From a virus, in the IMG/VR virus record IMGVR_UViG_3300014157_000001, positions 1 through 61,132 of that record: 61,132 bases of DNA; one strand, 5' to 3'. Below the pieces are notes generated by a model, which was not told the DNA's origin, ran no database searches, and was given only the letters and a program-made list of their open reading frames with translations. The position numbers were made by a program, and so were the translations under genes. Shown here piece by piece: positions 1 through 61,132 of the stretch (positions are counted from its first letter, which is position 1; each line of letters begins with the position of its first letter).

Positions 1-89
1 AGGGCGGCGAACTCGCCGTCGGTGTAGCCCTGGTCGTACGAGTTGCCGGTCGGCTCGGTGGCGGCGGGGGCGATGGTCAGGATGCTCAT
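1..89 (-). CDS. Zinc-finger transfer-region protein, N-terminal part (continues at 61132)
   Basis: An ATG at 89 opens a frame that runs off the left edge after 29 codons. The leftover two bases (2 and 1) plus base 61132 make a CTC codon, and the frame then continues to a TGA at 60991. The joined product would be 76 aa, with a CRTCGWKN zinc-knuckle motif in the second half and a final Cys in ARDC. It lies in the same minus-strand operon as the transfer genes at 52-61 kb. Small Cys-rich proteins of this kind are common in Streptomyces plasmid transfer regions. The function is inferred from context only. The start has only a weak GGAA-type ribosome site. Confidence 0.7.
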   Translation of the reverse strand, partial: MSILTIAPAATEPTGNSYDQGYTDGEFAA

Positions 90-111
90 GGCGTCGGGTT
101 CCGTTCCGGGG

Positions 112-414
112 TTAGTGGGTGAGGGCGGGGCCGGTGGTCAGTTCGGCGGGCGCCAGCTCGTGGGCGAGTGCCGGGGCGTGGACGAAGATCGGGGCGCCGT
201 TGCCGTGGCTGGTGTCGGTGTGGAGGGTCCACATGCAGACGCCGGGCCCGGCCGGGAGGCAGGTAGCGTGGCCGCCGAGAGCGGTCCACCAGGCGGTGAG
301 CTGGTCGAGGCTGGTGGTGAAGACGTGGGCCTGGCCGGCGGTCTCGGTGATGCGGGTGAACGGCAGGGCGTTGAGGTCGGCGGCGGCCTCGGCGCGCTGG
401 GCGGTGGTGAGCAT
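112..414 (-). CDS. Hypothetical protein, 100 aa
   Basis: A compact acidic to neutral protein with no membrane segment and no motif I can name. It reads as mixed alpha/beta (FTRITETAGQAHVFTTSLDQL, then LHTDTSHGN and APALAHELA near the end). It sits between the Cys-rich gene at 500-856 and the zinc-finger gene that crosses the window ends, so it is probably co-transcribed from the promoter at 935-966. Codon use matches the neighbours. No function is assigned. Confidence 0.7.
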   Translation of the reverse strand: MLTTAQRAEAAADLNALPFTRITETAGQAHVFTTSLDQLTAWWTALGGHATCLPAGPGVCMWTLHTDTSHGNGAPIFVHAPALAHELAPAELTTGPALTH

Positions 415-499
415 CGGGTCTCCCCCGGGTTGTACGGCCCGGCCACGCAGAGCCTGTTCGTCTTCGTCGTGCGTGGCCGGGCCTGGCTTGTGGGTGCCG

Positions 500-856
500 T
501 TAGTCGGTGATGGGGCGCGGGTGGTCGTGGCTGCAGTCCGGGCACTGGAGGGCGCTCAGGTTGCAGTCGGGGGCGTTGGGGGCGGTGACGACGACGCCGG
601 GCTCGTGGGCGTCGAAGATCGCTGCGCAGCCGCAGCCTTCGGTGAGGCAGTCGCAGACGGCGATGTCGTGGGAGGCGGGGGCGGCCATGCCCGCGGTGTG
701 GGCGGCGTTGTCCATGGCGTGGCGGTAGTCGTCGCCGGTGCCGGCGTGGTCGGCGCGCTTCATCCAGTGGTCGAAGGCGTCGCGCTGGGCCTGTGTCAGG
801 GACGTGTAGTCGCTGGCGGTCGGGAGGGTGATGGTGGGTATGGAGGCGTGCGTCAT
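500..856 (-). CDS. Cys/His-rich small protein, 118 aa; first gene of the transfer operon
   Basis: The C-terminal half carries CDCLTEGCGCA and CPDCSHDH, a pattern typical of small zinc-binding proteins; the N-terminal half is helical. The frame is open back to an ATG at 946, but the predicted -10 box (940-935) lies on those first codons. Translation must therefore start downstream of the transcription start, and I chose the ATG at 856. It is the first gene after the palindrome promoter and is followed by 112-414 and the end-spanning zinc-finger gene. The function is unknown; a regulatory or DNA-binding role is a guess. Confidence 0.68.
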   Translation of the reverse strand: MTHASIPTITLPTASDYTSLTQAQRDAFDHWMKRADHAGTGDDYRHAMDNAAHTAGMAAPASHDIAVCDCLTEGCGCAAIFDAHEPGVVVTAPNAPDCNLSALQCPDCSHDHPRPITD

Positions 857-934
857 CACGGCCACGGCTGGCTCCGGCTGTAACTGGGGGTGCCCTTCCG
901 CCGGTTGGGGCGGGGTGTGGGGCTTGATGGAACT

Positions 935-966
935 ATCGTAACCCATAACTCATTGCGCCGCAATGA
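935..966 (-). promoter_or_regulatory. Promoter with palindromic operator over the -35 box
   Basis: Bases 950-966 form the perfect palindrome TCATTGCG-n-CGCAATGA. On the minus strand it contains TTGCGG (963-958), followed by a 17-bp spacer and TACGAT (940-935), a good sigma-70 arrangement. A terminator lies just upstream (990-1029), so this is the start of an independent unit reading leftward through 856 and, across the circle junction, into the transfer genes. The same operator occurs at 15811-15827. Confidence 0.78.
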
Positions 967-989
967 CTTTCACGGGGTGTGCGGGCACG

Positions 990-1029
990 AAAAAGGCCCC
1001 TCCGCCCGGGGGCTCGGGGCGAGGGGCTT
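990..1029 (-). terminator. Rho-independent terminator
   Basis: On the minus strand GCCCCTCGCCC pairs with GGGCGGAGGGGC (one bulge), followed by CTTTTT. It follows the stop of the HTH gene at 1057-1305 and insulates it from the promoter at 935-966. Confidence 0.8.
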
Positions 1030-1056
1030 ACCGGTGGTGCGGCGGGGCCGGCCCGG

Positions 1057-1305
1057 TTAACTGTCCGCAGCGCGCTGCTTCTTGATGACATGCTCGCGGT
1101 GCAGTACGAGGAGGTCACTCCACGAGTACCAGGTCGTTCCCCCGGAGCGCTCGGACTCCAGTCGGTCCAGCTTCGCCCACCGTCGGAGGTTGGACTCCTT
1201 GACCGGGAAGCCGGCCCGGTCGAACAGGGCGAGGGCCTCGCGGATGGTGACAAGGTCCCCGAAACGGTCGGCGTTCGTACTGGGGGCGGGTGCGGCGATG
1301 GCCAT
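1057..1305 (-). CDS. MerR/excisionase-like helix-turn-helix protein, 82 aa
   Basis: The core (about residues 17-60) reads as a winged HTH of the MerR/AlpA type: VTIREALALFDRAG, then ESNLRRWAKLDRLES, then a TTWYSWSDLLVLHREHV hairpin and helix. Such proteins bind DNA as small regulators or recombination directionality factors. The ATG at 1305 follows a GGGAGG site at about 10 nt spacing; an in-frame ATG at 1323 overlaps that site and is less likely. The gene ends at a strong terminator. Its target is unknown. Confidence 0.75.
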   Translation of the reverse strand: MAIAAPAPSTNADRFGDLVTIREALALFDRAGFPVKESNLRRWAKLDRLESERSGGTTWYSWSDLLVLHREHVIKKQRAADS

Positions 1306-1450
1306 GGTGCTGTGGCCTCCCATGATCGACGGCGTGCAGTTCGCAGCTGCTGCAGCCGATAACGGGTCCGGGCCGTGGGCCCGGTGGAGGGGGAATGTTC
1401 AGTTGTTGCGCATGGTGCGGGACTTACTGCTTAGACACCCGGTGTGGGGG

Positions 1451-2008
1451 TCAGGTTGCACGGGCGGCGCGCCTTTCCTCCTGGCCCTCGATGTGCCGGT
1501 GGGCCAGGTAGGCGAGCGTCCACGTGGACCGTCGCCCGTCGGGGGTTCGGCAGTGTCCGTTGCTGCACAGGGCCCGCCCGGTGCGGTGGTGCCAGAGCAG
1601 GCCCGCGCAGCCGCAGCCGGGGCACAGGTGGCGGCAGACGATGTTCGCGTTGCCGGTGAGGACGGCGTGCTCGAGGTACTGGCGGTAGACGAGGATGTCG
1701 CGGCGGCGTTGGACGGTGGCGTCGTCGAACTCGGTGTTGCGGATCATCCAGTCGTAGACGGCGGGCGCGTCTTTGGGGAGCGGCTCGATCGTGTCCGGTG
1801 ATTCGGTGGCCATGAAGGCGCGGATTTCGCGGACGGTGGCGTCGATGTGGGAGAGGGCGTCGACGTTGAGGGGGGCGGTGCGTTCGATGGAGCGGACGGG
1901 GGCGGTGCGGGCGCCGGTGTGTGATCGTCGGGGCAGTTCCACGAAGTGGTCGACGAGGTGCGCGAGTTGCGCGGCGGCTTGTTCTGCGTGGCTGTCCGTG
2001 GTCCCCAT
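1451..2008 (-). CDS. Hypothetical protein with C-terminal Cys cluster, 185 aa
   Basis: The N-terminal half is helical (AEQAAAQLAHLVDHFVELP, then DATVREIRAFMATE). The C-terminal part carries a compact Cys/His cluster: CRHLCPGCGCAGLLWHH, then ALCSNGHC. This suggests a zinc-binding domain of about 50 residues. I chose the ATG at 2008; another in-frame ATG lies two codons upstream. It is in the same direction as 1057-1305 and 2254-2529. Proteins of this layout occur in Streptomyces mobile elements, but I cannot name a family. Confidence 0.68.
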   Translation of the reverse strand: MGTTDSHAEQAAAQLAHLVDHFVELPRRSHTGARTAPVRSIERTAPLNVDALSHIDATVREIRAFMATESPDTIEPLPKDAPAVYDWMIRNTEFDDATVQRRRDILVYRQYLEHAVLTGNANIVCRHLCPGCGCAGLLWHHRTGRALCSNGHCRTPDGRRSTWTLAYLAHRHIEGQEERRAARAT

Positions 2009-2253
2009 GGGCATATCCCGTCCCCTGTGGGCCATCTCCGGGGTGCGCGGGGGCGTCCACACTGCCGAAGACGCGCGCACGGGGATGGTCCGGTTTCTGT
2101 CACTCCGGGTCAATCCGGACGCCCCATCATGGCACTGGTGTGGCGGGAGGTGAACCGATCGTGGCAATCGATCAGCAGTGTGTGGCGGGTCTTCACATTA
2201 GACACACGGGCAAACGGGAAGAACCCCCGGCATATGCCGCCGGGTGGGGGTGG

Positions 2254-2529
2254 TCAGTCGGTGGCGGCGATCCGGGCGGCGCGGCGTGCCCCCTCCAGGA
2301 GAGCGACCAGCTGGGCACGTTGCGCGTCGTCGACGATGCCCTTCGCGGCGGCGCCGCCCATCGTCTTGACCGCGGTGTCCATGGCGACGTCGAACGCCGC
2401 CCGCACGACCGGGTCGGCGAGCGTCGCATGGCGCTCCACCATGGCCTGCTCGAGCATGTCGGCGAGGGGCCGCAGGATCGCTTCCTCGCCGCCGCCGTCG
2501 GGTGCGGGGGGTGGTGCGGGCTGGGTCAT
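2254..2529 (-). CDS. Small helical hypothetical protein, 91 aa
   Basis: After a Pro-rich start the protein is alpha-helical (EEAILRPLADMLEQAMVERHATL, then DDAQRAQLVALLEGARRAARIA). A GGGGGAG ribosome site lies 8 nt before the ATG at 2529. The frame stays open upstream to 2781, but that stretch is Pro/Ala/Arg-rich and looks non-coding. It may be the promoter-proximal gene of a unit reading toward 1451. No function can be assigned. Confidence 0.6.
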   Translation of the reverse strand: MTQPAPPPAPDGGGEEAILRPLADMLEQAMVERHATLADPVVRAAFDVAMDTAVKTMGGAAAKGIVDDAQRAQLVALLEGARRAARIAATD

Positions 2530-3156
2530 GGTGTCGGCTCCCCCACGGTGACGGTGGGCGGTGGCCGCGCCGTTGCGGCCGCGGGCGGTACGCGGGTTCA
2601 ACGGGATGATGCGGGCGTCACCGGTACCCGGTGGGCCGGCCGGGCTGTCGCCCGTGGGGGCGGGTTCTGCTGCGGGCATGGCGTCTCCGCTCGTCCGGCA
2701 GAGGTTCGGGAAGGAAGTGGGTTCGTACCCGGCGTCTGTGTGGCGCCGGCCCCGGTTCCGTGGGCGCGGCTGCCAGTCCACGCTCGCGGAAGGCCACTGT
2801 GGCAGCAGAAGAGTTGTGAGGGGTAGGGCGGTGGGGGTTTTCTGCCCAAATCGTTGGCCAATGGTGGTGGATTCAGGCCGGGTCTGTTACCGGTCTTTGG
2901 GGTGACGGGCTGTCACATGAAGAAGGCCGCGGCCCTCGGTGGGGCGCGGCGGGGGCGGGCATGCCCGTCTGATGCCGGTGATTGTAGGCCGGGGCGCCGC
3001 CACGGGGGAAGACTGTGGGGGGAGTTGCCCGCACGGGGTCTGGGTGCGGGTGGGGACACCGGGCTGCGAAGGCCCGTCGGGGTCCCGGCGTCCCCTGGAC
3101 CGCACTTTTTCGTTACCGCCAGTACGGCACACACAGCGTGTGCACCATTCGGCACA

Positions 3157-3185
3157 GAGTGAACCTGTGGGGCGCAGGTTCACTC
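3157..3185. promoter_or_regulatory. 11-bp inverted repeat upstream of parA
   Basis: GAGTGAACCTG and CAGGTTCACTC are perfect reverse complements separated by 7 bp. There is no following T-run, so a protein-binding site is more likely than a terminator. Confidence 0.55.
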
Positions 3186-3236
3186 CTCCGGGTGACTCAA
3201 AAACCCCGGCAACAGCCCCGCAATCAACCTAATTTG

Positions 3237-3253
3237 CCCTATGCAAAATAGGG
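3237..3253. promoter_or_regulatory. CCCTAT-n5-ATAGGG palindrome in an AT-rich patch
   Basis: A perfect 6-bp inverted repeat in the most AT-rich stretch before parA. It is a candidate operator for autoregulation by the RHH part of the ParA fusion. Confidence 0.45.
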
Positions 3254-3364
3254 AACGGCCCCGCTCCTTCGCAGGTCGGGAAGCGGATGAACTGGCCTTC
3301 GGTGACGCCCTCTCATCGGCGTGCCGTTCCCAACCCACCCGTCACTCCTGGTAATTTGCTCGCC

Positions 3365-4510
3365 ATGAGTACCCCAGGCGCCGGAGAAGCGCGCGAAAAA
3401 CTGCTCGTCAACCTGACCCCGGAGCTACGCCGCGACCTGCGGATCCGGGCCGCCGAGCGCGGCCTCAACATGCAGGACGCCGCCGCCTCCGCCCTCAACC
3501 ACTGGTATGACACGGCCGACACCGCCGACGCCGACACCAAGGGCGCCAAGTCCTGGGGGGTGTTCCTTCCCGCCGGCGGACCCGACCGCTTCACGCAGGA
3601 ATGCGAGACACGCAAGGTCACCAAGGTGCAGGGCATGGCGCAGGCCATCACCCTGTGGCTGCAGGCGCACCCCTCTCCGGCCGAGCGGCTCGTCAACCAG
3701 CCCGTCAAAAGGATCCTGGTGGGCAATCAGAAGGGCGGCGTCGGCAAGACGTTCGTCGCCTCCGGCCTCGCCCAGGCCATGGCGGAGATGGGGCTGCGGG
3801 TCCTCCTGGTCGACTACGACCCGCAGGCCCACCTCACCAGCCGCATGCAGATCCCCGGCCTGCCCGACGGTGCGGACAGTCTCCTCACGCACATGCTCGG
3901 CGAGGGCAAGAAGCACCTCGTCCGCTCTCTGGTCTCCCTCCCCCACGAGCGGTTCGGCGGACGTCTGCACGTCCTCCCGGCGAGCAAGGACGCGTTCCTC
4001 ATGGACGCCAAGCTGGCCCTGCTACAGGTCGGCCGCGACATCTGCCTGGCCGGTGCGCTGGCGCCGCTCGAGGTCTCCTACGACGTCATCATCCTGGACG
4101 GGCCGCCGAACCTCGGTCTGGCCATAGACCTCGCCATCAACTACGTGCAGCGCCGCCCCGGCGAGCTGATCGACCACTCCGGGATCCTGATGCCGGTCTG
4201 GTCGGACCGCTCGTCGTTCGACGCGTACGGGATGCTCAACGAGCAGATCAATGCGCACACCCGGATGACCGGTTCGGTCGTCGACCAGCTCGGGTTCGTC
4301 GTCAATGCCTACGACTCCCGCAAGGGTGTCGTCACCCGCAGCTTCTACGACGGCTGGAACGAGCTGACCACGCCCGGTGTGCTGGCCACGCTGAAGGATG
4401 CCATCGAGGGCCGGGAGGCCTCCGACTATCAGGTGCCGCTGCTGGAGCACGCGCCCGAGTCGGGTCAGGCGGAGGTCATGCGGTCGCTGGCGAAGGAGCT
4501 CGCCGCGTGA
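3365..4510 (+). CDS. parA: ParA partition ATPase with N-terminal tandem ribbon-helix-helix region
   Basis: A Walker-type partition ATPase of 381 aa. Residues 117-130 read RILVGNQKGGVGKT, the deviant Walker A of ParA, with F where a second Thr is usual; LLVDYDPQAH and VIILDGPPN follow as further ATPase motifs. Before it, residues about 13-50 (LLVNLTPELRRDLRIRAAERG, then a helix) and 63-102 (SWGVFLPAGGPDRFTQECE, then a helix) look like two ribbon-helix-helix units. A DNA-binding module thus seems fused to the ATPase, whereas ParG/Omega-type RHH proteins are usually separate. I chose the ATG at 3365 because it precedes the RHH; an ATG at 3287 is in frame but adds a Pro-rich leader. The stop overlaps the next gene's start (GTGA). 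Confidence 0.9.
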   Translation: MSTPGAGEAREKLLVNLTPELRRDLRIRAAERGLNMQDAAASALNHWYDTADTADADTKGAKSWGVFLPAGGPDRFTQECETRKVTKVQGMAQAITLWLQAHPSPAERLVNQPVKRILVGNQKGGVGKTFVASGLAQAMAEMGLRVLLVDYDPQAHLTSRMQIPGLPDGADSLLTHMLGEGKKHLVRSLVSLPHERFGGRLHVLPASKDAFLMDAKLALLQVGRDICLAGALAPLEVSYDVIILDGPPNLGLAIDLAINYVQRRPGELIDHSGILMPVWSDRSSFDAYGMLNEQINAHTRMTGSVVDQLGFVVNAYDSRKGVVTRSFYDGWNELTTPGVLATLKDAIEGREASDYQVPLLEHAPESGQAEVMRSLAKELAA

Positions 4511-5415
4511 GCTCGAAGAAGGCGCCCCCGGTCATTCCGGTGGTCGGCGGCGACAGCACGGATACCGCCCGTGAGGACGAGTTGCGGCAGTGGGAGGAGC
4601 AGCAGGCGCGGGCGCGGGCGGAGAAGGAGACCGCGGCGGCGCCCGTGGTCCCGGCTGCCGCGCCCGTGCCGGAGCAGGCCGCCCCCACGGCGACGACGGC
4701 CGAGCCGTCCGCTCCGGCGCCCGCACTCCCCGAACCCGCGGCGCCGGCTGCCTCCGGGTACCTGCCGATGCCGGAGTTCACCGAACCGGACAGCGAAGAC
4801 CCGCAGGAGCGCCTCGAGTTCTACTCCCGCGGCGTCCTTGCCGTGCAGTACGCGGCCCGCTCCAACCATGAGCGGGCCGAGCAGCAGCGCCTCATCGGGC
4901 TCGGTCTGCGACTGCGGGCCATGAACAAGGAGGAGCTACACCTGGAGGCCGGGTTCGACACGTTCGGCGAGTTGACCGAGGCCCGCTTCGGAATCAAGAA
5001 GCATCAGGCCAACAACATCATCCGCGTGCTGGGGGTGGCGCAGGCGCTCGAGGACATCACCACCCAGGAACTCAAGGAGCGTCCGCTGCGGGTCCTGGTG
5101 CCGATACTGAACACGCACGGCGCGGACGCGGTGCGCAACACGTGGCTGGAGGCGTCCCGGCACGGCAACGTCACGGACACCGCGCTGAAGGATGCCGCGA
5201 ACTTCCTCGGGGTGGGTGCGCCGGTCGATGCGACGCCGGCCGCCGAGAAGAGGGCGCCGTCGAAGACGGTGGCGAAGCCGAGCGAGTCGCTGCAGGCGGT
5301 GGAGCGTATCCGGTCGCTGGCTGCGCAGGATCCGGCGAAGGCGCGCCGTGAGGCCGAGCAGCTCGAGAGCGCGGTACGGGAACTCCTCGAGGAGTTGTCC
5401 GGCAGCGTGCAGTAG
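4507..5415 (+). CDS. ParB-like DNA-binding partition partner, 302 aa
   Basis: The GTG at 4507 overlaps the parA stop and has an AAGGAG site, so translation is coupled. Residues about 30-85 are an Ala/Pro linker. The centre (about 115-175) is helical, with a probable helix-turn-helix in FGELTEARFGIKKHQANNII. The C-terminus (AKARREAEQLESAVRELLEELS) is likely a coiled-coil dimer segment. I do not see the GERRxRA box of canonical ParB, so it may be a different partition adaptor. The twin palindromes just downstream are its most likely target. Confidence 0.75.
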   Translation: MSSKKAPPVIPVVGGDSTDTAREDELRQWEEQQARARAEKETAAAPVVPAAAPVPEQAAPTATTAEPSAPAPALPEPAAPAASGYLPMPEFTEPDSEDPQERLEFYSRGVLAVQYAARSNHERAEQQRLIGLGLRLRAMNKEELHLEAGFDTFGELTEARFGIKKHQANNIIRVLGVAQALEDITTQELKERPLRVLVPILNTHGADAVRNTWLEASRHGNVTDTALKDAANFLGVGAPVDATPAAEKRAPSKTVAKPSESLQAVERIRSLAAQDPAKARREAEQLESAVRELLEELSGSVQ

Positions 5416-5425
5416 TCGCGGGGGG

Positions 5426-5495
5426 GGTGGTGACCAATGGTCACCACCTTGTCGTCAGTCTGACCCGAAGGTGGTGACCAAATGGTCACCACCTT
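5426..5495. repeat. Two tandem palindromes, candidate centromere (parS-like)
   Basis: Copy 1 (5426-5448) is GGTGGTGACCA-A-TGGTCACCACC. Copy 2 (5468-5495) is AAGGTGGTGACCA-AA-TGGTCACCACCTT. The arms are identical over 11 bp and differ in the central spacer (1 or 2 bp). They lie immediately after the partition operon. A pair of convergent terminators is the alternative, but neither copy has a T-run and the sequence itself is conserved, not just the folding. Confidence 0.65.
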
Positions 5496-5665
5496 CAGTC
5501 GTCTCCGTCGTCGTCCTCGTCGTCCTCGTCGTCGGGTTGCGCGTATGTCTGCCCGTCCTCGTAGGCGGCTTCCTGGAACAGGCCTTGCCAGCGGACGCGC
5601 GGTAGTTCGGGGCGTGGGCCGCGGGTGGTGACGGGGCGTTGGGTGGGCATCGGGGGTGCGCTCAT
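5495..5665 (-). CDS. Small protein with acidic tail, 56 aa; last gene of the early operon
   Basis: The sequence runs MSAPPMPTQRPV..., a basic WQGLFQEAA centre, and then a C-terminal tail of almost only Asp/Glu (DDEDDEDDDGDD). Such tails are seen in DNA mimics and regulators, but no family is recognised. The stop codon touches the second palindrome at 5468-5495. It is too short for automatic calls but codon use is normal. Confidence 0.55.
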   Translation of the reverse strand: MSAPPMPTQRPVTTRGPRPELPRVRWQGLFQEAAYEDGQTYAQPDDEDDEDDDGDD

Positions 5666-5681
5666 CGTCGGGTCCAGTTCG

Positions 5682-5864
5682 TCAGGCCGCGGGGGCGTAC
5701 AGGCGGCGGAGGGTGCGGATGTGGTGGTCGAGCCAGGCCCGTTCCTCGTCGGCCTGGGCGCGGTGCCAGCGTTCCCGTTCCTCGTCGGTGAGGAGGCGGG
5801 GGTCGGTGGTGAGGTCCTCGAGCACGGGCGGCTCCGATCGGTTGGCGCGGTGATCGTGGATCAC
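5682..5864 (-). CDS. Small hypothetical protein, 60 aa
   Basis: Charged and helical, with EDLTTDPRLLTDEERERWHRA followed by ERAWLDHHIRTLRRLY. I chose the GTG at 5864 as start because the frame upstream runs into the end of the previous gene; the ribosome site is weak. It sits between the SLOG-family gene and the acidic-tail gene. Confidence 0.55.
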   Translation of the reverse strand: MIHDHRANRSEPPVLEDLTTDPRLLTDEERERWHRAQADEERAWLDHHIRTLRRLYAPAA

Positions 5865-5914
5865 AGTGCCGCAGATTCCGGGAGTCGTTCCCTCCGCTCC
5901 GGGGCCGCCAAGTT

Positions 5915-6349
5915 TCACGGTCGTAAAACAGCGTGGACGGGAATCCCGGCCTTCCGGGCGCGGCGCATGCAGTCCGCAGTCCCGCTCGAACCCGCACGCT
6001 GGAATGCGGCGCACACGTCGGCGCCGAGGTCGACCATGAGCTGGTTGCGGCGGTGCCCGGCGAACGGACAGAACTCGATACCGCGGCGGTTCCGGCGCCG
6101 GTGCCCCGGCGGGCAGTTGGCATCGCACGGGTCATCCCAGTCCGCGGCGTGCTCCTCTACGGGCACCTGGTGCTCGAGCGCCCACTGGCCGGCCATCTGG
6201 TCGGCGCCCTCGGCGGTGCCGTGGACGATGACGATGCCGTCGTGGCCGTCCTGGAGGGCGTCGTGCCACAGGTCCGCGAGGGTCTGCCGGAGGGCGGCCT
6301 CGTCGGGCCACGCGCGTGATCCGGTGATCAGGATGCGGGCCGTGGTCAC
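5915..6349 (-). CDS. SLOG/DUF2493-like nucleotide-binding protein, 144 aa
   Basis: ILITGSRAWPDE at the start and IVIVHGTAEGADQMAGQWALEH form the Rossmann-like GS...HGxAxGaD signature of the YspA/DUF2493 branch of the SLOG superfamily. Related domains bind nucleotides or nucleotide-derived signals. Four Cys in the middle (DDPCDANCPP, EFCPFAGH) are additional. The GTG at 6349 overlaps the stop of the upstream gene. Its role in a phage or plasmid is not known. Confidence 0.8.
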   Translation of the reverse strand: MTTARILITGSRAWPDEAALRQTLADLWHDALQDGHDGIVIVHGTAEGADQMAGQWALEHQVPVEEHAADWDDPCDANCPPGHRRRNRRGIEFCPFAGHRRNQLMVDLGADVCAAFQRAGSSGTADCMRRARKAGIPVHAVLRP

Positions 6350-6660
6350 TCGGGCACGCCCTGAGCGAAGTACGGCAGTTCGCTCTCCCACAGGCCGTCG
6401 GCACGGCGTACGAGGTGACCGAACGACACGTCGTTGAACAGGATCTCGGAGAGCTCACCGGGCTCAAGTGGCGGTTCGCCCTTGCTCGAGTACTCGATCT
6501 CGTGCCACTCGCGGACGTCGTCCACGGTGATCTTCCAGGTCTGCCCGCCGGCACCCCTCATGGTGAGCACGCCCTCGGCGAAGATGCTGTCGCGTGCGGC
6601 ACGGGCTCCGGCAGGACTGACGACGAGTCGCAAGGGCTTTGGGGCGGTCTTCTTCGGCAC
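6346..6660 (-). CDS. Hypothetical protein, 104 aa
   Basis: Starts at GTG 6660, with AGGAG about 7 nt upstream. It begins with a Lys/Pro-rich stretch and continues with beta-rich sequence (LTMRGAGGQTWKITVDDVREWHEIEYSS). The stop overlaps the GTG of the SLOG gene, so the two are coupled. No family is recognised. Confidence 0.7.
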   Translation of the reverse strand: MPKKTAPKPLRLVVSPAGARAARDSIFAEGVLTMRGAGGQTWKITVDDVREWHEIEYSSKGEPPLEPGELSEILFNDVSFGHLVRRADGLWESELPYFAQGVPE

Positions 6661-6671
6661 GGGGTCTCCTG

Positions 6672-8165
6672 TCAGAAGGCGGGGGTGAGTGGGGTGTCGC
6701 GGGCAGCGATGGCTTCCAGGGCGAGGGCCTGGTCGACGATCCGGTTGCTGTAGATGCGGCGGGTCTCGCGCTCGCCGAGTCCTTCGATGGCGAAGCGGAT
6801 CAGGGCGGGGTTCTGCATGGCGGCGCAGCGCAGGTCGATGATCTCGTCCCGGGTGAGGTCTTCGGGCCGGAGTTCGGGCTGCTCGTCGGCGGCCGGGGTG
6901 GTCTCGATGGCGGGGGCCTGCCGCTGCTGCTGGATGGTGGCGACGGCCTCGGCCATGGCCTGCCGCGCCTCCGGGCTCTGCGGGCCGCTGCTGTAGACCT
7001 CGGCGTCCTCGGCGTGGCGGGCGCGTTCGGCGGCCCGGGAGTCCTGCCACTCCTCGACCATGGCGCGCCGCTGGGCCGGGGTCGCCGTGCGCAGGGCCTT
7101 CGGAGACAGCCGGTAGGCGAGCACCCCGGACGGGCGGCGGACATCGGCAGCAGGGCCACGGGAGAGCTCAGCGGCAGCCCACACCTCGAGCGCGGTCCAG
7201 CCGGCGTCGGCGAAGTCCCGCACGATCCATGCGATCCGTGCACGGGAGGCCTTGGCGAGCCACGGCACCGTGGCGATGAGTTCGGCGGCGAGCTGGTAGC
7301 GGCGGCCGATCTTGTTGAGCTTTCGGGGGCCGCGGTTCTTCTGCTGCTTGGGGGTGGGGGAGGTCTTCTTCCCGCTTGCGAGCTTGCTCTCAGAGGGGGG
7401 GATAGAACTAGCTGCAGGAGAGGACGCTGAAGTACCACCCTCCATTGGGGTGCAACGAGACCCCGCCGAAAACGCGGTTTTGGAGCGGCGGCGGCGTACC
7501 TTCCGGGCGGCCTTCTTCGCGAGCTTCCCGAGGAGCTTCCGGGTCTCCTGGGCGGCACCGACCGGGCGGCGCGTTGCACCCTCGCCGACGGTACGGATAC
7601 CGAGCGCCTTGTCGAATGCGGCGGGGATGGTCCGCTCGAACTCGGAAGCGCGGCCGCCGACTCCGGAGATGCGGGTGCCCTTGGAGCGGTACACGAGGAG
7701 CCCGGCCTCCCGCAGCATCCCGAGGTGGTACTGCACGGTGCGCTCGGCGACCTTCAGTTTGCGGGCGAGGTAGTCGACGGAGGGGCGGCACTCCGTCAGT
7801 CCGGCGATCTCCTGGGCGATCTGAAGGGTCGTCGGCCCGAACTTCGGCCCGTGCGTCCGTGCGGGCTTGTAGAGGCCCTTGTGGGCGAGGCCGGCGACCC
7901 AGTGGACGGCGGTCATCCAGGAGTGGGCGCAGGTGGCGATGCGGCCGGTCGTGGCGTGCAGCCACTGGCTAGCTGCGATCACCGTGGGGAGCGCGCCACG
8001 ACCGTGCCGATCACTGTATTCGTTCGGGCGTTCGAATTCGGTGACGGAGGTGCGTGTTCCGTGGGTGGGTTCGGTGCCGTCAACGTCACCCGCGTGGGCG
8101 GAGATTCGGGATGTTTCGGGCGCTGCGGGGTGCTCGACCTGACAAGAGGGGGTGCGGTGCTGCAC
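6672..8165 (-). CDS. Winged-helix DNA-binding protein, candidate replication initiator
   Basis: About 497 aa from the GTG at 8165. Residues 112-165 form an ArsR/GntR-like winged helix (LQIAQEIAGLTECRPSVDYLA, then AERTVQYHLGMLREAGLLVY). A basic linker follows (KKAARKVRRRRSK), and a second helical domain near 280-380 contains WIVRDFADAGWTALEVWAA. Large HTH proteins of this kind are found in Streptomyces plasmid and phage early regions and are often the replication protein. No other initiator candidate exists in the window, so I infer that role; a transcriptional regulator is the alternative. The start is uncertain because the frame is open to 8390; a GGCAGG site supports 8165. Confidence 0.6.
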   Translation of the reverse strand: MQHRTPSCQVEHPAAPETSRISAHAGDVDGTEPTHGTRTSVTEFERPNEYSDRHGRGALPTVIAASQWLHATTGRIATCAHSWMTAVHWVAGLAHKGLYKPARTHGPKFGPTTLQIAQEIAGLTECRPSVDYLARKLKVAERTVQYHLGMLREAGLLVYRSKGTRISGVGGRASEFERTIPAAFDKALGIRTVGEGATRRPVGAAQETRKLLGKLAKKAARKVRRRRSKTAFSAGSRCTPMEGGTSASSPAASSIPPSESKLASGKKTSPTPKQQKNRGPRKLNKIGRRYQLAAELIATVPWLAKASRARIAWIVRDFADAGWTALEVWAAAELSRGPAADVRRPSGVLAYRLSPKALRTATPAQRRAMVEEWQDSRAAERARHAEDAEVYSSGPQSPEARQAMAEAVATIQQQRQAPAIETTPAADEQPELRPEDLTRDEIIDLRCAAMQNPALIRFAIEGLGERETRRIYSNRIVDQALALEAIAARDTPLTPAF

Positions 8166-8281
8166 TATGTACCTGCCGTCCTCCGGACATGAAAAAGCCC
8201 GGTCGGTGGTGAATGTGGTTCCGTCCAGAACCTGAAGTTCGCTCGAATCGACCGGCTGCCAACCGGAAGAGACGGGCCTTA

Positions 8282-8303
8282 GCTCGAAGCAGCCACTTCG
8301 AGC
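8282..8303. promoter_or_regulatory. Inverted repeat in the 250-bp gap upstream of the putative rep gene
   Basis: GCTCGAAG and CTTCGAGC are perfect 8-bp arms separated by 6 bp. The gap 8166-8416 otherwise shows no gene. The repeat could be an operator or a binding site for the initiator. Confidence 0.45.
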
Positions 8304-8416
8304 CGTGGAAGTCGGCCGTGGATCGGTGAGCCAACACCGAACAAGCGGCCAGCGGTTGAGGATGAGAGCTCCCTGCCAAGGGGCACCCAAGACCTCCCGC
8401 TCAGGAAGTCACTACG

Positions 8417-9067
8417 TCATCTCTGATCTCCCTTAATGGGTGAGGTCTGCCCTACGCGGATAACGCGCGGGTGGTCTATGTCGGCACGGCGCTCCAACTC
8501 CTGCTGCCATGCCTCGTCAGTGGTACGGCGAGCGATCTCGCGCTCGACCGCCGCCAGTTCGGCCGCGTCGGCTGCTGCCTCCCGGCGCCTGTCGGCGGCC
8601 GTCTGTAGCCCGACCATGCGGTCGTGTGCCGCCAGCAGGTCGGCGGGGAGGGGGACGGCCTTGTAGTGCCGGCGGATCCGGCCCAGTTCCCAGCAGACGG
8701 TGCCCCATTGCTGCTTGCGGCGCGCCCGGTCTACGTCGCGGCGCATCTCCTCAAGGGCGCCGAGGTTGCACGCGTCCTCATACGCCTGGCCATCGAGGGC
8801 GACGAACCACTTGATGCGGGCACGGGACTTCGGAGGCCGGTCGGGAAGCAGGGCGCGAAGCCGCTCGATCTCCGGGGCGAGGAGCGCCCGGATCTGTACG
8901 GCGGCCGGGGCGGCGAGGTCTTCGAACTCCTGGTCCTCGGCGAGGGACGACCACACCGTGTCGGGCTGGAGTCGGTCCAGGCGCTCGTACTTCGTGCAGA
9001 AGGTGCGTACGGCGCGCTCGGCGTCCGCCTGCCACTCCTCGCGGGAGGGCCAGGCGCGGGCGCTCAT
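8417..9067 (-). CDS. Hypothetical helical protein, 216 aa
   Basis: Predominantly alpha-helical and rich in Arg/Ala/Glu, with a central IKWFVALDGQAYEDACNLGAL segment and a long probable coiled coil (RRKQQWGTVCWELGRIRRHYK, then helices to EIARRTTDEAWQQELERRA). The ATG overlaps the stop of the upstream gene (ATGA). It is located just before the putative rep gene and may work with it; nothing in the sequence proves this. Confidence 0.72.
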   Translation of the reverse strand: MSARAWPSREEWQADAERAVRTFCTKYERLDRLQPDTVWSSLAEDQEFEDLAAPAAVQIRALLAPEIERLRALLPDRPPKSRARIKWFVALDGQAYEDACNLGALEEMRRDVDRARRKQQWGTVCWELGRIRRHYKAVPLPADLLAAHDRMVGLQTAADRRREAAADAAELAAVEREIARRTTDEAWQQELERRADIDHPRVIRVGQTSPIKGDQR

Positions 9068-9363
9068 CGCTCAACTCCCGCATTGAGCAGGACCTGGTAG
9101 CGCATCTCAGCCTCGGGCGAGCGATCAAACAACCAGCCCTCGCCGTGCTGGTCGCAGTACTTCGAGTCGTCTTCGCTTCCGGGGCCGAGGAGGCAGTTGC
9201 CGTGCTCGTCGACGCGGGGGCAGCAGCCGCAGGTGGCCTCGCAGCAGTCGGTCTCGCCGTACGGGTCCTCGGGCCCAGGCTTCTCACAGTCGGCACAGCG
9301 GTCGCCGGTGCAGTACGGCACGGTCTCCACGGAGACGGCGACAACGCCGTCCTGGCCGCTCAC
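9064..9363 (-). CDS. Cys-rich zinc-binding protein, 99 aa
   Basis: CTGDRCADCEKPG, then CCEATCGCCPRVDEHGNC, then YCDQHGEG gives at least nine closely spaced Cys, suggesting two zinc sites. The GTG start at 9363 overlaps the stop of the 39-aa gene upstream (GTGA), which fixes the start despite the lack of a clear ribosome site. The stop overlaps the next ATG. Confidence 0.68.
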   Translation of the reverse strand: MSGQDGVVAVSVETVPYCTGDRCADCEKPGPEDPYGETDCCEATCGCCPRVDEHGNCLLGPGSEDDSKYCDQHGEGWLFDRSPEAEMRYQVLLNAGVER

Positions 9364-9479
9364 GCGACGGTGCGGGTAGTGGTGACAGGGCCCGTGCCGA
9401 GCGACGCCGGTGTGATGTTCACGGCGGTGGCTGGGGTTCCACTGTCTGATCGCCCGGTTGTCCGGGTACTCTCGTGCAT
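9360..9479 (-). CDS. 39-aa leader-like protein
   Basis: ATG at 9479, with AGAAGG 7 nt upstream, encodes a Thr/Ser-rich peptide (MHESTRTTGRSDSGTPATAV...). Its TGA overlaps the GTG of the Cys-rich gene. The good ribosome site and the coupled stop argue that it is translated; it may serve mainly to couple the downstream gene. Confidence 0.55.
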   Translation of the reverse strand: MHESTRTTGRSDSGTPATAVNITPASLGTGPVTTTRTVA

Positions 9480-9723
9480 GTTGGCACCTTCTACTCGATG
9501 ACGTGCCGACGGGTCGACACCTTCTTCTGACCGAGAGGGCTCGACCACGCCCCCGCTCCCAGGTATCCGGCAAGAGCCTGGGAATCCAGCGGGGGCTTCA
9601 ATCTGCCCTCGTGCACCAGCCATCTGACGAGACGTCTGGCGCATACCGCAGTCTATCGGTTCACACTGACAATGTGCCCCCGGCTTCCCCTTCGTGTCGC
9701 AGTTCCCGCGCGGCACCCTTGAC
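9480..9723. other. Gap of 244 bp without a supported gene
   Basis: A mirror-like open frame covers it, but it lacks a ribosome site and natural composition. A TTGTCA and a TAGACT occur on the minus strand, but their 11-bp spacing is too short for a sigma-70 promoter. I see no strong signal. Confidence 0.4.
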
Positions 9724-10173
9724 TCACGCATCGTCGTGCCCCCGACCACCCGACTCGGCGTCAGCCGGGTGCGCAGGGACGGTCATTGCCAAGGACCGGC
9801 GCACCATGCCCGCCATCGCCGCATAGCCGGCCGCGTCCAACACCCCGCGGATTTCCTCGATCCCGGCGCGATAGCGGTCCGGGTTCTTCATCATCCGCTC
9901 CAGGTGGACGCCGACCACGAGCGCCCGGTCCCACACCGCCTGGATCAGTGCCGGGTCCGCGTCCGGCCATGCCGGGAACAGATCCCGCGGCAGCTTGACC
10001 GGCGAGCCGACCGAGGCGACCTGCGCGGCAGCAGACAGGCCCGCCAGATACTGGCCCGCCAGCGTCGCCCGGCCGCCGAACGTCGTGTCCCGCTGCACGA
10101 GTGCGAACTGGGCGTCGTCCACGCCCTCGCTGGTGGCTGCGGACTCGATCGGGGCGTTGGGGTGAGTGGTCAT
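9724..10173 (-). CDS. Hypothetical protein, 149 aa
   Basis: Helical, with LVQRDTTFGGRATLAGQYLAG, then ADPALIQAVWDRALVVGVHLE, and a Gly/Asp/His tail. The ATG overlaps the whiB-like stop (ATGA), so it is translationally coupled to it. Coupling suggests a shared regulatory purpose. No family is recognised. Confidence 0.7.
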   Translation of the reverse strand: MTTHPNAPIESAATSEGVDDAQFALVQRDTTFGGRATLAGQYLAGLSAAAQVASVGSPVKLPRDLFPAWPDADPALIQAVWDRALVVGVHLERMMKNPDRYRAGIEEIRGVLDAAGYAAMAGMVRRSLAMTVPAHPADAESGGRGHDDA

Positions 10174-11120
10174 GCGGCAGCCTCCAGGCGCTTAGCAGGG
10201 ATCAGGGTGTGCACGGTCGCCTCCGGAGAGTCGAGGAGTTCGGCGAGCTCGGCGTCCAGGTCGAGTTGGCCGGGGATCGCCAACGGCAGCGGCTCCGAAG
10301 CAGCCGGCCGCACAGGGGGCTCCGGGCGCGTACGGCGCTGCTCCACATCGACATCGACGACGAGCTGCCCGGCGATCGCCGTGAACTTCGTACGGGACGG
10401 ACGCCGCCCGACGGTGCGCCGCGGCCCCGAAACGGTCTCCTCGCGGGCCTTCATCGACGTGACGACCGCGGGCACCGACCCGTCGTCCTCACGCACCCAC
10501 GCCGCATCGATCAGACCGCGCGCCTGTGCAGCCTCGAGGAGCTGCATCCGCGTCGCGTCCTTCGACAACCCCAGCAGGTTCGCCAGATGCGAGCGCTGCC
10601 AGTTCGCCGTCCGAATGTTCATCAACGCGACCTGCGCGATCTCACGGGCATCCCACCGCAACGCGAGCGCCTTCAGGATCGCCTTCTTCTGCTCGGTCGC
10701 GAACCGGTCGTCCGGTGCAGCCTCCGGCACCATCCCCGACCGGGCCTCGACCAGCCTCCGCGTCCGCGCCTGCCACCGCTCACCGCCGAGCACGGCGAAC
10801 TCCTCGACCAGCTTCCCGTCCGGGCCAAGAGTGTTGGCGTACGTGTGGCAGGCCACCATCACCGGGCACTCCACGCACACGCCGATCGCAGCCGTCTCCC
10901 GGGCGATCCGTACGTCCCGGTCCTCCCCGCCGTCGACGTCCGGCGCCTGCCACGAGGTAACCGGGACGCGCACACGCCGGCCGTCGTCCAATTCGTGGCT
11001 GCCCGCCGCCAGGTGTGGCGCGTCAGGGTCGGGCGCGCAGCCCCTGTACTTGAAGCGAGGGTCTTCGGTGAATGCGTTGTACGCGGCATGCGACGACAGC
11101 GCGGTTCGGTTCGGGCTCAT
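10170..11120 (-). CDS. WhiB-like Fe-S regulator with long C-terminal extension, 316 aa
   Basis: Cys28, Cys82, Cys85 and Cys91 fit the C-Xn-C-X2-C-X5-C pattern that binds a [4Fe-4S] cluster in WhiB proteins. EFAVLGGERWQARTRR after it stands in for the usual GVWGG turn and basic helix. WhiB proteins are normally about 80-120 aa; here another ~190 residues follow, including a possible helix-turn-helix (KALALRWDAREIAQVALM, then LANLLGLSKDATRMQLLE). Phage WhiBs (for example in mycobacteriophage TM4) act on host regulators and exclusion. A GGAAGGGGG site precedes the ATG at 11120. Confidence 0.85.
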   Translation of the reverse strand: MSPNRTALSSHAAYNAFTEDPRFKYRGCAPDPDAPHLAAGSHELDDGRRVRVPVTSWQAPDVDGGEDRDVRIARETAAIGVCVECPVMVACHTYANTLGPDGKLVEEFAVLGGERWQARTRRLVEARSGMVPEAAPDDRFATEQKKAILKALALRWDAREIAQVALMNIRTANWQRSHLANLLGLSKDATRMQLLEAAQARGLIDAAWVREDDGSVPAVVTSMKAREETVSGPRRTVGRRPSRTKFTAIAGQLVVDVDVEQRRTRPEPPVRPAASEPLPLAIPGQLDLDAELAELLDSPEATVHTLIPAKRLEAAA

Positions 11121-11407
11121 CAGTGGCCCCCTTCCTTCGGGTTGGGTCGGCTTGTAGACGGGGACGGCTCGGGCGCGGGGTCGGAGAGAACGGCGACGGC
11201 GGCCGCCAACTTCGACAGCCGCCGCTCCAACCCCTCCGCCACCACCTGCTGGTCGGCGTGCACCACGTGGTCGACGAGCCGGGACCCGGCCCGCTCCGCC
11301 GTCAACTCGCGCTCCGCACGCTTGAGACGCTGCTCGCGGCGCACCGCCAGGACAGCAGCCACACCCGCGGCGAGGACCGCGAGGCCGGCACGTATTCGGT
11401 GGGACAC
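11120..11407 (-). CDS. Small membrane-anchored coiled-coil protein, 95 aa
   Basis: One N-terminal hydrophobic helix (IRAGLAVLAAGVAAVLAV) is followed by a basic turn and a charged helical stretch (REQRLKRAERELTAERAG) that could be a coiled coil, with a Pro-rich end. The stop shares one base with the whiB start (TGATG). Probably a single-pass inner-membrane protein; function unknown. Confidence 0.7.
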   Translation of the reverse strand: MSHRIRAGLAVLAAGVAAVLAVRREQRLKRAERELTAERAGSRLVDHVVHADQQVVAEGLERRLSKLAAAVAVLSDPAPEPSPSTSRPNPKEGGH

Positions 11408-11448
11408 GGGTCCTCACCTCCGTTCTGTCAGGGGAAGGGATAGGGGTC

Positions 11449-11733
11449 TCACTGCTGGGCGTTGCCGAGCCGCAGCCACTCCGCGACGAGGATCTGCTCG
11501 GTCGCCTTCAGTACGGCTTTGTCCTGCAGCTCCCGCTCACGGGCCCGCATCAGCTCGATGGCGTGCTCAAGGCTGTCCGCATACACCTCGGTCGACAGCA
11601 CCCCGCGGGCACGGGCCCGGCGCCGGCGGCGGCACTCGATCGCTCCGGCCACCCCCGTTCCGGCCAGGACGACGACGGGGGCGAGGGTGAGCAGCAGGGT
11701 GTCGATGGTGTTCGCGTCCACAACGGACCTCAT
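11449..11733 (-). CDS. Small single-pass membrane protein, 94 aa
   Basis: A hydrophobic segment (TLLLTLAPVVVLAGTGVAGAI) near the N-terminus is followed by RRRRRARARG, a strong stop-transfer signal, and a charged helix (DSLEHAIELMRARERELQD). Architecture resembles the next gene, so the two may interact. The frame is open further upstream, but the ATG at 11733 places the membrane helix at the usual position. Confidence 0.68.
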   Translation of the reverse strand: MRSVVDANTIDTLLLTLAPVVVLAGTGVAGAIECRRRRRARARGVLSTEVYADSLEHAIELMRARERELQDKAVLKATEQILVAEWLRLGNAQQ

Positions 11734-11832
11734 TTCGGCAAGGCGGTAGCCAGGGTTGGCTGTTGAGGTGGGGTGAAACCAGGTCCGGTGGGGCGGACGG
11801 GCGGGGCATCCAGACGACCCCGCCAAGGGGTG

Positions 11833-13458
11833 TTACGCGGCGGCCGTCAGGTCGGCCGCGGGGGCGTGGCGCTCGAGCTCCTCGCCGGTGATGGCCTCCA
11901 CGAGCGCGCACACCAGGATCTCGGCGGCGTTCGGCGTGACGGCGTTGCCGTACTGGCGGACCTTCTCGCGCTTGCTGCCGAGCACGATGTACTCGTCGGC
12001 GAACGACATGGCCCGCCCGATCTCGTGCGGCTCCAGCATTCGGAACAACACGTCGTCGATGTCGACGTCGCCCTTCACCAGCGCGTACCGGTCCCGCGTC
12101 GTCAGCGCGCCGATCGGCTGCCGGACACTGCGCGCGGTCCCGTTCCCGTAGTACGGGATCAGCAGGTGCTCCTGCACTCCCGCAGGGGCGACGAGCCCGT
12201 GATGGTTACCGGACGCGGTCACCGTCGCCAGAGCATCAGTCACCGGCCGGGCCACGCTTCCGCCGCCGCGCAGCTCCGCGATGAACGGCAGCCACGCCAG
12301 CCCGGTCTCGTTCCGAGCGGTCTGCGTGCGCAGCGGCAGATGCGCCGAGCCGGCCTCCTTCCCGTCCCGGCCCTCCACCGGAATCATCAGCGGCGGAACC
12401 GCCAGCGCATCGTTCTCCCGCGTCGTCCGCGTCGGCATCGGCTCCCACATCGGCGACGCCGCATCCCGCCACGTGCCCCCGGCGGGCACCATCACCGGCT
12501 GAGAGAACTTCTCCAGCCCGGCACGGATCCGCGCCAACGTCTTCGCCGCCAACGGCCGGGCCCGGTCCCCGATCCGCTGACCCGGTATCGACCAGTCGAT
12601 CGCCGCGAGCGCGGGCAGCGCCTCCGGCTCCACCACCTGGCTCCGGCACGACGTACGCGGGCACCGGTACACGTAGTGCTGCCGGTATCGGCCCATGTCC
12701 CGGCCCGGGTTCTTGAACACCTGCACCGCCTGCACCGTCTCGTCGCACACCGGGCACCAGGCCTTCGGCCGCAGCCACTTGTCCCAGTCCGGCGTCCGCC
12801 CCAGGCTCTCGTGCCAGTACGCCACGTACAGGCGGTCCCGGGACTGCGGTGCCGCGTGCACACTCCGCGGGTTCGCATGCATCGAGTTCAGGGCGATCAG
12901 CCGGGTCCGGTACCCCATCTTGTGGAGCTCACCGATCCACCGGTCCCACTCATCCCACTGCCGCACGTCCACGACGTTCTCCACGACGCCGGCCTTCACC
13001 AGCCCGCCCCGCTCGATCACGCCGCGCAGGTACAGCGGCACCTCCTCCATCAGCGCCCGCGACTCCTCCTCCGACGTCGGCTCCTCCGGGTCCTCGTCGG
13101 CACCGACGTTGCGGAACTTCGACGCCTCGATCTCCGCGTACAGCTCCAGGAGATCGCCCTGCATCGCCTTGTCGAAGTCGCGCTGCTTCCCCTTGGCGAT
13201 CGACCAGTTCGTGCACTCCGGCGACGCCCAGAAGATGTCGGTGACGGGCCACGCCCACACCGGCGCCTGCCGGATGTCGCCGCGGTAGTGGGAGGCGTCT
13301 GGGAAGTTCGCCTCGTGGGACTCGATGGCCCGCTCCCAATGGTTCGCCGCGCGCTCCACCCGCAGGTTCGGGACGGAGTGCATGCCCTGGCTCGAGCCCC
13401 CGGCGCCACAAAACCAGTCCATAACCGACAAAGCGTTGCCGTCGTTTCGGTACCCCAT
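11833..13458 (-). CDS. C5-cytosine DNA methyltransferase, 541 aa
   Basis: Motif I is DWFCGAGGSSQG (residues 14-25). Motif IV is WASPECTNWS with the catalytic Cys82, SPEC replacing the usual PPCQ. VVENVVDV (motif VI), QSRDRLYVA (motif VIII) and YGNAVTPNAAEILV (motif X) follow in order. An inserted zinc-ribbon-like piece (CPVCDETV, then YRCPRTSCRS) lies in the middle. The enzyme would methylate cytosine in a specific site. No cognate restriction gene is adjacent, so self-protection against host nucleases is likely. The first codons resemble those of the HNH gene upstream, and the ATG overlaps its stop by one base. Confidence 0.9.
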   Translation of the reverse strand: MGYRNDGNALSVMDWFCGAGGSSQGMHSVPNLRVERAANHWERAIESHEANFPDASHYRGDIRQAPVWAWPVTDIFWASPECTNWSIAKGKQRDFDKAMQGDLLELYAEIEASKFRNVGADEDPEEPTSEEESRALMEEVPLYLRGVIERGGLVKAGVVENVVDVRQWDEWDRWIGELHKMGYRTRLIALNSMHANPRSVHAAPQSRDRLYVAYWHESLGRTPDWDKWLRPKAWCPVCDETVQAVQVFKNPGRDMGRYRQHYVYRCPRTSCRSQVVEPEALPALAAIDWSIPGQRIGDRARPLAAKTLARIRAGLEKFSQPVMVPAGGTWRDAASPMWEPMPTRTTRENDALAVPPLMIPVEGRDGKEAGSAHLPLRTQTARNETGLAWLPFIAELRGGGSVARPVTDALATVTASGNHHGLVAPAGVQEHLLIPYYGNGTARSVRQPIGALTTRDRYALVKGDVDIDDVLFRMLEPHEIGRAMSFADEYIVLGSKREKVRQYGNAVTPNAAEILVCALVEAITGEELERHAPAADLTAAA

Positions 13459-14060
13459 CAGTTGTCCCCCTTGGAGGTCTTGATTGCGCGTCGTGCACGG
13501 TCTCGTTGGCGGCTGCACGCGCGGCAGTGGCGGCGGCCGTTGTGCAGGTAGGTGTTCTCGTCGTCGTAGGGGTGACCTTGTGGGCAGTGCGTCCGGTCGG
13601 ACTGGGCTCCCTGGAAGGGCAGACCGGCCTTCTCCGTGTGGCGTCGTCGCTGGGCTTCGCGCTCGCAGACTGCGCAGTACCGGGATCCGTTCGGCCGGGA
13701 GCGGACGTTCTTCGGGTCGGTCCAGTCGTGGCCGGCGCGGCGGCAAGAGGTCTGCCTGGCGCGAATACGGCGCTGGTTCTCCGCGTGGGTCACAACTTCG
13801 ACGTGCGCCGGATTCACACAAGGCGGGTTCACGCACAGGTGGTCCAGCTCAAGGCCCTCCGGTATGGGGCTGACGAGTGCCTCGTAGGCGGCTCGATGCG
13901 CGCAACGGTCACGTCCGTCGACATGTACGTAGCCGTAGTTGGCGCTGTTCCTCCAGCCCTGCCATTCCCAGCAGTCCGTAGAGGTGACGACCACTCGCGT
14001 CCGGATCCGCACCGGCAGTTGCTCTACCGTGAGCGCGTTGTCGTCGCTGCGGTATCCCAT
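13458..14060 (-). CDS. HNH endonuclease, probable homing-type insertion, 200 aa
   Basis: LELDHLCVNPPCVNPAHVEVVTH (split here as residues 70-91) is a classical HNH motif; WEWQGWRNSANYGYV precedes it as the usual beta element. The C-terminus has extra Cys pairs (YCAVCERE; HCPQGHPY; HCRACSRQ) for zinc or DNA binding. The first ten residues, MGYRSDDNAL, closely match the methyltransferase start MGYRNDGNAL, and both genes begin with the same TGATGGG overlap. This suggests that a mobile HNH gene entered at the methyltransferase start and kept a copy of it. Confidence 0.88.
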   Translation of the reverse strand: MGYRSDDNALTVEQLPVRIRTRVVVTSTDCWEWQGWRNSANYGYVHVDGRDRCAHRAAYEALVSPIPEGLELDHLCVNPPCVNPAHVEVVTHAENQRRIRARQTSCRRAGHDWTDPKNVRSRPNGSRYCAVCEREAQRRRHTEKAGLPFQGAQSDRTHCPQGHPYDDENTYLHNGRRHCRACSRQRDRARRAIKTSKGDN

Positions 14061-15115
14061 CAGGCGGCGCTCCTCGCGTCGGCGGCCTTCAACTCGTTCA
14101 GCCGGGCCTCAAGGAGCTCGTCGAACGTGCTCCACGACTTGTCCGGGCCCTGCACGCTCCGATCCGATACCCCGCCCTTCTTACCCGCCAGGCGGATCTG
14201 CAGCAGCGCGTCCGGGTTGGCCCACACGTTCGGGTCCTGGCACTGCCCGAGCAGCCGCTGCAACGGGTCGTCACCGCCGGTACCGGTGTCCTGCGAGCGG
14301 CCCGGCTCCGGCGACGCATGCTCCTCCGGGACGGCCGTGCTGTGCTCCGCCGCCGCGGTGCCGCTACCCGTCTCGGCAGCGACCTGCGCCGCCACCGCCG
14401 GAGCCTCCACCGCCTGCCGCTGCTCCCTCTCCGCCGCGACCGCCTTCAACTCCGTGCCACGGCCCACGATCAACTCACCCAGCGTCGTCGGCCCGTTCGG
14501 ACCCTGCACCGAAGCACCGAGCAGCCCGTCGCCCTTCGCCTCCGCATGCATCACCTGCAACGCCGCCACGTTGTTCCACACCGCCGGCTTCCGCAGCCGC
14601 GACAGATAACCGTCCGCAGGCGACGTCTGCCCCACCGGGTGATCGCGGTCCCCGTCGTCCAACGACCCCTCATCCACCGGGATCATGAACGTGTGGATCA
14701 GCGCGTACTTCAGCGCCGCCGACATCGCCTTGTTCGACGCCTTGTCCGCCGTGTCCGACGCCTCGCCCATCGTGATCGCGGTGACCTTGTCACCCGCCGG
14801 GCCATAGAAGTGGAAAGCGACCCGCATCCGGATCGCGTTCATCTTCCCGCGGACCTCGGTCTCACTGTCCAGGACCTCCGGCGTCATGAACACGCCGTGG
14901 TCGCGCAGCGGTTGGGCGAGCGCACCGATGGCGCCGTCGACGCCGCGGAACTTGTACTTCTGGTGGTCGTTGAAGCCCTCCTTGCCGAGGTTGCGGACGT
15001 CCCGCATGACCAGCGCCATGAGCTGGTAGATGGTCGGCTGGTCGGGGTTCGGGGTGTGCGAGGTCAGACCCTCCGCGGTCGTGCCCGATGCGGGGGCCTC
15101 AATGGCAGTCGCCAT
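14060..15115 (-). CDS. erf: ERF-family single-strand annealing protein, 351 aa
   Basis: The core (about 28-160) has YQLMALVMRDVRNLGKEG at its start and the ERF signature GEASDTADKASNKAMSAALK followed by YALIHTFMIP. ERF proteins anneal complementary single strands for phage recombination and genome circularisation. The C-terminal half is an Ala/Glu-rich linker plus a small domain repeated twice in weak form (DGYLSRLRKPAVWNNVAAL; DPLQRLLGQCQDPNVWANP). It follows the RHH regulator gene in the same direction, as expected for an early gene. Confidence 0.88.
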   Translation of the reverse strand: MATAIEAPASGTTAEGLTSHTPNPDQPTIYQLMALVMRDVRNLGKEGFNDHQKYKFRGVDGAIGALAQPLRDHGVFMTPEVLDSETEVRGKMNAIRMRVAFHFYGPAGDKVTAITMGEASDTADKASNKAMSAALKYALIHTFMIPVDEGSLDDGDRDHPVGQTSPADGYLSRLRKPAVWNNVAALQVMHAEAKGDGLLGASVQGPNGPTTLGELIVGRGTELKAVAAEREQRQAVEAPAVAAQVAAETGSGTAAAEHSTAVPEEHASPEPGRSQDTGTGGDDPLQRLLGQCQDPNVWANPDALLQIRLAGKKGGVSDRSVQGPDKSWSTFDELLEARLNELKAADARSAA

Positions 15116-15184
15116 GAGGTGGTTTCTCCTTGTGTTCTACGGTGCGGGGCGGCCCACGATCCCGGGCCGGCATCCCGCCCCGGA

Positions 15185-15733
15185 TCAGTCGTCTGTCGGT
15201 ACGTCGTGCAGGTCGAACTCACTGACCAGCCACGACTGGATCACCCACGCCACCTTCAACTGGTAGCCCAGGCGCTCACTGTCAGCAGCAGCCTTCACCG
15301 CCGCCCGGTCCACCAGCGAACCAGGCACCCGCAGGCTCATGTTGACCTTCTTCACGCCGCGGGTACGGGTGGGCCGCTCCGGCTCCCACTCGCCCTTCAC
15401 GAACCGGTCCAGGCCGTCCGTGGCGACCGCGCCGAGCGTCGTGTCCGTACGCTCCGCCGCCGCCTTCAACGCGTCCCGCAAAGCGGGGGTGACGTAGATG
15501 CCCATCGTGCGCGCCAGGTCCGTACCGTCCTCGGTGGGCTCGCTGTCGCGCAGCACCACCCAGCCGCGGGGGGCGAGCAGCGCCCGGATCGCGGAGTCGT
15601 CGTGTCCGTGCTCGGCGAGCTGGCGGGCGGAGACTTCCAGACGGGCTCGGATGTCGCGGGGCACGCGAGGTCCTTTCGGCGGGCGCCGCCTGGACCGGGG
15701 CGCGGCCGGCGGGCGCGAGGGGGTGTTGGCCAC
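15185..15733 (-). CDS. Tandem ribbon-helix-helix regulator, 182 aa
   Basis: A basic N-terminal arm (1-30) and a small helical part (33-60) precede two RHH-like units: GIYVTPALRDALKAAAERTD (78-97, plus the following helix) and NMSLRVPGSLVDRAAVKAAA (131-150, plus the following helix). RHH proteins bind palindromes with their beta strands. The start is GTG 15733, preceded by GGAGG at 8 nt; upstream in-frame ATGs have no site. A 17-bp palindrome sits over its own promoter and also over the transfer-operon promoter, which makes it the leading repressor candidate. It is the first gene of the long early operon. Confidence 0.75.
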   Translation of the reverse strand: MANTPSRPPAAPRSRRRPPKGPRVPRDIRARLEVSARQLAEHGHDDSAIRALLAPRGWVVLRDSEPTEDGTDLARTMGIYVTPALRDALKAAAERTDTTLGAVATDGLDRFVKGEWEPERPTRTRGVKKVNMSLRVPGSLVDRAAVKAAADSERLGYQLKVAWVIQSWLVSEFDLHDVPTDD

Positions 15734-15751
15734 GCCAGTGTCCTCCATTTC

Positions 15752-15768
15752 TCTTTGCGCCGCCATGA
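15752..15768. promoter_or_regulatory. Degenerate operator copy in the RHH gene leader
   Basis: TCTTTGCGCCGCCATGA matches the 17-bp palindrome at 15 of 17 positions. It lies between the leftward start site (about 15789) and the GTG at 15733, where a bound repressor could block elongation or translation. Confidence 0.45.
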
Positions 15769-15795
15769 GCAGCGGCGTCGGTGGGTGATGCCCCA

Positions 15796-15842
15796 ACCGT
15801 ACCCGCTAAGTCATTGCGACGCAATGAATAACTGGGTAGAGT
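15796..15842. promoter_or_regulatory. Divergent promoter sharing one palindromic operator
   Basis: The palindrome TCATTGCGACGCAATGA (15811-15827) supplies both -35 boxes. Rightward: TTGCGA (15814-15819), 17 bp, TAGAGT (15837-15842), toward the WYL gene. Leftward: TTGCGT (15824-15819), 17 bp, TACGGT (15801-15796), toward the RHH gene and the early operon. Exact 17-bp spacing on both sides is strong support. A protein on the palindrome would shut both. Confidence 0.8.
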
Positions 15843-15877
15843 GGCAACCACACCAACCAGCAAGCGGGGGACCGGAC

Positions 15878-16174
15878 ATGAAGAACAGCCGCAGCAGCCG
15901 CATCCGAGCCGCACTCACCAACACCGCCCTCGCCGCGCTCGCACTCGGGACCCGCGCCTACTACCGCCACCTCCTCAACCAGGCCGCCACCACCGCCGGA
16001 CAGGTCGTCATCGGCTACACCAAGGAGAACGGCGAGCACAGCCAACGCCTCATCCGCCCCGAGGAAGTCCGCCGATCCAAGGCCGGCGACTACTACGTCC
16101 GCGCCTTCGACGCCCTCCGCGACGCCAACCGGTCCTTCCGCCTCGACCGCATCACCACCCTGGAGACGGCCTGA
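15878..16174 (+). CDS. Minimal WYL-domain protein, 98 aa
   Basis: Residues about 43-95 match the WYL fold: VIGYTKENGEHSQRLIRPEEV, then GDYYVRAFDALRDANRSFRL and DRI. WYL domains sense ligands, often nucleic acids or nucleotides, and are normally attached to an HTH in transcription factors. Here only a short N-terminal helix precedes it (RAALTNTALAALALGTRAYY), so it cannot be a classical regulator alone; it may modulate a partner such as the RHH protein encoded divergently. A GGGGG site precedes the ATG at 15878. Confidence 0.82.
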   Translation: MKNSRSSRIRAALTNTALAALALGTRAYYRHLLNQAATTAGQVVIGYTKENGEHSQRLIRPEEVRRSKAGDYYVRAFDALRDANRSFRLDRITTLETA

Positions 16175-16234
16175 CGGGCAACAGGCGAGCCCACCGCACG
16201 ACATCATCAAATCCCAGACCGAGACGAGGGGCCC

Positions 16235-16519
16235 ATGAACGAGCTGATGCTGCAGGACCTGGCAACCACGTCCGTCACGCAGCGGACGAGTCACTGCATC
16301 CACATTGCCTTCCCCAACGGATATGGCGCATCAGTCATCAACGACGGGTACGGATCCGAAGACGGCCTGTACGAACTGGCCGTGCTCGACTCGAAGGGGC
16401 ACGTTACCTACGAGAGCCCCATCACCGGCTACGTGCTTGGCCATCTGACGCAATCCGCCCTGCTGGATGCCCTCAAGCGCGTCGCGGAGCTGCCCGCAGT
16501 CCCCACCGGGGATGCCTGA
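16235..16519 (+). CDS. Hypothetical protein, 94 aa
   Basis: GAGGGGCCC ribosome site before the ATG. The sequence alternates beta segments (CIHIAFPNGYGASVINDGY; LYELAVLDSKGHVTYESP) with a C-terminal helix (QSALLDALKRVAEL). It is co-directional with the WYL gene and ends at a terminator, so both probably form one short operon. No family is recognised. Confidence 0.7.
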   Translation: MNELMLQDLATTSVTQRTSHCIHIAFPNGYGASVINDGYGSEDGLYELAVLDSKGHVTYESPITGYVLGHLTQSALLDALKRVAELPAVPTGDA

Positions 16520-16526
16520 AACACCG

Positions 16527-16557
16527 AAGGCCACCTCCTGAACCGGGGGGTGGCCTT
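16527..16557 (+). terminator. Hairpin terminator after the WYL operon
   Basis: AAGGCCACC pairs with GGTGGCCTT across a 13-nt loop, right after the stop at 16519. Confidence 0.7.
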
Positions 16558-16644
16558 TGATCACTCTGATCGCGCACGCGAAGAGTAGCCCAGACCCACA
16601 CCACGGCGGAAGCCCTTCACCCGGATCACGCGAGAATCGATGCC

Positions 16645-16854
16645 ATGGACCGTCAGGAAGCCCTGCCAGACGCCCCCGTGACGCGGCGTGAACGCGTCTT
16701 CTGCACCGGCATCCGATCCGACGGCCGACGCTGCGGCCAGGAACTCTTCGACAAAGTCTCCCGCGCCCGCCAACGGGGAGATGAGTGCGACCCCGAGACC
16801 CGCGCCGGCCACGAACGGCGTGACGCCGACCAAGACCCCATCCCCGGACTCTGA
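16645..16854 (+). CDS. Small Cys-containing protein, 69 aa
   Basis: RVFCTGIRSDGRRCGQELFDKVS is a possible one-finger zinc motif as in Com-like proteins, followed by a charged hydrophilic tail. The ribosome site is weak. Codon use is acceptable, but the alternative frame overlaps, so this is a tentative call. Confidence 0.45.
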   Translation: MDRQEALPDAPVTRRERVFCTGIRSDGRRCGQELFDKVSRARQRGDECDPETRAGHERRDADQDPIPGL

Positions 16855-16867
16855 CAAGGACTCTTCC

Positions 16868-17284
16868 GTGACCACCACGAGCATCGCCAGTACGACCACT
16901 ACCGTTCACGTCGCCGTATCCGACGCGCCGCCCCTGAAGGTGAGCTTCGTCTACCACGACGTCACCGAGCTCGTCCTTACCTACACCGGTAACAGGCTGA
17001 CCGAACTGCGGGTCCTGGGTGTCGAGGAGGACACCGGCGTCGCCGAGTGGCTGGAGACGGACCTGAACGCCTACGAGGCCGTGCAGCCGTGGATCCGCGG
17101 CGAGGTGGAGAAGCACCGGCCGTCCACACGGGCGCGAGCCCGCCAGCAGAGCGTTCTCGACCGGGCGGCAGAAGCCATCGACGGTGAAGCGTGGCCGCAC
17201 GAGAAGCCCGAGCGGGAGAACCAGGAGCTGTACCGCCTGGCCGACAAGGTCCGTGCGCTTCCGATCTCCGACATCGACGGCTGA
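16868..17284 (+). CDS. Hypothetical protein, 138 aa
   Basis: The GTG at 16868 has AAGGA at 7 nt spacing; the open frame upstream is Ser/Pro-rich and likely not coding. A Thr-rich start leads into beta-rich sequence (TVHVAVSDAPPLKVSFVYHD, then LVLTYTGNRLTELRVLGVEED) and a charged helical C-terminus. It faces the inverted-repeat region that precedes the recombinase-like gene. Confidence 0.65.
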   Translation: MTTTSIASTTTTVHVAVSDAPPLKVSFVYHDVTELVLTYTGNRLTELRVLGVEEDTGVAEWLETDLNAYEAVQPWIRGEVEKHRPSTRARARQQSVLDRAAEAIDGEAWPHEKPERENQELYRLADKVRALPISDIDG

Positions 17285-17411
17285 CGCGGCTTCGCCCAGA
17301 TCGATTCTGCGGGCGCCGCGCCGGGGGATACCGCTCCAGCGAACCCGCCCGATCCGTCATACGGTGCTTGCAGGATCAGGGGAAACCCGCAGACCAGCCA
17401 CCCCGCCACAA

Positions 17412-17563
17412 GATCGAAGACCCTACAAAACTTCGATCACCACCACCCTCTCAACTGCCCTGCGCGCGACCCCATCCCGCACCGCGCCGCTTTGGGTGAC
17501 CACACGCCGGTTACGGTGTACGCCCCTTGAAGTTTTGTAGGGCCAAGATCATGCGGGCATGAT
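17412..17563. repeat. Inverted repeat pair and hairpins upstream of the recombinase-like gene
   Basis: CCCTACAAAACTTC (17421-17434) recurs exactly inverted as GAAGTTTTGTAGGG (17529-17542), enclosing 94 bp. The left arm is itself inside a GATCGAAG-n11-CTTCGATC repeat (17412-17438). Another repeat, ATCATGC-GG-GCATGAT (17548-17563), covers the first possible start codons of the next gene. The cluster looks like recombinase or regulator sites. Confidence 0.6.
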
Positions 17564-17570
17564 GGTGGTC

Positions 17571-18446
17571 ATGGATGCCGAAACCCTGCTCGAGCAGTGG
17601 CTCACCACGTCCACGCTGCGGCCCTCCACCCAGGCCGAATACCAGCGCGAGCTCGCAGGCCCCAAAGGCTTCCTCACCTGGTGCGCCGCCCAGCACCCCC
17701 CGATCGACGCGCTCGCCGCACGCCCCATAGACGTCGCCACCTGGGCCCACGACCTCTTCCTGCGCGACGACCTCGCAGGCCGCCCCTTCGACGGACCCGA
17801 CGCGCTGGCCTGGCTCGCCGCACAGCATCCCGACACCGCCCGCAGCCACGACCGCCGCATCAGCGCCCTCACCATGTACTACAAGGCCGCCACCGACCGC
17901 GGCGTCATCACCATCCCACCGAACCTCGCCGCCCTGCGCTCCGGCGTCCTCCGCCCCGCCGGCGCCAAGAACAAACTCGACCGCGGCGAGCGCGCCGCCC
18001 TGTTCATGGCCATCGGCTCCTGGAGCCCCGCCAACTCCCGGCACTGGCAGCGCGACCGCCTGTGCGTGATGCTCCTCCTCGAAGGCCTGCGCCCCGCCCA
18101 AGTCGTCCGCGTCGACCGCCGCCACCTCTACCCCCAACCCGATGGCACCACCGAAGTCCGCGCCCCCGACTACGACTTCGAAGCCCTCGGCAAACCCTTC
18201 ACCCTCGACCCCATCACCGGCGCCGCCCTCAACCTCTACTTGGCCGTACGCCCCGAACCCGGACCCGACGTCCACACCCTCCTGCTCTCCGACCGCGGCG
18301 GGCCCCTCCACACGCGCTGGCCCAACGAACTCGTCGGAAACATGACCGCCGGCGACCCGGCCCTTGCGAACGTCACCGCCGACGCCATCGCCCACACGGG
18401 GCTGTGGGACACGCCCGACGAACCGCCCCCGACTCCCCAGCCGTAG
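17571..18446 (+). CDS. Tyrosine-recombinase-like protein with lost catalytic residues, 291 aa
   Basis: An N-terminal SAM-like core-binding domain (TLLEQWLTTSTLRPSTQAEY onward) is followed by a catalytic-domain fold with the first Arg in LLLEGLRPAQVV. The place of the TPHALRHT motif reads TADAIAHT, so the His and the second Arg have become Asp and Ala. The protein ends soon after, without the Tyr nucleophile. It is probably unable to recombine DNA and may act as an architectural or regulatory binder. The ATG at 17571 is chosen; ATGs at 17559 and 17562 overlap a hairpin. Confidence 0.72.
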   Translation: MDAETLLEQWLTTSTLRPSTQAEYQRELAGPKGFLTWCAAQHPPIDALAARPIDVATWAHDLFLRDDLAGRPFDGPDALAWLAAQHPDTARSHDRRISALTMYYKAATDRGVITIPPNLAALRSGVLRPAGAKNKLDRGERAALFMAIGSWSPANSRHWQRDRLCVMLLLEGLRPAQVVRVDRRHLYPQPDGTTEVRAPDYDFEALGKPFTLDPITGAALNLYLAVRPEPGPDVHTLLLSDRGGPLHTRWPNELVGNMTAGDPALANVTADAIAHTGLWDTPDEPPPTPQP

Positions 18447-18518
18447 GGGGTGTTCAGCCCGGGGCCGCGCTACCGTCGGCCGTGCTGAAGTTGCGCCCCG
18501 GTGGGTCCGGCTCCAGGT

Positions 18519-18559
18519 CGTTGTGGCCCTCCCGGGGTGGTGCCCGCAGGGCCACAACG
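18519..18559. terminator. Strong hairpin between the recombinase-like gene and the small membrane gene
   Basis: CGTTGTGGCCCT pairs perfectly with AGGGCCACAACG across 17 nt. No T-run follows, but its intergenic location and stability fit a terminator. Confidence 0.6.
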
Positions 18560-18645
18560 CGCACCGGCGAACAGCGCCCGTACCGGACTGTGGGACTCCC
18601 CGGAAGGCGGCTAGCATGCCGGCCACGCCTACCGAAGGACTCGCC

Positions 18646-18882
18646 ATGCCGCACACCGAGATCACCGAGCAGGACCCGCCGGAGCCCCAACCCGCCGTGG
18701 ATCCCGGCCTGCAGAAGATGGTGGTGATGTTCGGTATGGCCCTCTTCAGCACGGTGGTCTGCACCGCCCTGTACGGGCCCGACAAGAACAGCGAGCGGGC
18801 GTTCCGGCTGCTGCCGTGGTTGAGGCGGAAGCCGGAGGCCGAGGACGACGAGCAGCCCGCCGTGCGGGCCAAGCGCCGCTGA
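18646..18882 (+). CDS. Small single-pass membrane protein, 78 aa
   Basis: GAAGGA ribosome site 6 nt before the ATG at 18646. An acidic, Pro-rich N-terminus is followed by KMVVMFGMALFSTVVCTALYG, one membrane helix, and a basic/acidic C-terminus. It converges on the integrase gene on the other strand. Function unknown. Confidence 0.65.
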   Translation: MPHTEITEQDPPEPQPAVDPGLQKMVVMFGMALFSTVVCTALYGPDKNSERAFRLLPWLRRKPEAEDDEQPAVRAKRR

Positions 18883-18888
18883 GCCGCC

Positions 18889-19980
18889 TCAGACGAACTT
18901 GTCGACGAGGTGGTCGTACACCTTCACCGCGGCCGCCGCGTGTGCCGCCTTCCGGGCGGTGGAGTCGCGCCGGCGGACGTAGCGCAGCGTCGTCTCGATC
19001 GCGGCGTGGTCGGCGTATTCCTGGATCTCCTCCATCGGCACCTTCGCGTCGTGCATGTGGGTGAGCTTGGAGGCGCGCAGCACGTGCGGAGTGAGGTCGC
19101 GGCCGGTCAGGACGCCGGCCTTCTTGCCGAGCCGGGTCAGCAGGTAGTCGACGTCGTGACGGGACATCGGCTTGTCGTCGTCGGTGAGCAGCAGTTCTCC
19201 GTCGGTGCGGCCGGCGGTGGCGACGTCGACGAGCTGGGCGAGACGCTCCGGGAGGGTCCACACGCGGCCCTTGCCGCCCTTACGCCGGAGGTCCAAGAGG
19301 CGTACGCCGTCATAGGACTTGAGGTGGGCGAGGGTGGCGGTGCAGCACTCGGAGACGCGGCCGGCGAGCGTGTAGATGAGCACGGGCACGAGGGCCTGGC
19401 GGGCGGTGTCGGCGGCCTCGATGACGCGCTGCAGCTCGTCGACTTCGAGGATCGGTGTGGCGGTGGTTTCGTCGCGGGGGTCGACCTTGGGCCGGTCGTG
19501 CTTGGTGACCGGGGAGGCGATCGTGTGGTCCTTCGTCTTCCACTTGGCGTACTCGGACAGCGCGGTGAGGACCGACAGGCGCCGGTTGATGGAGCGCGGT
19601 GCGGCGCCCTTGGCCTTCTGCACCTTCGTCCAGGTCTCGATGATGCCGGGGGTGATGGCGCCGATGAAGAAGCGGTCGTGGCCGCCCAACTCGCGTGCCA
19701 CGCCTGCCCAGAGGCGGATGTCGTCGGCGTAGCCCTGCTTGCTGGTGGTGGCGGGGACGGCTTCGGAGCCGAGCCAGGAGGTGACGAGGAGGAAGGTGTC
19801 GCGGTCGCAGAGTTCGGCGAGGAGTTCGAGGCGCCAGCGTCGTTCGCCGAGGCGGCGGGTGCGGGGGTCGCGGGGTGCGACGGTGCCGAGGGTGTCGCGG
19901 AGGTAGTAGAAGGCTTCCTCGGCGGCGCCGGGGGTGGTGAGTTCGGCGCGGGGTCTCGCGGCCAGGTCGTGCTCGGTCAT
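18889..19980 (-). CDS. Tyrosine recombinase with intact catalytic set, 363 aa
   Basis: A core-binding domain (about 75-165) with KQGYADDIRLWAGVARELG is followed by the catalytic domain: TLAGRVSECCTA (first Arg), RRKGGKGRVW (Lys region), TPHVLRASKLTH (HxxR), ADHAAIETTLRYV (His and Tyr). All residues needed for strand exchange are present. In a circular phage-plasmid such an enzyme could integrate the element or resolve multimers; with a ParA system present, dimer resolution is attractive. No att site could be identified. It is coupled to two small upstream genes by overlapping stop/start codons. Confidence 0.88.
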   Translation of the reverse strand: MTEHDLAARPRAELTTPGAAEEAFYYLRDTLGTVAPRDPRTRRLGERRWRLELLAELCDRDTFLLVTSWLGSEAVPATTSKQGYADDIRLWAGVARELGGHDRFFIGAITPGIIETWTKVQKAKGAAPRSINRRLSVLTALSEYAKWKTKDHTIASPVTKHDRPKVDPRDETTATPILEVDELQRVIEAADTARQALVPVLIYTLAGRVSECCTATLAHLKSYDGVRLLDLRRKGGKGRVWTLPERLAQLVDVATAGRTDGELLLTDDDKPMSRHDVDYLLTRLGKKAGVLTGRDLTPHVLRASKLTHMHDAKVPMEEIQEYADHAAIETTLRYVRRRDSTARKAAHAAAAVKVYDHLVDKFV

Positions 19981-20126
19981 GCGTCGGCCGCCTGCTCGCG
20001 GTAGATGCGCTCCGCCTCGTCGTCAAGCCAGGCCGTGTCGTGGTCGATGCACTCGCCGTACTGCTCGCACACCTCGCATCCTTCTGCATCGGCGCGGATC
20101 TCGGCCAGGGGCTTGGGCTCAGTCAC
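19977..20126 (-). CDS. Small Cys-containing protein, 49 aa
   Basis: GTG at 20126 overlaps the upstream stop, and its own TGA overlaps the integrase ATG. CEVCEQYGEC is a possible metal-binding knuckle; the rest is acidic and helical. Translational coupling to the recombinase suggests a role in controlling it, which is inference. Confidence 0.62.
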   Translation of the reverse strand: MTEPKPLAEIRADAEGCEVCEQYGECIDHDTAWLDDEAERIYREQAADA

Positions 20127-20359
20127 GACTGCTCGGGATCGATGAGGTTGATGGCGTCGTGCACCTTGTCCCAGGCATTCCCGGCGAGGGCGCCCTGGTT
20201 CTCTTGCGCCCATGCGCGCTGCCGGTCGGCCAGTTCGTGGGCGAAGGCGTTGAGGTTGGCGTCGATGACCCACTCCTCGCCGGGCTTGAGCATGCCTCGT
20301 GAGCGGAGGACGCCGATGAAGCGATCGCGGGCGCTCTGTTGCTGCGGCTCCGTTGTCAT
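20123..20359 (-). CDS. Small helical protein, 78 aa
   Basis: Sequence such as ARDRFIGVLRSRGMLKPGEEW and FAHELADRQRAWAQENQGAL is hydrophilic and helical. The stop overlaps the GTG of the 49-aa gene. This and the next two genes form a coupled set ending with the recombinase. Confidence 0.65.
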   Translation of the reverse strand: MTTEPQQQSARDRFIGVLRSRGMLKPGEEWVIDANLNAFAHELADRQRAWAQENQGALAGNAWDKVHDAINLIDPEQS

Positions 20360-20388
20360 GATCCCATCCTAGTTGTTCTTAACCCACG

Positions 20389-20775
20389 TTAAGCGGAATC
20401 CTCAGAGCGATCCTGCGGGGTGGGCTGCTCCTGGGTGTCGCACGGTCGGCACGTGGGGTGGATGCAGCCGGGACACGACGTGCCATCGCACGGACAGTCC
20501 TCGGGGCAGCATCTCCGCGTCACCTTCCGGCGCGGCGCGGTGCCGTCCTGAAGGCGCTGCCGGAGTACGGCGCAGGCCTCGGCGCTCGGCGGCGTGTTGA
20601 TCGCGCGCTCGTAGGCGTTGGCGCCCGCGCGTTCCTCGATCGCCTCATGTGCCGCCTCGGGAGTCGGACACTCGACCAGGGAGCAGGTGATGTAGCCGCC
20701 GTCGCCGAGGAAGAGCGTGCCAGAGCTTCCGCATGCCGGGCAACGCGCTTGTACGGACGGGAAGTTGTCGCTCAT
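20389..20775 (-). CDS. Zinc-ribbon protein resembling DUF6085, 128 aa
   Basis: RCPACGSSGTLFLGDGGYITC followed by SLVECPTPEAAHEAI is a zinc ribbon with the pattern I associate with DUF6085-type proteins of Streptomyces phages. The C-terminal part has a second Cys-rich run (RCCPEDCPCDGTSCPGC, then CRPC). The two clusters imply several zinc ions. The family name is from memory and should be tested; the zinc-ribbon reading is direct. Confidence 0.68.
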   Translation of the reverse strand: MSDNFPSVQARCPACGSSGTLFLGDGGYITCSLVECPTPEAAHEAIEERAGANAYERAINTPPSAEACAVLRQRLQDGTAPRRKVTRRCCPEDCPCDGTSCPGCIHPTCRPCDTQEQPTPQDRSEDSA

Positions 20776-20830
20776 GCGTCCATCGTCTCGCGTGGCCCGC
20801 CGGACGTTCCCCGTTCCACCGGCCGACGTG

Positions 20831-21664
20831 TCACTGAGCGGGGTACAGGACATCGAAGACCGGCGGCTCCCATAGGCCGAAGGTCGACACGTCACCTTCG
20901 GTGAAGTCCGCCGCGCCACGAACGGCCACTCCGCCCACCCGAAGGCTCCGGAAGCTGATCCCCGCCGTATCTATGCCCGCCCCCTTGGCCCGACTCCGCA
21001 CGACGACATCAATCCCACACGTCGTCAGTGCCTTTCCTGCGATGTGCCCCCAACGGTCGATCTGACGAAACAGAGGGCCTTCGGGTTCTCCGAGTCCGCC
21101 CAGAGTCCTCAACCACCCGCCGGTGAACCTCAGTACGCTGGTTGCCTTGTCGCCGCTGTCCCAGACAAAGACGCTGGTGCGCGCTTCAGGCAGCTGGACA
21201 CGGACACCGTTCTCCATCAGACGAACCGCGTCGGCCGTGGAACGCGACAGTTCCCCGGCCCGGTTTGCTGTCCCCCACGCCAACGTGAGCAGGCAACCAT
21301 CACGCAAGCCAGCAGGATCGTCGCCGCAAGTGGCAAGCATCGCCCGGAGGTCAGCCTCGTCGAAGGGCACCGTCTTCTGGCCGCGCCGTACGGGAGACGA
21401 CTCCCATTCCATCTTCCAGCGCGTGCACATCTCACGCGGCAACGTGGTCTCGAACCAGTGCCCGTGGGGCTGCCAAGTTCGTATCGCAGACCATGCGAAC
21501 TCCACCGTATTGGGAGACACCTTGCACTCTTTGATCAGGTATCCGATGTAGGCGGCGAACGTCTCCTCCGTACAGGGGCGAGGGTCTACCCCTCTGCCCT
21601 CGCACCACTCCTGGAACTTGCGACGCTGTATTCCGTAGGCACGTTGCGTATCAGCGGCGGTCAT
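20831..21664 (-). CDS. Divergent tyrosine-recombinase-like protein, 277 aa
   Basis: The N-terminal part (AYGIQRRKFQEWCEGRGVDP, then ETFAAYIGYLIKECKVSPNT) is a core-binding domain. LTLAWGTANRAGELSRS keeps the first Arg with its RxGEL context. Near the end SFRSLRVGGVAV aligns with the HSLRxGG motif but has Arg for His. FGLWEPPVFDVLY aligns with HGxWxSxxFxxY, with Phe for His but Trp and Tyr kept. Activity is doubtful but not excluded. Its ATG overlaps the stop of its partner gene. Confidence 0.72.
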   Translation of the reverse strand: MTAADTQRAYGIQRRKFQEWCEGRGVDPRPCTEETFAAYIGYLIKECKVSPNTVEFAWSAIRTWQPHGHWFETTLPREMCTRWKMEWESSPVRRGQKTVPFDEADLRAMLATCGDDPAGLRDGCLLTLAWGTANRAGELSRSTADAVRLMENGVRVQLPEARTSVFVWDSGDKATSVLRFTGGWLRTLGGLGEPEGPLFRQIDRWGHIAGKALTTCGIDVVVRSRAKGAGIDTAGISFRSLRVGGVAVRGAADFTEGDVSTFGLWEPPVFDVLYPAQ

Positions 21665-22281
21665 GCGATCCCTCCGAACTGGGTGTTCCACAACAGGGCG
21701 ACGATGGTTGATTCGTACGGCCAGCGCGCCACTCCGCCGTGCTTGACCAGGTGCAGCAGGGTCCGACTGGGGTGGGTCAGCCCGACCTCCAAGGGGACGC
21801 AGCCGGGAGGGATTTTGCAGTCCTGCACCGTGGGCCGAGTACGCCCGTCTATCCCTTCGGTGGAGGCCGGATCCGCTGAGCGCTGCGCCAGAACGGGCTG
21901 ATCCCAGCACAGTTCCCCGTCGGAATCCGCTCCCATTTGATCGATGTTCAACCGTGCGGTGAAGGCGGGATGTAGTCGTGTCAGCCGTTCTGCGTTCGTC
22001 TCTCGTGCGACGTCGGCTACCGGTATCTCCCCTACCTCCAGCAGTGTTACGGCGAACTCTCCCGACATCAGGCCGGTGTGTACGCGCAGGAAGGCGGCAG
22101 CCTGCACCGGGGTCCAGCAGGACGCTCGGCGCTGTGTCTGCCCGATGCGATCTCTGTAGGCGGCGGGTATTCGGTCGCTGTGCAGATCCTGGCGAATCTG
22201 CACCAGGGCCTGTGCGGCACTTGGGCTGTAGAGCACCTGGTCCAGCAGGCTGCCGGCCATTCGTTCGTGCAGTGTCCTCAT
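21661..22281 (-). CDS. Unknown partner protein of the divergent recombinase, 206 aa
   Basis: A GAGAGG site lies 6 nt before the ATG at 22281. The N-terminal half is helical (LLDQVLYSPSAAQALVQIRQ, then PVQAAAFLRVHTGLMSGEFA) and the C-terminal half more beta-like (CVPLEVGLTHPSRTLLHLVK). The stop overlaps the recombinase-like start, so the two proteins are made together. I recognise no family. It could be a DNA-binding accessory factor. Confidence 0.65.
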   Translation of the reverse strand: MRTLHERMAGSLLDQVLYSPSAAQALVQIRQDLHSDRIPAAYRDRIGQTQRRASCWTPVQAAAFLRVHTGLMSGEFAVTLLEVGEIPVADVARETNAERLTRLHPAFTARLNIDQMGADSDGELCWDQPVLAQRSADPASTEGIDGRTRPTVQDCKIPPGCVPLEVGLTHPSRTLLHLVKHGGVARWPYESTIVALLWNTQFGGIA

Positions 22282-22298
22282 GCCCATCCTCTCGGAAC

Positions 22299-22375
22299 GG
22301 AGACCTTACGGAGACCTTGACGAGTAGCTGAACTACTCTAAGCTTAGCAGTATCCGAGCTACTCCACCCCGGATA
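22299..22375. promoter_or_regulatory. Divergent control region with stacked repeats
   Basis: An 11-bp tandem repeat (CGGAGACCTTA/CGGAGACCTTG) overlaps TTGACG (22317-22322). GAGTAG-n5-CTACTC (22322-22338), CTAAGCTTAG (22338-22347) and TATCCG-n13-CGGATA (22351-22375) follow. It lies between the recombinase partner and the HTH gene, and looks like regulated divergent promoters. Confidence 0.6.
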
Positions 22376-22385
22376 CGCTGACCCC

Positions 22386-22583
22386 ATGGACCTGACCGGC
22401 TACCTGACCTCCGATGAGGCAGCAGAACGGCTCGGCATCGCCCGCCAGAGCCTCTACAACCTGGCCAACCGCTCCCCGGACTTCCCGAAGCCGAAGAAGA
22501 TCGGGCGGACGTCACTCTGGCCGGAGGAGGGGATCGACGCGTGGCGGGCGGAACATCCGAAGCGACAAAAAACTGAGAAGTGA
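22386..22583 (+). CDS. Excisionase/AlpA-like HTH protein, 65 aa
   Basis: LTSDEAAERLGIARQSLYNLA, then FPKPKKIGRTSLWPEEGIDAW is a complete MerR-type winged HTH (HTH_17), as in excisionases and AlpA regulators. It is divergent from the partner/recombinase pair and next to repeat-rich DNA, so it may control that pair or act as a directionality factor. The stop overlaps a possible GTG of the next frame. Confidence 0.82.
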   Translation: MDLTGYLTSDEAAERLGIARQSLYNLANRSPDFPKPKKIGRTSLWPEEGIDAWRAEHPKRQKTEK

Positions 22584-22594
22584 GGGCACCGCCC

Positions 22595-22939
22595 ATGGAT
22601 TACGCACCCAGCATCACCATCACTGCCGCCCCGGTCGCGGTCGGACTCGGCGCATTCGCCGCAATCCTCCTGGCTGACGGGACTGAGGACCTGAGCTGGG
22701 TCCGCTTCACCATCGCTGCGATCGTCTTCCTCGCCATTTCGGGAGGCGGCGCCTACGTTGCGGCGCGATGGAATCTCGCTCGGTTCGAGCGGCGGCTGGC
22801 GGATGATGACGCAGCGTTCCGGCAGCGGCTGGCCGCCGAGGACGCGGCACACCGTAAAGCGGTCGTGGCCGCGTTCGAGGCTGACGTGGAACGCATCACC
22901 GGCCGCCCCTTCCCCACCGACCCCGCCACCGAGAAGTGA
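22595..22939 (+). CDS. Two-helix membrane protein with coiled-coil tail, 114 aa
   Basis: Two hydrophobic segments (APVAVGLGAFAAILL; FTIAAIVFLAISGGGAYVAA) precede a charged helical tail (FERRLADDDAAFRQRLAAED). The ATG at 22595 is used; a GTG at 22580 overlapping the previous stop is an alternative. Function unknown. Confidence 0.65.
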   Translation: MDYAPSITITAAPVAVGLGAFAAILLADGTEDLSWVRFTIAAIVFLAISGGGAYVAARWNLARFERRLADDDAAFRQRLAAEDAAHRKAVVAAFEADVERITGRPFPTDPATEK

Positions 22940-22946
22940 GGACGCC

Positions 22947-23165
22947 ATGCTGGCCGTACCCGAGCGCGTGCACGGCGCCACCGTCTTCGACGAGTCGATC
23001 CTCTGGCACAAGCCCGTCGGCGCCGTGACCGAGGAGTTCCAGGCAATCGCCTGCTCCGACGCCGAGGGCATCGTCTTCCCGTCGGGGAAGCGAGACGTGC
23101 CGCTGCGCCTGGACAAGCCGGGCGAGCGCTGGTGCCCGGACTGCCTCGCAATGATCCGCGCCTGA
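22947..23165 (+). CDS. Small protein with C-terminal Cys pair, 72 aa
   Basis: GAGG ribosome site before the ATG at 22947. The sequence includes GAVTEEFQAIACSDAEGI and ends ERWCPDCLAMIRA; CPDC with the earlier Cys may bind zinc. It is the last gene of a short rightward unit and ends at a hairpin. Confidence 0.65.
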   Translation: MLAVPERVHGATVFDESILWHKPVGAVTEEFQAIACSDAEGIVFPSGKRDVPLRLDKPGERWCPDCLAMIRA

Positions 23166-23178
23166 CAGACGCAGCGAT

Positions 23179-23205
23179 GCCCCGCCTGAGTGAAGCAGGC
23201 GGGGC
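23179..23205. terminator. Bidirectional terminator between convergent units
   Basis: GCCCCGCCTG pairs perfectly with CAGGCGGGGC around a 7-nt loop. It separates the rightward unit ending at 23165 from the leftward virion operon ending at 23219. Confidence 0.75.
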
Positions 23206-23218
23206 GTCGTCATGCAGC

Positions 23219-23410
23219 CTACGCGGCGCCGCGCTGGCGAGCCTTCTCGCCCTCCGCCCACGCGTTGAACGCCTGCTGGCAGGACACGCACAGCGGGCAG
23301 CCGCCGTCCCCGTACCGGTGGCACGGCTCCTGGCAGCGCGTACACGGGCCGACCTGCGAGGGTGAGCAGTCGAGGAGGCGGGATCTACCAGGGGACGAGG
23401 GAGTAGCCAT
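23219..23410 (-). CDS. Zinc-ribbon-like protein at the end of the virion operon, 63 aa
   Basis: CTRCQEPCHRYGDGGCPLCVSC gives three Cys pairs in 22 residues (split reading: CTRCQEPC, then CPLCVSC), a likely zinc site, followed by a helix FNAWAEGEKARQR. The ATG at 23410 is chosen over one three codons upstream. Last gene of the virion operon; role unknown. Confidence 0.65.
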   Translation of the reverse strand: MATPSSPGRSRLLDCSPSQVGPCTRCQEPCHRYGDGGCPLCVSCQQAFNAWAEGEKARQRGAA

Positions 23411-23448
23411 GCCGTCCATCGTACGTACGGCCCGGCCACACCCCGGGA

Positions 23449-23709
23449 TCAGGCTTCGGGCGCGGGTTCCGGGGCGGGCTCCGGCCAGTGCCAGGTGCCG
23501 CCCTGATGCACAGCCTCGTCCTGGACGACCCGCCTGATCGTCAGGATGTTGCCGTCGGGGTTGAACACGTTGAGGCTGGCGATGCCCTGGCCGTCCGGCT
23601 GTGCTCCCTCGGGCAGGGCGGTGACGAGCGCGCACCGGCACTGGGCCGGGTCGTCGACCGGGGCGCCGTAGTTGACGTAGTGCACGGCGGCGGCCACGTA
23701 AGGCAGCAT
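23449..23709 (-). CDS. Conserved-type phage protein, 86 aa
   Basis: MLPYVAAAVHYVNYGAPVDD opens the protein, and FNPDGNILTIRRVVQDEA and GGTWHWPE follow. The pattern of a short N-terminal segment and terminal TWHWPE is familiar from small proteins next to actinophage tail genes. No function is known to me. Confidence 0.7.
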   Translation of the reverse strand: MLPYVAAAVHYVNYGAPVDDPAQCRCALVTALPEGAQPDGQGIASLNVFNPDGNILTIRRVVQDEAVHQGGTWHWPEPAPEPAPEA

Positions 23710-23790
23710 GCAGTTTCTCCTTGATCGGGATGTACGGAAGGGCTTGAGGGGGCCGCGCGCGGCGGCCGTGAAAGGGGCCGGGGTGCGGGG

Positions 23791-25179
23791 TCAGGGGCCG
23801 ACGGCCACCCACGGGCCCGCGAAGTCCGTCGCGACGTTGGCCGACGGAGTGATCGTGGCGGGCATGCTGGTGCGGCCGGAGCCGTTGACCGCGAACCGGT
23901 AGGCGGCCGGAGACAGGCCGACGCTCGCGGCCTCCCCCACCCCCGTCCACCCCGACGCGCGCGTCAGGTTGGGCGGCACCGGCCCGTTGAACAGCAGGCC
24001 GACCCAGTAGAAGGAGCCCCCGGCGAGCGACTGCGCGGGGATCGTAGTGGTCTTCAGCCCCGCCGACCCCTGCACCCCGTCGATACCCGCCGACGCGAGC
24101 AGCGTTCCCGCACTGTCGTACAGGCCCACCCAGTTCTGCCCTGCGGTCGGCGAGGACGCCGTGTTCGCGATCCACCAGTACAGGCGCGTGGCCGTCACGT
24201 TGGCGGCCACATTGATGCGGACCAGGTACAAGGTTCCGGCGGCCATACCGGTCGAGTTGACGGCCAAGGCGGGGTCGTAGGCCCATCCGGCGATGCCGTG
24301 CGCGGCCGGGGTGTCCTGGCCGAGCGCGTGCCCGGTCACGTTGAGGCTGCCGGTGACGGTGCCGCCGGCCGCGGGGAGGGCGCTGATGTCCGCCGGGGTG
24401 AGGGCGTCGCTGCCGCCGGCGGCGTGGGAGGCCTTGTGGCCGGTCGGGGTACGCGCGTTGGTGAGGGTGGGATCGGTGGAGCGCAGTGCGATCGTGGCCC
24501 CGGCTCCGGCGTCGCCGAGCGGCGTCGCGGTCGCCGGGTCCCCGACGGGCCCTTGTGGGCCGGTGTCGCCCGGGTCGCCCTTGGGTCCGGCCGGTCCTTG
24601 TGCTCCGTCGGCTCCCGCAGCGCCTTGGGGGCCGGCGGGTCCTTCCGGGCCCGGCTCCCCCGGTGCTCCCGGCGCTCCGGTGTCGCCCTGCGGGCCTTCG
24701 AGGGAGGCCAGCCACTCCTCCCGGGTGCCAAGGAACCCGGCGTCCTGGGCGACCTCGTACGCGGACCGTCCGTCGGCGCCGTCCTGGCCGTCGGTGCCGG
24801 GTGCGGCGGCCACGTAGACGACGGTGCCCTGCCCGGTCTGCGTATCCGACAGGTCGACACGGATGCCGCCCACCCAGTACGGGCCACCCGAGGCGGGGAC
24901 CGCGATGTAGGTGAGGTTGGGGGCGCCAGTCAGCGAGCGGCCTTCCTGGATCGCCCACAGCGTGTCCCCCACCAGCGAGTTGACTGACGCGTTGGGTACG
25001 AGGTCGACGGACCATGTGCCGTCCGCGGCCGGGGTGATGGGGCGCGCGGTGACGAGCTCGCCTTCCTGGTCGGCGACATAGCCGATCGCGGGCCGGCCGG
25101 TGACGTCGACGAGCGTCGCGGTCATCTCCACCCGGGTCGGGTTCGCGGTGCCGAGCAGCGCGCCGTTCACAGTGGTCAT
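23791..25179 (-). CDS. Tail fibre with collagen-like segment, 462 aa
   Basis: The N-terminal ~130 residues are a beta-rich domain. [20 protein letters not shown] and further Gly-X-Y triplets (about 170-225) form a collagen-like rod. The C-terminal half is beta-rich with a tip ([23 protein letters not shown], split across 300-325). This is the layout of receptor-binding fibres in actinophages. ATG at 25179 has GGAG at 6 nt. It ends the tail/lysis gene set. Confidence 0.85.
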
Positions 25180-25188
25180 CAAGGTCTC

Positions 25189-25914
25189 CTAGCTGCGGCG
25201 GCGCTCGAGCAGGTTCAGCGGCAGCAGGCCCGTGGAGGCGGTGCCGTCGCCGGACGGCTTCTGCTGCTGTTGCTGCTGATCAGGGGTGGGGGACGGTGGA
25301 GGGTCTTCGGTGGGGGTGGCCGGGTCGGTGAGGGTGCAGGTGTAGCGCGGGTTGTCCGGGTCGAAGTCGTCGACGGGCACGCACCGGTACTTGTTGCCGT
25401 CGGGGTCGGTGTACGTCCACTCGGCGGGCGGTGAACCGTTCGTGCCGTCGGCCCCGTTGGCGCCGTCCGCACCGTTCTGGCCGGGCGCCCCGGTGGCGTC
25501 CTGCCCTGCGGGCCCGGTCGCCCCGGCCGGCCCGGGGATCGTGGAGTCGGCGCCCGGCTCCCCCGACGGACCTACAGGACCAGGCGGACCCGGGCTCGGG
25601 GTGATGGTCGGCGCGTCCTTGCCGTCCGCACCGTCCTTCCCCGCCTTGCCCGTCGCCCCCGGCTTCCCGACGATCGTCTTCCCGGCCTCGCCCCTGCTGC
25701 CGGGTGGGCCGGCCACCGGCTTCCCGCCCAGTGCCTGGACTTGCTTCGCCAAGGCGTCGCGGGCCTCGTTCGCCTGGTCCAAGTCCCGGTACAGGACCAG
25801 GAACCCCGTCAGCAGCGCAGCCAGAGCCCCGGCGACCACCAGGGCGGCCGCCACCCCGAGCGCATTGCCGACACGGCGCCGCTTCCGCACCTGCGCACGC
25901 GTCGGGCTGCCCAT
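25189..25914 (-). CDS. Membrane-anchored collagen-like protein, 241 aa
   Basis: Basic N-terminus (RAQVRKRRRVGN), one membrane helix (ALVVAGALAALLTGFLVLY), a short coiled coil, then Gly-X-Y repeats (about 68-155), a small Cys-containing domain (DGNKYRCVPVDDFD, then YTCTLTD) and a Gln-rich tail. A type II membrane anchor on a phage collagen rod is unusual. The ATG shares one base with the upstream stop. It lies between the XhlA-like gene and the fibre, so it may act at the cell surface during release or superinfection exclusion. Confidence 0.78.
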   Translation of the reverse strand: MGSPTRAQVRKRRRVGNALGVAAALVVAGALAALLTGFLVLYRDLDQANEARDALAKQVQALGGKPVAGPPGSRGEAGKTIVGKPGATGKAGKDGADGKDAPTITPSPGPPGPVGPSGEPGADSTIPGPAGATGPAGQDATGAPGQNGADGANGADGTNGSPPAEWTYTDPDGNKYRCVPVDDFDPDNPRYTCTLTDPATPTEDPPPSPTPDQQQQQQKPSGDGTASTGLLPLNLLERRRS

Positions 25915-26225
25915 CACTTACCTCCGGCCAGGAACAGCACCACGGGCAGCACGAGGCCGACGAGCGGGATGATGACGGACGCGACAACCCAGCGGCGGGT
26001 CTGGGTGACCCGTTCCGCGTCCTGGTCCCGCTGCCGCTGGATGCCCTTCACTGCCTCTCCGAGTTCGTTGATGTCCTTTGTCATGGCGGCCTTTTCCACG
26101 GCGTACACGTCCGCGGATACCAGCCGGTCAAGGCGGGCGTTGATGAGGCCCATGTCGTCGCGGACGTCGCCGCGCATGGCCTCGATGAGCCGCCACAGCT
26201 CGCCGTTCGACGGCTCGTCCGCCAT
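25914..26225 (-). CDS. XhlA/holin-associated small membrane protein, 103 aa
   Basis: An amphipathic helix-rich N-terminus (GELWRLIEAMRGDVRDDMGL) and heptad-like region lead to one C-terminal membrane helix (VVASVIIPLVGLVLPVVLFLAG). This is the shape of XhlA-type proteins in lysis cassettes. It follows the holin and endolysin genes. Confidence 0.72.
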   Translation of the reverse strand: MADEPSNGELWRLIEAMRGDVRDDMGLINARLDRLVSADVYAVEKAAMTKDINELGEAVKGIQRQRDQDAERVTQTRRWVVASVIIPLVGLVLPVVLFLAGGK

Positions 26226-26256
26226 GGGTGCTCCGGAAAGGTGGTGTCGGGGAGCG

Positions 26257-26619
26257 TCAGACGCTCGTCACGGCCGGCCGTACGACCGGGGCGGGGGCGG
26301 TGACCTGGGTGCGGACGAAGGCCTGCGCGACAACGGTCACGAACGCCATGGCGGCGGCCTGCCGGTCGGCGGACCAGTCGAGGCCGAGGTTCATGCCGAG
26401 GGCGAGACCCGCCTGCGCGAAGCCGGTGAGGGCGGCAACAACGCCGTCCTGCACCTTGAGGGCGACGAGCAGGCCGAGGAGGGCTGCGGCGACGGCGTTG
26501 ACGGCGGTCTGGACGTCGGCGTTGACGTCGACGACGAACGCGGCGACGAACTGAACGACGACGGCGACGAGGCCCGCCCAAACAGCCGGTTCACGCCCGA
26601 ACAGGGTGGTGGTCTTCAC
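26257..26619 (-). CDS. Holin, 120 aa
   Basis: GTG start with GGAG at 6 nt. Two hydrophobic stretches (VWAGLVAVVVQFVAAFVV; VNAVAAALLGLLVALKVQ) with a short acidic turn, then a longer tail with a weaker third hydrophobic stretch. Its place directly after the endolysin and its size fit an actinophage holin that permeabilises the membrane to release the lysin. Confidence 0.78.
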   Translation of the reverse strand: MKTTTLFGREPAVWAGLVAVVVQFVAAFVVDVNADVQTAVNAVAAALLGLLVALKVQDGVVAALTGFAQAGLALGMNLGLDWSADRQAAAMAFVTVVAQAFVRTQVTAPAPVVRPAVTSV

Positions 26620-26653
26620 GAGATTCTCCAGAGGAGGTGGTGGATGGGGTGGG

Positions 26654-27916
26654 TCAGACCTTCGGAATCTTGAGCGCCGCCCAGGTCTTGGGGCCGGGGA
26701 TACCGTCGGCATCCCCCTTGAGGTCGGCGCGCGACAGCTGGAACGCACGGACCGCGGCCTTGTCGGCATTGGTCCAGTTCGGGCCCGGCCCCTGCTTGTA
26801 ACTCGCGCCGAAACCGAGCGCGACGAGCCGCCTGCCGAGCGCGGTGATGACCGGGGAGTTGCGGCCGCCGTGGAAGAACGCGGCACCAGGGAACGGCTCG
26901 TACGTCACCTTCGCGGCAGGCTTCTTCGGGAGCGTGCCGAGCAGCTTCTTCAGCGTCGTCGCACCCGGAACGCCGTCGGCGTCCTGGCCGGCCGCCGTCC
27001 CCTTCAGGCCGAGCGATTTCTGGAACTCGGAGTAGTTCTTGGTGTCGGCGTCAGACCAGGTCGGGCCCGGCCCGTCCGTGTACGCCTTGCCGAACCCGGC
27101 CTTCACGAGGGCCTTGCCGACCGCGGTCACGTGCGTGCCCTTGGCGCCGTATCCGTAGGCGAGGCCGTTGATGGTGACCTGGTAGCGGGCCGTCGTCGAT
27201 GCCGTCGTGCCGCCGCCGGACGCCTTCGGGTAGGCGGGGCGGCCGTAGCCGGCGATGTCGTGGACGACGCGGACGCGGCGCGCGCACACGTTCGCCGTGT
27301 TGCCTTCGATCGTGTACACGTACTTGCCGTCGCCGGACACGCTGGTGACGACGCCGACATGGTCGATCGCGCCGATGCTCGAGGAGCCGTTCCAGTCGAA
27401 GAAGATGACGTCGCCGCGCCGGATCCCGGACTTGGCGATGCCGTTGGTCATCGCCGTCCACTGGCCCTTGGCCTGGAAGCGTGCAGCGTGGGCGACGGTG
27501 TAGGCGTAGTCGGTGCCGAAACAGGCCGCCTCGTAGTTGTCCGAGGTGTAGGCGGCCTCGGTGACCGTTGCGTCGCACCACGCGAAGTTCCCCGCGTAGG
27601 CATTGCCGTTGCGGCCGCGGTACCAGGCTTGGATCGCGTTCGGTTCCCCGGTGCCGAGCCAGTGCTCCATGCGCCGGATCATCGCCTCGACGCCGCCGGT
27701 GTTCTTGCCGAGCGTCCGCGGCCCGGCGCCGTCGCCTGGCTCCGCATCCTCAACGTCGTCGGCGGGCAGGCCGTAGACGCCGCCCTCGGGGTCGCCGAAC
27801 TCGGCGGCGAGCAGGGCCTCCTCGTCGGTGACGGTGGGCCCGTTCCCGGATGAGGTGAGCAGTTCGGCCTGCCGGTCCTGCGTGAGGTCCTCTTCGATGG
27901 GGCGGGTCTCGCCCAT
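26654..27916 (-). CDS. Endolysin: CHAP-type domain plus two peptidoglycan-binding repeats, 420 aa
   Basis: FAWCDATVTEAAY places the catalytic Cys at 114 and IDHVGVVTSV the His at 186, as in CHAP/NlpC-type amidases; RRGDVIFFDW precedes the His. Two repeats follow (about 240-320 and 335-420), each with GPGP(T/N)W and a C-terminal DGxPG motif typical of peptidoglycan-binding domains. It would cut the host cell wall at lysis. The N-terminal ~75 residues are an acidic extension of unknown purpose. Confidence 0.9.
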   Translation of the reverse strand: MGETRPIEEDLTQDRQAELLTSSGNGPTVTDEEALLAAEFGDPEGGVYGLPADDVEDAEPGDGAGPRTLGKNTGGVEAMIRRMEHWLGTGEPNAIQAWYRGRNGNAYAGNFAWCDATVTEAAYTSDNYEAACFGTDYAYTVAHAARFQAKGQWTAMTNGIAKSGIRRGDVIFFDWNGSSSIGAIDHVGVVTSVSGDGKYVYTIEGNTANVCARRVRVVHDIAGYGRPAYPKASGGGTTASTTARYQVTINGLAYGYGAKGTHVTAVGKALVKAGFGKAYTDGPGPTWSDADTKNYSEFQKSLGLKGTAAGQDADGVPGATTLKKLLGTLPKKPAAKVTYEPFPGAAFFHGGRNSPVITALGRRLVALGFGASYKQGPGPNWTNADKAAVRAFQLSRADLKGDADGIPGPKTWAALKIPKV

Positions 27917-27943
27917 GGTGGGTCTCCTTGGGGTGGGGCGGGG

Positions 27944-28768
27944 TCAGGTAGTGGGCGCGAGGCGCGGGGCCACGACGTCGATCTGGTCGCGGAGCGCCTG
28001 GTAGACGGCGAGGGACATGCGGAAGTGGCCGGTGTCGCCCCAGGAGGCGCCCCAGCTCTGGGTCACGCGGAGGATCGTGTGGGCGGGGATGAGGCGGCCC
28101 GCGGTCTCGTCGACGGCCACGCTCTCGAGCGCCGTGACGCACACCTCGTGGCCGCCCGCGATGGGCGCCTGCCGCCAGTTGGGGATGTCGTCCAGGAGCG
28201 CCATGGGGCCGACCGGGTCCGAGAAACTCTCCAGCCAGGGCATGCCCATGAGGACGGGCCCGTCCTGGAGGAGGAGGCAGAGTTCCTCGGCGCTGGTGGC
28301 GGGCTTGTAGGAGTCGATGAGTCCGCGCGCCCTCAGTGCTTTGGCGACGCCGAGGCCGGAGGAGCCGCAGTCGTCCGAGGGCCACGTGTACTCGTGCCAT
28401 TCGTCGCGGGTGGTGGCGTCGGCGTACAGGCGGATCGCGAAGGCTTCGGCCTCGGCCGGGTGCGTGAGGTCGAGGCCCGCCTTGCGGCACTCCTTCGCCG
28501 GCAGGAGCACGGACAGGGCGGCGGTGGCGGCGTTGGCCGTGCAGGAACCGAGGGCGTCCACGTCGTCGACGCCGGGGAAGAGGCGGGACGTGCGGATGCC
28601 CTGGGAGATGAGGTCCTGCTGGTTGAGGACCGGGATCTTCGGTGCCCATTCGCGGGCGCGGAGCGTCTGCCCGGTGTACGGGGTGCGGTGAGCGAGGCTC
28701 CGCGGGTCCAGCACCATGTGACGCCCGAGCGCAGGCTGGACGTCGTACTGGCGGACGTTGATGGGCAC
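27944..28768 (-). CDS. C1-family (papain-like) cysteine protease, 274 aa
   Basis: DALGSCTANAATAAL puts the nucleophile at Cys76, PIAGGHEVCVTAL the His at 207, and RVTQSWGASWGDTGHFRM marks the third region. At residue 237 the usual Asn of NSWG is Gln. The protein lacks a signal peptide and a propeptide. It sits between tail and lysis genes, so a virion-associated role (tail maturation or cell entry) is likely. One of the four N31 elements lies upstream. Confidence 0.85.
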   Translation of the reverse strand: MPINVRQYDVQPALGRHMVLDPRSLAHRTPYTGQTLRAREWAPKIPVLNQQDLISQGIRTSRLFPGVDDVDALGSCTANAATAALSVLLPAKECRKAGLDLTHPAEAEAFAIRLYADATTRDEWHEYTWPSDDCGSSGLGVAKALRARGLIDSYKPATSAEELCLLLQDGPVLMGMPWLESFSDPVGPMALLDDIPNWRQAPIAGGHEVCVTALESVAVDETAGRLIPAHTILRVTQSWGASWGDTGHFRMSLAVYQALRDQIDVVAPRLAPTT

Positions 28769-28869
28769 TCGCCCGTGCTCCCTGACTCCCCGCGCCCAAG
28801 AGCTGATGTGTCTGTGGCGGACCGCTGCGTGCGGTCGTCCCTCGGGGGATAGAGCAGCGGGCGGAGGGT

Positions 28870-28914
28870 CGCCCAGAGATCAGCGTACGGGCCCCACGCC
28901 CGCGTGTTGCCCCC
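28870..28914 (-). repeat. N31 intergenic element, divergent copy 4
   Basis: On the minus strand GGGGCAAC is followed by exactly 31 nt and GGGCG. The 31-nt insert shares CCCGTACGCTGATC with copy 2. The right part differs from copies 1-3. It lies upstream of the protease gene. Confidence 0.5.
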
Positions 28915-28919
28915 GCTCG

Positions 28920-29279
28920 TCACTCCTCAATGGGCTGCGGGTCCAGCTTCGTCGCCGTGAGGATCGGCGAGTACGTCCTGCACGTGGAGTCGAACACGCG
29001 CAGGTAGATGGCGGCGCCATTGTTGGAGTAGAAGCGGGGCGCCGATCTGATTTGATTCTGGTTGGGGCAGCCTGCGGTGAGGCACGCGTAGGTGATCGCA
29101 TACCAGGTCTGCGGCTCCCACGCGATTGTGTCCGGGGGCGGCGGGGCGTCGGGGACCGGGTCCGGCTCGGGCGGCGGCGCCTCCTCCGGGGTCGGGGACG
29201 GAGGCGGAACATCGCCGCCGATTCCGCCGGGAAGCGTTCCGTCGTCGACGGATGTGGACGTGTCGGGGATGTCACTCAT
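28920..29279 (-). CDS. Small tail-associated protein with Pro-rich linker, 119 aa
   Basis: An acidic N-terminus and a Pro/Glu-rich linker (PPPSPTPEEAPPPEPDPVPD) precede a small domain with two Cys (YACLTAGCPNQNQI) and a DSTCRTYSPI strand. The ATG overlaps the stop of the large tail gene, implying matched expression. Likely a minor virion protein. Confidence 0.7.
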   Translation of the reverse strand: MSDIPDTSTSVDDGTLPGGIGGDVPPPSPTPEEAPPPEPDPVPDAPPPPDTIAWEPQTWYAITYACLTAGCPNQNQIRSAPRFYSNNGAAIYLRVFDSTCRTYSPILTATKLDPQPIEE

Positions 29280-32230
29280 GAGCTGATGACCTGCCAATTC
29301 ACGATCGTGCTGGTGGTGTTCTGCCTGTTGACCCAGACGAGGGCGCTGGTGGCGGTGACGTCGGAGATACCGACGCCGGTCACACCAGCGTTGCCGGTCG
29401 GGGTGCGGTCGCCGGGCACGGTGGTCTGCGCGGACACGAACCCGCGGAAGGTGGTGCCGGGCAGGGCGGAGAAGTTGATGATGGCGCTGGTCGGGACGCC
29501 CGCCGCGCTCGGGGTGATCGACACGGTGCCCGTCACCATGTTCCCCGCGGTCAGGGTGCCCGCGATTGCCGTGTTGCCGTCCTTGTCGACCTTGAACTTT
29601 TCGGTGCCGCCGCGCACCAGGCGGGCCAGCGGCCCGGTGTGGGCCGTTGCGGCTTCCCCGTACAGGACGCTGAACGCGGATGCCGGGGCGATTGCCTGGA
29701 AGCGTGCCTGGTCGGCGGTGGCGACCCCGGACTCGAGGTTGAGCGCGCTCTGGGTGGTGGGGGCATCGGTGTTGGAGTAGGCGAGCTGCGCGTACGTGGG
29801 CGTCGCCCAGAAGGCGCCGCCGATCTTTGTTCCCGGGGCGCTGCCGCGCAGACGGCCGAGGTTGATGGCGTCGTTCGCGAGGTACAGGCGCCACCGCATG
29901 TCCGAGTAGCCGCTGCCCGAGAACTGGCCTGAGGTGAGTTCGAGGTTGGCGTCTCCGACTGCGGATTCGATGATCTGCGCGTATGCCCAGTTGGTTTGTG
30001 CGGCGTTGGACCAGCGCACGTTCGGGACGGTCGCGTCCGGGTCGACGAATATGAGGGAGCCGTTGTCGCCCTGGACGCGCAGGCCTCGCCAGGACAACTC
30101 GCCGACTGGGGTCCCGGCACTGTCGTAGACGAGGACCATGTTCTGGTTGGCCTCGTTGATCGTGACACGCTGCCCGGTTGCGGCGGTTCGTACGACGGCG
30201 CCGGTGATGGTCTTGCCGTCGATGGCGGTCGCCGACAGCGCGGTCGCCGTGATCGATCCGGCGAGAATCTTGTCGGCGGTGATCGCGTTCGCCGCGATCT
30301 TGTCTGCGGTGACGGCGAGGGCGTCCAATTTCGCGGTGGTCACCGCCGCCGAGGCGATCTTGTCGGCCAGGACCGAACCCGCGGCGATCTGAGTCGCCTG
30401 CACCGCCCCCGCAACCAGCTTGGGTGTGGTGATCGCGCCGTCGGCAATGTTCACGGTCTGCACCGAGCCCGTCTCCACCACCTCCACCGTCACCATGTCG
30501 AGCTCGGCCGTACCTGTACCGCCCGAATAGTTGGCGTAGAAAACCGGGGAGATGTAGCGGGCGTTGGCGTGCAGCACACCCGGCGCGGTCGGCGACGGTG
30601 CCGCCGTCCCCGACCCGTTCCCACCGGAAGCCGCATAGCCCTTCAGGTAGCCGGTGAACCGCTGGAACCCGGCGCCCGCCGTCAACGGCTGCTGTGCGGC
30701 CGCCACATAGTGCTGGGCGCTCGCCGCCGCGGCCCCGGTGAAGTTGACGAGGGTCGTGCCGTCCGCCGCGACGCCTGCAACGCCCCCGTAGAACCTTTGC
30801 TGTGCGGTGTCGCTGCCCGCCACCGCCTGCCGCACCGTGAAGCTGATCCGGTACAGCACGTTCGGGTCGAAGGGGATCAGGATGTCGGGGCGCCATACCG
30901 CGCTGACGCCGCCGACTGCCCGCATCACATAGCCGCCGGACTGGGCGTCGGTGACGGCCACCGACGTCAGGCCGGGCACGGCGGCGGTCGTGGTGGTACT
31001 CGACCCTCCCGCACGCCACTTGGCGGCTTCGCCTCCGGCGTCGTACATCTTCTGCAGGATGGACGAGGCGGTCGTCACGGTCAGCTTGTCCGTGGAGATG
31101 GAACCGGCTGCGATGGCTGTCGCGGTGACGGACCCGGCCGCCAACTCGGCTGCGGTCACCGAGTTCACCGCGAGTTCCCGCGCGGTGATCGCATCGGCGG
31201 CGATCTTCCCGGCGGCGACCGCGTCCGCTGCCAGCGCGGCGGTCTGGACGGATCCGGCGGCGATCGCGGCGGCGGTCACCGATGAGGCGGCGAGTTTCCC
31301 CGACGTGATGGTGTTCGCGGCGATCTCGTTCGCGGTGACCGCCCCGGCGGCCATCTTCCCGGTCGTGACCGCCCCGGCGGAGAGCTGGCCGGTGGTGACG
31401 GCACCGTTGGCGAGCGCGGTCGTGGTGATGGCCTGCGCGCCGACCTTCGCCGCGTTCACGGCGCCGTCCGCGAGGGCGGTCGTGTCGACGGCGCCGGCCG
31501 CGATTTTGGCCTGGGTGACGGCGTCGGCGGCAAGGGCCAGGTCGGTGACGGCCCCGGCGGCGATCTTCCCGACCTTGACGGCGTTGTCGGCGAGCTTCTC
31601 GGCGAGGATGGCGGCGTCGGCGATCGCAGTTGTGTTGACGGCCCCGGCCGCGATCTTCGCCTCGGTGACCGCACCCGTAGCGAGTTTCACGTCGGTGACG
31701 ATGCCGTCGAGGATGTCGTTGGCGACGACGGGCGCCTTGCTGACGGGGCCGACGGCCGCGGAGGGGATGGAGGCGGTGCCGGAGGTGTTGCGGGCCACCA
31801 GGCGCACGTACACGGGATCGTCGGTGGGGACGACGACGGTGGCGCCCTGTGCGGTCTCGATGGTGGAGCGCAGCGTCTCGGGGATCGGCTCGAAGACGGC
31901 GGCGACGGAGGCGTGGACTTCGATGCGCGCCCAGTCCATCGGCAGGATGGCACCGTTGGCGAACAGTCCGTCCCAGCCCGCGGAGACGCCCCCCAGGACG
32001 GAGGCGACGACGGGTGCGGACGGCTGCGGCGGGGGCGGCCCGTTGACGGCCTGGACGCCGACCGTGCCGTCCCCTTGTACGCCGACGATGGTGCGCAGGC
32101 TGCCGTTGCCGTCGTTGACCTCGAGCGCCGCGTTCTCGATGCTGGCGCCGTGGGACAGCCGCTGCCCCTTCTTCACCTGCTGGAGCTGCTTCTCCAGGGA
32201 AGCAATCTTGTACGGAAGCGAGTTGGTCAT
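29276..32230 (-). CDS. Large tail-tip/fibre protein with repetitive core, 984 aa
   Basis: The N-terminus has a coiled coil (YKIASLEKQLQQVKKGQRL), followed by a fibronectin-like part (PSAPVVASVLGGVSAGWDG). Residues about 180-400 hold around 20 imperfect repeats of about 10-11 residues of the type AGAVTTGKMA. The repeats resume around 595-660. Such repeats form trimeric beta-helical shafts. The C-terminus is beta-rich. It is the probable host-contacting fibre at the tail tip. Confidence 0.82.
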   Translation of the reverse strand: MTNSLPYKIASLEKQLQQVKKGQRLSHGASIENAALEVNDGNGSLRTIVGVQGDGTVGVQAVNGPPPPQPSAPVVASVLGGVSAGWDGLFANGAILPMDWARIEVHASVAAVFEPIPETLRSTIETAQGATVVVPTDDPVYVRLVARNTSGTASIPSAAVGPVSKAPVVANDILDGIVTDVKLATGAVTEAKIAAGAVNTTAIADAAILAEKLADNAVKVGKIAAGAVTDLALAADAVTQAKIAAGAVDTTALADGAVNAAKVGAQAITTTALANGAVTTGQLSAGAVTTGKMAAGAVTANEIAANTITSGKLAASSVTAAAIAAGSVQTAALAADAVAAGKIAADAITARELAVNSVTAAELAAGSVTATAIAAGSISTDKLTVTTASSILQKMYDAGGEAAKWRAGGSSTTTTAAVPGLTSVAVTDAQSGGYVMRAVGGVSAVWRPDILIPFDPNVLYRISFTVRQAVAGSDTAQQRFYGGVAGVAADGTTLVNFTGAAAASAQHYVAAAQQPLTAGAGFQRFTGYLKGYAASGGNGSGTAAPSPTAPGVLHANARYISPVFYANYSGGTGTAELDMVTVEVVETGSVQTVNIADGAITTPKLVAGAVQATQIAAGSVLADKIASAAVTTAKLDALAVTADKIAANAITADKILAGSITATALSATAIDGKTITGAVVRTAATGQRVTINEANQNMVLVYDSAGTPVGELSWRGLRVQGDNGSLIFVDPDATVPNVRWSNAAQTNWAYAQIIESAVGDANLELTSGQFSGSGYSDMRWRLYLANDAINLGRLRGSAPGTKIGGAFWATPTYAQLAYSNTDAPTTQSALNLESGVATADQARFQAIAPASAFSVLYGEAATAHTGPLARLVRGGTEKFKVDKDGNTAIAGTLTAGNMVTGTVSITPSAAGVPTSAIINFSALPGTTFRGFVSAQTTVPGDRTPTGNAGVTGVGISDVTATSALVWVNRQNTTSTIVNWQVISS

Positions 32231-32232
32231 GG

Positions 32233-33333
32233 TCAGGCCACCTCCGCGGAGCCGTAATGGAAGCTGTCGGCGCGCTTCAACGTGAGCGTCGCCTGGTCGG
32301 GGCTGTCGGACGGCTTGTAGGAGTCGGCGGTGATCCGGCACCAGCCCGACCAGGACACCCACTGGTTGTTGACGGTGACGCGGACGTCATCGCCGATCTG
32401 CCAGCTTGCGAGCGGCGCCGCGGGATGGTCGCGGATGGTGATCTGCTCGACCTGCCCCATGATCTGGCGGCGCTTGCGTTCGGCGGCAGCGCGCCGGCCG
32501 AGGGTGTCCGTGCCGTTCACGGTGGGCAGGGCGAGGACGGATTCGAGGCGCAGGCGGCCGTCGCGGGTGGGGTCGACGGCGAAACGGGTGGCGGTGCCCT
32601 CCCCCGACCCGGTGGCCAGGATGACGTTGGCGTAGTCGTCGCCGGAGTACTTCACCGGCGGCGCGTCCACGATGTTGATCCCCGACGTGAAGGAGATGTC
32701 CGTACGGCGGGTGCCGAGGCGCGGGTAGCCGAGCCGGAGGCGGCGTTCGATCGTCTTGTTGGCCTGGTAGGAGCAGGTGTTGGTGTACTGCGGGGCGCCG
32801 TCCTCGGACACGAGGTCGTCCAGCATGTCGCCGAGGACCGGCGTCTCGTACCAGTACGAGTGGACCGGTTCCGCCGGTGTGCCGGCGGTGGCATTGGAGT
32901 TGGTGTCGTCGACGATCACGGTGAGGTCGCCGTCGGCCTTGGACTGCGCGTACGCCCAGATGTCGCGGATGATGACGCACGGGTCCTGGTAGACGTAGGG
33001 GCCGCGGCCGCCGAGCTCGCCGTCCTCGTCGTGGCGCTTGGTCAGGTAGGACGACCAGCCGGCGGCCTCGAGCTGGTATTCGCCGTCTTCGGGGGTGGCG
33101 TCCCAGATGAGGCCGCCCCAGCGCAGGAGCCCGTCGGCTTCGGCGTAGATGAGTGCGGTGCCCGGCATCAGGCTGCTGATGGTGGCTTTCGCCCAGCGGG
33201 GTGCGATCTTCGCGGAGAAGCTGCCGGGCCCGTTGAGTTCGTTGCCGAACTCGACGTCCGTCAGGGGCAGCGCCGCATGGAGGATGTCGCCGGTCAGGGC
33301 GTGCTGGGTGAAGTACCGCCACCGGGAGCCCAT
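32233..33333 (-). CDS. Minor tail protein (Gp37-like), 366 aa
   Basis: An N-terminal TDVEFGNELNGPGSFSAKIA strand pattern and IYAEADGLLRWGGLIWDATP are typical of the siphovirus baseplate protein family that includes ReqiPepy6 Gp37. The protein follows the distal tail and baseplate genes in the order usual for actinophages. No enzymatic motif is seen. Confidence 0.8.
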   Translation of the reverse strand: MGSRWRYFTQHALTGDILHAALPLTDVEFGNELNGPGSFSAKIAPRWAKATISSLMPGTALIYAEADGLLRWGGLIWDATPEDGEYQLEAAGWSSYLTKRHDEDGELGGRGPYVYQDPCVIIRDIWAYAQSKADGDLTVIVDDTNSNATAGTPAEPVHSYWYETPVLGDMLDDLVSEDGAPQYTNTCSYQANKTIERRLRLGYPRLGTRRTDISFTSGINIVDAPPVKYSGDDYANVILATGSGEGTATRFAVDPTRDGRLRLESVLALPTVNGTDTLGRRAAAERKRRQIMGQVEQITIRDHPAAPLASWQIGDDVRVTVNNQWVSWSGWCRITADSYKPSDSPDQATLTLKRADSFHYGSAEVA

Positions 33334-34281
33334 TTAGAGGGCGCCTTCGGTGAACTCGATGTCGATGTTGAATGTGGTGGTGGCGTCGACGCCGATTTGT
33401 GCGGCGTTGGAGGCGCGGGTCCGCATGCGGGACTTGAAGGCCTGCGTGGTGCCGCGCATCGCCGCGCCGGTGGTGGTGGTCAGGTCGATCGTCTCGACCA
33501 TCTGCACCGTATTGCGGCGGGCCGCCGTGCCCTGGTTGTCGTCGATACCGACCCACTGCGCGGCCTCGTAAGAACCCAGCAGGAACCGGAAGTTGCCCCA
33601 CGCGTTGCCGGTCGCGAGCCTAAGCCCGGAGATCGTGAACACGACCTTCGCGGACGCCGCCCAGGAGGGGACGGGAATGTTCGCCATGGTCAGGTTGGGG
33701 AACGTCTTCCACGTCTCGTCCGTGCCGGAGATGTACACGTACGGGTCCTGCGCGTAGTACGGGTACAGGGTGCGTTCGCGGCGCGGGTTGGCGACCTTCC
33801 GCAAATCCTTGATCATGCTGTTGGTGATGGTGGCCGTGGACGCCGGAATGTCGATGCGGGCCAGCGGGATCGCCGAATACCCGGACGGCACGGTCGTCGC
33901 CGTATTCGACACGTTGGGCACGACGTAGAAGAACGCGGCCGTGTCCGGTGTCCTGTTGCCCTCGTACTCAGGGTCCTGGACGCGCAGGCACACCATGTCG
34001 GAGCGGCCCGTACCGCTGGTCGCGGGGATCTGCACCGACGTGTCGACGCCGATGTTGTACACGTTGTAGGCGCCCTGCCCGGCCTGGTAGACGCCGTTGA
34101 TGACCGCGGAGCCGTCCGCGATCTGCACGCCGCCGCCCGGCGTGGACAGCGCCGACACCTTCAGGTCGGGGCCCTCGGTGATGCCCTGGTTGCCCTGCGC
34201 CAGGTCCCGGATCATCTGCCGGAACTGCTGCGCGGTGTGGGTGCCGCCGGTGACGACGAACGGGGTGGTCTTCAGTGCCAT
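33334..34281 (-). CDS. Minor tail/baseplate protein, 315 aa
   Basis: PGGGVQIADGSAVINGVYQA near the N-terminus and the middle TGRSDMVCLRVQDPEY are familiar from baseplate or fibre-base proteins of Streptomyces phages. The rest is beta-rich. Genes on both sides are tail proteins. It stops next to the start of 32233-33333. Confidence 0.72.
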   Translation of the reverse strand: MALKTTPFVVTGGTHTAQQFRQMIRDLAQGNQGITEGPDLKVSALSTPGGGVQIADGSAVINGVYQAGQGAYNVYNIGVDTSVQIPATSGTGRSDMVCLRVQDPEYEGNRTPDTAAFFYVVPNVSNTATTVPSGYSAIPLARIDIPASTATITNSMIKDLRKVANPRRERTLYPYYAQDPYVYISGTDETWKTFPNLTMANIPVPSWAASAKVVFTISGLRLATGNAWGNFRFLLGSYEAAQWVGIDDNQGTAARRNTVQMVETIDLTTTTGAAMRGTTQAFKSRMRTRASNAAQIGVDATTTFNIDIEFTEGAL

Positions 34282-34294
34282 GGCGTGGGGCCTC

Positions 34295-35182
34295 CTAGAG
34301 CGCCTTGTAGGCGGGCCACCAGGTGACGGCCAGCGTGGACGTGAGGGTCTGGTCGGTCGCCGACCAGCGGATTTCGTTGTTGCCCGGCGGCAGGACGAAC
34401 TGATCGAGACGCCCGGACAGCGGGACGGAGCCGCCGTTCTCGCGGAGCACCGTCCGCCAGCCCGGCCGGGTGTCGATCTCCACCCACTCCCCCGCCGCGA
34501 GCGTCGCCGTGACGGTCAGCGAACGTCCGCTGGTGACATGCGTGATCGTCGGGTTGGCGCACGGCCCCGCCACCCGGATCACCGGCCACGTCGGCGCTGT
34601 GCCCGACACGGTGAGATAGCCGGGCCGCCCGATCGCGGACGCGTCACCGGCGATCAGGAACGGCATCTGCAGCGGGAACGTGACCCCGCCCTGCGTGAGG
34701 CTCCCGAGCGGCATCGACGTCGAGTCCGGCGTGTCGTCGTAGTACAGGTGGTCCTGGGCCTGGAACTCGATGTCCAGCGGGGAGAAACCGTGCTTCATCG
34801 TCTCGAGGTCGGGCTCGAACTTCCGCAGCCGGCCACGCACCACCCGGGCCGGGCGGCCGGGGAACTTGAGCCGCAGGTCCATGGTGGTGCCGCCCTGGCC
34901 GCGCACCGCGGGAGTGTCGGCCCGGTCCTGCAGGGCCGCCGACGCATCGAGTACGGCGGCCGCCGAACTGACCTTGATGGCGGCGTCGATGCGGATGGTG
35001 CGCCCGGAGTAGTACTCGGCGCCGAGCCACAGGCCGTCCTCGCCGGGCGGCTCCACGTCACTGTCCCGGGACTCGGGCTTGCCGAGCCCCTCGATGGCGC
35101 GGATCTGCACGCCGGTGCCGGCGCCGATGAGGACGCCGCCCAGCTCGTGCTGGTAGTCGGCCAGGTTGATGGGTGTACTCAT
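34295..35182 (-). CDS. Distal tail protein (Dit-like), 295 aa
   Basis: The sequence LGGVLIGAGTGVQIRAIEGL, then TIRIDAAIKVSS, matches the start of siphovirus tail-component proteins. The C-terminal half is a beta domain (WPVIRVAGPCANPTI; WVEIDTRPGWRTVL) resembling a Dit galectin-like part. It is directly downstream of the tape measure gene with ATGA overlap, the normal Dit position. Confidence 0.82.
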   Translation of the reverse strand: MSTPINLADYQHELGGVLIGAGTGVQIRAIEGLGKPESRDSDVEPPGEDGLWLGAEYYSGRTIRIDAAIKVSSAAAVLDASAALQDRADTPAVRGQGGTTMDLRLKFPGRPARVVRGRLRKFEPDLETMKHGFSPLDIEFQAQDHLYYDDTPDSTSMPLGSLTQGGVTFPLQMPFLIAGDASAIGRPGYLTVSGTAPTWPVIRVAGPCANPTITHVTSGRSLTVTATLAAGEWVEIDTRPGWRTVLRENGGSVPLSGRLDQFVLPPGNNEIRWSATDQTLTSTLAVTWWPAYKAL

Positions 35183-38100
35183 CCGCGTGCTCCCACTCCC
35201 CCGCGCGCCAGGCGCCTGAGTTGGTAGGCGTTGTCGGCGTCGATACGGCGGGCGGTCGCGGCCGCGTTGTCGCCGGACGTGACGTGCCAGGTCTGGTTGC
35301 CGACGAGCGGGCCCTGCTCGCGGATGATGACGACCCGGCCCGAGTTGGCGTCGGTGAGCCCGAGGCCGAAGCGTCCGGCGACATCGCCCAACACGGCGGT
35401 CGCGCTGCCGCGTTTGTTGGCTCCGAGCGGGATGTAGGCCTCGCCCCCAGTGCTCGGTTCCGCAAAGGTCACCGCCCCGGCCTTGGTGGCGTAGATCCCG
35501 GAGCGGATGCCGCCGTTGGCGTAGGAGAGGTGCTGGTTGGCGCGGGCCAGGTCGGCAAGGAACTGCGTGGAGCGGTCCCCCAGGCTGGACTTGATCTGGG
35601 AGGACGCCTTGGTGGCGATGGTGATGATGTCGTCCTCGCCCAGCCCGGTCGACGCGGCGACCGTGTGGATGCCCGTCTGGGACGTTTTGATCGCCGCAAT
35701 GATCTGCACCAGGTCGGCGAGCTCGTCCGAGCTGAGCGTCTTCGCCTGGGTGGCCGCAGCCGTGTTCGCGGAGGAGGCGGCCGACTTCGACTTCACGGCC
35801 TCCGCGGCGAGCTGCTGCGCGGCCGCGTCGTTCTGCCCGGCGAGCTGGGAGGCGAGCGCCCCGTACCCCTGCCCCGCCAAGGTGATCAGGTTCTTCTGGA
35901 AGGTGGCGTCAGTCTTGTTCGCGGCGTTGAGCTGCGTCGTGTAGTCCTTCAGCGTCGCGTTCGCGACACCGGCGACCTTCTTCAGGTTGGCGACGATCTC
36001 CGTGAAGTGCGCGTTGGAGGCGGTCGCGAGCCGGTTGACGAGGTTGTAGCCGTCCTCGCCCATCGACTCCAGCAGGTCGGCGACGTCCTGCCCGCCACGG
36101 GATGCGATCTTCGACAGGCTGGAGCGCCACTTCTGTGTCGCCGCGACGCTTGAGCGCAACTGCTTCATGTAGTTGGTCAGGTCGAAATGCGCGGGCGCCT
36201 TCGCGTACTTCGACTGCCCCAGGGACGCGTTGATCTCCGCGATGTCGGCCTTCTCCTTGGCGACCTTCCTGCGCGCGGACGCCTTCGCCTTCGACGACTT
36301 GGCCTTACCCAGTTCCTTGACGGCGTCGTCGTACTGCTTCCACGCATCCCTGAGGGAGGAGACCAGCTTGTCGACGCGCTCCTTGGCGTCCCCGAGCCCG
36401 CCCAATGTCTGGCCGCTGGGCTTGTAGGTGAACCCGCCGGACGCGAACGACTGCACGCCCGGCTGCTGGTCGAGGACGGAGCCGTCGGCGTTCCAGGCGA
36501 TGCCCTTGCCGCCGAGACGGCGCACGGCCTCCTCGGCTACCTTCCGGGAGCGGCGCCGCTTGGCCGGGGACAGCGGAATGTAGGCCTCGCCACCGGTCTC
36601 CGGCTCCGCCCACACCCGCCACGTTCCGGCGGGAGCGAACTGGGCGACATGGTTCTCGGCGCCGCCTGCGAAGCGGCGGACTCCGCCGCGCTGGATGCCT
36701 CCGTTCGCGTAGTAGTCGACGGTGCCGCCGTCCGCCTTGCCGAGCCCACCCGCCCAGGGGCCGGGGCCCTTCTTGCCCATGTTCACGTACTGGGTGCGGA
36801 TGAAATGGTTGGTGTAGGTGCTGGCGGTCTTGCCGTCCAGGGCGGCGAGCGCGGCCCGAACCGAGGCGATCGCCCCGAGCGCCTGCCCGTTCGCGGTGTA
36901 GACCCGTGTACGCCCGTCGGGGAGCTGCTTGGTCTTGACGCCGACCGCGTTCAGTGCGGCGATGGCCGTCGCGTTCAGCGTCTTCACCGTGATCGACTTG
37001 GCGCCCGGTGTCGCCCTGATCTTCGCTTGGACGGAGGTCAGGCCGTCCATGGCGCCATTCACGTTCGCGCCCAGCTTGAGCGTCTTGTCCTTCAGCCCGT
37101 CCCGGACCATCTTCAGGTCGCCCAGGTTGGATTTTGCGGTGCCGGTGTCCGCGGTCACCTGGAAGCGGCCGTCGGGGAGTTCCTTGACCGTGTAGCCCAG
37201 CGACTCGATGACCGACACCGCGTCGCCGGTGAGCGCGTCGACCGTCACCGACTTCTTGTCGGGTGTCTTCTTGATCTGCTCGATGACGCTGTTGAGGCCC
37301 GAGATGGCGTCCTCGGTGCGCATCTCCAGCGAGAAGGCCTTCTTGTCGGGGATCTGCAGGATGCGGTCGGCGAGCACGTTGGCTTGCTCGGCGGTCAGGC
37401 CCATCTGTTGCGCGGACGACACCAGCTGGGCGCGGCCGCGTTCGTAGATGCCGTTGACGGTTTCCCAGCTCGAACCGGACTGGCGGGCGGAGGCGGCGGC
37501 CTCGTCGGTCTTGGCCGCCAGGTCGTTCAGTGCGGTCGCCGCGGCCTGGGCTTTCGCGCTGTTCAGGTTGAGTTCGCCGTGCGACATCGACAGCGCGCCC
37601 GCGTTCTCCTTCGCGGCCTTCGACGCCGCGTCGATCGCCGCCTCGAAGCCGATCATCCCGCCGAGGCCAGTGCGCTGCGCGTCGTTGAGGGCCTGGATGG
37701 ACTGCCGCAGTCCGTCCGCGCTCGCCTTCTGCGCGGCGAGCTTGTTGCTGGTGTCAATCGCCTGCTGCCCGAACACACCCATGCCGCGCGCGGCGATCTC
37801 CTGCTCGACCTTCAGGTCGGCGACCGCCTTCTTGTAGTCGTCGAAGGTCGCCGCGATCTCCTTGGGAGATGCCCCGCCCTTGCGCAGCGCGTCCTTGACG
37901 AGGTCGAATCCGGCCGCCGCGTCCTTCGCGTTGCCGGACGCCGCCATCTTGGCGAGCGCCTTGTCGACGGAGTCGAACTCGCTCCTGAGTGCCTTGAGGG
38001 AGTCCTTGCCCTTGACGATGTCTTCGACGTCACCAGCGAGCCAGTCCGCGATGTTGTCCAGGCCGGGGATCCGGAAGCCGAACGCGCCCTCTTGTGCCTT

Positions 38101-39816
38101 CGCGGTTTCCTTCGAGGCCTGCTGGAGTTTCTTGTAGCGGGCGATCAGCCCGTCCATGTCACCGAATGTCGACTTCAACTCGCCGGTGAACTTTCCGGTT
38201 TCGCTGAGCTGTTTGAGGCTGGTGGTGAGCCGGTCGATGTCCGGGGGCACCCCGCGCGCCTTCTCCGCGAAATGATCCAAAGCCAGCGCGGCGATACCGA
38301 GGACGCCGAGCCCGGCACCGACCTTCGACATCCTGCTCATCGAGGTCGCCGTGGCCCGCATGTTCGTGGCGGCTGTGCCCAGCTTCCCCATGCCCTTGCT
38401 GGCCAGCGACACCAGCTTCAGCGCGGTGGCGAGGCCGATGATGGCCGTCAGGGCGCCCTGGGGGACGGCGTTGACGAGCTGCGCCAACCCGTTGACGATC
38501 TTCAGGATGGATACGCCCGCGTCCCCGGAGGCGGCGAGGATGTGGACGAGCGCGTCGACCAGGTTGTGGAGGGCTTCCGCGGCGAGCGGGCCGTTGGCCT
38601 TGGCGTAGGCCATGAAGTCCTGCAGTGCTCCGCCGCCGAAACTGCTGTCGGCGTTGGCCAACTTGACGATGTCGGTGACCAGCCGGTTCAGGGCGCCGGT
38701 GGAGGCGTTCGACAGCTTCTCCATGAGCCGGTCGAAGCCGGGTGTGGCGAAGGCGCCGGCGGCGACGGTGACGAGCCGGTCGAACGCGCCGGCCGCCCCC
38801 GTCACCATCGGCGTCAACGAGGGCAGCAGCGCGCGAGTGAGCTGCATGCCGTGGATGACCGGCTCCATCGTCGCCCCGGACAGGGAGTCCGACCAGCCGC
38901 GGTATTCGTCCTTCAGCGTGGAGAACTCGGCGGCCGCGCGCCGGGTCGCCGGCGGCAGCTTCTCGAGCGCCTTCTGGTAGGCGACCTGCGCCTGCGCGGC
39001 CTCCTCCGAGCCGACCCCGTGCTCGGCGACCGCGTCCTTGTAGGCGGTCTCGGCTTCGGTGGCCCTGGCCATGGCGGAGACCTGGCCGAGGACGGCGACA
39101 CCGAACGCGCCCGCTCCCGCGGCTCCGGCGGCGAATCCGGCGGTGACCTGTGCGGTGAGGCCGACGATCGGGCCGAGAGCCTGCGCCAACAACAGGAGGT
39201 CCTTCTTGTTGAAGGCGCTGCTGTCCGACGACGAACTCGAGGCCGGGGTGGGCGTAGGCGTCGGGGTCGGTGTGGGCGTGTTGTTGCGGGTGTCATTGTC
39301 GCCGGTGACCGGGATACGGATCCGCTGCCCCCGGGACGCGGCGCGCACCGCACGGTCGACGTCGCGGCGCAGCGAGCCGGGGTTTTGCAGGCCGATGGGG
39401 ATACGGATGCGTTGCCCTGCGGTCGCCGAGCGGATCGCGGCCCGCACCTCCGAGCGCAGCCGGGCCCGATCCACACGCAGCCGTACGTCGACGCCGCGGC
39501 CGCTGGCGCCGGTCAGCGCGCGGCGGACTTCGGAGCGCAGGCCGCGCGAGTTGACGTGCAGCGGCACCTCGATCCGATTCCCGGCCCCCGCCTCCCGGAC
39601 GGCGTCGCGGACCTGCCGGCGCAGGTGCTGCCCGTCGACGGTGACCTTGAGGCGGATGTCGCGGCGGGCCTCGTCACGCAGCTGACGGATGTCCCGATTC
39701 AGGGCGTTGACGTCGCGGGATGCGGCTCGGGCGTCGCGGGAGAGGTCCTTGAGGGTGCGGGACAGGCCGGAGCCCTGGCCGGTGAGCCGAACGGAAATGT
39801 TCCACTGCGCGGACAT
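35179..39816 (-). CDS. Tape measure protein, 1545 aa
   Basis: The longest gene, located between the chaperones and the distal tail protein. Residues about 60-190 contain four tandem ~30-residue repeats of the type LRSEVRRALTGASGRG, each ending in a short beta-like IRIPI/VRLRV segment. A PTPTPTP/Ser linker and hydrophobic helices (PIVGLTAQVTAGFAAGAAGAG) follow, then long helical regions. At about 1.5 Angstrom per residue it would set a tail of roughly 0.23 micrometre. Near the C-terminus two similar motifs occur (VAQFAPAGTWRVWAEPETGG; AVTFAEPSTGGEAYIPLG). Confidence 0.92.
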   Translation of the reverse strand: MSAQWNISVRLTGQGSGLSRTLKDLSRDARAASRDVNALNRDIRQLRDEARRDIRLKVTVDGQHLRRQVRDAVREAGAGNRIEVPLHVNSRGLRSEVRRALTGASGRGVDVRLRVDRARLRSEVRAAIRSATAGQRIRIPIGLQNPGSLRRDVDRAVRAASRGQRIRIPVTGDNDTRNNTPTPTPTPTPTPASSSSSDSSAFNKKDLLLLAQALGPIVGLTAQVTAGFAAGAAGAGAFGVAVLGQVSAMARATEAETAYKDAVAEHGVGSEEAAQAQVAYQKALEKLPPATRRAAAEFSTLKDEYRGWSDSLSGATMEPVIHGMQLTRALLPSLTPMVTGAAGAFDRLVTVAAGAFATPGFDRLMEKLSNASTGALNRLVTDIVKLANADSSFGGGALQDFMAYAKANGPLAAEALHNLVDALVHILAASGDAGVSILKIVNGLAQLVNAVPQGALTAIIGLATALKLVSLASKGMGKLGTAATNMRATATSMSRMSKVGAGLGVLGIAALALDHFAEKARGVPPDIDRLTTSLKQLSETGKFTGELKSTFGDMDGLIARYKKLQQASKETAKAQEGAFGFRIPGLDNIADWLAGDVEDIVKGKDSLKALRSEFDSVDKALAKMAASGNAKDAAAGFDLVKDALRKGGASPKEIAATFDDYKKAVADLKVEQEIAARGMGVFGQQAIDTSNKLAAQKASADGLRQSIQALNDAQRTGLGGMIGFEAAIDAASKAAKENAGALSMSHGELNLNSAKAQAAATALNDLAAKTDEAAASARQSGSSWETVNGIYERGRAQLVSSAQQMGLTAEQANVLADRILQIPDKKAFSLEMRTEDAISGLNSVIEQIKKTPDKKSVTVDALTGDAVSVIESLGYTVKELPDGRFQVTADTGTAKSNLGDLKMVRDGLKDKTLKLGANVNGAMDGLTSVQAKIRATPGAKSITVKTLNATAIAALNAVGVKTKQLPDGRTRVYTANGQALGAIASVRAALAALDGKTASTYTNHFIRTQYVNMGKKGPGPWAGGLGKADGGTVDYYANGGIQRGGVRRFAGGAENHVAQFAPAGTWRVWAEPETGGEAYIPLSPAKRRRSRKVAEEAVRRLGGKGIAWNADGSVLDQQPGVQSFASGGFTYKPSGQTLGGLGDAKERVDKLVSSLRDAWKQYDDAVKELGKAKSSKAKASARRKVAKEKADIAEINASLGQSKYAKAPAHFDLTNYMKQLRSSVAATQKWRSSLSKIASRGGQDVADLLESMGEDGYNLVNRLATASNAHFTEIVANLKKVAGVANATLKDYTTQLNAANKTDATFQKNLITLAGQGYGALASQLAGQNDAAAQQLAAEAVKSKSAASSANTAAATQAKTLSSDELADLVQIIAAIKTSQTGIHTVAASTGLGEDDIITIATKASSQIKSSLGDRSTQFLADLARANQHLSYANGGIRSGIYATKAGAVTFAEPSTGGEAYIPLGANKRGSATAVLGDVAGRFGLGLTDANSGRVVIIREQGPLVGNQTWHVTSGDNAAATARRIDADNAYQLRRLARGGVGARG

Positions 39817-39834
39817 ACGGCGGGCTCCTTCCTG

Positions 39835-40209
39835 TCAGCGGGTCGTGGTGGTGCGGGCGACGTTGAGGGCGGCGTGCACGGAGGTCGGCAGCAGGAGGAC
39901 CTTCACGCCGTGCCCCTCGTCGCCGTCCGGGACGCTCTTTTGCTTGTCGGCGAGGAGCTGGCAGCCGATACAGCGGTGCGTGATGGGCGTGTAGGCGTCC
40001 TCGGCGCCGCCCGCCTGTTCGTCCCACTCGTCGTGCCGGGTGCCGCAGCCGGGGCAGATCTGCTTGGCGTACGCGGCGTAGGCGAGGGCCTTGCGGCGGT
40101 CGAGGTCGTTCCAGGTGCCGTCGCCGTGCCCGCGGAACTGGCTGTGGGGGATGCCCCAGCGGTCGCAGAGTTCGAGCTCGGCGCGCAGCCTCTGGTCATC
40201 GATCAGCCT
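39835..40209 (-). CDS. Frameshift extension of the tail chaperone (gpT part), 124 codons
   Basis: This frame has no usable start but continues from the slippery site in the upstream gene. It encodes RLIDDQRLRAELELCDRWGI, a zinc-knuckle pair (ICPGCGTRHDEWDE, then HRCIGCQLLADKQ) and ends at 39835, 18 nt before the tape measure gene. The fused gpGT product would be about 303 aa. gpGT-type fusions bind the tape measure protein during tail assembly. Confidence 0.82.
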   Translation of the reverse strand, partial: RLIDDQRLRAELELCDRWGIPHSQFRGHGDGTWNDLDRRKALAYAAYAKQICPGCGTRHDEWDEQAGGAEDAYTPITHRCIGCQLLADKQKSVPDGDEGHGVKVLLLPTSVHAALNVARTTTTR

Positions 40210-40745
40210 TTTCCCAGGTCGGTCCGCTGGGCGCGCTGCACGGAGACGGCCGCGTTGTACAGGTCGGTCGAATCGCCCAGCGACCAGGTGTCGAGGCAGT
40301 GGCGGGCGTACTCGAGCGGCATACCGTCCACCGAGGAGGCCGAGACGAGGGCGGGCGCGAAGCTGGACGCGTGCTCGGCGCCGTTGGCTTCCTCCTCCTC
40401 GGACGCCGGATGCTCCTTCTCCAGGTCGATGAGCTTCTGCCGCTCGAGGGCCTGGAAGGTGAGCGTGATGGCGGTCTTGTCGAAGGCCTTCTGCGCGGCG
40501 GTGAGTTCGCTCTTGGCGGCCTTCACGCGGGTCTCGGCGGCGGCCTTCTCGGCGTTCAGCGCCTCGAGATTGTCGCCCTCCGCGGGGTCGGCGAGGGAAG
40601 CCAGGTACTCCTCGGCGCCCTGCAGCTCGGCCTTGGCGACGTTGAGGCGCTGCCGGGCGTCGTCGTCGGGGCAGATGGTGAGGGTGGCCGTCGGCCGCTT
40701 CAGGCCGTCGAGGCGCGCCTGCAGCGCATCCCAGGTGGTGCTCAT
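40203..40745 (-). CDS. Tail assembly chaperone (gpG-like), 180 aa
   Basis: AAGGAGAG ribosome site before the ATG at 40745. Helical, acidic and charged (EALNAEKAAAETRVKAAKSEL; HPASEEEEANGAEHASSF), ending QRTDLGKG. Its position between tail tube and tape measure and the frameshift site at its end identify it. It would hold the tape measure protein until tube assembly. Confidence 0.85.
   Translation of the reverse strand: MSTTWDALQARLDGLKRPTATLTICPDDDARQRLNVAKAELQGAEEYLASLADPAEGDNLEALNAEKAAAETRVKAAKSELTAAQKAFDKTAITLTFQALERQKLIDLEKEHPASEEEEANGAEHASSFAPALVSASSVDGMPLEYARHCLDTWSLGDSTDLYNAAVSVQRAQRTDLGKG
40209..40215 (-). promoter_or_regulatory. -1 ribosomal frameshift slippery site
   Basis: On the minus strand the zero frame reads CTG GGA AAA GGC TGA; the heptamer G GGA AAA fits X XXY YYZ. 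Slipping back one base gives GGG AAA AGG CTG and enters the gpT frame just before the gpG stop. Confidence 0.82.
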
Positions 40746-40761
40746 ATCGGGTCTCTCCTTG

Positions 40762-40825
40762 CGGGAAGGCCCGGCCGGGCGCTCGGCGCCCTTCCCGTGA
40801 CACACCGGGGCCCGGCCGGGGGCTC
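40762..40825 (-). terminator. GC-rich hairpin region after the tail tube gene
   Basis: Contains GGGCGC-TCG-GCGCCC with flanking GGGAAG/CTTCCC, plus a second CCCGGCCGGG palindrome. It lies between the tail tube stop and the chaperone start and could reduce readthrough so that the tube protein is made in excess. There is no T-run. Confidence 0.5.
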
Positions 40826-40839
40826 AAGGTGGGGAAGGG

Positions 40840-41310
40840 TCAGGTGGCGGCGGGAACAACCTGGTTGAACACCGGACGGTCCGTGATCACGAACTGGACC
40901 TGGATCTTCGCGGCCTCGTTGTCGGTGCTGTACGTCTTCGAGTTCGAGGCGACCTTCACGGGGAACACATCGAGGCCCTTCCCTGCGGGCACGTCGCCCT
41001 TGGAGAAGATGCACATGAAGCCGGTGGTGCCCTTGGCGAGGTCGGTCTCGATGTCGTCGAGGGTGTTGTCCTCGTAGAACGTCAGCGAGCTGTCTGCGGC
41101 CGAGTCGTCGCCGTCGATCTTCGAGACGAACGTGGACGCCATGTCTGGCGTCTCGATCGGCTGGTTTTCCAGGCTCCAACCGTCAATGGCGTTGATGCCC
41201 TCGGTCAGGTCATTGCCTGCGGTGATCTCGGTGCGCGTCGGAAGCAGATCCGTCGATGCGATCACCGGCAGAAACTTGATCTTCGTGATGCCCTTGCGGT
41301 TGAACCTCAT
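40840..41310 (-). CDS. Major tail (tube) protein, 156 aa
   Basis: Short beta-rich sequence (TKIKFLPVIASTDLLPTRTE; GWSLENQPIETPDMASTFVS) with the acidic middle common to tail tube subunits. It stands between neck genes and chaperones, which is the usual order. Hairpins follow the gene, as often seen for strongly expressed tube genes. Confidence 0.82.
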   Translation of the reverse strand: MRFNRKGITKIKFLPVIASTDLLPTRTEITAGNDLTEGINAIDGWSLENQPIETPDMASTFVSKIDGDDSAADSSLTFYEDNTLDDIETDLAKGTTGFMCIFSKGDVPAGKGLDVFPVKVASNSKTYSTDNEAAKIQVQFVITDRPVFNQVVPAAT

Positions 41311-41428
41311 GAAGTGGCCCCTTCGGACGGGGCCGGTTCAGTGGGCCCCTGCTACACGGGTGTGTGGCGGCCACCTGCCTGGTGGCGTCCGCGTGGGGTC
41401 CCGCCGCGGTGCGGTCGTACGTCGTGCC

Positions 41429-41899
41429 TCAGATGCTCGGCGTCTCCTCGAGGAAGAGCCGGTACCTGATCACACTGGTGATGATTGCATCGTTTGCCTC
41501 GGACGTTCCCCCCGCCTCCGTCGCCTCCCGCCTCCAGCAGTTGATGCCGGGCACGTTGAGGGCGTGTGCGTAGCCGGGACTGCCGTCGGCGGGCCGGGCG
41601 ATGACCCTGCGGCCCCGGTCGGCCATCCACTGCGCCTGCTCGTCGCCGCCACGGGAGTCGGGGTGGCCGGGCAGGGGGCCGGACACGAACGTCGCCTGGT
41701 ACTCGGACATGGCGGTCGTGTGCCGGTCGGCGAGGGTGGCGTCGTCGACGATGTGGTCGAGGGGGTAGAGCAGCGTGTACGGCGGCGCCACCTGCGCGCC
41801 CGTCGCATCGAGCGGGACGGTGCGCACGCCGACGGGACGCCCGGTCAGTTCGGCCAGCAGCGCCTTCAACCCGGCGGTCACCACACGACGTTCAATCAC
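41429..41899 (-). CDS. Tail completion/terminator-like protein, 156 aa
   Basis: The GTG at 41899 has AGGAG at 6 nt. The N-terminus VIERRVVTAGLKALLAELTG plus LLYPLDHIVDDATLADRHTT fits the small neck proteins that close the tail tube. Position after the gp10-like gene supports this. No motif proves it. Confidence 0.7.
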   Translation of the reverse strand: MIERRVVTAGLKALLAELTGRPVGVRTVPLDATGAQVAPPYTLLYPLDHIVDDATLADRHTTAMSEYQATFVSGPLPGHPDSRGGDEQAQWMADRGRRVIARPADGSPGYAHALNVPGINCWRREATEAGGTSEANDAIITSVIRYRLFLEETPSI

Positions 41900-41901
41900 G
41901 G

Positions 41902-42297
41902 TCAGCTCCTGAAGATCCTGGCGCAGGCATCCTTGAACGCGGACTCCATCTCGCCCGACAGCTCGTTCACCGACGGCCCGACGTGCGGCCGCGGCACCTG
42001 CCAGAAGTGACGGCCGATGGAGTCCGTCATGTCGAAGAATCCGAACTCCAGGCGCCTGCCCTGGGGGGCGTGGGTGCCGATGATGGCGCCTCCGCCGTCC
42101 GGCACCGGGAACGACTGGATCCGCCACGACGCCACATACTGGCCAGTGATGATGTTCGGGCCCGGCCGCCCGGACGCATGCTCCCGGATCAGCGCACGGG
42201 CAAGGCGGGCCTGCTGCTGCACCGTCCGATCGACCTCGTCGCCCACCCGGTCCGCCGCACTCTCCAGGCGGTCCGCGAGCCCCTCCAGGTCCGTCAC
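41902..42297 (-). CDS. HK97 gp10-like neck protein, 131 aa
   Basis: A helical N-terminus (GLADRLESAADRVGDEVDRT) is followed by ITGQYVASWRIQSFPVPDGG and RRLEFGFFDMTD, with a C-terminal helix. This matches HK97 gp10-type proteins involved in tail joining. The GTG overlaps the upstream stop (GTGA). Confidence 0.75.
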   Translation of the reverse strand: MTDLEGLADRLESAADRVGDEVDRTVQQQARLARALIREHASGRPGPNIITGQYVASWRIQSFPVPDGGGAIIGTHAPQGRRLEFGFFDMTDSIGRHFWQVPRPHVGPSVNELSGEMESAFKDACARIFRS

Positions 42298-42731
42298 GCG
42301 ATCTCCCCGGCGATCTGGTCGAGCATCGTGATGCGGACGACGCCCAACGTGCCGCCGATCGACGGGTCCTGGACCCGCCACTTCCGGCCCAGCAGCGTCA
42401 CGTCACCGCCCGTATGAACCTGGACGACGGTGACGATGGTGTCCTTCTCCGCGACCGGCACAGCCAGCGGCGTGAACATCCGATACCGGCTCCGCGTCTC
42501 GGAGACCCACGGCAGGTTGCTGTTGGGGGTGGAGGCCGTCACGTCAGCGGTGTACGCGGACTGCACCGCGCCACGGCCCTCATAGACGATGTCGCCCCCG
42601 GGAACGGTGTACTCGCCGGTGGCCGGGTCGAAGACAGGCTCACCGCCCGCGGGCAGAGTGATCCGCACGACGTCCTGCAGCAGCAGGTCTTCGACGATCG
42701 GGACAAGCCCGGACAGGTCAAGGCCAGCCAT
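42294..42731 (-). CDS. Head-tail connector protein (DUF6093-like), 145 aa
   Basis: A helix (GLVPIVEDLLLQDVVRITLP) and beta segments (GGDIVYEGRGAVQSAYTADV; VTLLGRKWRVQDPSIGGT) are typical of the head closure proteins annotated as DUF6093 in actinophages. Family naming is from memory. The ATG is one base from the upstream stop. Confidence 0.72.
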   Translation of the reverse strand: MAGLDLSGLVPIVEDLLLQDVVRITLPAGGEPVFDPATGEYTVPGGDIVYEGRGAVQSAYTADVTASTPNSNLPWVSETRSRYRMFTPLAVPVAEKDTIVTVVQVHTGGDVTLLGRKWRVQDPSIGGTLGVVRITMLDQIAGEIA

Positions 42732-43114
42732 CAGTTGCCGCCCTTCGCCCAGTCGGTGAGGGTGGCAAGCATGGCGCGCGCGGTCGCGGCCTCGCCGCCG
42801 CCGTAGTCGGCCCGGTTCAGCGCCTCCTGGTCGAGGAGCTTCGGGTCGACGGACGCGAGGAAGTCGGAGACGATCTGGGCGGGCGACCGGGAGACCCCGA
42901 CTGCGACGCGGGCGAGCCCGTCGAAGACCGTATTCTCGGGCTGCCGGGTATGCAGGACCAGGGTGGGTAGTGCGTCGGCCACGGAGTGCTCGAGGACGTA
43001 GCCCGTCACCGTGCCCGCCGGGAGCGGGGTGCCGTCGATGGCGATGACGGCGTGGCCGGGCTGCGCGTCGATGTGCACGCCGTGCGCCTGCGGCTCTGCG
43101 GGCTGCTCGCTCAC
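42731..43114 (-). CDS. Hypothetical head/neck protein, 127 aa
   Basis: Beta-rich N-terminus (HIDAQPGHAVIAIDGTPLPA, then GYVLEHSVADALPTLVLHT) and a helical C-terminus (EAATARAMLATLTDWAKGG). It is coupled to the connector gene by a one-base stop/start overlap. Likely a structural or adaptor protein; unproven. Confidence 0.68.
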   Translation of the reverse strand: MSEQPAEPQAHGVHIDAQPGHAVIAIDGTPLPAGTVTGYVLEHSVADALPTLVLHTRQPENTVFDGLARVAVGVSRSPAQIVSDFLASVDPKLLDQEALNRADYGGGEAATARAMLATLTDWAKGGN

Positions 43115-43121
43115 TGGTCTC

Positions 43122-43385
43122 CTACCGCTTCTTCCGGCTGCCGCCGGTCTTCTTCAGGCTCGGGTACTTGGCCACCACTGCACGCCTTACGGCCTTCTTC
43201 TGTGCTGGCGATCCGTGTTGTGCGACTCGTGCGAGTGCATTGCGGGCGTGAGCAAGATCATCCACGCGATACTTCTTGGCCTTGGGCAAGGCGAACTGCT
43301 TGCTGCTCATCTTCTTGCGGCCGCCCTTGGTGTTGCGGCGGGCGTTGGTCTTCTTGGACAGGCTGGACTTCCGGCTCTTGGCCAT
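43122..43385 (-). CDS. Small highly basic protein, 87 aa
   Basis: AAGGA ribosome site before the ATG at 43385. Almost a quarter of the residues are Lys/Arg (MAKSRKSSLSKKTNARRNTK; RKKMSSKQFALPKAKKYRV). Its C-terminal part (HARNALARVAQHGSPAQKKA, then VRRAVVAKYPSL) recalls small proteins found near phage capsid genes. Basic charge suggests DNA or RNA contact in the head. It overlaps the end of the gene at 43258-43722. Confidence 0.72.
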   Translation of the reverse strand: MAKSRKSSLSKKTNARRNTKGGRKKMSSKQFALPKAKKYRVDDLAHARNALARVAQHGSPAQKKAVRRAVVAKYPSLKKTGGSRKKR

Positions 43386-43722
43386 GAGCTGTTCCTTCAT
43401 CGCCGGGGGCAGGGGGCGGGAAGGGGACTTGGAGTGGCACGGTGCGCTCGAACGTGACGGGCTTGCGTGAGATGAAGTGAAGTTCCTTCTTCCCGTCGGG
43501 ACCTACGAAGTACTGGCGGAAGACGATGACGTGGATCTGCCATGGCTGCTTGCCGGGGGCTGCCACAGCGCACGGCATGGGGAGAATGGTGATCGTGGAA
43601 TCCGAGCAGACGTGAGCTGGGTCGATGCCGTTCGCGCGGAGCCAGTCAGCTACGAGCTCGCGCTGCCAGGGTCGGGTGCTGGAGTCGCCTGCATGAACGA
43701 GTCGGGGGATGCGGTTATTCAT
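43258..43722 (-). CDS. Hypothetical protein overlapping the next gene by 128 nt, 154 aa
   Basis: The ATG at 43722 overlaps the minor head gene stop (ATGA). The first ~110 residues look like a normal protein (WQRELVADWLRANGIDPAHV; PWQIHVIVFRQYFVGPDGKK). After PFPPPAPGDE the frame enters the sequence of the basic gene and reads it out of frame, giving Gln/Arg-rich text to a stop at 43258. Either the overlap is real, or the functional gene ends in another way (frameshift or a sequence error). Confidence 0.65.
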   Translation of the reverse strand: MNNRIPRLVHAGDSSTRPWQRELVADWLRANGIDPAHVCSDSTITILPMPCAVAAPGKQPWQIHVIVFRQYFVGPDGKKELHFISRKPVTFERTVPLQVPFPPPAPGDEGTAHGQEPEVQPVQEDQRPPQHQGRPQEDEQQAVRLAQGQEVSRG

Positions 43723-44549
43723 AGGGCGGTTCCGGAGATGATGTTGTCGCGGCCGATGAGGTCCATGCGAGGCAGCAGCTCGCGTACACAGTTGGGATGG
43801 GCCGAGGGGTGCGCGAGAGCGTCCTGCACAGTGCGCAGCGTCCGGTTGGCTTTGTCCGGGTCGGAGTGCTCGGTCCATCCGCAGTCGGCACCGTCGCGGA
43901 CCTCGAGGTAGTTCACGCCGAGGTCGTCCAGCGAGGTACGGGCGGCGGCCGTGTTGGCGGTGGTGACGGTCTGCCAGGTGATCGCGGCGGTCGCCCATGA
44001 GGCGACCGGGTGCCGGGAGTTGTTGGCGTAGATGACGGTGTCGAGGGGATGGTCGCGGCGCAGCGCGGCAAGGTCGATCCGGCCGGTGGTGACGGCGTCC
44101 TGGGCGGCACGCAGGAACGTACGCGCGCGGCGGATGGCCTCGGTGATGCGGCCGGTGAAGTCGGCGTAGAACTGCGCGGACAGGCTGGTGATCTGGGCGC
44201 GGTGCCGGTCCGTCCATTCGAAGACGTTGAGGGGGCGGTCGGCGTTGTCGAGGAGCGTGTGGGCGCCCTCGCGGTAGATGAGCGGCAGGTCGCTGGATGC
44301 CCATCGTTCGGCGAACGCCATGGCGGCCCGATTGAACGCGGCCAGCGAGGTGTTGAACGCGGCGATGGCTGTACGCAGTGAGCGGCTGATGCCCTGCCGG
44401 GACGGCGGCACCGTCGCCAACGCGTTCAGCAGCCTGTTCTGGGCGTTGGTGAGGAGCAGCCACGCCTGCCGCAGCCGGTCCACTCCCCCGGTGATGAACG
44501 CAAGCAGTCTCGAGCGGAGGGTGCGGCCGCGGCGTACGGGGGTGCTCAT
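43719..44549 (-). CDS. Minor head protein (MuF-like), 276 aa
   Basis: Helical over most of its length (RLRQAWLLLTNAQNRLLNAL), ending in a compact region VNYLEVRDGADCGWTEHSDP then HPSAHPNCVRELLPRM. The Cys/His pattern around DCGW and HPNC is typical of the MuF/SPP1 gp7 minor head family. Normally encoded between portal and capsid; here it lies after the capsid gene. Confidence 0.78.
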   Translation of the reverse strand: MSTPVRRGRTLRSRLLAFITGGVDRLRQAWLLLTNAQNRLLNALATVPPSRQGISRSLRTAIAAFNTSLAAFNRAAMAFAERWASSDLPLIYREGAHTLLDNADRPLNVFEWTDRHRAQITSLSAQFYADFTGRITEAIRRARTFLRAAQDAVTTGRIDLAALRRDHPLDTVIYANNSRHPVASWATAAITWQTVTTANTAAARTSLDDLGVNYLEVRDGADCGWTEHSDPDKANRTLRTVQDALAHPSAHPNCVRELLPRMDLIGRDNIISGTAL

Positions 44550-44878
44550 CGGCGGGGCCTCGCGACGAGTTGGATGATGCCGAGCGCGTCGGTGCCGGTG
44601 GCCTCGTCGGCGGGGTCGTCGGGTGCGGGCGGGTCTCCGGCCTCCAGGCTCGCGATCTGGCGTTCGTAGGACTTGATGTTCTCGGTGAAGGCGACGGACA
44701 CCACGGAGGACACGTTGACGGTGGCGGGCTGCGAGCGCAGTGCGGCGAGGCGCTCCCGCAGGATTTCGAGGGCGACGGCGCGGGCGGTGCCGAGGCGGGT
44801 GTAGCGGGTCTCGAGGTCGGCCTGGTCAGTGGTGGTGCCGAGTTGGGCGAGGAGCCAGGCGCGTACAGCGGTGTCCAC
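44546..44878 (-). CDS. Hypothetical head-region protein, 110 aa
   Basis: Helical (VRAWLLAQLGTTTDQADLET; AVALEILRERLAALRSQ) with a short SSVVSVAFTENIKSYERQIA segment and an acidic Pro-rich tail. Its stop overlaps the minor head gene start. A head-tail adaptor is possible. Confidence 0.68.
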   Translation of the reverse strand: MDTAVRAWLLAQLGTTTDQADLETRYTRLGTARAVALEILRERLAALRSQPATVNVSSVVSVAFTENIKSYERQIASLEAGDPPAPDDPADEATGTDALGIIQLVARPRR

Positions 44879-44918
44879 GGCTGTCCTCCTTGGGGGTCTG
44901 AGAGGGGAAGGGGTGCGG

Positions 44919-44963
44919 GTGCGGGCCCGCCGGGTGGCGCCCCACCACGGGGCGGGCCCGCAC
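44919..44963 (-). terminator. Strong hairpin after the 83-aa gene
   Basis: GTGCGGGCCCGCC pairs perfectly with GGCGGGCCCGCAC around 19 nt. No T-run. It may act as an attenuator between capsid and neck genes. Confidence 0.6.
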
Positions 44964-44967
44964 GCCG

Positions 44968-45219
44968 CTATTCGTCGCCGCTGCTGTCGCCCTCGTCAGC
45001 GGCGTCCCGGCCCCGGGCCGGCTTCTTGGCCGCGGGCTTGCGCGCGGCCGGCTTGTCGGACTCGGCCGCATCGGTGGACGGCAGCTTGCCGCCCTCCCAG
45101 GCGTCCGGGTTCTTCACGAGCGCCGCGTACTGTGCGGACGGCTCTTCTCCGGCCCGCAGGTGCACCATCAGGCGCGTCTGCGGGTCCTTCACGTGGACGT
45201 CCGATACCAGGCGAGCCAT
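44968..45219 (-). CDS. Small protein with Lys/Ala-rich and acidic tail, 83 aa
   Basis: A folded N-terminus (VKDPQTRLMVHLRAGEEPS, then YAALVKNPDAWEGG) is followed by a low-complexity tail (KPAARKPAAKKPARG, then DEGDSSGDE). It lies right after the capsid gene. Probably a minor head component. Confidence 0.68.
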   Translation of the reverse strand: MARLVSDVHVKDPQTRLMVHLRAGEEPSAQYAALVKNPDAWEGGKLPSTDAAESDKPAARKPAAKKPARGRDAADEGDSSGDE

Positions 45220-45225
45220 AGCCGA

Positions 45226-46284
45226 TCAGCTCGCCGGGAAGACGGTCGCGGAGATGTGGATGTCCGGCACGTACAGGACCGGCATCGCGACGGCGGCGCC
45301 CTTCGTCCACACCTGGACCGGGTCGTCCTGGAAGCCGTGCGTGACGATGATGCCGGGCGCCTCTTCCAGCTCGATGGCCGGGTTGTCGCCGGTCGTCAGG
45401 GCGATGGATTCGGCGGTGATGCCGTACTGGGTCTCCGCCCACGTGGTGCGGTTCGGGGGAACCATCACCCACTTGTTCTCCGGGAGGGGGCGGGCCATCG
45501 TGCCGTCGTCCTTGGGGATCTGCACGTCGTAGATCTCGATCGGCGGCAGGTTGTAGCGGGCGCGCACGGTGTCGACCTCGTTGGGTGCCAGCGTCGCGGT
45601 CGGCGTGTTCGACGGGTTCACCGACCCGTAGTAGGCCGACCGGTAGGCGTCGTTCCCGGCGAGCAGGGCGCGCGCCTTGTAGGAGGTGACGACCTTCTCC
45701 GGCATCGGAGCGCCGGACGCGCGCAGGACCTCGAGCCACGCCATCTCATCCGAGATCGGGTCGGAGGTCGGGTCGGTCCACGGGGTGCCCGCGGTCGGCA
45801 TGTTCGCCGTCGGGACCTGCGCGTCGTACTCGATGGTCAGCCCGTTCTCGCCGGCGAGGGTGAACTTGCCGTCGGTGACGAGGTCGCCGACCGCGAGTTC
45901 GAGGCGGGAGCGGATGGACAGGGTGTGGGCGGCGGTGTCGTCGTAGAGCATCTCCACGAGCTCGGAGGCGTCCGCGCCGCGCCGGGCGGCGAGGAGGATC
46001 GTCTCGAGTTCGGCGACGAGGAACTTCTGGCCGAGCGGGGGCAGCATGCCCTCGGTCTCGATCCGCTTGACCTCGCGGGAGGCGATCGGGGTCTGCGCGT
46101 CGTAGGCGCGGTACTTCGCCGCGTTGACCCGTCGGCTCGTGCGGCGGGTCTTGAACTTGACGCCGTTGATCTGGCGTTCCGGCATGACGTTCGCGGTCAG
46201 CGCGTAGTCGGCAGGGGTCTGCACGGCGCGCGCGAACGCGATGATGTCGGTGGGGGTGATGTCCCTGAGCAGGGCCTCAAGCAT
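45226..46284 (-). CDS. Major capsid protein, E family, 352 aa
   Basis: LPPLGQKFLVAELETILLAA, then SRLELAVGDLVTDGKFTLAG and GIIVTHGFQDDPVQVWTKGA are hallmark-like segments of the lambda gpE/Phage_cap_E family. The length is typical. It follows a decoration protein gene as in lambda (D then E). No protease-cleaved delta domain is apparent, since a separate scaffold gene is present. Confidence 0.88.
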   Translation of the reverse strand: MLEALLRDITPTDIIAFARAVQTPADYALTANVMPERQINGVKFKTRRTSRRVNAAKYRAYDAQTPIASREVKRIETEGMLPPLGQKFLVAELETILLAARRGADASELVEMLYDDTAAHTLSIRSRLELAVGDLVTDGKFTLAGENGLTIEYDAQVPTANMPTAGTPWTDPTSDPISDEMAWLEVLRASGAPMPEKVVTSYKARALLAGNDAYRSAYYGSVNPSNTPTATLAPNEVDTVRARYNLPPIEIYDVQIPKDDGTMARPLPENKWVMVPPNRTTWAETQYGITAESIALTTGDNPAIELEEAPGIIVTHGFQDDPVQVWTKGAAVAMPVLYVPDIHISATVFPAS

Positions 46285-46302
46285 CAGAATTCACAGCCCT
46301 TC

Positions 46303-46710
46303 TCAGTTGAAGCGGATGTTGTCGGTGCGGTTCGCGGCCGCCGGGACGGTGAGCGCGACGGGCAGCTTCGCGGTCTCCACGTCGCCGTGGACGCGCAGGG
46401 CGGCGCCGGCCTTGGTGGAGCCGGTGTTGAACGCGGTCTCCGTGTCGAGCAGGCCCGCGAGGGTCTGAGTGCCGTCGGAGGCGCCGGACGCGTACGGCGC
46501 GTACAGCCCCGATGCGGTGATCTTCGCGAGGGGGAGGCCGGACTTGAGCCGGTTCGGCAGTCCGTTCGCGGCGGCGGTGTAGTGGGTGTTGGCCGTGAAC
46601 TTGGACAGGTCCAGGGTCACGGTCTTGTTCATGTCGGAGCCGTGCAGGGACAGCAGCCAGCGGCGGTCTGCGGTCAGGGTCTCCGTGGTGGTGATCGGCT
46701 GGATGTCCAC
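46303..46710 (-). CDS. Head decoration protein (gpD-like), 135 aa
   Basis: The GTG at 46710 follows GGAGG. TVTLDLSKFTANTHYTAAAN and LKSGLPLAKITASGLYAPYA are characteristic of the gpD-type decoration proteins that stabilise the expanded capsid. It is directly upstream of the capsid gene. Confidence 0.82.
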   Translation of the reverse strand: MDIQPITTTETLTADRRWLLSLHGSDMNKTVTLDLSKFTANTHYTAAANGLPNRLKSGLPLAKITASGLYAPYASGASDGTQTLAGLLDTETAFNTGSTKAGAALRVHGDVETAKLPVALTVPAAANRTDNIRFN

Positions 46711-46823
46711 GCCGACTCTCCTCCCGTGGCGGGTGAGCACTCTTAGGGGTGCGGACACCTGCGGTGTCGTCCACGGGGGTGGTGCGAGAGGGCGTGGTCC
46801 CTCAGTCTGCGGGCGCTGCCTGG

Positions 46824-47600
46824 TCAGGCGGCGTCGGGTCGGGCGTAGCCCATCTTTTCGGCGAGCTTGCGGGCGCGGGCCTTCGCGTCGTCCTTCGACG
46901 GCGTCTGACGGCCCGGTGTGCCGCCTGCTGGGGCACCGCCGGGGGCCGGGGGCAGCGTGGACGGTGCGGCCGGGGGCTTGGCGCCGAAGAGTTCGGGGCG
47001 GCGTTCCTTCAGCTTGGCCGCAGCCTCGCTGACCGCCTGCTCGTCGGCGTCGGGCTGGTTGCGGAGGTCGCGGTCCAGCATGGCAAGCGCGTCCTGAAGG
47101 TTCGGGGCGTCGTCGCTGTCGACCGCGCCGAGACGGCCCAGGGTGCGCTCGCGGACCAGCGCGCGCTGCGCCTCGGCCATCTGCGCCTTCTCCTGGTCCA
47201 GCTTGCGGCGGTCCTCTTCCAGCTCCTGGCGGCGCTTCTCCTCCTCCGACAGGGCGTCCTGCTTCGCCTTGCGGGCCTCGGCGATGAACGCCTTCGCGTC
47301 GTCGACGTTGGTGAAGCCGTGCTCGGCGGCGAACTCCTCGAGGGCCTTGCGGGCGCCGGCGCGTTCGCCCTGCGCCTTCTCCTTCGCGGCGATCCGCTCG
47401 AGGTCGTCCTGCGTGAATGACCCGGCCGGGGGCGTGGACGGCGGGGGGCCTGGCTTGGGCGGGGTGGGGGCGGGAGGCTGTGCCGGGTCGTCGCCGCCGT
47501 CGGCGTGGAACACGGCCAGTGCTCCGACACCCGCATACGGGTGGGCCCAGGCGCCGTGCGCGGCGGTACGGAGGGGGTGGTGCTGCGTGGGGCGACGCAT
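46824..47600 (-). CDS. Scaffolding protein, 258 aa
   Basis: A Pro-rich N-terminus is followed by a long acidic/basic coiled coil (DLERIAAKEKAQGERAGARK through RRKLDQEKAQMAEAQRALV) and a basic C-terminal helix (KARARKLAEKMGYARPDAA). This is the usual shape of siphovirus scaffolds. It lies between portal and decoration genes. The ATG at 47600 is chosen; an N31 element lies upstream. Confidence 0.82.
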   Translation of the reverse strand: MRRPTQHHPLRTAAHGAWAHPYAGVGALAVFHADGGDDPAQPPAPTPPKPGPPPSTPPAGSFTQDDLERIAAKEKAQGERAGARKALEEFAAEHGFTNVDDAKAFIAEARKAKQDALSEEEKRRQELEEDRRKLDQEKAQMAEAQRALVRERTLGRLGAVDSDDAPNLQDALAMLDRDLRNQPDADEQAVSEAAAKLKERRPELFGAKPPAAPSTLPPAPGGAPAGGTPGRQTPSKDDAKARARKLAEKMGYARPDAA

Positions 47601-47629
47601 CTGCTCAAGTCCTCCCAGACTCGATCGAC

Positions 47630-47685
47630 TTCCAGGCCCCGCGCCTGAGATCAAGTGCAGCACAGAAATCACGGAGTGTTCCCCC
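47630..47685 (-). repeat. N31 intergenic element, copy 1
   Basis: On the minus strand GGGGGAAC, exactly 31 nt, then AGGCGCGGGGCCTGGAA, and GTCGATC beyond. It overlaps the portal stop and lies upstream of the scaffold gene. AGGC/GCCT can form a small hairpin, flanked by GATC on both sides. Confidence 0.7.
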
Positions 47686-49579
47686 CGCTCCCCTGCGCCG
47701 GGTCTTCGCCGTCCGGGTTCTGTGCCGGGTCGCTGCCGTTGTCGAGGGCGAGTTGCTGCCCCGCGGGCGGGAGAACCACGGGCGGGGTGTCCGGCTCGTC
47801 GGGGGCCTCACGACCGAGGAAGCCGGCGACCTCGTCGACGTTGCCGAGCGCGTCCGCAAGGTTCCGGGCGGCGGCGAAGGCGCGGGACTGGATGCGTTCG
47901 ATCTCTTCGGCAACGTCGTCGATGGGGAACCCGGCCTCCATCAGCATCTTCACCGCGGTCTCCAGGGAGAGGACGCCATCGCCTCCGTCGTAGCCGGTGG
48001 AGACCTGCTCCAGGACCGCGGCCTTGTCCGTCGGCGTGTACGGGCCGAAGACGAGCTGCGCGGGCAGGACCTGGATGCCCGTCCAGTCGGGATGCTGTCC
48101 GGCGAGGTGGAGGCGCTGCACCATCTTCAGCAGCAGGCTGTACTTGTGGGCGCGGGCCAGCCGCATCGAGGAGACGAGCGCGTCGAGGGGGCCGAGCGTG
48201 AGCTCCATCGCGTACCCGGACGGCACCTTGGAGGGGTCCAGCGTGCCGAGGGTGACGGCGGGCAGGCGGGCGTTGGTGGAGGCCCGGTCGGCGAGGTCGT
48301 GACGCTGCTCGCGCAGTTCCCGCAGCGCGGCCGACGTGTCGATGGTGGTCAGCTTGCCGTTCTCGGGGAGCTTCCATATCTGGCCGGGGCCGACGTCGTA
48401 CTGGGTGCGGGCGTCGGCCCCGGAGATCCCGACCATGGGCAGGCCGGTCGTCGCGGCGGCGCGCGCCGAGTCGGTGTCGGCGCCTTGGAGTTCGTCGAAG
48501 ACCTGCAGCACCTTCGCCAAGGACGATTGGCCCCAGTGTTCTTCGGCGCCGGGGACGGTGTTGGGTACGTGGACGACCGGGATGAAGTCGAGCATCAAAT
48601 CGAGGCGGTCGAGGACTTCGCCGTCGGAGCGGGTCGCGAACTGCGCCTTGGCGAGCGGCAGATCATCAACGTCGACGGGGCCCTTGAGGTCGCCCAACTC
48701 CCAGGTGGCGTCCGTCAGGTAGCAGGTGTACGCGGACGGCTGGTCGTTCCACGAATACACGCGGGTGACGGCCCCGGACTCCACGTTGACAGTGTCACCA
48801 GATCCGAGGGTGGGCTCGAGCTGCCCGTCGGGGCCCTCCACGGTGACGGGAGCCCGTACAGCCCTCCCCTGCTCGTCGACGCCGGCCGCGGTCGCCGGGC
48901 CGATCGGCGCGAGCTCGTAGGTGATGCGGCGCAGCCGTGCCTTCAGCTGCCGCTTGGGGTCCTCGGGGAGCTCCCACGCGAAGTGGACGCGGTCAGGGAA
49001 CTCGCCGTCGCCGTCCTCGGGCAGGACGGGGAAGTAGAAGCCGGGGTCGACGGCGCGGACGGTGGCGCGCTGCTTGGCGGGATCCCAGGCAAGCCGGTAC
49101 ACACCGTCCCCGAGGGAGACGGCCTTGCGCTCGGTCTGCTGCACCCTCATGGGCAGCAGTTCGGTCTCCGCCCACTCCCGCAACAGGTCCTGCACCCGTG
49201 CCGCGGCCACCGTGTCGGGACTGTTCCCCTGGCCGCCGCTGTCGTCGTCCGCACCCGTGACGGTGATGTGCTGCTCGCGGCCCAGGACGTGCGCCATCAC
49301 GGTGTCGATGAACATGGCGGGGTCGCCGAACTCACGCCGCTCGCGGGCCTGCGAGTCGAGGATCCCGGCGAGCTCGGCGGACTGGTTCTGGTCGTAGGCG
49401 GCGAGCAGCTTGTACGCGGCGAGGCGGCGTTCGTCGGCGGCGGGCACCCAGGAGGCGGCGGCCTCGGGGAACGCGCGCCGGTTCGGCATGCCGCGTGCCT
49501 CGTCGGCGAACACCGGCTTGTAGTTCAGCCAGCTCCAGCCGTCGATGACGACGCGGCGCATACCGGCGATGAGGCCCAC
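47669..49579 (-). CDS. Portal protein (SPP1 Gp6-like), 636 aa
   Basis: Typical N-terminal region (DERRLAAYKLLAAYDQNQSA), a mid-section with YPVLPED-like strands (VDPGFYFPVLPEDGDGEFPD) and a C-terminal part with GYAMELTLGPLDALVSSMRL and VFGPYTPTDKAAVLEQV. Portal proteins form the dodecameric DNA gate. Starts at GTG 49579 after GGAAGGA. The C-terminus is longer than average and acidic. Confidence 0.88.
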   Translation of the reverse strand: MGLIAGMRRVVIDGWSWLNYKPVFADEARGMPNRRAFPEAAASWVPAADERRLAAYKLLAAYDQNQSAELAGILDSQARERREFGDPAMFIDTVMAHVLGREQHITVTGADDDSGGQGNSPDTVAAARVQDLLREWAETELLPMRVQQTERKAVSLGDGVYRLAWDPAKQRATVRAVDPGFYFPVLPEDGDGEFPDRVHFAWELPEDPKRQLKARLRRITYELAPIGPATAAGVDEQGRAVRAPVTVEGPDGQLEPTLGSGDTVNVESGAVTRVYSWNDQPSAYTCYLTDATWELGDLKGPVDVDDLPLAKAQFATRSDGEVLDRLDLMLDFIPVVHVPNTVPGAEEHWGQSSLAKVLQVFDELQGADTDSARAAATTGLPMVGISGADARTQYDVGPGQIWKLPENGKLTTIDTSAALRELREQRHDLADRASTNARLPAVTLGTLDPSKVPSGYAMELTLGPLDALVSSMRLARAHKYSLLLKMVQRLHLAGQHPDWTGIQVLPAQLVFGPYTPTDKAAVLEQVSTGYDGGDGVLSLETAVKMLMEAGFPIDDVAEEIERIQSRAFAAARNLADALGNVDEVAGFLGREAPDEPDTPPVVLPPAGQQLALDNGSDPAQNPDGEDPAQGSGGNTP

Positions 49580-49601
49580 AGCAGTCCTTCCGCTGATCGA
49601 C

Positions 49602-49657
49602 TTCCAGGCCCCGCGCCTAACGATCAGCGTACGGGCGTAGAGCCTGGCCGTTCCCCC
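49602..49657 (-). repeat. N31 intergenic element, copy 2
   Basis: The same arrangement between the large terminase stop and the portal start: GGGGGAAC, 31 nt, AGGCGCGGGGCCTGGAA, then GTCGATC. The insert contains CCCGTACGCTGATC, also found in copy 4. Confidence 0.7.
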
Positions 49658-49666
49658 TGCCCGGGG

Positions 49667-51235
49667 TCAGCGGCGGCCGCGGAGCCGGTTGTCGGCATAC
49701 GACGTGACGCCGGTGCCCATGGCGGACGGGTCGGCGAGCTCAGTGAGCGCGTGCACAGCGGCGTCCATTCTGTCGGGGCTGTCCATGCCGGGCAGCCACG
49801 TCACCATCTGGGTTTCCAGCTGCGGGAACTCTGCTGTGTGGTGGACGAGACCCACTTCGTAAAGTTGGGCGATCGGCTCCGCGCGGAGCCTCTTGCCCTT
49901 CTTCGCGGTGACCTCCACGATCCGCGGCATCACCGCGCCCTTCGTCTCCCCGTTGCGCTCCAGTTCGGCCCACGCCTGCACGACTGTCTGTTTGGCCATG
50001 TCGCCGCCGTAGTTGCTCTCCACGACGATCGCGTCCGCATCCAGTTGCAGCGCGAGGAGGCAGGTCTCGCGGCCGCGACCCTCCGCGGAATGCTTGGCGG
50101 TGCGGTCGGCGAGGACGTAGTACTGCCCGTCGGACGAGCGGCCTGCGGCGACGATGCCGGATTCGTCGTGGCCGGGGGTGTCGCCGCCGGCGGGGTCGAG
50201 GGCGACGACAACGCGGGTGAGGTCGACGGCGCGGAACGCGATCGGGTCGATGCGGTTCTTGGTGATCCAGTCCCATTCCCAGACGCCGCCTGCGAGCGGT
50301 CGGGGCTGCTGCTGGTAGAGGGCCCACCAGACGCGTTCACCGACGGCGCGGTGGGTGCGGGCGAGTTCGTCTGCGTCGTACTGCTCGGGCCACAGGGCTT
50401 CGCCGACCTGCCGGCCGAGGGGGTCGTCGTCGGACAGGGCGAGGGCGGGGAGATCGATGAGTGTCCAGTTCTCCGGTTCGGTCGCAAGGATGCGGCCGGA
50501 AAGATCATCTTCGTGCCACCTCGTGTTGATCAAGATAATCGAGGCGCCCGGAGCACGGCGGGTGTAGAAGACGGACTGGTACCAGTTCCACACGCGTTCG
50601 CGCTGCGTCGGGGAGTTGGCGTCGTCGGAGCCCTTGAACGGGTCGTCGATAATGCCGAGCGAAAATCCCTTTCCATTCAAAGATCCACCGACGCCGGCGG
50701 TGACCATGCCGCCGCGTACGGACGAGCCGCGGGGCTGCTCGAGGTCGAAGCGGTTCGCGGCGCGGGACCCGTCGTCGAGACGGACCCCGAGAGTCGGGGC
50801 GTACTCCCGAAGTTGGTCACGGACCCAGCGGCCGTGGTCGTCGGCGAGTTCAGCGCCGTACGAGGCGAGCATGACGCGCGCCGTCGGATGACGGCGCAAA
50901 TACCACAAAGGCCCCCATCTAGAGGCTCTTTGGGACTTTCCGTGACGAGGTGGGCAAGTAATCATCACCTGCATGCGCTCACCTGCGGCGATACGCATGA
51001 ACACGTCGTCGATCATGTCGAGGTGGCGGGCCTGCTTCTCCCGACCCTCGGTCAGCACGGCGGCGAGCGCCCCCGGGGAGCGGTCCATCGCCATCTGCCG
51101 TTCCACCCAGGCGAGACGCAGCCGGAGTTCAGGGCTGGCCTGGGCGGCGATGTGGCGCCGCTCGCTGGCGGGGAGGGTGCGGTAGTGGGCGAGCAGCGCG
51201 TCCTCGACAGGAGCGTCACTGATCGCTGTGGCCAC
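49667..51235 (-). CDS. terL: Large terminase subunit, 522 aa
   Basis: MITCPPRHGKSQRAS (residues 91-105) is the Walker A of terminases and FSLGIIDDPFKG (191-202) the Walker B. The nuclease half has VVALDPAGGDTPGHDESGIV and AIVVESNYGGDMAKQ, giving the acidic residues of the RNase H-like site. It packages and cuts the genome. The GTG at 51235 overlaps the small terminase end by 20 nt. Confidence 0.93.
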   Translation of the reverse strand: MATAISDAPVEDALLAHYRTLPASERRHIAAQASPELRLRLAWVERQMAMDRSPGALAAVLTEGREKQARHLDMIDDVFMRIAAGERMQVMITCPPRHGKSQRASRWGPLWYLRRHPTARVMLASYGAELADDHGRWVRDQLREYAPTLGVRLDDGSRAANRFDLEQPRGSSVRGGMVTAGVGGSLNGKGFSLGIIDDPFKGSDDANSPTQRERVWNWYQSVFYTRRAPGASIILINTRWHEDDLSGRILATEPENWTLIDLPALALSDDDPLGRQVGEALWPEQYDADELARTHRAVGERVWWALYQQQPRPLAGGVWEWDWITKNRIDPIAFRAVDLTRVVVALDPAGGDTPGHDESGIVAAGRSSDGQYYVLADRTAKHSAEGRGRETCLLALQLDADAIVVESNYGGDMAKQTVVQAWAELERNGETKGAVMPRIVEVTAKKGKRLRAEPIAQLYEVGLVHHTAEFPQLETQMVTWLPGMDSPDRMDAAVHALTELADPSAMGTGVTSYADNRLRGRR

Positions 51236-51761
51236 CGGCGTCCTCTCCCCCGGTCTCTGCGGGGAGCGTGCCGTCCGCCCCGGCCGGCCCCGCGAATCCG
51301 ATGAGGGCGTTCAGCTCGTTGAGGGTGCCTGTGCCGAGGGGGACGGCGCCGCCGTCGGGTCCGGACACTTCGGTCTTCACGGGGCTGTCGAGGCCGTTGA
51401 GTTTGGCGCGGCGGTCCATCAACCGGAGGACGGTGTCGACGGCCCGCATGTCGAGCTCCTCGCCGATGACCTGCCCGTCCTTGGAGAACACGGGGCTGGG
51501 GGTGGTGGCGCGGGGCCATGCGGCTTCGAGGAGCGCGTCCAGGCGCTCGTTTTCCTGCTGACGGTAGACGGAGACTTCGGCTGCCTCTTCGTCGCGGTGG
51601 AGTTCGAGGGCGCGGGCGACGTCTTTGCGGGCGGCGTTGGTGCTGGCGTAGCCGAGGTTGAGGATGCGTTCGTCGTCGTAGCGGATGCCTTGGCGGCGTA
51701 GGCGGAGGAGTTCGGTGCGGCGGACTCGGGTTTGGTCCATTTTGAGGCGGTTCGCTGGCAT
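51216..51761 (-). CDS. Small terminase-like protein, 181 aa
   Basis: An N-terminal HTH-like part (RRTELLRLRRQGIRYDDERI, then YASTNAARKDVARALEL) and a helical centre. The position directly upstream of the large terminase, with overlap, supports the call. It would recognise the packaging site. First gene of the virion operon. Confidence 0.78.
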   Translation of the reverse strand: MPANRLKMDQTRVRRTELLRLRRQGIRYDDERILNLGYASTNAARKDVARALELHRDEEAAEVSVYRQQENERLDALLEAAWPRATTPSPVFSKDGQVIGEELDMRAVDTVLRLMDRRAKLNGLDSPVKTEVSGPDGGAVPLGTGTLNELNALIGFAGPAGADGTLPAETGGEDAGGHSDQ

Positions 51762-51790
51762 GGCGGTGGGGCTCCCGCTGTGTCGTCGTG

Positions 51791-51846
51791 TTCCAGGCCC
51801 CGCGCCTATCTCTGATGATCGCCGATTGTCGTGCGGGTGTTCCCCC
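51791..51846 (-). repeat. N31 intergenic element, copy 3
   Basis: GGGGGAAC, 31 nt, AGGCGCGGGGCCTGGAA between the terminators at 51.9 kb and the small terminase start. It is the most upstream copy and therefore the first element of the virion operon. Confidence 0.7.
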
Positions 51847-51890
51847 TGCCCGCGCCGGGTTGGGCATCCCGACGGTGCGGTGACGGCATG

Positions 51891-51931
51891 AAGTAGCCCC
51901 ACCGTCGGGGGGGGTGACGGTGGGGCTACTT
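51891..51931. terminator. Bidirectional terminator between transfer and virion operons
   Basis: AAGTAGCCCCACCGTC pairs perfectly with GACGGTGGGGCTACTT (16 bp) around 9 nt. Another repeat, GCTCGGGC/GCCCGAGC (51934-51973), follows. Confidence 0.85.
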
Positions 51932-52010
51932 GGGCTCGGGCGTGGCCCTGGGGGTGGATGCCGGGGCCCGAGCGGTTCTGGGTGGGTAACGAGTGGGGGT
52001 GGGGTTGTGG

Positions 52011-52062
52011 CACGGCCCGCGACGATGGGGGCGCGGGGGTTGCTCCCTCGTCGCGGGCTGTG
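52011..52062 (-). terminator. Terminator-like hairpin after the nuclease module
   Basis: CACGGCCCGCGACGA pairs with TCGTCGCGGGCTGTG, 15 bp with one wobble. It is the first of three stacked hairpins that end the transfer operon. The remaining DNA between 51762 and 52115 holds only these and the N31 element. Confidence 0.72.
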
Positions 52063-52115
52063 CCTGTTCAGGATGGGGCACGATCGCGTGTTTGTCCGAG
52101 GCGCTATCCCCCGGG

Positions 52116-52589
52116 CTACTGCCAGGGGGCGCGGCCGCCGTTCATCCACTGCGCGGTGTCGTTGCCGTCGAAGAGGACGACGCCGAGCTGCCCGGCCTGC
52201 TCGACGGCTTCCTTCGTGTAGCCGCTGCTGGTGACGATGGCGGCGCCCGTGCAGCCGGCCAGGTGGGCGGCGCCGACGGTCGCGCGGACGGTTTCGCCGT
52301 CGACGTTGTTCTTGGCCTTGTACCGCTTGAACTGCAGGAGCCAGCGCTGGCCGTTGACGAGGCGGACCCGGCCGTCGCATCCGCGGTCGCCGCTCTTGCC
52401 GGTGGGTACGGCTTCGACGACGCCGGGGGTCTTGCGGGCGGCCTGGATGCCGGCTTCCTCGAAGCGGGTCCAGTGCAGGTTCTGGAGCTTGGCGGCGGTG
52501 GCGTGTCGGGGTATCGCGGCCTGTTTGGGCAGGTGGGCGGCGGCCTTGTCGAGGCGTCGGAAGAGGGTGTTGAGGCGCTGCGGGTGGGT
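52116..52589 (-). pseudogene. Mrr-like restriction endonuclease domain separated by one TAG from its N-terminal part
   Basis: The frame continues directly after the TAG at 52592-52590 for 157 residues with no start codon of its own. It encodes GDRGCDGRVRLVNGQRWLLQ followed by FKRYKAKNNV, a PD-(D/E)xK-like D...QxK core, and AIVTSSGYTKEAVEQAG with FDGNDTAQWMNG, as in Mrr_cat domains. Codon use is normal, so decay is either very recent or the TAG is read through. A membrane-anchored nuclease would result. Labelled pseudogene for the stop codon only. Confidence 0.72.
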
Positions 52590-52784
52590 CTAGTTGAGGA
52601 TGGCGGCCAGGATCGGCAGCAGGATCAGTAAGGCGAGTACGGCGATGGTCTGGCCGGGCCAGGTGACGAAGGCGAAGTAGCCGATGAGGAGGCTGATGCC
52701 GAGTCCGCTCCAGGTGATGCGGGGCAGGCGGCTGCGCCGGGCACGGACGGGGGCGGGGCGGCGTACGGGCTGCTGGATGGCCAT
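52590..52784 (-). CDS. Small membrane protein, N-terminal half of a split nuclease, 64 aa
   Basis: Basic N-terminus (RRPAPVRARRSRLPRI) and two membrane helices (GLGISLLIGYFAFVTW; TIAVLALLILLPILAAIL) end in ILN and a TAG. The following codons are in the same frame and encode the Mrr-like domain. Membrane helices joined to an Mrr-like nuclease are a plausible single-protein design, so this is probably the front of one protein. Confidence 0.75.
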   Translation of the reverse strand: MAIQQPVRRPAPVRARRSRLPRITWSGLGISLLIGYFAFVTWPGQTIAVLALLILLPILAAILN

Positions 52785-52793
52785 GCGGGGTCC

Positions 52794-53348
52794 TTAGAGG
52801 TTGGTGGAGTGGTCGTGGTCGTTGCGGACCCACACGCCGCTGCTCTTGTGCTCGTGGGTGGAGTGGTCCTGGTGGACGACGGCACCGTCGAAGTGCTGGT
52901 GGATCGTCGGCGGGGCGGCTTCGACGACATCTCTCGCGGAGCCGAGGAGGGACTTGACGGCGAGTGCGATGCCGATGACGCCGCCGGCAATGGCGCCGAT
53001 GACTTTGAAGTTGGCGAGGCTGGTCCCCCACATGGCGAGGGCGAAGCCGCCGCCGATGAGGGGGGCGGCGATGCCGACGGCGAGGATGAGGCCGGTGGCG
53101 TCGGCGGCTTTCTGGCTCATGGGGGCGCGGCCCGGCTGCATGACGGGCGGGGCGGTTCCGATCTGCGGCGTCTCGGTGGGGTCTTTGTAGAAGGTGGGGA
53201 TGCGCGGGGTCTGTTCTGCGGCGATGCGCTGGGCGGCGTCCTGCATGGCGGTTTCGATGGAGTGCAAGAGGTCGTTGGCGGTGGTGTCGACGTGGGGCTG
53301 CCCGGCCTTGGGGGCGGTGGGCTGTGTCGGGTCGGGCAGGCGGTTCAC
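52794..53348 (-). CDS. Membrane protein with His-rich C-terminus, 184 aa
   Basis: A hydrophilic N-terminal half with a helix (ANDLLHSIETAMQDAAQRIA) precedes two membrane segments (ATGLILAVGIAAPLIGGGFA; VIGAIAGGVIGIALAVKSL). The C-terminus is rich in His and Asp (HQHFDGAVVHQDHSTHEHKS; NDHDHSTN) and might bind metal. It lies between the ATPase and the split nuclease; perhaps an Spd-type spread protein. Confidence 0.68.
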   Translation of the reverse strand: MNRLPDPTQPTAPKAGQPHVDTTANDLLHSIETAMQDAAQRIAAEQTPRIPTFYKDPTETPQIGTAPPVMQPGRAPMSQKAADATGLILAVGIAAPLIGGGFALAMWGTSLANFKVIGAIAGGVIGIALAVKSLLGSARDVVEAAPPTIHQHFDGAVVHQDHSTHEHKSSGVWVRNDHDHSTNL

Positions 53349-53374
53349 GGGCGGGTGTCTCCTTCAGGGGTGGG

Positions 53375-55699
53375 CTAGTTGGCGATTCGGTAGGTGCCGC
53401 GGCGGCCTCCGGGGGCGACGGCGCCCTCGTCGTGGAGTTCGCCCATGGCGTTGTTGACGCTGCCTGCGGCGACGTCGTGGAGGCGGTGGCGGACGTCCTT
53501 GAGGGCCCAGATCTGGCCGTCGGCGAGGAGGTCGAGGATGCGGTCCTTGATGGTGCCCGTGGACGGCTCGTCGTCGTCTTCGTCGTCTTCATCGAGGTCG
53601 ATCCCGAGGCGGGCGAGTTCGTCCTTGGCGACGGTCTGCGCGGCGTCGGCCGCGTTGTCGATGCCCTCCGCGGTGTCTCCGCCGGCGAGGAGTTCCTCGG
53701 CGAAGGCGAGCCACTTCGCGTAGGACATCTGGAAGACGGCGTCTTCCTCGGGGGTCAGACGCGGGATGGGCCGGGACTCCATGAGCGCGATGAGACCGGG
53801 GTAGGTCTTGTTCTCCTTGCGGGCGAACCAGGTCCGGCTAAGGAACACGCTGCCGCCCTGAATGATGTTGGCCATGCCCGCAGTGATCGGGCCGTTCTTG
53901 GCTTCCTTGCCTTCGAACGCAGCGTCAAGAGCGTTACCGCTCCCGGTGTTGAAGTACCGCGGGATCGGCTCGGGGTAGACGCCGGGCGGGAGGACTCCAT
54001 CGGTGGCCATGTGCTTGGTCGTGGAGGAGTTGGTGCGGCCGAGCCACACGGTGCCGTTCTTGCCGTTGGCGCGGATGCGGTCCTTGTCGCCGAGGTCGGC
54101 GAGGTGGATGGACTGGGCGGCGAAGCGGATGCCCTTGCCGAGCTTGCGGCCGGTGGACTGGTTGTCGCCAACGAGGCCGGTGACCCACTTCCTAAAGGGG
54201 CGGGGCACGGTGGCGTCGGCGGACAGGATGCGGTTGAGCTCGTCGAGGGTGTCGTTGGCGATCCGCCACGGCTTGCCGGGTTCGAAGGATCCCCAGCCGT
54301 TGGCGGCGCTGATCTTCTCTCGGTACTTGCCGAGGTCGTTGGAGGCGGCGAGCGTCGCAGCGGTCGCGGCGATGCCCTTTCCGAAGTGGTAGATACGGCC
54401 ATCGGCCTCAGGCAGGCTCATGCCGTCCTGCGCGTCCGCGGCGATGGACACGATGCCGTTGATGCGTTCGGCGGCAAGCAGGGTGAGGAGGCTGACGGAC
54501 TTGCCGCCGCCGGGTGCGGCGACGTACAGGTCCGTGACGGCGCCCATGTCAGGGTCGTACAGGGGGACGCGGGCCTGTCGGCCGTCGGGGCGCAGACCGA
54601 TGGCGATGGTGCCCGCCTCGTCCATCGTGAGGTCTTCGATGGTGGCCTCGCGGAGCGCCACCAGCGGGTGCGTCTTGTAGATGGAGATGAGGCCGTCGCC
54701 GAGGCCGTCGGTTTCGACCATGACGAGGGAGGCGTCGGCCATCTCGAGGGCGCGGGCGATGAGTTTCTGGTTGAGCTGGATGAGTTGCCCCTCGGGGGCG
54801 CTGGTGCGGTAGGCGACGCGGTTCTCGTCGGCGCGGTAGCCGCGCAGGATCATTCCTTCGGTGGGGCCGCCCTTGCGGGCGAGCTTCTCGTTCCACCAGC
54901 GTTCGGCGGGGTGGACGGCCTGCTGCTCCAGGCGCGGGAGGCCCGGCTTGGCGGTGAGGAGTTTGCGGCCGGTGCCGGAGCCCTGGATGTTCTGGAGTTC
55001 GACGGTGCCCGGGGGCAGGTCGAAGATGGCGGCGAGCGCGTCGGCGTTCAGGGTGGGGGCTTCGTCGCCGGCTTCGGCGATGACGATGCCCCAAAAGTCG
55101 GGCAGGAGTTCGCCGGTGGCGGGGTGGGCGTACTGGGTGACGCCGGTCAGCAGACTGTTGCCGGTCTTCTTGGAGATGGCCCACTGGTGGCTGCGGTAGT
55201 CGGCGTAGGTCTGCGGGACCGGCGTGGGCGCCGCCTCGAGCGCCGGGGCGGCGGTGGGGAGCTGTTCGGGGATGAGGTCGGCGGCGTGGGTGATCGGGGT
55301 TGTGTAGGCCATGACGCCGCCCCAGGCGGGGCCGAGGAGGTACTCCCACCAGGCGCTGCCGGGGGTGAGGAGGGCTCCCAGGTAGGCGCCCGATGCGGTG
55401 AGGGAAGGAGTAATGATCTCTGCGGTCTTCAGGAGGCGCCAGCCGATCGGCTCGGTCTCCCATGCCCCCCACAGCAGCCAGGAGGCGAGTCCACCCAGCG
55501 CTGCCGCGCCAACGTGGGCGGGCCAATAGTCGGTCTGCGGGCCGATGGTCACGCCGAGCGCCATCACGCCGTAGGTGAGGCGTTCCAGGCGCTTGCGGCG
55601 GCGCAGGGTGCGGGCGGACACGATCCGCGGCGTACGGGCGTCCGGCTGGGGCAGGGGGGCGATGAGTGGCGTCTGGGTGGGCTTGGTCAGGGAGGCCAC
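53375..55699 (-). CDS. FtsK/TraB-like DNA-translocating ATPase, 774 aa
   Basis: Two membrane segments near residues 40-80 and two at 95-135 are followed by a motor domain with VAAPGGGKSVSLLTLL (Walker A at 397-401). Around 700-710 is an acidic stretch, then a C-terminal winged helix (KDRILDLLADGQIWALKDVR, then SVNNAMGELHDEGAV) in the position where Streptomyces TraB and FtsK bind their short recognition repeats. TraB moves double-stranded plasmid DNA between hyphae as a single motor. On this genome it would add conjugation to phage spread. No clt/TRS repeat array was found by eye. Confidence 0.83.
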   Translation of the reverse strand: MASLTKPTQTPLIAPLPQPDARTPRIVSARTLRRRKRLERLTYGVMALGVTIGPQTDYWPAHVGAAALGGLASWLLWGAWETEPIGWRLLKTAEIITPSLTASGAYLGALLTPGSAWWEYLLGPAWGGVMAYTTPITHAADLIPEQLPTAAPALEAAPTPVPQTYADYRSHQWAISKKTGNSLLTGVTQYAHPATGELLPDFWGIVIAEAGDEAPTLNADALAAIFDLPPGTVELQNIQGSGTGRKLLTAKPGLPRLEQQAVHPAERWWNEKLARKGGPTEGMILRGYRADENRVAYRTSAPEGQLIQLNQKLIARALEMADASLVMVETDGLGDGLISIYKTHPLVALREATIEDLTMDEAGTIAIGLRPDGRQARVPLYDPDMGAVTDLYVAAPGGGKSVSLLTLLAAERINGIVSIAADAQDGMSLPEADGRIYHFGKGIAATAATLAASNDLGKYREKISAANGWGSFEPGKPWRIANDTLDELNRILSADATVPRPFRKWVTGLVGDNQSTGRKLGKGIRFAAQSIHLADLGDKDRIRANGKNGTVWLGRTNSSTTKHMATDGVLPPGVYPEPIPRYFNTGSGNALDAAFEGKEAKNGPITAGMANIIQGGSVFLSRTWFARKENKTYPGLIALMESRPIPRLTPEEDAVFQMSYAKWLAFAEELLAGGDTAEGIDNAADAAQTVAKDELARLGIDLDEDDEDDDEPSTGTIKDRILDLLADGQIWALKDVRHRLHDVAAGSVNNAMGELHDEGAVAPGGRRGTYRIAN

Positions 55700-55729
55700 G
55701 GGCCGTGTCCTTTCCGTGAGTCGGGTGGG

Positions 55730-56203
55730 TTAGGGAACCTTGTTGAAGCCGGGCTTGGGCTGCTCGTACGGGGACGCCTGGACGGCCTCGTAGATGCCGC
55801 CGTACTCGCTGTCGTGGGCGTCCTTGACGAACTGGGCGTTCATTTCCATCTGGTCGGCGGCGTCGGCGAGTTCACCGGAGGCCTGCGCGACGCGTTCGAA
55901 CGCGGCGGCGACCTCGAGGGCCTGGACCTGAAAGACGGGGTCGACGCCGGCCTGGCCAAGCTGTTCGGCGAGGTGCCGGGCCCGGGTCGCGTCCTGGTGC
56001 ATGCGGGCCTTGAGAAGGTGCAGTTGCTCCTTCAGCAGGGCGGCGGCGGTCACGAGTGCCGTAATGCGGGCGGCGAGGGTGATGAAGTTGAGGACGCCGT
56101 CGACGGCGTCGCGCCAGCCCATCCTGGCGGGCTGATGCTGCTGTTCCATATCGGATCCGCTGTGCACGGAGGTCGGCTCGATCGCCTTGCTGTCGTCGCT
56201 CAT
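55730..56203 (-). CDS. Helical protein of the transfer operon, 157 aa
   Basis: A hydrophobic stretch (VLNFITLAARITALVTAAALL) followed by long helices (EQLHLLKARMHQDATRARHL; ALEVAAAFERVAQASGELAD) suggests a membrane-associated coiled-coil protein. It is located between the ATPase and the large basic protein. Possible accessory subunit of the transfer machine. Confidence 0.72.
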   Translation of the reverse strand: MSDDSKAIEPTSVHSGSDMEQQHQPARMGWRDAVDGVLNFITLAARITALVTAAALLKEQLHLLKARMHQDATRARHLAEQLGQAGVDPVFQVQALEVAAAFERVAQASGELADAADQMEMNAQFVKDAHDSEYGGIYEAVQASPYEQPKPGFNKVP

Positions 56204-56214
56204 AGCGGGCCGCC

Positions 56215-58590
56215 TCAGGTCTTGTTGTGGATCGGTGCGGACGGGGTGGTCAGGCCTGCGTCGGCGGTGGCGTCGGTGATGGGCCGGTAGGCGTCGTTGA
56301 GGTCGTTGTCGGCCTGTTCCGCCATCTCCGCGGCTTGCAGCGAGGAGGTCTCCATCTCCTCGGCCATGCGGGCGAGGAGGTCCATGGATTCGGCGAGGCG
56401 GGCCATGGCGAGGGAGAACAGGGCGCCGATGAGGTTGTGGCGGTGGGCGAGGTCGATGGCGAAGGTGATGAGGGTGTCGCGGAGTTTGATCGCGCGTTCG
56501 GCGAGTTTCGCGCTCTGCCGGTGCGTCTTGAAGGCGTCGTCCTTGAACTCGCCGTACTGGTCGAGGGCGTCGTCGAGGGTGATTTCGGTGGCGTGCATCG
56601 GGTCCATGTGGCCTGCGGTGTCGGCGATGGCGGAGCCTTGCCGGTGGGCCGCGTGGTGGATCTCCTGCATGCGCTTTTCTGCGGGGACGGGGGCGGGTGC
56701 GGGTGGCATGGCGTGGGGCTCCTTCGGGCGGGTGGTGCCGGGGCGTTTCGTGTGCGGTTCGGGGGCGGGCGGGAGTGCGGACAGGTCGCGGGTGAGGGCG
56801 CCGGCCGGACCGTCGGTGGTGTGCGGGGTGGGCTGGTCGTCGCGTTCGACGGTCCGGGTGGTGGCGTTGGTTTTGCTGGCGGAGGCGGCGTTGCCGTAGG
56901 GGCTGCGCCGCGGCCCTGCGGTGCTTCCGGGTGTGCCGGTGCCGCCCGCGGCCCCTGTGCTGCCGGGGTTGCTGGTGGGCGGGGTGGTGCCGGTGGCGGC
57001 GTCGCCCTTGGCGGCGTCGTAGCCGTCCCGGGCGTCGCGGGCGCGGTCGCGGGCCTTGCGCCGCTTGTCCTTGCGGCCGGGCCCGGTCGTGTCCTTCGGC
57101 GGCTTGGGCGTCTTGGCCTTCTTCTCCCGCTTCTTGTCGTTCTTCCACAGCCGCCATCCGGCGCTGTCGCCCTTGGCGTGCTTCTTCTGCTCCTTCTTGA
57201 GGCGGCCCTCGGCCTTCTTCAGCCGCTTCGCCGCTGTCCGCTCGGCCCGCTGGGACTGCTTGGCGTCGAACTTGCCCTGGCGGACCTGCTCGCGGCGGGC
57301 TTCCTTCGCGTCGGCGCGGGCGTCACGAATGCGGTTACGGCGGTCCTGGCGGGCCTGCTTGGGCGCGGACTTGAGGTCGCGGGCCGCCTTACGGTCCTTG
57401 GCCTTCTCGCCGAGCCGGGCGGCCTGCCGGTCGGCTCGGCGCTGGAGGCGGCCGTCCTGACGTGCGGCGGCCCGCTCCTTGCGGGTACGTCCGCCGGTGC
57501 CTGTGTGGCCGGAGCCGGTCGTGCCGGACTTGCCGAGGCTGTGGCCGGCACCCTGGGAGGTGCGGTGCGGGGACTTCTTGCCGCCCTTGTCCTTCGCGCC
57601 GCCCGTGCTGCTCGAGCCGCCGCCGTTGGTCTTGCTGTTCTTCTTGGACGTGCCGCCGCCCAGGCCGAGCCCGCTGCCGGTCCCCCGGTTCTTCTTCGAC
57701 GACGTGCTGCCGGAGCCGTTGCCGGTGGAGGTCTTCTTCGACCCACCACCGAGCCCGGACGATCCGGAGCCGGTGCGGTTCTTCTTCGCTCCACCGCCGA
57801 GGCTGCCGCCCGAGCCGGTGCCGCGGGACGACTTCGAACCGCCGCCCGAACCCAGGCCACCGGAGCCCGACTTACTGCCGCCCCGACCGGCGCCACCGCC
57901 GGGTCCGGACTTGCTGCCACCCCGGCCCGCCCCGGATCCCAGGCCGCCGCTCCGGCTGCCCGTCGACGACGAGCCACCGCGGCCGCCGCCGAGCGTCTTG
58001 CGCCCGAACTCGGTACCCGGCGGCACCTTGTTCTTCGCGTTCTTCTCCGCGGCCTTCTCACGCGCCTTCGTCACGTCGGTGCGGCCCTTCGCGACCGCCT
58101 CGTCGACGTCCCATCCGTGCTGCGCCATCGCCAGCTGGTGCTTGAGCTGGGCCTCGCGCATCGGCGCGCTCTCGGCGCGCTTCTCCATGGCGCGCTGGCG
58201 GCGGTCCTCGAGGAGGATCGCCGACCCACGCAGCGCGGCGACGGCAACGGCGAGGACGGCGGCCATGGACAGCGCGCCGAGCCGCGGCCCGACCGGCTGC
58301 TCCCCCGTATCGCCGTTGCGGAAGGTGGCGGGCAGGCCCGGCTCGGGGCTCGTGGTGGCGGGCACCGGGGACGCGAGCAGTGCCGGGGAGGGCAGCGCGC
58401 CCACCAGGTCCAGAGGGCTGCGGCGGGCCCGCTCCCCCGTTCCGGTTCCGGGCTCTCCGGACGGGAGTTCGGGGATGGCCGGCTCGAGGTCGCCAGCATC
58501 CTGCGAGGGCGCAACCGGAGTGATGTTGAAGCCGATCCGCGGGAAGTTGTAAACCTGGGCGTCGCCATCCGGGGTCTGGTCGTTGCTCAT
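56215..58590 (-). CDS. Large basic low-complexity transfer-region protein, 791 aa
   Basis: N-terminal part with a membrane helix (LSMAAVLAVAVAALRGSAIL) and a helical region. Residues about 200-370 are Gly/Ser/Lys repeats (GRGGSKSG, GSGGLGSG, KKNRTGSG-type units). Residues 370-530 are extremely basic (Arg/Lys/Ala helices such as RKERAAARQDGRLQRRADRQ). The C-terminal ~200 residues are a helical domain (KLAERAIKLRDTLITFAIDL). Could coat DNA or link the TraB-like motor to the wall. No known family recognised. Confidence 0.72.
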   Translation of the reverse strand: MSNDQTPDGDAQVYNFPRIGFNITPVAPSQDAGDLEPAIPELPSGEPGTGTGERARRSPLDLVGALPSPALLASPVPATTSPEPGLPATFRNGDTGEQPVGPRLGALSMAAVLAVAVAALRGSAILLEDRRQRAMEKRAESAPMREAQLKHQLAMAQHGWDVDEAVAKGRTDVTKAREKAAEKNAKNKVPPGTEFGRKTLGGGRGGSSSTGSRSGGLGSGAGRGGSKSGPGGGAGRGGSKSGSGGLGSGGGSKSSRGTGSGGSLGGGAKKNRTGSGSSGLGGGSKKTSTGNGSGSTSSKKNRGTGSGLGLGGGTSKKNSKTNGGGSSSTGGAKDKGGKKSPHRTSQGAGHSLGKSGTTGSGHTGTGGRTRKERAAARQDGRLQRRADRQAARLGEKAKDRKAARDLKSAPKQARQDRRNRIRDARADAKEARREQVRQGKFDAKQSQRAERTAAKRLKKAEGRLKKEQKKHAKGDSAGWRLWKNDKKREKKAKTPKPPKDTTGPGRKDKRRKARDRARDARDGYDAAKGDAATGTTPPTSNPGSTGAAGGTGTPGSTAGPRRSPYGNAASASKTNATTRTVERDDQPTPHTTDGPAGALTRDLSALPPAPEPHTKRPGTTRPKEPHAMPPAPAPVPAEKRMQEIHHAAHRQGSAIADTAGHMDPMHATEITLDDALDQYGEFKDDAFKTHRQSAKLAERAIKLRDTLITFAIDLAHRHNLIGALFSLAMARLAESMDLLARMAEEMETSSLQAAEMAEQADNDLNDAYRPITDATADAGLTTPSAPIHNKT

Positions 58591-58640
58591 GAAACCCCCT
58601 CTCAGGGTTGACAGGCTGTAGTCGATTCGAGGACTATCGC

Positions 58641-58709
58641 GCGCGCACGTACGCGTACGACGTGCGCGCAGGTTGGGGTCTTCATCACCACGTGTTCGTG
58701 GAGGTGATG
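58641..58709. promoter_or_regulatory. Two inverted repeats in the 130-bp gap inside the transfer operon
   Basis: GCGCGCACGT-n9-ACGTGCGCGC (58641-58669) and CATCACC-n13-GGTGATG (58683-58709). They lie just upstream of the large basic protein gene and could be operator, internal promoter region or a transfer locus. Confidence 0.55.
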
Positions 58710-58722
58710 ATGATGACGACGG

Positions 58723-58935
58723 TCACGGCGTGTGAGCCTTGAAGAAGTCATGGAGGTGGGACGCCAGCTTGTTCCAGGTGTCCGCGTCACCAAGCTTCTG
58801 GTTCTGGCGGGCCACCATGCGGCAGGCGTCGAACCAGACGGCGGCGACCGCGTCCGGGCCCAAGAGGGCGGCGGCCTTCTGCCGCTGGTTCCAGTACTCC
58901 GCTTGGTTCTTCTGACGGTTCTGGGCGGTGGTCAT
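58723..58935 (-). CDS. Small helical protein, 70 aa
   Basis: NRQKNQAEYWNQRQKAAALL and VWFDACRMVARQNQKLGDAD are helical and polar. The ATG overlaps the stop of the upstream gene. Part of the transfer operon; no known family. Confidence 0.7.
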   Translation of the reverse strand: MTTAQNRQKNQAEYWNQRQKAAALLGPDAVAAVWFDACRMVARQNQKLGDADTWNKLASHLHDFFKAHTP

Positions 58936-59480
58936 CCGGTCTCCTCGAAGACGGTGCCGAAGTCGGGCAGCGGTGTGGTGTTGGCCTGGCTGGTGGCGTA
59001 GGCCTGCGGGTGCGGGCTGTTGTAGACGACTGGCGGTGCGGCGGCCGGCGGCTGCTGGCCTGCGATGCGCGGGTCAGGCGCGAGGTGCTGCGCCGACTCG
59101 GTCAGCGACCGCTGGGTGAGCGCCTGCGCCTTCTGCCTGGTCAGCGCCCTGGCCTCGCGGCGCTTCTGCTTCTGGTCGAGGGCCTTGGCGCGGCGTTCGG
59201 GCAGTTCGAGGACCCGACGGTTGTAGGTGGCGTCGATGGCTTCGACCTCGGCGGCGGCCTTCTCCAGGAGCTTGGCGACCCGGTTGAACCGGCCGCGGAC
59301 CTGGGCGGCGCGGCGCTTCGCTGACCAGGGCTTGTCGCCGTCGATCTCGGTCTGGGCGATACGGGCGTAGATGATGCGGCCCATCTGCCGGAGCTCGGTG
59401 GCGTCGTTGACGAACGTGTCGCGCTGTTCGTCCTTGAAGCCGCTCATGCCCTTCTTGGTCATCAGCTCGGTCATGTCCAT
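58932..59480 (-). CDS. Coiled-coil protein of the transfer operon, 182 aa
   Basis: An N-terminal helix set (FKDEQRDTFVNDATELRQMG), a basic coiled coil (VAKLLEKAAAEVEAIDATYN; ARALTRQKAQALTQRSL) and a Pro/Ala-rich C-terminus. It lies just after the DUF2637-type gene. Function inferred only from position. Confidence 0.72.
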   Translation of the reverse strand: MDMTELMTKKGMSGFKDEQRDTFVNDATELRQMGRIIYARIAQTEIDGDKPWSAKRRAAQVRGRFNRVAKLLEKAAAEVEAIDATYNRRVLELPERRAKALDQKQKRREARALTRQKAQALTQRSLTESAQHLAPDPRIAGQQPPAAAPPVVYNSPHPQAYATSQANTTPLPDFGTVFEETG

Positions 59481-59494
59481 CGGTCACGTTCTCC

Positions 59495-60967
59495 TTACGC
59501 GGACTTCGTGTTGCGGGCTTCGGCCTGGGCCGCGGTGAAGAGGTCCTGGGCGGTCTTGAGGCGGTCGTAGGCGGTGGTCTGCTTCAGGTCGAAGTCCCGC
59601 ATCACGTCCTCGAGCGGGTACGACTTCGGGTCGTTCGCTTCGACGAGGCGGGCGAGGACCTTCTCGACTTCGGCCTGCTTCTTGGCGCGGGGGCCGGTGA
59701 TGGGTGAAACCGAAGTCGAAGTGCGGGCCGAACCGGTGGCCGGCTTCGGGGCTCGGTCCGAAGTGGTCGAAGCGGTGCGGGCGATCCGCTCGGCACGCTC
59801 TTGGGCCTCCTGCTCCTTTCGGGCGCGGGCCTCGTCGGCGGCCTGCTGGCGGGCGGCTGCCTGCGCCTTGGCCTGGCGCTGCTGCTGCTCCCATCGGGCT
59901 TCGGCTTCGGCCTGCTGCTGCTCGCGGGCGATGGCGGCGAGCTTCGCTTCGGTTTCGGCGGCGAGCAGGCGGGCGGCTTCGGCGTCCTGGCGGCGCTTCG
60001 CTTCGACTTCGAGGCGGGCGACTTCGGCAGCGACTTCGGCGCGGTGCTTCGCTTCGGCTTCGACTGCTTCGGTTCCGGCGATTTCGGCGCGCTTCGCCGC
60101 TTCGGCTTCGAGCCTGCGGAGTTCGGCCTGGTGCTTCGCTTCGGCTTCGGCTTCGGCCTTGGTACGGGCTTCGGCTTCGCGTTCTGCTTCGGCCTCGGCG
60201 AGCTTCTGCGCTTCGCGCTCGGGGAGGTCGATGGCGTCCTCGATGCTCATTCCGTCCCGGGCGAGGGACAGGACGAGCATCTGCTCGGCGCTGGCCTTGC
60301 GGCGCCATCCGCGGCGTCCGTACTCCTTGCGGAGTTGGGCGACGTAGATGCGGCGGCCGCGCTCGAGGGTGAGGACCTGGTCCCAGGTGCGGATGCCCCA
60401 CAGGCGTTGGCGGCGCCACAGGATGAACGTGCCGATGGGGTTGAGGAGCCAGCGGGAGGGGGGCGGGCCTTCGAGGTGCTTGTCTGCGGTGATGTCGGCG
60501 ATGCGGCCGATGGCGTGGCGGGCGGCTTCGACGGCGATGACGAACAGGACGGGGATGACGCCGTGCATGGAGACGCCGACGGGGTCGGGCCAGGAGACGA
60601 CGGCGTTGAAGGCGATGGTGGCGGCGGTAAGCGTCCAGGCGGTGTAGCGCAGGAGGGGGAAGCCGATGCGCCGCCAGGTGAGGAGGAGGTCGAGGGCGAG
60701 GAAGGCGACGATGCCGGCGTCGACGGCGATGGGGAAGGCGTGGGCGAAGTCGCCGAAGCCCTTGGTGAGGGCGAGGTCGGTGACGGCGCTGTAGGAGCCG
60801 ATGAAGCCGAGGGCGGCGATGATGAGGACGGCGCCGACGACGATCCCGGTGAGGAGTTTCTGGGTGCGGGTGGGGGGCTGTTGGGCGTTCCCCGGCGCGG
60901 TGGGCGCGAGGGTGCCGTCCGTGTGGGGGCGGTGCGGCTCGTTGCCGGGGGCCGGGGTGGTGGTCAC
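59495..60967 (-). CDS. DUF2637-type membrane protein with Ala/Glu coiled coil, 490 aa
   Basis: Four membrane segments (LLTGIVVGAVLIIAALGFIG; AVDAGIVAFLALDLLLTW and two more) form the N-terminal ~170 residues, as in DUF2637 proteins of Streptomyces plasmids. A middle part has WGIRTWDQVLTLERGRRIYV. Then ~160 residues of Ala/Glu/Arg coiled coil follow and a C-terminal winged-helix-like piece (VEKVLARLVEANDPKSYPLE, then KQTTAYDRLKTAQ). Such proteins are linked to plasmid spread or maintenance. GTG at 60967 chosen. Confidence 0.8.
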   Translation of the reverse strand: MTTTPAPGNEPHRPHTDGTLAPTAPGNAQQPPTRTQKLLTGIVVGAVLIIAALGFIGSYSAVTDLALTKGFGDFAHAFPIAVDAGIVAFLALDLLLTWRRIGFPLLRYTAWTLTAATIAFNAVVSWPDPVGVSMHGVIPVLFVIAVEAARHAIGRIADITADKHLEGPPPSRWLLNPIGTFILWRRQRLWGIRTWDQVLTLERGRRIYVAQLRKEYGRRGWRRKASAEQMLVLSLARDGMSIEDAIDLPEREAQKLAEAEAEREAEARTKAEAEAEAKHQAELRRLEAEAAKRAEIAGTEAVEAEAKHRAEVAAEVARLEVEAKRRQDAEAARLLAAETEAKLAAIAREQQQAEAEARWEQQQRQAKAQAAARQQAADEARARKEQEAQERAERIARTASTTSDRAPKPATGSARTSTSVSPITGPRAKKQAEVEKVLARLVEANDPKSYPLEDVMRDFDLKQTTAYDRLKTAQDLFTAAQAEARNTKSA

Positions 60968-60990
60968 GGGGGTCGGGTCCTTTCGCGTCG

Positions 60991-61132
60991 TCAGGCGCTG
61001 TGGTGGATGGCGGTGTTGGTGGTCGGGCGGGGTAGGGCCATGCAGTCGCGGGCGTGTGCGGAGGCGTCGGCGAGGGCCTTGTTTCCGAGGCCGCTGTGGT
61101 TCTTCCATCCGCAGGTCCGGCATTCGGCGTGG
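60991..61132 (-). CDS. Zinc-finger transfer-region protein, C-terminal part (starts at 89)
   Basis: The frame enters from the right edge and ends at TGA 60991. It reads HAECRTCGWKNHSGLG, then ARDCMALPRP. Together with 89-1 it forms an uninterrupted 76-aa gene. The four Cys/His positions suggest one zinc site. Confidence 0.72.
   Translation of the reverse strand, partial: HAECRTCGWKNHSGLGNKALADASAHARDCMALPRPTTNTAIHHSA

Follow-up and report, generated by a model that had tools for sequence, protein, structure and literature searches.

Can a single element spread both inside siphovirus particles and by conjugation between mycelia? The question is raised by a virus record of 61,132 bases (the window, meaning the whole stretch of DNA that we analysed), in which an operon with a predicted DNA translocase lies upstream of the terminase genes and on the same strand, as it does in phage-plasmids of the pZL12 type. 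To answer it, one needs to know what kind of element the window comes from, what the translocase is, and how constantly such a motor accompanies the virion genes.

Phage and plasmid genes of the window

The record is linear and has no end repeats; its GC content is about 70%, no tRNA was found, and between 61 kb and about 23 kb the majority of the genes lie on the minus strand. Because nearly all relatives measure 84-94 kb, a 61 kb record that lacks end repeats is a fragment, from which about one third of the sequence is missing. The original prediction placed terminase, capsid and tail genes in the other half of the genome, and this was borne out: Pfam and PHROGs identify a full siphovirus set of terminase, portal, scaffold, major capsid, neck, major tail/tail tube, tape measure, distal tail/tail tip, minor tail, fibre and endolysin. 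For plasmid maintenance, the ParA gene is supported by both collections, and the left 20 kb also holds cytosine methylase and ERF recombinase genes. The main phage and plasmid features are as follows.

3365..4510, plus strand: ParA-type partition ATPase (AAA_31, E 5e-24; phrog_164)
4507-5415: ParB, predicted by position only, the gene next to ParA
6672-8165: replication-initiation-like gene (weak match)
18889..19980, minus strand: tyrosine recombinase/integrase (Phage_integrase, E 1e-20)
26654..27916, minus strand: endolysin, CHAP and peptidoglycan binding (profile matches)
35179..39816, minus strand: tape measure protein (phrog_10780)
45226..46284, minus strand: major capsid protein (Phage_cap_E, E 3e-26; phrog_29)
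47669..49579, minus strand: portal protein (phrog_64)
49667..51235, minus strand: terminase large subunit (phrog_38, E 1e-97; 84% identity to phage ZL12)
51216..51761, minus strand: putative terminase small subunit, by its position directly before the large subunit (a longer frame here, 51216-52013, matches phrog_645)

The element to which the window belongs is a Streptomyces phage-plasmid of the pZL12 family. In the tree of the large terminase the window groups with ZL12 at a support of 100, and a circular plasmid of 93.7 kb and two further elements of 87-89 kb share its architecture. The window is a virus record whose provenance was not given, and one could suppose that plasmid and phage sequences were wrongly joined in assembly to give a chimeric contig. 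We consider this extremely improbable: the same junction occurs in complete, independent records, so that complete plasmids refute the idea for the family, and around the junction another contig (L083) matches the window at 100% identity along 5,086 bases.

The transfer operon and its motor

The region from the right end of the window down to the terminase genes contains the following features.

59495..60967, minus strand: DUF2637 membrane protein, SCP2.27c homologue (Pfam DUF2637, E 8e-38); its start is uncertain, 60967 or 61123
58932..59480, minus strand: 182-aa SCP2.25c homologue (hhalign 95.3; blastp match not significant)
58723..58935, minus strand: 70-aa SCP2.24c homologue (E 4e-10; hhalign 97.3)
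56215..58590, minus strand: glycine-rich protein, SCP2.23c homologue (55% identity over the C-terminal 125 aa; hhalign 100)
55730..56203, minus strand: small SCP2 TraB homologue, 157 aa (48% identity to SCP2 TraB; hhalign 99.8)
53375..55699, minus strand: predicted TraA-type FtsK/HerA DNA translocase of the SCP2 TraA family, 774 aa (sequence identity, Walker A, fold)
52794..53348, minus strand: 184-aa protein with two hydrophobic helices (phrog_19266, E 5e-38)
52116..52784, minus strand: Mrr-type endonuclease gene, membrane N-terminus (Mrr_cat, E 1.6e-18)

The first six of these are counterparts, in the same order, of SCP2.27c, 25c, 24c, 23c, traB and traX/traA. By blastp every pair is significant except that of the 182-aa protein; by profile comparison the five smaller pairs all reach hhalign probabilities of 95-100%. 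The presence of a DUF2637-type protein beside the ATPase, which had been predicted, is confirmed; this protein shares 37.5% identity with SCP2.27c over 192 aa and has three hydrophobic helices, while the glycine-rich protein has one (109-127). A GntR-type regulator is present in one relative (L002), and its counterpart would fall beyond the right end of the window.

The ATPase frame has a high coding score, with a Walker A motif, APGGGKS, at residue 395 (GxGK is invariant) and a Walker B-like DE at 486-487. The major transfer protein of SCP2 (traX+traA) is 44.5% identical to it, covering 92% of the query; by blastp, the separate frames give 50.7% over 471 aa for traA and 33% over 240 aa for traX. 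Homologues on phage-plasmids reach 61-66% identity, and among plasmid records 174 matched, almost all of them from Streptomyces, while tblastn in 50,697 phage records and a sequence search of the PDB gave no match. An AlphaFold2 model of the protein has a mean pLDDT of 65, highest in the motor and C-terminal domains. The proposed structure search with this model (Foldseek) put TcpA, the coupling protein of pCW3 conjugation, and the motor domain of FtsK, in forms with and without DNA, at the top of the solved structures (E 4e-9 to 1e-8), so that the protein groups with FtsK-type motors and not with unrelated, non-translocase ATPases. The model shows a C-terminal winged-helix-like domain and places four helices at 29-136, at low confidence; no segment exceeds 1.5 in 19-residue hydropathy.

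Taken together, homology to SCP2 TraA and the predicted TcpA/FtsK fold mark the ATPase as a FtsK/HerA-type motor of the SCP2 TraA family. The original prediction was thus right about an FtsK-type motor with Walker A and a C-terminal winged-helix-like domain, and wrong about its type, which by sequence is that of SCP2 TraA and not TraB. Nor does the classical single-motor TraB/clt setting that it described apply here: the ATPase has no match to the curated TraB model NF041214 (cut-off 800 bits) and stays below the Pfam cut-off for FtsK_SpoIIIE, and the operon is of the SCP2 type. A search for 8-bp clt/TRS repeats had been suggested as well; the pSVH1 repeat GACCCGGA is present in the window at chance level, 6 copies found against 6.7 expected, in an element of which part is missing and for motifs that are plasmid-specific.

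The 184-aa protein between the motor and the Mrr-type gene had been called Spd-like, a label that the analysis did not substantiate. It does have two hydrophobic helices and the phrog_19266 match, but no SCP2 counterpart was found (hhalign probability 2.4). It is conserved across the phage-plasmid family, beside motors of the SCP2, pZL12 and t4 types, and its counterpart in pZL12 is gp70. Between the transfer and terminase genes lie two good inverted repeats (51891-51931 and 52009-52064), which may be terminators; most of the repeats in 51700-61132 fall within the coding sequences of two genes, those for the DUF2637 protein and the glycine-rich protein.

Could the operon be a decaying relic of a plasmid-phage fusion? 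The adjoining Mrr-type gene is broken by an in-frame TAG at 52590-52592, where the frames of relatives are open, and the dN/dS values are not low, although this crude estimate (0.42-0.73) is uninformative in DNA of 70% GC and no proof of strong purifying selection, since GC-rich third positions constrain synonymous change. The reading frames of all six operon genes (53375-61123) are nevertheless intact, the catalytic columns are invariant, and related plasmids have retained a motor almost without exception (33 of 34 records, see below), which makes decay very improbable.

One slot, several motors

Terminase relatives were drawn from genomes and viral contigs, and the frames upstream were typed by profile searches on stop-to-stop frames, as automatic gene calls are wrong-stranded in a few loci (L008, L096). 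Four motor types were distinguished by profile: the SCP2 type of the window, t3, z (that of pZL12) and t4. The t3 type is a distant homologue of the SCP2 type (hhalign 99.5) and t4 is a homologue of z (98.3), while profile comparison by hhalign of SCP2/t3 with z/t4 gave no significant match. The motors of pCQ3 and pCQ4 are classical TraB proteins (NF041214; 848 bits for pCQ4). The survey set comprised 34 plasmid records whose terminase is related (at least 54% identity). In 33 of them an FtsK-type translocase is encoded upstream of the terminase, on the same strand and 1.4 to about 12 kb away: 19 of type t3, 6 of t4, 3 of z, 2 of the SCP2 type, 2 classical TraB and 1 FtsK-domain protein. The family thus has at least six sequence types of motor in one slot before the terminase. 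The only record of the 34 in which no motor was detected is that of Kitasatospora NZ_CP108485. CP042280 was considered as a motor-free element and rejected, since a gene about 5 kb upstream of its terminase encodes an FtsK-domain protein that scores above the Pfam cut-off.

How often the motor has changed can be read from trees of the virion genes. In the terminase tree (80 rows), the window, ZL12 (type z) and a further element of type t3 (L064) cluster at full support, that is, three neighbours with three motor types, and with motor-free rows left out the type changes at least 19 times. The portal-plus-capsid tree (53 rows) again requires at least 19 changes of type, and only 2 changes between presence and absence of a motor. 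The virion-gene trees disagree in detail, so the backbone is mosaic too; the mixing of motor types remains. Element pairs locate the exchange. pCQ4 and L101 are 93-96% identical across most of the virion region, and pCQ3 and L121 about 94% identical in theirs; both pairs have a boundary near the 3' end of the motor gene, 68 bases past the gene in L101 and 182 in L121, and on its upstream side there is no similarity. The motor is exchanged as a cassette.

There are also terminase relatives that have none of the four typed motors. These 30 form one sister clade of prophages in the terminase tree, and at least 16 of them lie on contigs of at least 150 kb, including one complete chromosome; absence here refers to about 10 kb upstream of the terminase, and to a greater distance in a few genomes only. 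Since a motor is present in 33 of the 34 plasmid records and none occupies the slot in this prophage clade, the motor goes with plasmid life and not with virion production, with the proviso that the motor-free group is also a single lineage. This bears on the idea that the motor serves the virus itself, in packaging, ejection or lytic replication, which its position 2-4 kb upstream of the terminase and on the same strand, in the window and related elements, would fit. We regard such a role as improbable: related siphovirus prophages, whose terminase, portal and capsid are homologous, lack the motor at the slot, different types interchange beside virion genes that are 93-96% identical, and homologues are found on SCP2, where no virion genes are annotated on the part examined.

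Proposed transfer of the element and comparison with known systems

We think it likely, on sequence and structural modelling, that the window belongs to a pZL12-family phage-plasmid whose SCP2-type operon (53375-61123) moves the plasmid form between mycelia. The prophage state would persist as a plasmid, presumably inducible to make siphovirus particles. The TraA motor would form a membrane ring with the DUF2637 protein and other membrane proteins, and this ring would pump double-stranded plasmid DNA into the recipient hypha. With an SCP2-like operon beside virion genes, and with the published precedent of pZL12 in the same family, transfer by both virions and conjugation is the best inference. 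A narrower role would be that the motor acts only within a mycelium, spreading or segregating the prophage plasmid across septa. It is established that conjugation in Streptomyces includes spread inside the mycelium of the recipient (PMC12857230, PMC9513070), the operon includes membrane proteins, and intercellular transfer of the window element is argued by homology alone; but SCP2 TraA and the motor of pZL12, the nearest relatives to have been tested, are both reported to be required for conjugal transfer, and motors of the types described above also occur on plasmids of other sizes in which the terminase is unmatched. We therefore judge a purely intramycelial role unlikely.

For the family as a whole, we lean somewhat towards seeing pZL12-like phage-plasmids as a lineage with two horizontal routes, virions and mycelial conjugation, in which the motor is practically obligatory and yet interchangeable, its six or more types, some without detectable sequence kinship, replacing one another as cassettes at a fixed position ahead of the terminase. 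Selection could act on the switching of types as such, for instance through entry exclusion or the compatibility of recipients, and a fixed slot with exchangeable motors is a natural swap series in which the properties set by the motor can be tested. MOB-suite (via PLSDB) labels the members checked as non-mobilizable, so such surveys may miss transfer that is based on these motors.

The combination of virions and conjugation on one element had been called rarely described, which holds only in part. The relative with the 84% identical terminase, pZL12 (phage ZL12, NC_013420), was published in 2010, and there is a whole lineage of such elements; pZL12 is described as plasmid, phage and conjugative element, and that publication, as cited in later papers, reports its replication, transfer and lytic cycle (Zhong et al. 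2010). What seems to be new is the SCP2 operon combined with a pZL12 virion, and the near-obligatory, interchangeable motor slot, of which our search of the literature outside the full text of the key 2010 and 2021 papers found no description. pZL12 has a layout like that of the window, in which the terminase genes are preceded by a transfer operon, and it has partition genes as well, but its motor, gp71, is of a different sequence type (hhalign 10.8 against the window motor, not significant), and gp72 and gp73 have no match to the neighbours of the window motor. In other phages gp71 has only weak matches.

The SCP2 transfer region (S. coelicolor A3(2), AL645771) has the six homologues in the order of the window, from the DUF2637 protein to TraA. 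SCP2, however, is a 31 kb plasmid with no virion genes annotated on the part examined, whereas the window has the full virion set, and in the annotation of SCP2 TraA is split between two overlapping frames, traX and traA, as against a single frame in the window. The window's motor type is also found in the IMG/VR record 2765235998 and at the same place, 61-66% identical, in two phage-plasmids, of S. pseudovenezuelae (NZ_CP107756) and S. seoulensis (NZ_CP032230), which are annotated only as plasmids, with the motor as a hypothetical protein, and whose terminases are 64-67% identical to the window's. Classical TraB of the pSVH1/pIJ101 type is likewise an FtsK-like motor and occupies the same slot in pCQ4, but its model is not matched by the window motor, nor is the window enriched in clt/TRS repeats. 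Phage-plasmids in general are usually described as viruses between cells and plasmids within lineages, and gain of conjugation functions has been described for P1-like elements after loss of phage genes (PMC10879196). Here, nearly every member of a Streptomyces lineage keeps a conjugation motor beside its virion genes.

Independent exchange of motor and membrane protein

The FtsK-type motor and the membrane protein at the DUF2637 position are exchanged independently of each other. In locus L120, a membrane protein like that of the window (L120:879-2603) adjoins a motor of the pZL12 type, and in locus L010 the reciprocal arrangement is found, with a pZL12-like membrane protein (L010:4752-6362) adjoining an SCP2-type motor. 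FtsK-like translocases are also encoded by other Streptomyces phages of 81-83 kb, namely Galactica, Hiyaa, Spocter and Keanu.

Between the motor region and the terminase genes

Strong inverted repeats, candidate terminators or a candidate packaging site, lie in the interval that separates the transfer operon from the terminase genes, and an Mrr-type gene is found between the motor region and the terminase genes:

51891-51931 and 52009-52064, strong inverted repeats
52116-52784, minus strand, gene for an Mrr-type endonuclease that has a membrane part at its N-terminus; an in-frame TAG at 52590-52592 interrupts the gene

The identical stop is present in contig L083, and the gene is uninterrupted in relatives. 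Several phage-plasmid large terminase genes are themselves broken by HNH or LAGLIDADG endonuclease inserts (matches H57, H58, H60 and H70), possibly inteins or introns. Polyketide synthase genes are recurrent cargo of the pZL12-type family:

pZL12 gp100, type III polyketide synthase
NZ_CP032230, 47045-48091, polyketide synthase gene
NZ_CP108485, 51683-52732, polyketide synthase gene

Motor variants and the SCP2 reading frames

The Walker A position usually occupied by Ser/Thr is Gly (GxTGSGKG) in all 12 aligned translocases of type t3, the distant homologues of the SCP2-type motor (L144:6567-8891 and 11 further motors). The SCP2 annotation divides the motor between two overlapping frames, traX and traA (L003:12064-14375), whereas in the phage-plasmid homologues examined it is a single frame; because of this difference, the SCP2 gene may contain a frameshift or a sequence error.
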